A stretch of DNA of 34,470 bases, from positions 1 to 34,470 of the forward strand of contig CATKCE010000055.1 in the NCBI GenBank assembly GCA_949744905.1. Reading direction: 5' to 3'. Shown piece after piece: positions 1 through 34,470 of this stretch (position 1 is the first letter of the stretch; each line of letters starts with the position of its first letter). The translations under genes were made by a program, and so were the position numbers. The notes beneath the pieces were generated by a model. That model searched no databases and was not told the origin of the DNA. It saw only the letters and a list, made by a program, of their open reading frames with translations. This DNA is from an uncultured bacterium (lineage in GTDB: Bacteria; Bacillota; Clostridia; Christensenellales; Pumilibacteraceae).

Positions 1-1
1 C

Positions 2-581
2 GCCAAAGAAGCGGCGAAAGCCGAGGAGGAAACAGCCGCTACGGCGGAAAATAAAACCGAAGCGGGCGTTCCCGCAAAGAAGACCGCGTCAAAAACGACG
101 GGTGCAAGGACTAAAACCGCTACGAAAAAGACCGGCGGCGGGACGTCAAAGGCGGCAGAGGTAAATACGTCCGGTACGGCGGAGGAAAAAACCGCGTCAA
201 AGTCCTCGGGCGGAACGACGAAAAAGGCCGTGGGCGGAACGACGAAAAAGGCCGTGGGGGGGGACTGCGAAGAAAGCCGGTTCAAAGACAGCCGGAGAGA
301 CGTCAAAAACCGCCGCGGCAAAAGCGGCAGGCGGGACGTCAAAAACCGCCGCGGCAAAAACGGCAGGCGGGACGTCAAAAACCGCCGTGGCAAAAGCGGC
401 AGGCGGGACATCAAAAACCGCTGCGGCAAAGACAGCCGGAGAGACGGCAAAAACCGCCGCGGCAAAAGCGGCAGGCGGGATGTCAAAAACCGCTGCGGCA
501 AAAACGGCAGGCGGGACGGCAAAAAAACAGTCCGGCGCTTCCGGCGGCGCTGCAAAGCGGGACAAAACGCAGGGAGAATAA
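2..581 (+). CDS. 3' end of a Lys/Ala/Thr-rich, histone-H1-like basic repeat protein; 5' end outside the window, reading frame interrupted at a G8 tract (256-263)
   Basis: From base 2 the frame reads AKEAAKAEEETAATAENKTEAGVPAKKTASKTTGARTKTATKKTGGGTSKAAEV...GGTTKKAVGGTTKKAVGG. After the G8 tract the same kind of sequence continues in the +1 frame (AKKAGSKTAGETSKTAAAKAAGGTSKT...KRDKTQGE*), ending TAA 579-581 just before a terminator. Confidence 0.7.
285..524 (+). repeat. 36-bp (12-aa) tandem repeat, six full units plus a partial seventh, encoding AAAKAAGGTSKT-type units
   Basis: Units at 285, 321, 357, 393, 429, 465 and 501. Consensus about AAAGCGGCAGGCGGGACGTCAAAAACCGCCGCGGCA. Confidence 0.9.
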
Positions 582-593
582 AAACAATGCGGC

Positions 594-629
594 AAAAGCG
601 TCTTTCCGCACAGCGGACGGACGCTTTTT
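594..629 (+). terminator. Rho-independent terminator
   Basis: AAAAGCGTC (594-602) pairs perfectly with GACGCTTTT (620-628), with inner CCGC/GCGG pairing and a T run at 625-629. Confidence 0.85.
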
Positions 630-677
630 GATAAAAAACCGCCGAAAAAAATCAATCGAAAATTTTGTTTTCCGGGC

Positions 678-706
678 TTGACAATAAAATCATTATATGA
701 TAAAAT
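678..706 (+). promoter_or_regulatory. SigmaA-type promoter for the 3152-aa gene
   Basis: TTGACA at 678-683, 17-bp spacer, TAAAAT at 701-706. Confidence 0.8.
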
Positions 707-720
707 ATTACAAATATAGT

Positions 721-779
721 ATCCGGAAAAATGACAACGGCGTCAAAGGTTTTTTGGCGCGCGTTTTTATTTTTCGGAT
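721..779 (+). promoter_or_regulatory. Structured 5' leader, candidate attenuator hairpin
   Basis: Inner stem AACGGCGTC (736-744) with GGCGC(G)CGTT (756-765, one bulge), followed by TTTTTATTTTT. Outer stem ATCCGGAAAAAT (721-732) with ATTTTTCGGAT (769-779). Confidence 0.4.
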
Positions 780-840
780 ATTTATTTTAAGATTTTCGGT
801 TTGACGAACAACGTATTTAGAGATCAATGAGGAGACCCGT

Positions 841-3800
841 ATGAAAAAGACAAACAGAAAACCGCTTATGTTGCTTTTAGCGCTTCTGGTCGCGCTGGTA
901 AGCGCGGTAATAGTCGCGTGCGGCGAAGTGGAAATCCCGCCTCCCAAGGAGGGCCCCGAAACAGGAGTGTATTATTACGACGCGGGCTCGGACGAATACC
1001 AGGTCAGCCTGTTTGGAGCGGACCGCGTTTCGATGGTAATAAAGGGCGTGAATAAAAACGGCACGTATACCGTAAACGGCGAAGATATCGTCATGACTTT
1101 CGGCAACGAGCAGGTTTCCGCAAAGTGGACGGGCGACGTTTTAACGCTTACATACGGCGACGGCGCTCCCATGCGTTTTATAAGAAAACTGTATTATACC
1201 GTTTCGTTCGTTTCTAACGGCGGAAGCATTTTGGACGACGTTACGGTGCTTAACGGCAAAACGGTCGCAAAACCCGAGGACCCTGTGTTTGCGGGACACA
1301 CTTTTATAGGCTGGTATACCGACGGCGGTTTTAACAAACCGTTCCTTTTCGGTACGCAAAGCGTAACTTCCGATGTTACGTTATATGCGCAGTGGGCGGA
1401 AAAGACGGCGGGTCAAAGCGAATACGTGCTTTCTTTCGATCTCAATTATCCGGCGGAAGTCGAGGCCGACGAGCCGCAAATAGCAAGCATGGGCACTTTG
1501 GGCGGTAAGATATTCGACGCTCCCGTGCCCGAACTTAACGGTTATGTGTTCAACGGCTGGTGGATAAGCGCGTACGAATCGGTCGATAAACTTACGTACA
1601 GATTGGAGCGCGATACCGTTCTGCGCGAAAGCACTACCGCGTTCGCGTTGTGGCGCAAGGTCGAGAGCACGAATAAACTTCCCGTCCCCGCGGTAAGCGT
1701 GAGCAATACGTCCGTATCGTGGGACAGAATAGACAACGCGAGGATCATGGCGGTAAAAGTCACTCATTCCGACGGCACCGTGATAAAAGAGGGAAATATC
1801 GCCGGCGAGAGCGTACCGGTGGATTTCGCATCTGCGAAAGAGGGCGATTACGTTATAGAAGTCACCGCCATGGCGCAGTCCGAGTCGAACAATTCCGAAA
1901 CGGCGATGAGATATTACCGTAACAAATCGCTTGACAGAGTTTCGAAATTCAGCGTTGTCGAGCCTTCGGTGTTGCTTTTTAACGAAGTGGAGGGAGCGGA
2001 AAAATATCTCATCAGCATAGACTGCGGAGATAAAGCGCACAACCATACCGATATAGATCTCGGAAGATCGACAAACTATAACTTTGCCAACTGCCCCATG
2101 CAGGAGGGCGGGATAAAATTCACCGTAAAGGCGTTTGCCGACGGTCACGCATATTCCGTTTCGAGAGTGTTTACATATAACCGTATTCTTTCCGCGGTAA
2201 GCGAGCTTACCGTAGACGAAGCCTCGCAAACGGTGCGCTGGCTTTCGGTGCCCAACGCCGTAAATTACATAGTGTCGGTAAAATGCGGCAATACCGCGCA
2301 CGACCATCGGGAAGTAAACGTCGGTAACGCCACGAGTTTCGACCTTAAAGAGTGCGACGCCATTGAGGGCGGCATAGAGATAAACGTGTATCCCGTGACC
2401 AAAGGATACAATTCTCCCGCGCCTACTTCGGTAAAATACGATAAAAAGACTTTGGCGGCTCCCGGCGGAATATATGCGGACGGAAACGTCGTGCGTTGGC
2501 GCAGGGTAGCAGGCGCGGTATCGTACGTAGTTATGATAGACAACAAGGAAATGCATACCGATGACGATACGCCCGAATTGGAACTTTCCGCCGCCGACCT
2601 CGTAGGCGGTAAGGACTATGTCGTGACGGTGCAGGCGGTAAGCGCCGAGGCGGGCAAAAGCTCGCTTATGAGCAACCCCGTGACCATGCGTTACGACGCT
2701 ATGTACGAAAAACTCGCGTACGACCGCAATACGGTCTCGTGGCGCCAAGCGCTGGGCGCGGTCGCGTACGAAGTCAGAGTAAACGGCGGCGCATCTACAA
2801 GAGTCGAGGGCGTGAATTCCGCCCGCGTGGCGTTGACGCTTGCCGGTAATAACAGAGTGGAAGTAAGAGCCGTATACATGAACAACATTCCCTCCGCATG
2901 GGTGGGCATAGACGTATACGCGTATTCCATGGAATTCGATACCCGCGGAGGCATGCCTGCGGTAGAAACGCAGTACTACGCCATAGGCGACGAGATAACC
3001 ATGCCCGACGCAAGACCTTCAAAGGAAGGATACGACTTCGACGGCTGGTACACTACCGCCGGCGGCGCGGCGAGCGGCGGAGCTAAGTTCGACTCCGAAA
3101 CGTTTAATGAGACGGGAGACATCGTGCTTTACGCCAACTATAAGCCCGCGACGTACTATATACTGGATAGCGAAAGCGGCGAAAAAGTTGGCGAATCGGT
3201 ATATAACAGCGCATACAAATGGAATGTGCCCGAAAACGACGACGCAAGATATATGTTTGTGGGCTGGTTCGCCGACCGCGACGGAAAGGGCGAGCGTTAC
3301 ACCGATGAAAACGGCAACGGATACAATGCGTGGAGATTCACGTACGGAGTTCGTCCGGTGGCTTACTGGGTGCCTGTATTCAAATTCAATTACCTTGAAA
3401 AGAGTCGCACTTATTCGGTTGTAAAAGACGACGATCTCAACACTTCCATAGTTACCAAGCTGACGGTTCCCGTCGAATACGACGACGGCGTGCACGGCAA
3501 AGCCAGAGTTTCGGTAGTGGACGGTCTTGCTTTCAAAAACTGCACAAAACTTATAAGCATTTCCATTCCCGATACCGTAGTTCTTATCGAGAACACGGCG
3601 TTCGAGAGTTGCACCAAGTTGGAAGAAGTCAACATTTACCACGTCGACGGCAACAGGGATATAAGATACGAGTCGGTGGACGGCATATTGCTCATTCTTA
3701 CCGAAAATTCCAGCGATAAAGGCATCATGTACGTGCCGCAGTCCAAAACGGGCTCGTTCGAGATACCCGCAGGCGTTACCGAGATCCCGTACCGCGCTTT

Positions 3801-6800
3801 TAACAGCTCCAATATCTCCGAGGTGATAATTCCTTCCACGGTGACAAATATCCGCCAGGCGGCGTTTTACAGCTGCAAGCAGCTTACCACCGTGTCTTTC
3901 CGCGCGGGTGTCGGCAATAAATTGATAATAGACGAAAAAGCCTTCCAGAGTTGCGCCAAATTGGAGACGATCTCTTTCTGCGCGCGTCTTTCAAACTTCA
4001 ATCCCGCAATGTTCGACGGTTGCGCCGGAGTTTCGCGCATTAACATGGATGAGACGACCGGCGATTACGCCACCGTCGACGGCATGTTGACCAATAAGAG
4101 CAAGGACACTATACTGTACTGCCCCGTAGGACGCAGCGGCGTACTCACTATTCCCAGAAGCATTACGGCTATCGGTGAAAGCGCGTTTGCCAAATGCGTC
4201 AACCTTACCGAAGTCGTTATTCCCAACTGGGTAAAAAGCATAGGCGAAAGCGCGTTTGCCGACTGCACCGGATTGACGTCGGTGACCGTGAAAGGCGACG
4301 ACCTCTATGCCGCCGCGCTCACGATAGGCAAGACCGCGTTCAGCGGTTGCAATGCGATAACCTCTTTGGTTATGGAGCACAACAGCAATGTGGTCGGCAT
4401 CGGAGAGCGCGCGTTTTATAAAAACAACGTGCTTACCGCGCTCGATTTTCCCGCTTCGCTCGTCAGGATAGACAAAGAGGCGTTTTCAAGTTGCAATAAG
4501 TTAGCCCGCATAACTTTTGCGGCAAACAGCAAACTTGCCGTGATCGGCGAATCTGCTTTTGTGTCGTGCACTGCGCTTACCGGAGTGGAACTGCCGGCGT
4601 CTTTGACCGAGGTGGGCGATTACGCTTTCAGCAGATGCACGAAGATACAGAGAGTTACGTTTGCCGCCGACGGCGCGGAATTGAGTCTCGGCGATTACGT
4701 GTTCAACAGTTGCACCGCGCTCGACGCGATAGAGATACCCGCCAACGTGATCGGACTGGGAAGCGGCGTGTTTTACGGTTGTAAAGCTCTTAAAAATTAC
4801 TCCATCGATCCCGAAAACAAACATTACATGATACACGACGACGTTATATTCGATACCGATATGACGGTAATGGTGTTTTATCCCACTTGGAAGACCGGCG
4901 CTTACCAGTTGCCCGAGACCGTTACAAAGATAGGCGCGGGACTGTTTAAGGGCAATACTTCCATAAACAAAATCACGATAGGCAAGAATATCGTCGAGAT
5001 AGGAGCGAACGCGTTTGACGGATGTTCCAATCTCGACAGCATAGAATTCGAGTCGGGCAGCGTCGAAGAACTCAAAATAGGAGAGTATGCTTTTGCTAAC
5101 TGCGGAAAGCTGATAAGCATGGATATCCCTTCGCGCGTAAGAGACATTCCGCAGTATATGTTCTATAACTGCGCGATGCTCAATTCGGTTACCGTCCCCG
5201 ATACCGTGATAGGCGTGGGCGAGTCGGCGTTCAAGCTGTGTTATGCGTTGCAAAGAGTTACTTTCGGCACCCGTGCGGAAGACGGCAAAACGGGCGTCAG
5301 CAACCTTTCGTTCATAGGTAAGGAAGCGTTCTCGTCTTGCAGGACGCTCGATAACATCGCGTTGCCGAGCAGCGTTACCGGCATAGGCGCCGGCGCGTTC
5401 TACAACTGCATAGCGCTTACCACGTTTAGCATTGCCGACGTTGATAAAGTGACCGATGAAAACGAACTTACCGTAGCCAACGGCACGACTACTACTGGCG
5501 TGTTCGGAGGTTGCATAAAACTTACAAACGTAACGCTTCCGTCGCGTCTTACCAGGATAGCCGATTATATGTTCAACAACTGTTCCGCTTTGAGGACTAT
5601 TACAATACCGAGCGGCGTTGGCAACGACGGCAATAACGTACAGGGCATAGGAAAGTTCGCGTTCAACGGTTGCGGAAGACTTCATACCGTAACGTTTGCG
5701 TCGGGCGGAACAAAGCCGCTCACAGTGGACGCTTCCGCGTTCAACAATTGCTACGAACTCGCTACGATAAACTTCCCGTCGAGACTTTCCGACGGACTTA
5801 ACGGCACCGGAGGCACGGTAAACGTATTCGGAAGCAATGCTTTCGCAAACTGCTACGCGCTTGCCGACTTTAACGTGGACGATGGCGGAGAGAACTATGC
5901 CTCGATAGACGGCATACTTTACAGCGCCGACAAAAAGACGCTCATACAGTGCCCCGTGGGCAAGGAAGGCAAAATAGTCATACCCAATACCGTCACCACC
6001 GTCAAACAGGGCGCGTTCAACAAGTGCGAAAGCATAACCGAAGTTGAATTTGCGACAGGCGGTACCGAAGACCTCACGGTCGAAGACGGAACCAGCGCAT
6101 TTAACAGCGTGTTCGGACAATGCGGCGCGATACATACAGTGTCTTTTCCGGCTCGTTTCGTAAAATTGGGAAATTACACGTTTGCCAATTGCTTTAAGCT
6201 CGCCACCGTTAATTTTGAAAAGATCGACGCTACCGCCAAACTTAAAACGATAGGCAGAAACGTGTTCCAGAACACCGCTTTGACAAGCATAGTGATACCC
6301 GCGTCCGTTACTTCTATGGGACAAAGCGCGTTCTACGATTCCGAGCTTGCCGAGATAACCATACCCGGCGCGCTTGTAGACAATTTCAGCAGCATATTCT
6401 CGGACGTGAAATTCCTCGGAACGGTAAACATAACCGGCGATTCCGAGACCGGACCTTCGCTTTCGGGCGGCGCGGTGCTCAGCAATGACAAAACCAAGCT
6501 TTTGTACTATCCGCTGTACAACAAAGCCCAGACATACCGCGTGCCTGCTTCGGTCACAACCATAGCAAAGGGCGCTTTCAAAAACAACCGTTATCTGAAT
6601 AAAATAACGTTTGAAACCGGCAGTAAACTGAAAGTGGTGGAAGACGACGCGTTTTACGGTTGCGCGTCGCTGAGAGAAATAACCTTCCCCGAAACGCTTG
6701 AAAGTATCGGCGCGAACGCGTTCCGCGACAGTTTCAATCTTAAAACCGTTGACTTTGGCGCCAACGAAAAAGTCACGACGATAAACACGTATACTTTTTC

Positions 6801-9800
6801 GGGTTGCAAATCGCTTAAAAGCATAACGCTTCCCGCAAGAGTTTCCAGTATAGCGACCAATGCGTTTAATGCAAGCGGCATTGAGACGTTTGTGTTCCCT
6901 CGGGACGTTGAAGAAGTTCCAAATAACATGTTCTACAATTGCGCGTCGCTAAAATCGGTCACGTTCAACGACAAGATCAAGAGCGTAGGCAACAGCTCGT
7001 TCTACGGTTGCGCGTCGCTCGTTTCCGTCGTCTTGCCCGATACCGTAAAGAGCATTGGTACCAGCACGTTCAAAGGGTGCGCCAAACTTGCTACGGTGGT
7101 ATTCGGAAAGTCTATCAATACGATAGGAAACAATGCTTTCGAGTCGAGCGGCGTTACCTCTATAGTTATTCCGGACAGCGTTACGTCGCTGGGTACGGCG
7201 TTGTTCAAAAACGCGGTATCGCTTGGATCGGCAAGCATAGGGGCCGGCGTAACGGCTATCCCCAACGACACGTTTAACGGGTGCACGGCGCTTGCCGCTG
7301 TAACGATTGGCGCCAACGTTTCCACGATAGGCAATTATGCGTTCCAGAATGCGGCTTTGACGTCGGTCGTCATCCCCGATACCGTGACGTCGCTCGGAAA
7401 TTACGCTTTTGCAAGTTGCGAACAGCTTGCGTCGATAACTTTCGGCACCGGTCTTACTACGATAGGAACGTATGCGTTCCAATACTCGGCTCTTGTTTCG
7501 GTGACTATACCCGACGGAGTAACATCGCTCGGAAATTACGCGTTCAAAGGCTGTTTGCAATTGACGGATTTTACTTTCGGTGCGGGGCTTAAAGCCATAC
7601 CCACCGGCATGTTCCACAGCAGCGGAATAAAGAACTTAACTATTCCCGAACAAATAGTTACCGTAAACACTTACGCGTTTATCGGCTCTTTGCTTGAAAA
7701 CGTGACGTTTGAGGGAAGCACCGCGCTCGACATTAAAGGCGGCGCCATGGCTACCGCGCCGTTCGCACAGCTCGAACATCTTCGCAGCGTAAACTTCGGC
7801 GACCGCAGCGGCGCCATAGGCAACTATGCGTTTTACGGCGACGCCGCTTTGGAAGAAGTGGCGTTCGGAAACAATTCGCAGATAGAAAAGCTCGGCAACA
7901 ACGCTTTCTACGGCTGCGCGTCTCTTACAAGTTTCGATTTTCCCGAAACCGTTGCCGAGATAGGCGACAACGCTTTCCGTGCCAGCGGACTTACGAGCGT
8001 GACTCTGCCCGAAGGTATCTCCAAGTTCGGCAATAATATCTTCTACGGGTGCGAGGGCCTTATCGAAGTCACTATCCCCACCGATTCGTACTCCAGCTTC
8101 GGAAATTACGTGTTCTCGAGTTGCGCGAATCTTCAAACCGTCAACTTTATAGGCAACGGTACCGCGCTCACTGCTATCGGTACGTCGGCGTTCTACGGAG
8201 CCAAATCTCTTACCGAGATAACGCTTCCGGAGGGCGTGAGGACTATCGGCAACAGGGCGTTCAACAGCACCGAAAGTCTTACCGCGGTAAACTTTCCCAG
8301 CACGCTCGAATATATCGAGCCGTACGCATTCTCGCAGACGGGATTGAAACGCGTGGAACTTCCTACCGGACTCACGCGCATAGGCAACAGCGCATTCTGG
8401 TGCAGCAACATAGAATATATAAGGATACCGATTACGGTGTCGAATATAGGCGGCAATCCTTTCGAGGGATGCGATAAGCTCGCCCGGATAGAATTCGAGA
8501 ACGGTAACAGCAGCTATATTCTGGAAGGCAACGCGCTTTACAATCTCGGCAAGACCGCTCTTATCGGCTTTTTGGCGACGGCTACGGGCGACGTTGAACT
8601 TTCGGAATCTCTTGATACCGTTATGACCGGTGCGTTTGCGCATTCGGCTATTACCGGTATAACGCTTCCCGAAGGAGTCACCACCATCGGCTCCCGCACC
8701 TTTGACGCATGTACCGAGCTTACTCAGGTAACGCTTCCGTCAAGCATAACCACGATAGACGATTACGCGTTCCGCGGTTGCACTTCGCTTGAAACGATAA
8801 ATATTCCCCGCGGGGTCGAGTACATCGGCGAGGGAGCGTTCGAGGGGTGCACGTCGTTGCGGTCGGTGGTATTCGAAGCGGGCAGCTTCCTCGCCGAAGT
8901 GGGCGAAGGCGCTTTCAAAAACAGCGGCATAGTCAGCTTCGACGTGCCCGAGGGACTTACCGCTTTGAGCGATTATATGTTCGAGGACTGCTCGGCGCTC
9001 ACCGCTATCAACTTTGCGCCCGAAGGAAATATGCTCAATTTCGGCGAAGGGTTCCTCCGTAACTGCGCGCTTCAAAATCTTACTATTCCCAAAACCGTCG
9101 CAAAAATAAACTACGACACGTTTATAGGCGCTAACGGCTTGGTCAAAGTGGTGTTCGATGAAAGCGACCTGCCTCTCAGCACCTGGGGCGCGTCAAGTTC
9201 CGTAAACGGAGAAATGGGACTGTTCACAAATTGCACCAATCTTAAAGAAGTGGACTTCGGCGGCAGAGCGGTATCGCTTGGCACTTACGCGTTCTTGGGT
9301 TGCACGTCGCTTACTACAATCACATGGGAGGACATAGTCAATATCGACGGCGGTTCCGTGTTCAGGTACTGCTCGAGCCTCGTTAACGTAACTCTTCCCG
9401 ACGGACTCGCAAAGATAAACGACTATGCTTTCGACGGATGCACTTCGCTGCAATCCATAACTATCCCCGCAAGCGTAAAAGAGTTTAACCGCAACGCGTT
9501 CAGTAACTGCACGTCGCTTAAAACCGTTATAATAGAAGACGGAGTGTTATTCGGAAGCAACGCGGTAAGCCACTTTGAAAACTGCACGGCGCTTACCTCG
9601 GTAAAACTGCCTTCGACGGTTACGTCTTTGCCCGGCAGTATGTTCAAGGGTTGCACGGCTCTGGAAAACATCACAATACCACTTAGATTTACTACGATAA
9701 ATTCTTCGGCGTTCGAAGACTGTACGAATCTTAAAACCGTGGTGTTCGAGGAAGGAAGCCGCATGGCGACCATCTCTAATAAAGCGTTTATGAATTCCGG

Positions 9801-10299
9801 ACTCGTAAGCATAGATATCCCCGGCGCGGTAATGAGCATATCCTCAAACTGCTTTGAAAACTGCACGGCGCTTACCACGGTGAAACTCTCGCAAAGGATC
9901 AATGCGATAAACGCCAACGCGTTTGCCGGCTGTACTAATCTTTCGTCGATAAACATTCCCAAAAAACTTATGACGCTAAACGCGGGCGCGTTTGCCGGTT
10001 GCACTTCTCTTACCGAGTTGACGCTTCCCGCAATAAAGACTTTGCAGGCGGGCGCGTTTGCCGGCTGGACTTCTACTCAGACCATACGCATCACCGGATT
10101 TACCGAGGCGTCGGGCAACTGGGTAGACGGTTGGGATTCCGAATGCGGCGCGAACATCGTCTTTGATACGTTTACCGACGATACGGAGACCGAGGGCGGC
10201 GGTACCGGAGAGGGCGGCAACGAAGGCGGTCCGTCCGAGGGCGGCGGCGAGGAAATCGTGCCTCCCGAAGAAAACGGGAACGACACATTAAAGGACTGA
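841..10299 (+). CDS. Giant BspA-like LRR (LRR_5) surface lipoprotein with N-terminal InlB-B-type and Fn3-like modules
   Basis: 3152-aa ORF with RBS (aggag) upstream. Lipobox LVSAVIVAC. InlB-B-type modules (GHTFIGWYTDGG...VTLYAQW; GYDFDGWYTTAGG...IVLYANY). Long run of about 22-23-aa repeats of the type tIgnyAFxgCtsLtsvtIPdsVtsIG. Gly/Glu/Pro-rich C-terminus. Confidence 0.93.
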   Translation: MKKTNRKPLMLLLALLVALVSAVIVACGEVEIPPPKEGPETGVYYYDAGSDEYQVSLFGADRVSMVIKGVNKNGTYTVNGEDIVMTFGNEQVSAKWTGDVLTLTYGDGAPMRFIRKLYYTVSFVSNGGSILDDVTVLNGKTVAKPEDPVFAGHTFIGWYTDGGFNKPFLFGTQSVTSDVTLYAQWAEKTAGQSEYVLSFDLNYPAEVEADEPQIASMGTLGGKIFDAPVPELNGYVFNGWWISAYESVDKLTYRLERDTVLRESTTAFALWRKVESTNKLPVPAVSVSNTSVSWDRIDNARIMAVKVTHSDGTVIKEGNIAGESVPVDFASAKEGDYVIEVTAMAQSESNNSETAMRYYRNKSLDRVSKFSVVEPSVLLFNEVEGAEKYLISIDCGDKAHNHTDIDLGRSTNYNFANCPMQEGGIKFTVKAFADGHAYSVSRVFTYNRILSAVSELTVDEASQTVRWLSVPNAVNYIVSVKCGNTAHDHREVNVGNATSFDLKECDAIEGGIEINVYPVTKGYNSPAPTSVKYDKKTLAAPGGIYADGNVVRWRRVAGAVSYVVMIDNKEMHTDDDTPELELSAADLVGGKDYVVTVQAVSAEAGKSSLMSNPVTMRYDAMYEKLAYDRNTVSWRQALGAVAYEVRVNGGASTRVEGVNSARVALTLAGNNRVEVRAVYMNNIPSAWVGIDVYAYSMEFDTRGGMPAVETQYYAIGDEITMPDARPSKEGYDFDGWYTTAGGAASGGAKFDSETFNETGDIVLYANYKPATYYILDSESGEKVGESVYNSAYKWNVPENDDARYMFVGWFADRDGKGERYTDENGNGYNAWRFTYGVRPVAYWVPVFKFNYLEKSRTYSVVKDDDLNTSIVTKLTVPVEYDDGVHGKARVSVVDGLAFKNCTKLISISIPDTVVLIENTAFESCTKLEEVNIYHVDGNRDIRYESVDGILLILTENSSDKGIMYVPQSKTGSFEIPAGVTEIPYRAFNSSNISEVIIPSTVTNIRQAAFYSCKQLTTVSFRAGVGNKLIIDEKAFQSCAKLETISFCARLSNFNPAMFDGCAGVSRINMDETTGDYATVDGMLTNKSKDTILYCPVGRSGVLTIPRSITAIGESAFAKCVNLTEVVIPNWVKSIGESAFADCTGLTSVTVKGDDLYAAALTIGKTAFSGCNAITSLVMEHNSNVVGIGERAFYKNNVLTALDFPASLVRIDKEAFSSCNKLARITFAANSKLAVIGESAFVSCTALTGVELPASLTEVGDYAFSRCTKIQRVTFAADGAELSLGDYVFNSCTALDAIEIPANVIGLGSGVFYGCKALKNYSIDPENKHYMIHDDVIFDTDMTVMVFYPTWKTGAYQLPETVTKIGAGLFKGNTSINKITIGKNIVEIGANAFDGCSNLDSIEFESGSVEELKIGEYAFANCGKLISMDIPSRVRDIPQYMFYNCAMLNSVTVPDTVIGVGESAFKLCYALQRVTFGTRAEDGKTGVSNLSFIGKEAFSSCRTLDNIALPSSVTGIGAGAFYNCIALTTFSIADVDKVTDENELTVANGTTTTGVFGGCIKLTNVTLPSRLTRIADYMFNNCSALRTITIPSGVGNDGNNVQGIGKFAFNGCGRLHTVTFASGGTKPLTVDASAFNNCYELATINFPSRLSDGLNGTGGTVNVFGSNAFANCYALADFNVDDGGENYASIDGILYSADKKTLIQCPVGKEGKIVIPNTVTTVKQGAFNKCESITEVEFATGGTEDLTVEDGTSAFNSVFGQCGAIHTVSFPARFVKLGNYTFANCFKLATVNFEKIDATAKLKTIGRNVFQNTALTSIVIPASVTSMGQSAFYDSELAEITIPGALVDNFSSIFSDVKFLGTVNITGDSETGPSLSGGAVLSNDKTKLLYYPLYNKAQTYRVPASVTTIAKGAFKNNRYLNKITFETGSKLKVVEDDAFYGCASLREITFPETLESIGANAFRDSFNLKTVDFGANEKVTTINTYTFSGCKSLKSITLPARVSSIATNAFNASGIETFVFPRDVEEVPNNMFYNCASLKSVTFNDKIKSVGNSSFYGCASLVSVVLPDTVKSIGTSTFKGCAKLATVVFGKSINTIGNNAFESSGVTSIVIPDSVTSLGTALFKNAVSLGSASIGAGVTAIPNDTFNGCTALAAVTIGANVSTIGNYAFQNAALTSVVIPDTVTSLGNYAFASCEQLASITFGTGLTTIGTYAFQYSALVSVTIPDGVTSLGNYAFKGCLQLTDFTFGAGLKAIPTGMFHSSGIKNLTIPEQIVTVNTYAFIGSLLENVTFEGSTALDIKGGAMATAPFAQLEHLRSVNFGDRSGAIGNYAFYGDAALEEVAFGNNSQIEKLGNNAFYGCASLTSFDFPETVAEIGDNAFRASGLTSVTLPEGISKFGNNIFYGCEGLIEVTIPTDSYSSFGNYVFSSCANLQTVNFIGNGTALTAIGTSAFYGAKSLTEITLPEGVRTIGNRAFNSTESLTAVNFPSTLEYIEPYAFSQTGLKRVELPTGLTRIGNSAFWCSNIEYIRIPITVSNIGGNPFEGCDKLARIEFENGNSSYILEGNALYNLGKTALIGFLATATGDVELSESLDTVMTGAFAHSAITGITLPEGVTTIGSRTFDACTELTQVTLPSSITTIDDYAFRGCTSLETINIPRGVEYIGEGAFEGCTSLRSVVFEAGSFLAEVGEGAFKNSGIVSFDVPEGLTALSDYMFEDCSALTAINFAPEGNMLNFGEGFLRNCALQNLTIPKTVAKINYDTFIGANGLVKVVFDESDLPLSTWGASSSVNGEMGLFTNCTNLKEVDFGGRAVSLGTYAFLGCTSLTTITWEDIVNIDGGSVFRYCSSLVNVTLPDGLAKINDYAFDGCTSLQSITIPASVKEFNRNAFSNCTSLKTVIIEDGVLFGSNAVSHFENCTALTSVKLPSTVTSLPGSMFKGCTALENITIPLRFTTINSSAFEDCTNLKTVVFEEGSRMATISNKAFMNSGLVSIDIPGAVMSISSNCFENCTALTTVKLSQRINAINANAFAGCTNLSSINIPKKLMTLNAGAFAGCTSLTELTLPAIKTLQAGAFAGWTSTQTIRITGFTEASGNWVDGWDSECGANIVFDTFTDDTETEGGGTGEGGNEGGPSEGGGEEIVPPEENGNDTLKD

Positions 10300-10306
10300 T
10301 ACAATA

Positions 10307-10342
10307 TATACCGCCGACATATTCGCATGTGTCGGTGGTATA
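10307..10342 (+). terminator. Strong hairpin after the giant gene; no U-tract, so termination is uncertain
   Basis: TATACCGCCGACATA (10307-10321) pairs with TGTGTCGGTGGTATA (10328-10342) including G-U pairs. It is followed by CGGGCTTGACA. Confidence 0.45.
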
Positions 10343-10347
10343 CGGGC

Positions 10348-10377
10348 TTGACAGAACCGTATGATTTATGTTATCAT
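10348..10377 (+). promoter_or_regulatory. SigmaA-type promoter for the MoxR/VWA gene run
   Basis: TTGACA at 10348-10353, 18-bp spacer, TATCAT at 10372-10377. Shares the GGGCTTGACA -35 context with the promoter at 678. Confidence 0.6.
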
Positions 10378-10428
10378 ATAAGAGCTTATACTCGTTTTAT
10401 GATACGATACGGTGTAAGGAGACAATAA

Positions 10429-11472
10429 ATGGATAACAATTCGGTTTTCAAAAGATTTTATAACCGTATGGCTGCCGAGGGCGTCTTAAAGTCGCTTCTT
10501 TGGGGCATTGCCGTCGGTTTTGCCGTAAATTTTATTACGGCTTTCGTTACTTGGTTTACGAAGTTCGACGGACTGTGGTTGTCTATCGGACTCGGGCTGG
10601 GAGCCGTTGCGGCGGTGACGCCGATAATGTATTTTGCAGTCTTCCGTCCCGATTCTAAGATGATCGCGGCTCGGCTCGATAAAGTATTCGGTCTTGAAGA
10701 ACGCCTTATTACGATGGCGGAATTCGAAAAGGACGAATCGTACATCGCCATGCGCCAGCGCGAGGACGCCAAAGCCAAGATAGGCGGGATAAACGGTCGG
10801 CAGCTTAAAATATCATTGTCGGTGGCGTTGATAGTTACGGCCGCGGTATCGTTTGCATTCGGTACCACGATGACCACCGTCTCGGCGCTTACTTCCGCAG
10901 GCGTTATAGAAGGCGGAGATTCGTTTGTGAGCCGTACCGATTTTTATTCGGTCTTATATGACGTGAACGAACCGGACGGCGGTTATATAGAAGGCAATTT
11001 CGACCAGTTGCTGGAAGCGGGCGAACTGACCGAGCCGGTGGTAGCCGTCGCCGAAGACGGCTGGGCGTTTGTCGGTTGGGACGACGGGTACGATAAGCCC
11101 GACCGTTGCGACGAGGTAACGAAAGAGGAGATGACGTACATCGCCATGTTCGTGCAAATAGAGGAAGGCGACGGAGACGGAGAACCCGGCGACAGCGAGG
11201 GCGGCGATGATGCTCCCGATAAACCGGGAGAGCCGGGCGACAATGGCAACGAGGGAAAACCCGGAGAAGGCGATCCCTCCGACGGAAAACCCGGCGACGG
11301 CAGCATGGCAGGCAAGGACGATCCCGCAAACCAGGTGGTGGACGGCGACAAATACTACCGCGAACTTTTGGAGTCTTATATAAAAGAAGCGGAAGAAATG
11401 TTGGCGCAGGGCAAAGAACTGCCGCCGCATCTGCGCGAGATAATGGACAAATACTACGACATCATAAAATAA
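10429..11472 (+). CDS. Membrane protein upstream of moxR: TM-rich N-terminus, InlB-like module, Gly/Pro/Asp-rich linker, C-terminal helix
   Basis: 347-aa ORF with RBS AAGGAG. Hydrophobic segments LLWGIAVGFAVNFITAFV, LSIGLGLGAVAAVTPIMYFAV and ISLSVALIVTAAVSFAFG. Module VVAVAEDGWAFVGWDDGYDKPDRCDEVTKEEMTYIAMF. C-terminal LPPHLREIMDKYYDIIK. Confidence 0.85.
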   Translation: MDNNSVFKRFYNRMAAEGVLKSLLWGIAVGFAVNFITAFVTWFTKFDGLWLSIGLGLGAVAAVTPIMYFAVFRPDSKMIAARLDKVFGLEERLITMAEFEKDESYIAMRQREDAKAKIGGINGRQLKISLSVALIVTAAVSFAFGTTMTTVSALTSAGVIEGGDSFVSRTDFYSVLYDVNEPDGGYIEGNFDQLLEAGELTEPVVAVAEDGWAFVGWDDGYDKPDRCDEVTKEEMTYIAMFVQIEEGDGDGEPGDSEGGDDAPDKPGEPGDNGNEGKPGEGDPSDGKPGDGSMAGKDDPANQVVDGDKYYRELLESYIKEAEEMLAQGKELPPHLREIMDKYYDIIK

Positions 11473-11510
11473 ACGGGAAACCGAAAAAATTCAAAGAGGC
11501 TAAAGAAACA

Positions 11511-12656
11511 ATGGTTAACGAAAAAGATATTCGCCAGTTCAGCGAGCAATGCAAGAATATATTCGATCAAGTCAGACGCGACGTCATAGGGCAGAAAGAA
11601 GTCGTCGAAGGAACTATCATAGCCATGATAGCCGGCGGTAACGTACTGCTTGAGGGTGTGCCCGGCGTAGGCAAGACGCGTCTTGTCCGTTCGCTTGGAC
11701 GCGTTTTCAATCTGCCTTTTTCGAGAATACAGTTTACGCCCGACCTCATGCCCGCCGACGTGACCGGCACAAACATAATAGTAAAAGACGATAAGGGCAA
11801 CTCCAATTTCGAGTTTCAGCCCGGTCCCATATTCAGCAACATAATACTTGCCGACGAGATAAACCGCGCAACGCCCAAGACGCAGTCCGCGTTGCTTGAA
11901 GCAATGCAGGAACATACCGTTACGGTAATGGGCGTATCGCGCAAGCTCGAGGAGCCGTTCTTTGTTCTCGCTACGCAAAACCCCATCGAGCAGGACGGTA
12001 CTTATCCTTTGCCGGAAGCGCAAATGGACCGTTTTATGTTTAAGCTCATCGTGCCCAATCCCAGTCTCGACGAACTCATGGACATAGTCAACATGACTCA
12101 AAAGACCATGGCGGAAGTAGCCGAGGCGGCTTGCGACGGCGAACAGCTTATAAGGATGCGCAAGACCGCGAACCAGATTCCGGTAGCCGAAGAAGTTATG
12201 CGTTACGCAATGACTCTCTGCTCGGCGACGCACCCCGACAGCGAATGCGCCACGTCGGCGTCCAAAAAGTACATACGTCTCGGGGCGAGCCCCCGCGCCG
12301 GACAAGCGCTTATATCGGCGGCGAAAGTCAAAGCGTTGCTCGCCGGAAGATTCAATGTTGCGTACAACGACATCAACGAGCTTGCGTATCCCGTGCTTCG
12401 TCACCGCATGAAGATGAACTTCGAGGCTATCGCCGAGCGCGTATCCGCCGATAAAGTTATCGGCATGATAATAGCCGAACTCGGCAAGGGAGGCTCTGCG
12501 GAAGCGCCCGCGGCGGATAGCGTCGTTTCGGAAAGTTCCGCCGCGCCTGAAAATAGCGACGCCGTTACCGCCGAGGCGGCAACGGAAACCGCGCCTGCCG
12601 CGACCGAAGATGCGGTCGAAAAAAAAGGTAAACGGAAGTTGTTTGGGAGAAAATAA
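11511..12656 (+). CDS. moxR: MoxR-family AAA+ ATPase with an Ala/Glu-rich C-terminal extension
   Basis: Walker A GVPGVGKTR, Walker B IILADEINRA, sensor region ATQNPIEQDGTYPLPEAQMDRF. All are MoxR hallmarks. Confidence 0.95.
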   Translation: MVNEKDIRQFSEQCKNIFDQVRRDVIGQKEVVEGTIIAMIAGGNVLLEGVPGVGKTRLVRSLGRVFNLPFSRIQFTPDLMPADVTGTNIIVKDDKGNSNFEFQPGPIFSNIILADEINRATPKTQSALLEAMQEHTVTVMGVSRKLEEPFFVLATQNPIEQDGTYPLPEAQMDRFMFKLIVPNPSLDELMDIVNMTQKTMAEVAEAACDGEQLIRMRKTANQIPVAEEVMRYAMTLCSATHPDSECATSASKKYIRLGASPRAGQALISAAKVKALLAGRFNVAYNDINELAYPVLRHRMKMNFEAIAERVSADKVIGMIIAELGKGGSAEAPAADSVVSESSAAPENSDAVTAEAATETAPAATEDAVEKKGKRKLFGRK

Positions 12657-13556
12657 ATGAAGGTCTCTTACTTAAACGATGATTTTTTCAGTCGGTTAGA
12701 GACCTTGGCATTGAATCTGCGAACTGATTTATCCGGATTTTTCGGCGGAAAGCATCTTGTAAAAACTTACGGTCAGACGGTGGAATTTGCCGACTACCGC
12801 GAGTATATGCTGGGCGACGATATTCGCCGCATAGACTGGAACTTATACAGCCGTTTCGAAAAATATTTCCTTAAATTGTTTACCGATGAAAGACAGATGC
12901 ACGTCCAGATATTTTTGGACTGTTCGGCGTCTATGGGAAAGGTCAATCCGAACAAAGCCGCGTACGCGATAGGTACGGCGGCTGCTTTGGGCTTTCTGTC
13001 GGTCCACAATATGGACAAAACTTCGTTTAAGCTGATGAAGGGAAACCGCGCGGAGGATCCGTTTGGGACGATAATCGGCAAGAGGTCGTTTTTCCGGGCG
13101 ATAAGCGAATTGGAGGACATGAAGTTTGCCGACGCTACGGATATAGGCGAAGCCGTGACGAGTTGCCCCAATACCGGCACCGGCGACGGACTGACTATAA
13201 TAATATCGGACTTCTTTACCGACAGCGACTGGAAAAAAGCCGTCGATTATCTTTGCTACAAGCGCAGACAAGTGCTTTTGATACAGATAATGTCGCCCGA
13301 AGAAGCGGACCCCGCGTACAACGGCAGAGTCAATCTTATAGACTGCGAATCGGATAACGCGGCCGATACGAGAAACTTAAAGATCAAGATAACACGAGGC
13401 ATGCAACTGGCTTACGAACAAGCTCTTAAAGATATGATAGCGGATATCAAGTCGTTCTGCGATTCGCGCGGAGCGGGCTTTATAACCTTGCAGACAAATA
13501 AAAACATCGAGAAAGCTCTTTTCGGCGAGTTGTTGAAGGTAGGTGTTATGGCATGA
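12657..13556 (+). CDS. DUF58 domain protein with VWA-like MIDAS
   Basis: DUF58 signature FADYREYMLGDDIRRIDWNLYSRFEKYFLKLF and MIDAS-like FLDCSASMG. Starts immediately after the moxR stop codon. Confidence 0.93.
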   Translation: MKVSYLNDDFFSRLETLALNLRTDLSGFFGGKHLVKTYGQTVEFADYREYMLGDDIRRIDWNLYSRFEKYFLKLFTDERQMHVQIFLDCSASMGKVNPNKAAYAIGTAAALGFLSVHNMDKTSFKLMKGNRAEDPFGTIIGKRSFFRAISELEDMKFADATDIGEAVTSCPNTGTGDGLTIIISDFFTDSDWKKAVDYLCYKRRQVLLIQIMSPEEADPAYNGRVNLIDCESDNAADTRNLKIKITRGMQLAYEQALKDMIADIKSFCDSRGAGFITLQTNKNIEKALFGELLKVGVMA

Positions 13557-15457
13557 ATCTTCTTACGCCTCTCGGACTTTTGGGACTTATCTCGATAGCC
13601 GTACTCATACTGATATACATAATAAGACCGAATTACCAGCAAAAAGTGATTTCGAGCACGTACGTATGGCAACTCAGTCTTAAATACAAGAAAAAGCGCT
13701 TACCTATAAACCGTCTGCGCAATATTATCCTTATAATCTGCCAGGTACTTATACTTGCTTCCTGCGCGTTCATTTTGGCGCAGCCTATAATAAACGAGGC
13801 TGTTGAACTTGAGCGGGCGGAAAAGGTCGCTATTTTGGACGCTTCGGCGAGCATGCGCGTAAAGGAAGGCATGGCTTTAAGCGGCGATTCCACCGTAGAG
13901 GACACGAGATTCGAGCGGGCCGTCGAACAAATAAGAGCGCTTGCCGAAGAAGCCGTTAACGACGGCGGGGCTTTCAGCCTGATACTCGCCGACGCAGAGC
14001 CGAAGTTTCTTATACGGCAAGCCGGCAAAGATATGCTTTCCGACATAAACGATACTCTCGACGCTCTTATAAAGGACGACGGAGATTGCTCTTACGGGAC
14101 CGCCGACATAGACGCCGCGGTCATGCTTGCCGAAAACGTGCTCGTTAAAAACGCGGGTGCGCAGGTCGTTTTATACACCGACGCCGATTATACCGACAGC
14201 GGGTACGTCAAGGTGGTAAACGTGGCGAACGAAGGAGAATGGAACGCGGCTATACTTAACGTTACCGCTACCGTCGTTGATAACTACTACACATTTACGG
14301 CGGACGTCGCGTGTTACGGCAAAAACCAGGTGCTCCCCGTTTACTGCGAAGTCAACGGTGTGAACGACTCGGACAAAGTCGTTGAAATGAACGTGATAAA
14401 CACCTGTAACGACGATAAAACCGTCCAGTACGTTTTCGATAAAACTGTGGGCGATGCGATATATTCGTTTGACAGCGCGCAGATATACGTACAGGTGGAC
14501 GACAATTTTTCGGCGGACAACGTTTACAACATTTACGGCGGCACAAAAGAGACGGTAAGAGTCCAGTACGCCAGCTCGTTGCCCAACATATTCTTCGACG
14601 GCATACTTATGGGCTTGCGCGACGATATGAAAAACGAGTGGAATATCGAAGTCGACCAGTTGCAAAAAGGCGAAACGCCGGAGCTCAAAAACCGTGATAT
14701 TTACATCTTCGAACATACGATGCCGGAAAATATCCCCACTGACGGAATAGTGTTTTTGATAGATATGGATAAAGCTCCGCTCAATGCCGGATTTGCGCTT
14801 GGAAGCGAGGTCCAGGGCAGATTCCACTTGGACGAATCGACGGAAGAACATCCCATGACACAGTATCTCAATACAGGGAGTATCGAGATCACCAGGTATA
14901 AACGCATACTTTCTTACGACGGTTACGAGCCGCTCATGTATTGCGGCGGCGATCCCATTCTGCTCGTTAAAAACAAGCCTGATGAAAAAGTGGTCGTGCT
15001 TTCTCTCAACTTAAACTATTCCGATTTTGCATTAAGGCCCGATTTCTCGTTTTTCATGTATAACTTTTTCAATTACTTCTTAACGTCTACCGTCGATAAA
15101 CCCGTTTACGAAGTGGGCGAATCGGTCAAGGTGAATGCGCGCGGCACCGACGTAAAGTTCATGGGACCCGATATCGAGGAAGATTTATCGACGTTCCCCT
15201 GCGAGATACGGCTTAAAAACATCGGCACGTACAGCATCTTGCAAAAACTCATATCCGGTGAACAGGTAAATAAAAATATATTCGTAAAAGTGCCGGCGTC
15301 GGAAAGCAATATCCACAAAAGCGGCGGTTTCATAATCTCGAACCGCGGCGAGAACGATTCCAAGGACTGGTATGACGACCTTTTGGTTTACTTTGCCGCG
15401 GCTTTGGTGGCGTTATCCATAATAGAGTGGATATTGCAAGCCAGAGAGTATTTTTAA
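13553..15457 (+). CDS. BatA-like membrane protein with VWA domain
   Basis: N-terminal LLTPLGLLGLISIAVLILIYIIRPNYQQKVISSTYVW (BatA-type), second TM, MIDAS AILDASASM, C-terminal TM. ATGA overlap with the upstream gene. Confidence 0.85.
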   Translation: MNLLTPLGLLGLISIAVLILIYIIRPNYQQKVISSTYVWQLSLKYKKKRLPINRLRNIILIICQVLILASCAFILAQPIINEAVELERAEKVAILDASASMRVKEGMALSGDSTVEDTRFERAVEQIRALAEEAVNDGGAFSLILADAEPKFLIRQAGKDMLSDINDTLDALIKDDGDCSYGTADIDAAVMLAENVLVKNAGAQVVLYTDADYTDSGYVKVVNVANEGEWNAAILNVTATVVDNYYTFTADVACYGKNQVLPVYCEVNGVNDSDKVVEMNVINTCNDDKTVQYVFDKTVGDAIYSFDSAQIYVQVDDNFSADNVYNIYGGTKETVRVQYASSLPNIFFDGILMGLRDDMKNEWNIEVDQLQKGETPELKNRDIYIFEHTMPENIPTDGIVFLIDMDKAPLNAGFALGSEVQGRFHLDESTEEHPMTQYLNTGSIEITRYKRILSYDGYEPLMYCGGDPILLVKNKPDEKVVVLSLNLNYSDFALRPDFSFFMYNFFNYFLTSTVDKPVYEVGESVKVNARGTDVKFMGPDIEEDLSTFPCEIRLKNIGTYSILQKLISGEQVNKNIFVKVPASESNIHKSGGFIISNRGENDSKDWYDDLLVYFAAALVALSIIEWILQAREYF

Positions 15458-15472
15458 GGGAGGGAAAAGACT

Positions 15473-18199
15473 ATGTCGAATTTCAAAATGAATTTTTCCC
15501 ACCCGTGGCTGTTGTTGTTGCTTATTCCCGCCCTGGTGGTCACGTTTATACCGTATTTCAGACTGGCTAAAAAATACCGTCGCAACCGTAACCGCGTTAC
15601 TTCGGTGGTGTTGCACACCATAATATCGGTGCTTTGCGTGACTGTGCTTGCGGGGCTTACTTTCAGCTATCAGGTGCCCAATACTTCCAACGAAGTATTG
15701 TTGCTTGTGGATATGTCGCACAGTTCGTCTCCAGACGCGAATTTTGAAGAAGAACGCGACAACTTCGTAAAATCCGTGCTCAACGCGAGCAGTTCGCGTT
15801 ATAAACTCGGGATAGTGACCTTTGGGTACGACCAGGTGTATGCGGCGGAACTTTCCAACGATACCGACGAAGTGTACGACAATTACATAAGAGCTAAGCG
15901 TCCCGACGACAGCGCGACCGACATAGCGTCGGCTCTCGGTTACGCCCGCACGCTGTTCAAAACGCCCAAAACGGCTAAAATAGTGCTTGTTACCGACGGC
16001 GCCGAGACCGACGGTTCGGCAAACGATATTGTAATGTCGCTTGCCGCCGAGGGAATAAAAGTGGATACCGTTTATCTCGGACAAAAGCGCGAAGGAAACG
16101 AAGTCCAGCTTTTGGGAGCGGACGCGCCGGATTACAATATACTGGTTGGCGATACTTTCAAGTTGGAACTTACCGTGCAGAGTTCGATTGCATGCGACGC
16201 GGAAATCTCGTTGTACGATAACGGAGAGAAGACGTCGTCGGATATAAAGGCGGAACTTGCGGCGGGTGTGCAGAAAATAGAGATAGAGCACGCGTTTGAA
16301 CTGCCCGGTATGCACGAGTTGCGTTTCGAGATAAACAGCGGATCGGACACTATAGATAAAAACAACAATTACTATTCGTACATTTATTTGCGCGTATACG
16401 ATAAAATGCTTATCGTAGAGCGTACTACAAGCGAGGCGCAGGCTTTCGAGCAGTTGCTTATCGATAACCAGTTCAACGTCGACGTGGTTGCGGCGAGCGA
16501 CGCGGCTGCCATGCCGTCAACGCTGGAAGAACTGAGAGAATACGACCAGGTTATACTCTCCAACATTGCCAATGCGGATATGCCCGAAGGTTTTGACGAA
16601 CTGTTGTATTCTTACGTGCACGATGTAGGCGGAGGATTGCTCACCGTCGGCGGAAACCGCTTAAACGAGCATGGCGAGACTGTGGCGAACGCTTACAACC
16701 GCGCGGATATGATAGGCACTTTGTACCAGCAGATGTTGCCGGTGCAGGCAATAGACTATTCGCCGCCGCTGGGCGTCGTTATAATCATCGACCGTTCGGG
16801 CAGTATGGGCGACGGCAGCGACGGCACCGCGTTGGATCTTGCCAAAAAAGGAGCCATGTCCTGTCTCAACGCTCTTAAAGATTACGATTTTTGCGGTATA
16901 ATGACTTTGGAGACCACGTACAGCGAGGAACTCTCCATTACGCCGATGACCCAGAAAAACAAGATAATAGCCGCTATCGATGACATAAAGATGGGCGGCG
17001 GTACGACTTATACCAACGCTATCGACCGCGCGGGACGCGCTCTTATTGCGCAGACCGGAGTGGAGAGACGCCATATCATCCTGGTTTCCGACGGACAGCC
17101 GGGCGACGACTACGAAAAATACGGCGCCGCCATAAGGCACAATTACGAGACCGGCGGCATTACGTATTCGCTCGTGGTAATAGGCGACAGACCCAGCGCC
17201 GAAGCGGAGCTCAGAAAATCTGCGGAAGAAGACGGGCACGGCAAATATTACTATGCTCCCAAAGGTGACGACTCTATACTCGGCACCATGCGCGAGGATC
17301 TTAAAGTTCCCGATATAACCGAGGTTACCGAGGGCGAATTCACTCCCGAGTTGAGAGGACATTCTTCGGTGGTCAGCGGACTTGACCAGAAAGACATGCC
17401 GAAACTTTACGGATATTACGGCACAAGGCTCAAAGACGGAGCCGAAGCGCCTCTTATGGGCGAATACGTTCCGATTTACGCGCAGTGGAAGTTCGGTAAA
17501 GGTACGGTGGGCAGTTTTATGTGCGATCTGCAAGGCGGCAAATGGTCGGGCGAATTTATGCAAAGCCCCTCCGGCGCAAGATTTTTGCTCAACGCCGTAA
17601 ACGCGCTGTTTCCCACCGGGGACATACGCGACCACGATATAGAGCTGGACCTCTACGAGGACAATTACAGTACCAATATCAGTATTTATACCGATTTGGA
17701 ACAGGGACAGTCGATTAAGGTGGAAGTCACCGAGCCCGAGGGCTTGAACGGCGAACCCGCATCGGTATTTACCATGCAGGCCGGTGCGACGGATAATTAC
17801 AGCCGCATGACCTTTAAGAACAGACGCCCCGGCATACACGAAGTAAAAGTTACCAAACTTGACGCCGACGGAAACAGCATTTCACAGCGCACGACTTACC
17901 GGGCATTTTCGTATTCCAAAGAATACGACATGTTTACCGATACCGAGCAATGCAGGCTGTTTTTATCCGAGCTTGCCGAAAACGGCGACGGTATAACGGT
18001 GGACGTAAACGACCCTTGGCAGATATTCGACGAGACCGTCAAAGCGCTTGACAGGAGTTTCGATCCTCGCTTTGTGTTTATAATTACGGCTCTTGTGCTG
18101 TTCCTGCTGGATGTAGCGGTCCGCAAGTTCAAGTTTAAGTGGATACACGAGATAATACGCGAGCGCAAAGCGGCTAAGGCCGAAGCGCTTGAAAAGTGA
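15473..18199 (+). CDS. Membrane protein with two VWA domains and a GATase1-like domain
   Basis: BatA-like N-terminal TMs. VWA1 EVLLLVDMSHSSS, VWA2 GVVIIIDRSGSMGDG. GATase-like DQVILSNIANADMPEGFDELLYSYVHDVGGGLLTVGG. C-terminal TM. Confidence 0.88.
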   Translation: MSNFKMNFSHPWLLLLLIPALVVTFIPYFRLAKKYRRNRNRVTSVVLHTIISVLCVTVLAGLTFSYQVPNTSNEVLLLVDMSHSSSPDANFEEERDNFVKSVLNASSSRYKLGIVTFGYDQVYAAELSNDTDEVYDNYIRAKRPDDSATDIASALGYARTLFKTPKTAKIVLVTDGAETDGSANDIVMSLAAEGIKVDTVYLGQKREGNEVQLLGADAPDYNILVGDTFKLELTVQSSIACDAEISLYDNGEKTSSDIKAELAAGVQKIEIEHAFELPGMHELRFEINSGSDTIDKNNNYYSYIYLRVYDKMLIVERTTSEAQAFEQLLIDNQFNVDVVAASDAAAMPSTLEELREYDQVILSNIANADMPEGFDELLYSYVHDVGGGLLTVGGNRLNEHGETVANAYNRADMIGTLYQQMLPVQAIDYSPPLGVVIIIDRSGSMGDGSDGTALDLAKKGAMSCLNALKDYDFCGIMTLETTYSEELSITPMTQKNKIIAAIDDIKMGGGTTYTNAIDRAGRALIAQTGVERRHIILVSDGQPGDDYEKYGAAIRHNYETGGITYSLVVIGDRPSAEAELRKSAEEDGHGKYYYAPKGDDSILGTMREDLKVPDITEVTEGEFTPELRGHSSVVSGLDQKDMPKLYGYYGTRLKDGAEAPLMGEYVPIYAQWKFGKGTVGSFMCDLQGGKWSGEFMQSPSGARFLLNAVNALFPTGDIRDHDIELDLYEDNYSTNISIYTDLEQGQSIKVEVTEPEGLNGEPASVFTMQAGATDNYSRMTFKNRRPGIHEVKVTKLDADGNSISQRTTYRAFSYSKEYDMFTDTEQCRLFLSELAENGDGITVDVNDPWQIFDETVKALDRSFDPRFVFIITALVLFLLDVAVRKFKFKWIHEIIRERKAAKAEALEK

Positions 18200-18233
18200 T
18201 CCTTCGGAATATGTTTCCGAAAAGGAGGTAGCA

Positions 18234-21002
18234 GTGAAAAAGTTGCGTTTAATAATACTTGCGTGTTTGCTTGCGGCATCGTCGCTGGTATTGTTTGCCT
18301 GCGGTTCGTCCGTGGCGCGTCCCGGCGGATTGCGTATAGACGGCGATACGTACGTATTGACGTGGAGCAGAGTGCGCGACGTAAACCGTTATATCGTATC
18401 TATAAACGGCGAAGAAGTGCGTTGCAAGGATAACAGATATTCGTTGGAGCGTCTTAAACCCGGCACATACGATATCAAAGTGAAGGCCGTGGATCAAAAC
18501 AACGACGAGTCCGAGTGGTCGAAGTCCTGCGAGTTTGTCAGACCTGTAGAATCGGGAATGACGTATAAACTTATAAACAACAAGACCGAGTACGAACTGA
18601 GCGGCGTCGGCATTGCTACCGGCGATATCGTCGTGGACGATACGTACAGAGGAAAGCCGGTAACCAAAATAGGATCAAAAGCGTTTTACCGAAACAACAA
18701 GATAAGCAGCGTCGTAATAGGCAAAAACGTTAAAGAAATAGGAGATTACGCTTTTTACAGCTGTATCTCGCTTAAAAGCGTCGCTTTTTCCGACAGCGTT
18801 GAAAAAATCGGCGAATACGCTTTCCAGAGTTGCGCCCAACTTACCGAGCTTACCATACCCGATAAAGTTGTGCAAATAATGCCGTATACGTTTTCTTATT
18901 GCCGCGGATTGGAGACGGTGGACTTGGGCAGCGGCGTAAACGTCATAGGCGAGTATGCTTTTTCCGACTGCACCGCGCTTAAAGAAATAGTCCTTCCCGA
19001 CGGGGTAACGTCAATCGGCAAAAACGCTTTTTATTGTTGCGAGTCCGTTGAACGGATAACCGGCGGAAACGGACTTAAGACCATAGGAGAAACGGCGTTT
19101 TCGCACTGCGACAGTCTTACCGAACTCAGATTGGGAGACAACATGGAGCTAGTGGGCGCGGGAGCGTTTGCCGATTGCAAAAGCCTTAAAAGCGTTACGA
19201 TATCGGAGAGCGTTACAAGCATAGGGTCGGCCGCTTTTGAAAAATGCGGCGAACTTAACGAAATAACCATAGGCGGAAACGTGACGCATATAGGTACCGA
19301 CGCGTTTAACAAGACCGGCGTATGGAACGCCGCGCCCGTCGGTATAGTGTATATAGATAATTGGGCTGTAGATTACAAGTACGCGACGGAGGAAGACGAT
19401 TCGACGTCGAACGGCGCGATCGTGATAGCTCCGGGAACGATAGGTATAGCTATGGGCGCGTTTTACGCTATGCCCGACCTTCTTACCGTGTCTATACCCG
19501 ACAGCGTATCAATAGTGGACGACCAGGCGTTTTACGGTTGCGAAGAATTGATCGCCGTGGGGATCGGCAACGGCGTAAAAAGTATAGGCAGTTATGCTTT
19601 CGCCCGTTGCAAATTGCTTGAAAAAATAGTCTTCGGCAGTTCGTCCGCTCTCAAAACCATAGGAAATAACGCGTTTTATCAAAGCGAGCGTCTCAGCGTT
19701 ATAGGATTTCAGGATACTCCTGCGGGACAAACGGCGTTACCCGCTACTTTAGAGAGCATCGGTACAAACGCTTTTGTCGACACCGCTATATGGAAAAGCG
19801 CCGACGACATAGTGTACGTCGGCAATTGGGCGGTGGGAGCCAACAACAGCTACATCGTAATGGGCAATATAAAGGAAGGTACCGTAGGTATAGCCAATTA
19901 CGCGTTTTATAAAAGCCAGTATCTTATGGCGGTGTCCGTGCCGTCAAGCGTGAGGCATGTAGGGCGCGCGGCGTTTTACGGTTGCGTGAATCTGTCCATA
20001 GCAAGGATTGAAGCTCCGCTCGAGATAATAGACGAATATGTGTTTTACGAATGCCAGTCGCTCGCATCCTTTACTATTCCCGAAACTGTAAAAACGATAG
20101 GGCGTTCGGCGTTTTATAACTGCAAATCGTTGCAATCGGTGACAGTGCCCGACAGCGTGGATACTATAAACAAATACGCGTTTTACGGATGCGTTTCGTT
20201 GGCCGAATTGAATATCGGAAGCGGATTAAAGGAGATCGGCGACTATGCGTTCCAAAACTGCGCGCTTTTGGAGTCGTTGACTATTCCGGACAATGTGGCG
20301 AAGATTGGCTTAAAGGCGTTTTACAATTGCGCCGAACTCAAAACGGTCGTCATAGGCAACGGGTTGGAAAGTATCTCGAACAATACTTTCGACAAGTGCG
20401 GTAATTTGGCTTTGGCGTATATCGGCGACGGCGTTAAAAACATCGGCGACTATGCTTTCCGCAATTGTAAAAATCTGCTTGTGACGATACTCGGCAAAAA
20501 CGTGGAGAGCATAGGTAAATACGCGTTTTACGGTTGCAAGAGTCTTGTCGGCATTGTATTGCCGGACAGTCTTAAAAGCATAGGCAATTTCGCTTTCCGC
20601 AATTGCGAAACGCTTGTTTCGGTAACGCTGGGCGCGGGCATAGAATCGATAGGCGACCACGCGTTTTACGGTTGCAAGCTGTTGACGTTTTATACCGAAA
20701 GCGCAAAGACTCCGGACGGTTGGAGCTCGAGATACAATTCTTCGTACCGTCCCGTGATATCGGGATGCACGTTGTCGCAGGACAAGAGTTACGTCGTGTC
20801 GTTTGTAAAGACTAAGGACAGCGTGTACAAATTGAGAGACAGCGACTTGATCACTATGCCTTACCGTTTGGGATACGTATTTGCGGGGTGGGCGAAGTCG
20901 CCGGATAAAACTTCTCCGGACTACGGCTTTGCCGATGTGGAAAAAGTTCCAAACGGAACTACGCTGTACGCCGTATGGCAAGTAGCGGAAATAGAAGAAT
21001 AA
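18234..21002 (+). CDS. BspA-like LRR lipoprotein with N-terminal Fn3-like and C-terminal InlB-B-like modules
   Basis: GTG start at 18234 preceded by AAAGGAGG (18221-18228). Signal MKKLRLIILACLLAASSLVLFAC (lipobox). LRR_5 repeats. C-terminal MPYRLGYVFAGWAKSP...TLYAVWQ. The ORF track start at 18189 is a TTG inside the previous gene. Confidence 0.92.
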   Translation: MKKLRLIILACLLAASSLVLFACGSSVARPGGLRIDGDTYVLTWSRVRDVNRYIVSINGEEVRCKDNRYSLERLKPGTYDIKVKAVDQNNDESEWSKSCEFVRPVESGMTYKLINNKTEYELSGVGIATGDIVVDDTYRGKPVTKIGSKAFYRNNKISSVVIGKNVKEIGDYAFYSCISLKSVAFSDSVEKIGEYAFQSCAQLTELTIPDKVVQIMPYTFSYCRGLETVDLGSGVNVIGEYAFSDCTALKEIVLPDGVTSIGKNAFYCCESVERITGGNGLKTIGETAFSHCDSLTELRLGDNMELVGAGAFADCKSLKSVTISESVTSIGSAAFEKCGELNEITIGGNVTHIGTDAFNKTGVWNAAPVGIVYIDNWAVDYKYATEEDDSTSNGAIVIAPGTIGIAMGAFYAMPDLLTVSIPDSVSIVDDQAFYGCEELIAVGIGNGVKSIGSYAFARCKLLEKIVFGSSSALKTIGNNAFYQSERLSVIGFQDTPAGQTALPATLESIGTNAFVDTAIWKSADDIVYVGNWAVGANNSYIVMGNIKEGTVGIANYAFYKSQYLMAVSVPSSVRHVGRAAFYGCVNLSIARIEAPLEIIDEYVFYECQSLASFTIPETVKTIGRSAFYNCKSLQSVTVPDSVDTINKYAFYGCVSLAELNIGSGLKEIGDYAFQNCALLESLTIPDNVAKIGLKAFYNCAELKTVVIGNGLESISNNTFDKCGNLALAYIGDGVKNIGDYAFRNCKNLLVTILGKNVESIGKYAFYGCKSLVGIVLPDSLKSIGNFAFRNCETLVSVTLGAGIESIGDHAFYGCKLLTFYTESAKTPDGWSSRYNSSYRPVISGCTLSQDKSYVVSFVKTKDSVYKLRDSDLITMPYRLGYVFAGWAKSPDKTSPDYGFADVEKVPNGTTLYAVWQVAEIEE

Positions 21003-21035
21003 GTAAGTGTGAAATAATTTTATAGGATCGGATAT

Positions 21036-24000
21036 ATGAAAAAGTTTTCCAAAATTGCTGTAATCGTGCTTATGCTGGTAGCGGTGGTTTGCGCCGTTGC
21101 CGCATGCCGTTCGGTTGACGGGATATCCGTGGACGGGACGGATGCGCCGCGCACAACATACGTGCAGGGGCAGGATCTCGATCTGTCTAAGGGCAAGATC
21201 CTCGTAAAGACCAACAACGGAACCGAGGAGGTCGCGCTCAACGCGAAAGGAGTTTCGGTCACCGGTTATGACAAATCAAAACTGGGCGATCAGGAACTTA
21301 CCGTAAAATACGAGGGTAAGACCGCGTCGTTTTCGGTAAAAGTCATTGCGCGCATTGCCCTTGACCGTAACTGCGTGACCGAGTATTTTGTCGGTGAATA
21401 TTTTGACAAAAGCAAGGGACGCATCATAGTTGCAAACGACGACGGAACTACCAAATCCGTTGATATGAGCAGCGACGGCGTCGAGATTACCGGCTTCGAT
21501 TCGAGCGCGCCTGGCAACGGACGCGCGGCGACGGTAAGTTACGGCGGCTACACCGATACGTTTAACGTAAACGTATATGCGATAGAGAGTTCTAAACTTA
21601 CCGCGCCCCGTAAAAAGGAATATAAAAGCCATGAGACCGATATCGATCTTACCGGCGGATTTATAATGCTTAAAAGCGGCGATGTTACCAAAAACGTTAC
21701 CATCACGCGCGATATGATAAGCGGATTCGCGCCCGACGCCGCCGATGAAAACAATTCGACGACGCCGCTTTCCCAAAAGATATCGGTAGCGTACGCGGGC
21801 TTTAAAGGCTCTTTTAATATAAACGTTATATATACCGACGTGTCGCGCATACATAAAATAGCGCTCTCTCTTGCGGATATCGATTGGTCGGGAGAGACTT
21901 ATCCCGCTATTGCGGACGATAAGGGAGAGGCTGCTATATCAGCCGCCGAGATGTATCTCGGGCTCGGCTCCGCCGAAAGAGCTTACATTTCCGACGAAGA
22001 TAAAAACGCTGTGATAAAAACCGCCGTCGTTTACGGACGAAAGATATGGCGCGAGGATGCCGCAGGCTATTCCGACGCCTTTACGGTAAACGAACAGGGC
22101 GAAGTTACGTTTGTGTGCAATACGTTGTCCGACGCGGTGGCCGGAGCCGACAAGCTTGGAAGCAGTCCGTGCACGCTTATAACGAACAGCGAATTGTTGA
22201 CGGATATCGCGTCTGAATTCGGCGATATCGTACTTGTGGGAGAAGAAAAGATATCGGCGTATCTCGATTCGGTGTGCACGCCCTCCGAACTTACCGTCGT
22301 GCTCGCTTCGCTCGATTATATGTCGGAGCTTGATTCGAAAGTTTCCGACGGTAATATAACCGATTGGACCAAAGAAAATTACGCGACTTATGCCGACGAG
22401 ATAGCGGCCTTGCTCGCGGTCATCGACGGCGGAGACTTTAAATCGTCGCGCGACCGCGCAATTTACGAGATAGTCTTCACAAAGTGGAGAAACGGCGACT
22501 TTATAGCGATATTCGACGCAATGTACGCATACTGCTATCACGGCGAACATCTGTCCGACGCGGGTGCGATACTCAATATTTATCTTCCCGCAAAGGTGCA
22601 GGCATTGTACAATTATACTCTGCTGTCTTATATGGAAGTGCTCAAATCGGCTACGGCGTCGGGACGCGCCGCTTACGAGACGACGCTCTTTATGCTTTAT
22701 TACGATAATGCGACAAAGGCGTTGGAGGATGTTTCTGCAAACGGCGACGACGTCGACAAGTGGCTTAGCGTGATATTGTCTATAAACGTTTCGTCGAGCC
22801 AGTCGCCCGTGTCTCTTTTGAACGTGCTGGCGCTTTGCCGCACTTCGCAATACGGATATATTTACCACCACAATGCGTGGTTCGAGGACGCCGAATTTAC
22901 CGGTCTTTGGACGCAGTATCTTGAAGTGTGCAGAGATTACGCGCAGTACATATCGGATAACAAAGAAAACGATAACGCTCCGGCATATTGGACGGTAGAG
23001 GAAAACGGCAATAAAATAAAAGCCATGTTCGAGACTTTCGTCAACATGTCGTCGCCGCGCCAAATGGGATTTTTGCGGTCGCTGAATGTCAGCTACATGA
23101 ACAGGCTCCCTGCGTACGCGTTGTACTACGGCGAAACGGTTTACAGCGAATTCGTATATCTCGTGGCGAATTATTACGAAGACGCGCTGCCCGAAAAATC
23201 GTTGCCGGTATTCCGCAATTTGTTGCTTGCGATAGAAAGCTACTCGCGGACGTTTGCTTTGTCCGACGCAGGCAAGTCGTTTACCGATCAAATGGACGCG
23301 GCGTCGAAAGCGTACGCAGAATTGGATCCGGCGGACAAAACCGGTTTTGACGCGCTCCTTAAAACGGTATACGACAAGTATGCCGCATTGCCCGAAAAGA
23401 TACAGGCGGCGGCGTCTTACGAGCTCGGCGACAATAAAGCCAAGTTCGACGCGCTTAAGGAAGCGATAACCAATATCAATCTTGCCGCCGTAAATATCGC
23501 TAATAAGCGTCCGGTGTACAATATGCTGTTCGCGGCGTACGAGCAAGCCGAATCGCTTGTAAAAGAGATATTGGAAAGCGGAAACGAAGATCTTATAAAC
23601 GCTTATTACAATCTCGGGTATTACGACTACACAACGCAGAGCGGAACGGTGAAATGGTCGCTTGAATACGCTATGTACAATATGCGGGGGATATATGTTA
23701 CATATCTTACCAACACCGCTCTTACTCAGAATTCCGGTCTCATGTGGTATACTTATAAAGACAACGGTATGGGCGCGTTTTACGAAAAGGCCGCGCACGT
23801 TATGTGGACGTATAACAACAATCTCGGCACCGGTGAAAAGAAAGAGTACGACAAAGCCGCGGTGCTTGCCTCAATGGCGGCATTCCGCGATCTTACCGAT
23901 ATGGGCAAGGTAGCCGTAAACATTCTTTCGCAAAACTCCAATTATTATTACAACGGTCTGGATGCGTACTTTAAGAGCGTGTTGTTGCCGGATAAAGAGG

Positions 24001-24332
24001 GCGAACTTGATCCGGAAGATTATGCGGTATACGAAGTCGCTTCGCGTCTTATGGCCGCCGAACGCTTGTACGTGGCTTATCTGCCGTATAAAATGGCGGA
24101 AGGCAACGAAAACAATCCCGACGGATTCGAGGCCGAAGCCGCCGAGGCTAAAAAAGAGTTTACCGACGCTATGGACGACGTAGAACGCCTTTACGGCGCG
24201 TTGTCGAGCGAAGAACAGGCTTTGTTCGACAGCTACTTAAAGGACGCATACGACCACTATAAAGCCGTAAGCGACGGACTTAAAGCGGCGACGGGCGGAG
24301 CCGCCGCAGTTGCGGAGACCGCCGCCGCGTAA
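21036..24332 (+). CDS. Lipoprotein with about three bacterial Ig-like (Big_3-type) repeats and a long uncharacterised C-terminal region
   Basis: Signal and lipobox VVCAVAAC. Repeats TTYVQGQDLDLSKGKILVKTNNGTEEVAL..., EYFVGEYFDKSKGRIIVANDDGTTKSVDM..., EYKSHETDIDLTGGFIMLKSGDVTKNVTI.... The rest has no motif I recognise. Confidence 0.85.
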   Translation: MKKFSKIAVIVLMLVAVVCAVAACRSVDGISVDGTDAPRTTYVQGQDLDLSKGKILVKTNNGTEEVALNAKGVSVTGYDKSKLGDQELTVKYEGKTASFSVKVIARIALDRNCVTEYFVGEYFDKSKGRIIVANDDGTTKSVDMSSDGVEITGFDSSAPGNGRAATVSYGGYTDTFNVNVYAIESSKLTAPRKKEYKSHETDIDLTGGFIMLKSGDVTKNVTITRDMISGFAPDAADENNSTTPLSQKISVAYAGFKGSFNINVIYTDVSRIHKIALSLADIDWSGETYPAIADDKGEAAISAAEMYLGLGSAERAYISDEDKNAVIKTAVVYGRKIWREDAAGYSDAFTVNEQGEVTFVCNTLSDAVAGADKLGSSPCTLITNSELLTDIASEFGDIVLVGEEKISAYLDSVCTPSELTVVLASLDYMSELDSKVSDGNITDWTKENYATYADEIAALLAVIDGGDFKSSRDRAIYEIVFTKWRNGDFIAIFDAMYAYCYHGEHLSDAGAILNIYLPAKVQALYNYTLLSYMEVLKSATASGRAAYETTLFMLYYDNATKALEDVSANGDDVDKWLSVILSINVSSSQSPVSLLNVLALCRTSQYGYIYHHNAWFEDAEFTGLWTQYLEVCRDYAQYISDNKENDNAPAYWTVEENGNKIKAMFETFVNMSSPRQMGFLRSLNVSYMNRLPAYALYYGETVYSEFVYLVANYYEDALPEKSLPVFRNLLLAIESYSRTFALSDAGKSFTDQMDAASKAYAELDPADKTGFDALLKTVYDKYAALPEKIQAAASYELGDNKAKFDALKEAITNINLAAVNIANKRPVYNMLFAAYEQAESLVKEILESGNEDLINAYYNLGYYDYTTQSGTVKWSLEYAMYNMRGIYVTYLTNTALTQNSGLMWYTYKDNGMGAFYEKAAHVMWTYNNNLGTGEKKEYDKAAVLASMAAFRDLTDMGKVAVNILSQNSNYYYNGLDAYFKSVLLPDKEGELDPEDYAVYEVASRLMAAERLYVAYLPYKMAEGNENNPDGFEAEAAEAKKEFTDAMDDVERLYGALSSEEQALFDSYLKDAYDHYKAVSDGLKAATGGAAAVAETAAA

Positions 24333-24348
24333 ACGCGGTACGGCTTTT
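24321..24348 (+). terminator. GC-rich hairpin with short T-run at the end of the Ig-like lipoprotein gene; weak terminator or attenuator candidate
   Basis: GCCGCCGCG-TAAA-CGCGG(TA)CGGC-TTTT. The loop contains the TAA stop codon (24330-24332). Confidence 0.4.
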
Positions 24349-24371
24349 ACCCTAAAAAGGAGTACATTACC

Positions 24372-27300
24372 TTGAAAAAGTTTTTTGTAGCAATGTTATC
24401 GGCGCTTATGACGGTGTCCATGGTATTCGTGGCTGTTGCGGACAGCCGCCGCGTTTCGGTTCCCGTTGCCGCGCCGAATATGTCTAAGCAGATAGAGGAC
24501 GTGACCGGTAAATTCGATTTCGATTCGGCGCTCGACTCGGCGCTCCGCGACGACGGTTACGGCGACTATGCGATAAATACCAAAGGTCCCCGTAGCGTTA
24601 TAGTGGAACTTAGCGGAGCCAGCGTTTTGGAAACGTTTAATTCTTTACAGCAATCCGGCGGTTACGATTCGGCGGCGGAATTCGCTTTATCGAGCGCAGG
24701 TAAAAGCATATCGAGCGAACTGAAAAGCGAGCAAAAGGCTTTTCTTGCCGCGCTTAAACGCGAAAAAATAGATTATACGCTCAAATACAATTATTCTGGT
24801 ATAATAAACGCGGTCGCGCTTACGGTGGATTCGTCGGATGTCTCAGCCATATCCAAAATAAAGGGAGTGGAAAACGTCATTTACTCCGAGACGTATTACG
24901 CGCCTTCAGCGGAAGCCGTGATGAATCAGGTCAACGCTTACAGCACGGGTATTTACAACACCGACGGCATTTCGTATACCGGCGCTGGCATGGTGGTGGC
25001 CGTTCTCGATACCGGTCTCGATTACACCCATAACGCGTTCCGTCAAATGCCCGAGGTGCAGTCCCTTACCAAAGACAAAGTGGAGGCCGCGGTCAAAAGC
25101 GGTACTCTTGCAGCAAAAGCAATGATGGAGTCGGTGACTGCCGACGAGTTGTACATGAACGCCAAAGTGCCGTTCCAGTTCGACTATGCCGACAACGACG
25201 CCGACGTGTATCCCGTAACTTCTTCGCACGGTACCCACGTTGCCGGTATTATAGCCGGATACGAGGAAAACGTGGATTACGAGATCATGAGTTCCGACGA
25301 AAACATGTATTTCGATACCGACGAAAACGGCAATAAGAGATTTTCCGGCGTTGCGGTGGACGCGCAGCTTGCCATTTTTAAAGTGTTCTCCGACCTCGGT
25401 GAACAGGGCGCTCCCACCGAGGCTATAATAGCGGCGCTCAACGACGCGGTAGTACTGGGCGTCGACATAATAAACATGAGCCTCGGAAGCGATGCGGGCT
25501 TTGCACGTTCTACCGACGAGGAAGCCGTAAACGAGGTGTACGATCGCATACGCGAGGCGGGCATCACTCTTGCGGTAGCCGCAGGCAACAGTTACAGTTC
25601 GTCTTACGGCGGAACATACGGAAACACAAACCTTACTTCAAACCCCGACAGCAGTACCGTGGGTTCGCCGTCCGTGTATAACGGCACCATTTCCGTAGCG
25701 TCTATAAGCGGACAGCTTTCGCCGTATCTTTTGATAAACGGCAAGGTCGCCGCGTACTTTATAAACGGCAAAGCGGCGTCCGGCAAGGATTACGATTTTA
25801 CCGAGTTGTTGCTTGACGGAGCGGAGAAAAAGACCTTTGATTACGTGGTCGTGGGCGGTTACGGCGAAGCGCACAACTATACGCAGGACGTGCGCGAAAA
25901 ACTCGCGAAAGGCAACTGCATAGCCGTTGTCCGCCGCGGTACGTCGAGCTTCGAGGACAAACAGCGCGTGGCGGCGCAGTACGGCGCGGTCGGTTGTATA
26001 ATTTACAACAACGTGTCCGGCACGATAAGCGCGTCTTTGGGCACCGGATACAGAATACCCACGTGTACCGTTACTATGGATATCGCCAATCAGTTCGTGT
26101 CGCAGACTTACGGCACGATAGAGTTGTGTAAAGATTACAAAGCAGGTCCGTTTATGAGCGAGTTCTCGTCGTGGGGAGCATCTCCCGATTTGCAGTTGTA
26201 TCCCGATATCACGGCGCACGGCGGATATATTACTTCGGCTGTGCTGGGCGGCTACGGCGTGTACAGCGGCACCAGTATGGCTACGCCCAATATCGCCGGT
26301 ATCAGCACGCTTTTCCGTCAGCATCTCGTTGAAAAGTATCCCGACCTCAGCAAAGTACAGATAAACGACATGTTGTACCAGATATTGATGTCGACGGCTA
26401 CCATGGCGCGCAACGAAGACGGCAATCCGTATTCGCCCCGTAAACAGGGCGCGGGACTTGCCGATATCAACAATTCTATAAACACCGACGCGTATATGTA
26501 CGTTAAAGGCACTAACAAGACCAAGGTGGAGTTGGGCGACGATCCGTCGAAGTCCGGCAATTATACCTTGCGTTTCAACTTTAAGAATACTTCTTCGTCC
26601 GAGCGCAAGTACGAAATGTCGAGTTACGTCATGACCGAAAAAGTGTCCAGCGACGGCATAACCGTGGCCGAAAAAGCGTACGTGTTCTCCGACGCAAAGG
26701 TGCGTATCGCCGCGGCGGAAAACGGTATCTCGTATTCGGGCAATACGGTTACGCTCGCGCCCGGCGCGGACGCTCAACTTACCGTGCAGATAGTGTTGAC
26801 GTCTTCCGATAAAGCGTATCTCGACGCAAACTTCAAAAACGGAATGTTCGTTGAGGGATATCTTAGATTTACCGATATGAGCGCCGCCAACAAAGTAGAC
26901 CTCGGCATACCGTATATGGGATTTTACGGCGATTGGTTGGACGCTCCCATGTTCGATCATTCGGCGTACGACGTTTCGGGTTCTAAGTTCGACGAAAGCG
27001 TGCCCCAAGAGGACAAACTTAAAGCCGACCTTTATGAGTCCATAGTTATAGGCAAGTACTACCGCGAGAACGGCGACCGCTACATGCCGCTCGGCGAATA
27101 TATCTTCAATTTGCCCGAGAATCGGGAAACCCAAATAGAATCTTCCGTAGATAAAATAGCCGTAAGTAACAACGATTACGGTATTTACGAGTTATACGGC
27201 GTGTATGCAGGACTTTTACGCGGCGCCAAGAGCATGAAAGTCGCCGTCTCCGATTCTGTGACCGGCGAGGTGATATACGAGCGCACCAACTACGAAGTCC

Positions 27301-30300
27301 GCAAGAGCGTCGAAGGCAAGCCCGGTCCGGTCTTGATAGAACTGGATCCCGACGAATTGGGTCTTAAAAGCAATACCAAGTACGACGTCAAACTCACCGG
27401 CGCAATAGATTACGAAAACGGCGAAAACGTGAGCCGCAACAGCTGGGATTTCAGTTTTTATACCGATTACGAAGTTCCGTACGTTGTAGATTCCAACGTG
27501 CGCGTATCGTACGACAACAATAAAAACAAGACGGTGAATCTCGATCTGTATCTGTACGATAACCATTACGTCCAGTCGTTGCAGCTTTTCACCTGGGTGG
27601 GAAAAGCCAACGATCCCGACATTGAGTTCCTTACCGAGTATCCGATAGAGGTCAACAGCAGTTTCGGCGGCACCACGCGCGTTACCGTAGATATCACGGA
27701 ATATCTCGACAACTTTGTCAACGCCGTCGGAAGTTATGCCAATAATATAGGCGTATATATAAGCGATTACGCGCTCAATCAGGGCGGGTACAGGATCCCC
27801 ATCAATTGGTCGGAACTTACCGATCTTTCGTTGACCGATACCGACGGTTTGGAACTTAACTCTTACGAGGACGGAGTCGAAGTGGGGCTCGGCATGCCGT
27901 TCGACTTTAACGTAAAAGTCGGTCCCGATAAAGCCGATTGGCAGGCGCTTAATTACACGTTGAGCGATCCTTCGGTGGCGGAGATTAAAGACGGCGTCAT
28001 CTTCGGCAGAAAAGTCGGCGAGACCGCCGTTACCGTGACGTCAAAGCACGAGGACAGTCTCGGAGGCGACGCGGAAAAAACGATAGGAAAGTACACGTTT
28101 ACCGTTAAGGTAACGGACGACGGACAGACGCACGAGTATCCGCTCAGGTCGGTCAAGTTTGCGTCGTATCAGCGCGCCGGAGAAACCGAACGCGTTATCA
28201 CGGATAATCGGGTTTCGCTGGATTGCGGAACCGTGGCCAAACTGCGGCTCGACTATACTCCGTGGTATGCGACCAACACCGACCAGATAACATGGACGTC
28301 GGTAACTCAGCGTACCGTAAGCGTTACCGCGGACGGCGTTATTACCGCGCTCAACGAGGGCGTGGGCTACGTGCGCGTAAGCTGGAAGTACAACAACGTA
28401 AACTTCGAAAGCATGCTTACCGTGAACATCGGTAAAAAATACGAACTTTTAAGCGGATATATTTACCGTTACCACGGCGCAGACAAAGTGTTGCAGATAC
28501 CTTCCAATTTGGGCGGTATATACCTCGGACATTTCAATGACGACACAGCCGGACCGCTGAGTGGCGATAAAAACGTAAAAGTCGCTATCGTGCCGAGCGG
28601 TATCAAAAATATCGGCAGAGAGACGTTTGCCGGCTGTACCGCTTTAGAAACGGTATATCTGCCCGCTACGCTTGAAGGCATCGGATACGGCGCGTTCAAA
28701 GACTGTAAAAAACTTAAAAATATTTACTGGTTTACCGACGCTTACTACAATACCGATCTCGGTTATTACACTTATGTAAACGCCGGCGGAGCTACTGTGC
28801 CGTGCTTTGACGAAAACGGCAATTACATGGGAGGCTTTACCGGCAAAAACGGCGTTGCCGAAAGCGCGGAAGACCTTACCGAATGCACGGCGAAAAATCT
28901 GTATTTGTGGAACAGCGCGTTTGAAAGCTGTTCGGCGCTTACGGCGTTCGATCTCTCGAAAACTACCGCCGTGTACGAAAACGCGTTCAAAGACTGCACT
29001 TCGCTCAAAAAAGCGGATGCGCGCAATATAAAGAACGCAGGCGAAAGCGCGTTTGCCGGATGCTCGGGAATAACCGAACTGTTGCTCGGAAAAGATACCG
29101 TGCTCGGCGTCGCCATGTTCCAGAACTGTAACTCCATTACTTCGGTGGATATATATTCCTCCGCGATCGGGGCGGGCGCGTTCTTTAACTGCAAAGGACT
29201 GCGTACCGTAAATATCCATAACGACCTTATACGCATCGGCGAGCAGGCGTTTGCCGGTTGTACCGCGTTGACGGCATTGAACGTTGCCGGTAGCGTCGGC
29301 GAGATAGAGTACCACGCTTTTTACGGCGCAGCGCTGTCGTCTGCGGATATTTCCGTAGCGAATATCGGCGCGAGAGTATTCGAAGGCTGCACGAGACTGA
29401 CGTCGGTTACGTTGCGCGACACTGCGTTTTTGGGCGACTACGCGTTCCTCGGTTGTTCGGCGCTCCGTACCGTTACCATCGGCGAAGGCACTACGCTCGA
29501 TACCATAGGTTTGTCGCCGTTTAACGGCTGCACTTCGTTTACCGACTTTGCGGTATCGCGCAACAACCGCAATTTCCGTATCAAGCGGGATAACGGATAT
29601 ACTCTTTTATATAATGCCGACGCGACTAAACTGTTGCTTGCGCCCACCGGATATGCTCCTTCCGCCGGCTATAACTTCAACGGTTTGACTACGATAGGAT
29701 CCAGCGCGTACGCCAACAGCGGCATAAGCGTGGATACGCTTGTTATCCCCGAGGGGATAACGGAAATAGGCGACTTTGCGTTCGGATTCAATAGATTCTC
29801 CACGGTCATATTGCCCGCATCGCTTGAGACCATAGGCGTCGGCGCGTTTTACGGTTGCGCTAATCTTAAAAGCGTGGTGTTCCTCGGAGACAAGGTAAAA
29901 ACGTTGCCGTCGAGTTTGTTCTACGGTTGCACGTCGCTTGTATCCGTCGATCTGCCGCGCGGACTGGAAACCATAAACGCGGGCGCGTTTTACGGTTGCT
30001 CGGCTTTGGGCGTTATAAATATCCCCGCGTCGGTCGGGGCTATCGGAAACAATGCGTTTGCCGGTTGTACGTCGCTTAAAACCGTTAAATTCGACAACGC
30101 GTCGCGTCTCGCGACCATAGGCTCCGGTTGCTTTATGTCCGCGGGTATTACCGGTATTCAACTGCCCGCTACTTTGAAAACGCTCGGCGACGGCGCGTTT
30201 GCCGGCTGTTCCGCGCTTACCGAGATAACCATCCCCGGTGCGCTTGAAAACTGGGGCTCGCTCACGTTCCTGCAATGTACTTCGCTTAAAAACGTTGTAA

Positions 30301-31712
30301 TAGAGGAAGGAGTGAAATACGTCGGCTCTTACGCTTTTGCTTTTGTCGATACGGAAAGCGGAGATATATATTACAATACTGCCCTTAAAACGGTGGTGTT
30401 GCCTTCCACTCTCACGGATATACGCCCTTACGCCTTTGCCGCCTGCAGCGCTCTCGAAAGCATAGATCTCAAATATGTGCAAGTCGTATACGATTCGGCG
30501 TTTATGGGATGCACCGCGCTTAAAGACCTCGGAAACACCGATAAAGTGTTCTATCTTGGAGCACAGGCGTTTACCGGTTGCTCGGCGCTCGTGTCGGTGG
30601 ATATGCCGGGCGTGCTTACGATAGGCAATTACGCGTTCCAAAACTGTGCTTCGCTTACTTCGGTCAATTTCCCCTCGGCGCAGATTGTGGCTAACTTTGC
30701 TTTCAGAAACTGTGCCGAACTTGCAAACGTGAATATGCCGGAAGTGCGCAGGATGTTCAGCATGGTATTCTACAATTGCGCCGCGCTTACCGAAATAGAG
30801 TTGCCCAAAATAGAAATGATGGGGCAGGGCGTGTTCTTCGGTTGCGGTCTTACTTCCTTTAATATTCCCGCGTCGCTCACCGATATGGACGTTGCGAACT
30901 TTATGGCTTGTCTTTCGCTTGAAGAAATAACGGTTGACGAGAACAATCCCGTGTACTTTACCGACGGCGTTGCGGTATACAGAAAACTTTCAAACGGACA
31001 TTACGAGGCCGTAGCTTATCCCAATGCGCGCGGCGGCAAGTATTCTATTTTGGAAGGGACCGTGCGCATAGCCGATTACGCCTTTGCTTATTCGGTCACG
31101 CTCAATTACGTGGAGCTTCCCGGGACTATAAAGAGCGTGGGCGCGCAAGCGTTCTACTACGTCGGACTCGGTACGGACAGCATAACTTACGTGTTCAAGA
31201 GTTTGCAGGCGCCCGCTTTGGAGTGTTTCGCCTCTTCGGAGGGCAGAAACGCCGTGTATCTGTATTACAACTTTACCCACGGATTCGGACGCGTCAGGAC
31301 GAACATCAAATATCCCGCCAACGGTTTGGGATACAACAGCTATATTTATCAGACGTATTTTAATCTTGACGAGACTTTGCCCGCCGTTGCCGACGAAACG
31401 ACTTTGTTGGTGATAGACCGAATTAACAATCTCGACAAAGCCACCGCTACCGCGGAGGAAGTGGCAAGCATACGTTCGCTTATAAACACCATGAGCGAGA
31501 CGCAGAAAAATCTTGTCACCAATTACGGCAAGTTTGTGGATATCGAGTCTTCGATAAACGCCCATCCCGAGCCTACGCCGGGACCCGAGGTCGAAAAGGG
31601 ATTTCCGCTGTACGGAGCCGTGCTCATTTCTGTATTTGCGACTTTGGCCGTATGTTGCGCCGCTTTCGTACTGTACGTGTGGTTTATGAAAAAGAGAGGT
31701 AACGCACAATGA
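24372..31712 (+). CDS. Cell-surface subtilisin-like (S8) protease fused to a BspA-type LRR domain, C-terminal TM anchor
   Basis: TTG start with AAAGGAG upstream. Catalytic motifs VAVLDTGLDYTH (Asp codon 25008), SSHGTHVAGIIAG, AVAAGNS, YSGTSMATPNIAG (Ser codon 26274). PA-like segment VVRRGTSSFEDKQRVAAQYGAVGCIIYNN. Big_2-like domain before the LRRs. C-terminal PLYGAVLISVFATLAVCCAAFVLYVWFMKKR. Confidence 0.95.
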   Translation: MKKFFVAMLSALMTVSMVFVAVADSRRVSVPVAAPNMSKQIEDVTGKFDFDSALDSALRDDGYGDYAINTKGPRSVIVELSGASVLETFNSLQQSGGYDSAAEFALSSAGKSISSELKSEQKAFLAALKREKIDYTLKYNYSGIINAVALTVDSSDVSAISKIKGVENVIYSETYYAPSAEAVMNQVNAYSTGIYNTDGISYTGAGMVVAVLDTGLDYTHNAFRQMPEVQSLTKDKVEAAVKSGTLAAKAMMESVTADELYMNAKVPFQFDYADNDADVYPVTSSHGTHVAGIIAGYEENVDYEIMSSDENMYFDTDENGNKRFSGVAVDAQLAIFKVFSDLGEQGAPTEAIIAALNDAVVLGVDIINMSLGSDAGFARSTDEEAVNEVYDRIREAGITLAVAAGNSYSSSYGGTYGNTNLTSNPDSSTVGSPSVYNGTISVASISGQLSPYLLINGKVAAYFINGKAASGKDYDFTELLLDGAEKKTFDYVVVGGYGEAHNYTQDVREKLAKGNCIAVVRRGTSSFEDKQRVAAQYGAVGCIIYNNVSGTISASLGTGYRIPTCTVTMDIANQFVSQTYGTIELCKDYKAGPFMSEFSSWGASPDLQLYPDITAHGGYITSAVLGGYGVYSGTSMATPNIAGISTLFRQHLVEKYPDLSKVQINDMLYQILMSTATMARNEDGNPYSPRKQGAGLADINNSINTDAYMYVKGTNKTKVELGDDPSKSGNYTLRFNFKNTSSSERKYEMSSYVMTEKVSSDGITVAEKAYVFSDAKVRIAAAENGISYSGNTVTLAPGADAQLTVQIVLTSSDKAYLDANFKNGMFVEGYLRFTDMSAANKVDLGIPYMGFYGDWLDAPMFDHSAYDVSGSKFDESVPQEDKLKADLYESIVIGKYYRENGDRYMPLGEYIFNLPENRETQIESSVDKIAVSNNDYGIYELYGVYAGLLRGAKSMKVAVSDSVTGEVIYERTNYEVRKSVEGKPGPVLIELDPDELGLKSNTKYDVKLTGAIDYENGENVSRNSWDFSFYTDYEVPYVVDSNVRVSYDNNKNKTVNLDLYLYDNHYVQSLQLFTWVGKANDPDIEFLTEYPIEVNSSFGGTTRVTVDITEYLDNFVNAVGSYANNIGVYISDYALNQGGYRIPINWSELTDLSLTDTDGLELNSYEDGVEVGLGMPFDFNVKVGPDKADWQALNYTLSDPSVAEIKDGVIFGRKVGETAVTVTSKHEDSLGGDAEKTIGKYTFTVKVTDDGQTHEYPLRSVKFASYQRAGETERVITDNRVSLDCGTVAKLRLDYTPWYATNTDQITWTSVTQRTVSVTADGVITALNEGVGYVRVSWKYNNVNFESMLTVNIGKKYELLSGYIYRYHGADKVLQIPSNLGGIYLGHFNDDTAGPLSGDKNVKVAIVPSGIKNIGRETFAGCTALETVYLPATLEGIGYGAFKDCKKLKNIYWFTDAYYNTDLGYYTYVNAGGATVPCFDENGNYMGGFTGKNGVAESAEDLTECTAKNLYLWNSAFESCSALTAFDLSKTTAVYENAFKDCTSLKKADARNIKNAGESAFAGCSGITELLLGKDTVLGVAMFQNCNSITSVDIYSSAIGAGAFFNCKGLRTVNIHNDLIRIGEQAFAGCTALTALNVAGSVGEIEYHAFYGAALSSADISVANIGARVFEGCTRLTSVTLRDTAFLGDYAFLGCSALRTVTIGEGTTLDTIGLSPFNGCTSFTDFAVSRNNRNFRIKRDNGYTLLYNADATKLLLAPTGYAPSAGYNFNGLTTIGSSAYANSGISVDTLVIPEGITEIGDFAFGFNRFSTVILPASLETIGVGAFYGCANLKSVVFLGDKVKTLPSSLFYGCTSLVSVDLPRGLETINAGAFYGCSALGVINIPASVGAIGNNAFAGCTSLKTVKFDNASRLATIGSGCFMSAGITGIQLPATLKTLGDGAFAGCSALTEITIPGALENWGSLTFLQCTSLKNVVIEEGVKYVGSYAFAFVDTESGDIYYNTALKTVVLPSTLTDIRPYAFAACSALESIDLKYVQVVYDSAFMGCTALKDLGNTDKVFYLGAQAFTGCSALVSVDMPGVLTIGNYAFQNCASLTSVNFPSAQIVANFAFRNCAELANVNMPEVRRMFSMVFYNCAALTEIELPKIEMMGQGVFFGCGLTSFNIPASLTDMDVANFMACLSLEEITVDENNPVYFTDGVAVYRKLSNGHYEAVAYPNARGGKYSILEGTVRIADYAFAYSVTLNYVELPGTIKSVGAQAFYYVGLGTDSITYVFKSLQAPALECFASSEGRNAVYLYYNFTHGFGRVRTNIKYPANGLGYNSYIYQTYFNLDETLPAVADETTLLVIDRINNLDKATATAEEVASIRSLINTMSETQKNLVTNYGKFVDIESSINAHPEPTPGPEVEKGFPLYGAVLISVFATLAVCCAAFVLYVWFMKKRGNAQ

Positions 31713-34282
31713 AAAAGAAGATCATAGCGTTGTTGCTCGCCGTTAGTTGCGTGTTCTGTTTTACGCTGACGGCTTGCGGTAAAGATAAAGGCGACGGATT
31801 CGAATTTCCGCCGATTGACGAGACCGAATACGAATACAGTTTCGATTCTAAAGGCGGCAGTGCGGTTGCAGGCGGCAGGTTATACGCAAACGAATATATC
31901 CCCATGCCGTCGGAGCCGGAACGCGACGGTTACGAGTTTACCGGTTGGTACTACGATGAGGACTGCACGCGTATATGTCCGTTTATTTATACCAGGATGC
32001 CGGCGCACGATATAGTGTTTTACGCAGGCTGGACGCAACTTGTGGTTATCACGTTCGATACCGACGGCGGAACGCCGGTCGATAAGATATCGGGACACGC
32101 GGGAGACGAGATAAGCGAAGACGTAGCCGCTTCAATTAAAACAACTAAGGACGGGCATGTTTTCGAGGGTTGGTATTACGACGCCGATTTTATCGACGAA
32201 TTTGTTCCCGGCGTCATGCCCTCGGCAAGTATAACGGTGTACGCAAAATGGCGCGAGAGAAACGGCTCGGTCAACGTCGTTATAAATTACAACAATAAGA
32301 CGGCAAACGTCGAGTGCAAGGAAGGGGACGTAATAGACCTCTCAAAATACTCCGAGCACGACGTTGACGAATATTCCGAGTTTGTAGGTTGGGCGACGGA
32401 AGAAAACGGCTTTATATTGGGCGACAAGTTTACCGTACCCGCTTACGACGTAACGGTGTACGATGTGATCCGTACCAAAAAAGAATACGCGCATATAAAA
32501 ATTGTCGCGTCCGATTATAACGACGCGTATGACTTCTATGCGAAAAAAGGCCGTTATATGTCGGCGCAGGATTCGAACCTTGACGGATATGTCGACCGTA
32601 TGTCGCTCGTCAAAGCCGCGGATATCGCATCGTTCGATCTCGTATACAACGGGTTTCGCGACGAGGGCGGCGCTGCGTTTGATTTCGGAGACGACGTCGT
32701 CGCATGCGACATGACTTTGACGATAGACGTATATTCCGACAAACTTGTCTACGAGCCCAGAGTAAACGACAAAAACGTTTTGCAGGCATACGTGGTGACG
32801 GGTTATACCGGCAACTCCCAAAGACTTATCGTACCCGCCGAATATTCCGAAAATAACGGAGCTACCGTTCCCGTTATAGCTATATCCAAAGAGGCGTTTA
32901 AGGGCAAAGCGTTTGTTTCCGCCGTTTTGCCGGACAGTATTCAGGTGATACAGGCGTCCGCTTTTGAAAACTGCGCGTCGCTTACTGCCGTCGTCTTTCC
33001 GGCACAACTTGCCGAATTGTACGACTCGGCGTTTAAGGGCTGTACGGCTCTTGCAGATGTGGAAGTGAATGATTCGGTATATTACTTCGGATACAAAGTA
33101 TTCGAGGGAGCTCCGTTTGAATCGTCTATGCCCGCTAAAAACGGCGTTGTATGCGTCAGCGGTGTGAATCCCGATATTAAGCAGGATATTCTGTACGCGT
33201 ATAAAGGAGCAAGCGTTAGCCTCGATATTTCGTCGGTTGCCTGCGTTGCCGGCGGCGCGTTTGAAAACGTGCAAGGGCTTGAAACGGTTTCGTTTGCCGG
33301 CAGTGTGCGCATAATAGGCAATGCGGCTTTCCGCGGTTGTTCCGATTTGATAAATATAGAAGCGGGCGAGGGCGGTATCCAATTCGTTCAGGACAACGCT
33401 TTTGAAAATTGCGGCAAGCTGGTTTCGTTCGAACAGGGCGAGAGCGTTGCCATGCGTTCGATAGGGGCATCGGCGTTTAAGAACTGCTCGTCGCTCGAAT
33501 CGTTTGATTTTATGCCCAATCTTACTTCGCTCGGCGAAAGCGCTTTCGAAGGTTGCTCGTCGCTCGTATCCGTAAACATAATGATAGCGCAGGCAAACAA
33601 CCAGATCTATATGCCGCGCATAACTTCCGTGCCCGCCCGCACGTTTTACGGTTGCTCCGCGCTTAAACAGTATGTTGTGACCGATTACGTCACCGCGATT
33701 GCGCCGGAGGCGTTCGGCGGTTGTGCATCTCTCAAATATGTCGATATGGGACTTTTGCGTCCCGCTTTAAAAACCGTGAGCGAAAACGCGTTTACGGGAT
33801 GCGTTTCGCTTAAAAGAGCGAGAGTAATATCTGCCGGAATAACGTTCGCAAACGGATGTTTCGATTCGGCTTGTGTCGACGGTCTTGCCATTTACGCATC
33901 CAAAAGTTTGTTGGAAGGGTATCGTGCGAGTATGGCGGGTTCGCCTTACGTCGGTTGTCTCAAAGAGACCGAACAGGTCGCGCCTACGGTAAAAGTCAAT
34001 AAGCCTAGTGTTTCCGCCGAACCCAGCCGTACGTTTAATGTTGTCGAAGCGGCAAAAGCCAACAGCGTCGCGTCGGACAATATTACCGCCGCCGATAAAC
34101 TGGAATACACGGTAAAGGTAACTGCGGGCGAAACCGAGCTTAAAAGCGTGGACGCCGACGGAGCGGTTTACGATCTTAGTAAAGCCGGCGTTTATACCGT
34201 TACGTTTACCGTTGCCGACGAATACGGCAACAGCTCGGAGGAAGTTTCGTTTAATATCGTTATCGCCGCGCCTTCGGTATAA
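31709..34282 (+). CDS. Lipoprotein with InlB-B-type repeats, BspA-like LRRs and a C-terminal Ig-like domain
   Basis: ATGA overlap with the subtilase gene. Lipobox CFTLTAC. GYEFTGWYYDEDCT...DIVFYAGW; GHVFEGWYYDADF...ITVYAKW. LRRs such as IGNAAFRGCSDLINIEAG. C-terminal AGVYTVTFTVADEYGNSSEEVSF. Confidence 0.93.
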   Translation: MKKKIIALLLAVSCVFCFTLTACGKDKGDGFEFPPIDETEYEYSFDSKGGSAVAGGRLYANEYIPMPSEPERDGYEFTGWYYDEDCTRICPFIYTRMPAHDIVFYAGWTQLVVITFDTDGGTPVDKISGHAGDEISEDVAASIKTTKDGHVFEGWYYDADFIDEFVPGVMPSASITVYAKWRERNGSVNVVINYNNKTANVECKEGDVIDLSKYSEHDVDEYSEFVGWATEENGFILGDKFTVPAYDVTVYDVIRTKKEYAHIKIVASDYNDAYDFYAKKGRYMSAQDSNLDGYVDRMSLVKAADIASFDLVYNGFRDEGGAAFDFGDDVVACDMTLTIDVYSDKLVYEPRVNDKNVLQAYVVTGYTGNSQRLIVPAEYSENNGATVPVIAISKEAFKGKAFVSAVLPDSIQVIQASAFENCASLTAVVFPAQLAELYDSAFKGCTALADVEVNDSVYYFGYKVFEGAPFESSMPAKNGVVCVSGVNPDIKQDILYAYKGASVSLDISSVACVAGGAFENVQGLETVSFAGSVRIIGNAAFRGCSDLINIEAGEGGIQFVQDNAFENCGKLVSFEQGESVAMRSIGASAFKNCSSLESFDFMPNLTSLGESAFEGCSSLVSVNIMIAQANNQIYMPRITSVPARTFYGCSALKQYVVTDYVTAIAPEAFGGCASLKYVDMGLLRPALKTVSENAFTGCVSLKRARVISAGITFANGCFDSACVDGLAIYASKSLLEGYRASMAGSPYVGCLKETEQVAPTVKVNKPSVSAEPSRTFNVVEAAKANSVASDNITAADKLEYTVKVTAGETELKSVDADGAVYDLSKAGVYTVTFTVADEYGNSSEEVSFNIVIAAPSV

Positions 34283-34293
34283 CGGTATTTCGG

Positions 34294-34323
34294 TTGACTT
34301 ATATTATCGGTTTTTGTTATAAT
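34294..34323 (+). promoter_or_regulatory. SigmaA-type promoter for a gene beyond the window
   Basis: TTGACT at 34294-34299, 18-bp spacer, TATAAT at 34318-34323. Confidence 0.65.
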
Positions 34324-34326
34324 GAC

Positions 34327-34470
34327 TTGCGTCGGGAATTCTCCCGGCGCAATCGCATAAAGCGTATCGAAACGGTCCTCAGCCGAGCGAAGCGAACGCC
34401 GACCCAAACGCGACCATGGTAAGTGCAAGAGTGGTTGCGTAAAAGTAAGAAAAGTAAATACGGAGGCGTA
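34327..34470 (+). promoter_or_regulatory. Structured 5' leader ending in an RBS; class not recognised
   Basis: Hairpin TTGCGTCGGG-AATTCT-CCCGGCGCAA (34327-34352). Hairpin ACGCGACCA...TGGTTGCGT (34408-34440). GGAGG at 34462-34466. Confidence 0.45.

What the first reader, a model, noticed from the sequence alone, without database searches (positions are those of the whole stretch)
24372..31712. Subtilisin-like protease fused to a BspA-type LRR array in the same operon as LRR lipoproteins
Intact Asp/His/Asn/Ser motifs, a propeptide-like N-terminus, a PA-like insert and a C-terminal TM indicate an active surface protease. The LRR half resembles its neighbours. It could process the neighbouring LRR lipoproteins or use the LRRs to select host or dietary targets.
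Basis: partly seen in the sequence, partly recalled or inferred. Interest (0 to 1): 0.6.

Follow-up and report, generated by a model that had tools for sequence, protein, structure and literature searches.

The report
LRR-armed surface protease feeding peptide importer
An uncultured Clostridia bacterium makes a large membrane-anchored protease with a built-in array of protein-binding repeats, and across its order the gene almost always sits beside a peptide importer, so it most likely cuts outside proteins into peptides the cell can eat rather than trimming its neighbours.

Summary
ORF 24372-31712 (2446 aa, TTG start) encodes a signal peptide, propeptide, S8 subtilase with PA insert, Fn3-like domains, an ~880-residue BspA-type LRR_5 array, and a C-terminal TM helix. 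It is the only S8 gene found in the genome. Fold comparison puts residues 181-1160 with the C5a peptidase/SpyCEP type of cell-envelope proteinase. The fusion is not a local oddity. Orthologues of mostly 2400-2800 aa, nearly always single-copy, occur in at least 8 families of the order. All 39 full-length ones aligned keep D, H, N and S, and they form essentially one clade; relatives outside the order that were checked carry other C-terminal modules. LRR lipoproteins abut the protease in a minority of loci and the MoxR cluster in 2-3. The constant neighbour is an oligopeptide ABC importer (OppABCDF): 31 of 41 family genomes, and 18 of 20 loci in seven other families (the other two run off their contigs). 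Protease-positive genomes also more often lack histidine biosynthesis. Best reading: a peptide-harvesting protease working like lactococcal PrtP-Opp, but TM-anchored and LRR-equipped. In the window's own species, Opp lies on another contig.

The parts
24357..24362 (+). ribosome-binding site AAGGAG for the TTG start
   Evidence: sequence read
24372..31712 (+). S8-LRR protease gene, 2446 aa
24372..24440 (+). signal peptide (aa ~1-23), no lipobox
   Evidence: sequence
24705..24899 (+). propeptide, Inhibitor_I9-like (aa 112-176)
   Evidence: Pfam 21.4 bits, cut-off 21.2
24981..26456 (+). Peptidase_S8 catalytic domain (aa 204-695); D213 codon 25008, H286 25227, N406 25587, S635 26274
   Evidence: residues invariant in 39 orthologues
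25869..26081 (+). PA domain inserted between oxyanion Asn and catalytic Ser (aa 500-570)
26562..26918 (+). fn3_5 domain typical of cell-envelope proteinases (aa 731-849)
28197..28376 (+). Big_2-like domain (aa 1276-1335)
28572..31232 (+). BspA-type LRR_5 array (aa ~1401-2287)
31602..31688 (+). C-terminal transmembrane helix, then KKRGNAQ; no LPXTG
   Evidence: no sortase found in the genome
31709..34282 (+). LRR_5 / InlB-repeat lipoprotein, start overlaps protease stop by 4 nt
21036..24332 (+). Big_3 lipoprotein upstream of the protease (no LRR)
18189..21002 (+). LRR_5 lipoprotein
10429..18199 (+). membrane protein + MoxR + DUF58 + BatA/VWA + VWA/GATase1-like genes; a separate conserved unit, next to the protease in only a few relatives

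Best explanation
The gene encodes a cell-envelope proteinase of the S8-PA-Fn3 type that is exported, presumably self-matured by removing its propeptide, and tethered to the membrane by a C-terminal TM helix. It cuts proteins outside the cell into oligopeptides, which the OppABCDF importer takes up. The LRR array, in the stalk between the catalytic head and the membrane, most likely captures or positions substrate proteins or attaches the enzyme to a target surface. Shown by computation: domains, intact active-site residues, CEP-like fold, single copy in this genome, conservation across the order, repeated linkage to Opp, and association with loss of histidine biosynthesis. Inferred: proteolytic activity, maturation, peptide handover to Opp, and the role of the LRRs.
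For: Opp genes lie within 20 kb of the protease gene in 31 of 41 family genomes (a rough chance estimate is ~2.5% per genome, ignoring shared ancestry). In seven other families of the order, 18 of 20 sampled loci show Opp; the other two end at contig edges. Opp lies on the same strand, usually downstream, upstream in a few. Co-occurrence with SBP_bac_5 across 74 genomes: 41 both, 2 protease only, 8 SBP only, 23 neither. Protease-positive genomes lack HisD more often: 34/43 vs 8/31; 19/28 vs 2/16 among genomes at least 90% complete. AlphaFold model of aa 181-1160 (pLDDT 82) aligns along nearly its whole length with C5a peptidase and SpyCEP, E down to 1.3e-57. D/H/N/S invariant in 39 orthologues; catalytic-domain dN/dS 0.06-0.20 in five pairs. 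The LRR is more diverged than the catalytic domain in all ten pairs compared, while array length stays nearly constant. Model system: L. lactis PrtP supplying OppA (PMC7783315).
Against: In the window's own species Opp is on another contig (C97) and the window ends 188 nt after the next gene; in the closest relative (G051) the two are also on different contigs. Genomes are related, so counts are not independent and the p-values overstate strength. The window organism itself has HisD and a dihydroxy-acid dehydratase, so it is not auxotrophic by these two markers, and the latter shows no clear link with the protease. LRR divergence is still purifying (dN/dS 0.18-0.29), not diversifying, and stalk regions sometimes diverge as much. 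No biochemical data.
Confidence: 0.66

Rival explanations
1. The protease matures or sheds the neighbouring LRR lipoproteins.
For: Co-directional, 4-nt overlap with one LRR lipoprotein and 39 nt from another lipoprotein. Non-OppA lipoproteins commonly lie next to the protease, and an LRR one abuts it in about 9 loci.
Against: The protease is conserved at many loci without an LRR neighbour, while Opp is the constant neighbour. No shared cleavage site was sought in the neighbours.
Confidence: 0.1
2. A host-directed enzyme like C5a peptidase or SpyCEP, cutting one or a few host proteins chosen by the LRRs.
For: Best structural matches are C5a peptidase and SpyCEP. LRR arrays can bind proteins and here diverge faster than the catalytic domain.
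Against: Single-copy presence in many genera and families and linkage to Opp fit a metabolic role better. Nearly all solved CEP structures are streptococcal host-directed enzymes, so the structural match does not tell nutritional from host-directed members apart.
Confidence: 0.14
3. The LRR array is only a spacer or general adhesin; the enzyme is an ordinary nutritional protease (a sub-case of the best explanation that differs only in the LRR role).
For: Out-of-order relatives have other stalk modules in this position: SLH, Big_2, InlB-like repeats, beta-propeller-like hits. LRR identity to the window is only ~30% at the median.
Against: LRR_5 is kept across families with similar array length, more than a freely exchangeable spacer would need.
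Confidence: 0.3

Closest known systems
Lactococcal cell-envelope proteinase PrtP (lactocepin) with the Opp importer
   Same: S8 domain with PA insert and Fn3-like domains; exported and surface-bound; presumed partner is an oligopeptide ABC importer
   Different: Here an LRR array occupies the stalk, the anchor is a TM helix instead of sortase-linked LPXTG, and the gene lies beside opp in most relatives
Streptococcal C5a peptidase (ScpA/ScpB) and SpyCEP
   Same: Closest solved structures by sequence and fold
   Different: No LRR array; sortase-anchored; cleave particular host proteins (from general knowledge)
BspA-type LRR_5 surface proteins (PDB 4fs7, 4gt6, 4h09; HupY/LrrG)
   Same: Same LRR_5 repeat type
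   Different: These are binding proteins without a protease (from general knowledge)
S8-PA-Fn3 proteases of Lachnospiraceae and Oscillospiraceae (L036, L039, L041, L068)
   Same: About 33-36% identity over aa 181-1160, PA insert, mostly with fn3_5
   Different: Other C-terminal modules (SLH/FMN_bind, Big_2, InlB-like repeats); no LRR_5

Membership tests
Cell-envelope proteinase fold group (S8-PA-Fn3) | Subtilase domain with Asp, His, oxyanion Asn, Ser | tested here: met
Cell-envelope proteinase fold group (S8-PA-Fn3) | PA domain inserted before the catalytic Ser | tested here: met
   PA aa 500-570 between N406 and S635
Cell-envelope proteinase fold group (S8-PA-Fn3) | Fn3-like domains after the catalytic domain, overall C5a-peptidase-like fold | tested here: met
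   fn3_5; Foldseek alignment of 1046 columns with ScpB, TM 0.61/0.63
Cell-envelope proteinase fold group (S8-PA-Fn3) | Signal peptide and propeptide | tested here: met
   Hydrophobic N-terminus; I9 only just at its cut-off
LPXTG-anchored lactocepin / SGO_0316-type peptidase | C-terminal LPXTG and sortase anchoring | tested here: not met
   No LPXTG; no sortase family hit in the genome
LPXTG-anchored lactocepin / SGO_0316-type peptidase | NCBIfam NF040553 score above its cut-off | tested here: not met
   262 bits against 1400
Nutritional protease-Opp system | Partner oligopeptide importer | tested here: met
   Linked in most relatives; present but on another contig in the window's genome
Nutritional protease-Opp system | Protease releases peptides that Opp imports | not testable with these tools
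   Needs biochemistry or genetics
BspA-type LRR_5 | LRR_5 repeats above curated cut-off | tested here: met
   467 bits, 7 stretches

The most novel reading that the evidence does not exclude
An order-wide nutrient-capture machine in which an LRR array built into the protease chooses which proteins (for example mucosal, dietary or competitor surface proteins) are cut, with the peptides passed to a dedicated long OppA (~880 aa), giving each species its own protein diet.
Probability: 0.3. Interest if true: 0.68.

Novelty: new variant of a known kind. Interest (0 to 1): 0.5.

Why it matters
It suggests the proteinase-Opp arrangement known from dairy bacteria exists here in a sortase-independent form with a built-in recognition module. 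If the LRRs set substrate choice, sequence differences between species could point to what proteins each one feeds on.

Tried and rejected
Neighbour processing as the general function: LRR lipoproteins adjoin only a minority of loci. MoxR-cluster partnership: the VWA gene lies elsewhere in most relatives that have it. LRR half as a recent copy from neighbouring genes: the best-scoring relatives of the window's LRR array are mostly LRRs of orthologous proteases, though one neighbour (841-10299) scores in the same range. Sortase anchoring: no sortase found and no LPXTG. Branched-chain auxotrophy as a correlate: dihydroxy-acid dehydratase shows no clear link. The simple promoter/terminator scan gave no more sites than shuffled sequence. 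Literature searches found no description of an S8-LRR_5 fusion; only open-licence papers were searched. One Pfam call failed for a frame error and was redone with corrected coordinates.

Full report
The ORF 24372-31712 is intact and 2446 aa long. Pfam finds S8 subtilase, PA, fn3_5, Big_2 and a strong LRR_5 array; the propeptide match sits just at its cut-off. D213, H286, N406 and S635 are present, and the Ser codon is at 26274 as stated. The C-terminus is a TM helix followed by KKRGNAQ. There is no LPXTG, and no sortase was found in the genome (the assembly is ~92% complete). It is the only S8 gene found there. The neighbours are as described, except that 21036-24332 is a Big_3 lipoprotein without LRRs.

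Type of protein. By sequence the best solved relatives are C5a peptidase and SpyCEP. A model of aa 181-1160 from 26 aligned sequences (mean pLDDT 82) matches these structures along nearly its whole length (TM 0.61/0.63 with ScpB, rmsd 13.8, so domain positions differ). So the N-terminal half belongs to the cell-envelope proteinase fold group. It fails the LPXTG-anchored subfamily test (262 bits against a cut-off of 1400). The LRR half was modelled from only five sequences (mean pLDDT 76, pTM 0.58) and shows repeated short strands as expected of LRR solenoids.

Recurrence. In the family, 43 of 74 genomes have a homologue, mostly in frames of 2400-2800 aa. In the order, 80 of 297 sampled genomes do, including shorter, more distant S8 proteins. 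Thirty-nine full-length S8-LRR proteins were aligned, and all keep the four active-site residues; median identity to the window is 55% in the catalytic domain and 30% in the LRRs. In a tree of 81 S8 domains the LRR-bearing ones group together with three label changes. Two 'no-LRR' rows inside the group are a gene split by an in-frame stop (G022) and a contig end (G271). One LRR row, G070, sits on a long branch outside the two main LRR groups, so a single origin is likely but not strictly shown. Two more S8-LRR proteins of ~2145 aa occur in another family of the order (G281, G130). In a class sample no out-of-order genome matched at the strength of a full-length orthologue (best 1.9e-105, against about 1e-150 or better for most orthologues whose match is unbroken), and five of these checked had no LRR match. 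Named relatives in Lachnospiraceae and Oscillospiraceae carry other modules.

Neighbourhood. Reading the loci of 21 relatives in the family showed OppABCDF genes beside the protease in most. Using SBP_bac_5 positions, 31 of 41 family genomes have it on the same contig within 20 kb, typically ~10 kb. Of the ten others, several have the protease near a contig end; in G051 and G065 the genes are not close on the contigs held. In seven other families, 18 of 20 loci show Opp and two run off the contig. Named loci L033-L035 show it too. In the window's species the Opp operon lies on contig C97; C55 ends 188 nt after gene 31709-34282, and C97 has a cyclophilin-like gene before the operon. The closest relative has Opp on a different contig, so separation is likelier than an assembly gap, though a join is not excluded. 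The MoxR/BatA/VWA cluster adjoins the protease in G061 and G234, and a weaker VWA homologue is near in G087; both G061 and G234 show MoxR-type cluster genes, protease and Opp in one row.

Co-occurrence. Protease and SBP_bac_5 co-occur (41/2/8/23; Fisher 2e-10) and protease-positive genomes more often lack HisD (34/43 against 8/31; 19/28 against 2/16 at 90% completeness or more; Fisher 6e-6 and 5e-4). These counts ignore shared ancestry: one genus of 14 genomes lacks the protease and nearly all have HisD. The window organism has HisD and DHAD, so it is not auxotrophic by these markers.

LRR half. In all ten pairs of orthologues compared, the LRRs are more diverged than the catalytic domain (for example 74% vs 93% in G050/G053), with nearly constant array length. 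dN/dS is higher in the LRRs in all five pairs tested (0.23 vs 0.06 in G050/G053) but below 0.3, and synonymous sites are near saturation in several pairs. This is consistent with changing binding targets or with relaxed constraint; it does not separate them.

Mechanism. The best-supported reading is a peptide-harvesting surface protease feeding Opp, as PrtP does in L. lactis (PMC7783315). Activity, maturation, peptide handover and LRR target choice are inferred. Neighbour processing remains possible in this species, but does not explain the conserved context.

Noticed in passing
841-10299: 3152-aa lipoprotein with 22 LRR_5 stretches and InlB-like repeats, one of several LRR_5 proteins in this small genome.
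   Followed up: no
G000:C97:4192-6819 and relatives: OppA is ~875 aa here and 860-1100 aa in relatives, longer than usual OppA proteins as I know them; possible extra domain.
   Followed up: no
G022:C9 and G057:C7 S8-LRR homologues: Each carries one in-frame TAG inside the S8 match; broken gene, assembly error or recoding not examined.
   Followed up: no
34294-34323: Strong promoter-like site (11 of 12, TG before the second hexamer) between the last gene and the contig end.
   Followed up: no
10429-18199: MoxR/DUF58/BatA/VWA cluster is a separate conserved unit; 29 of 47 genomes searched have a homologue of its VWA gene.
   Followed up: partly
most S8-LRR loci, between protease and OppA: A lipoprotein (often related to G005 26231) usually lies between the two; its role is unknown.
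   Followed up: no
2-631: Cut-off ORF rich in Lys/Ala/Thr repeats at the contig start, no Pfam hit.
   Followed up: no
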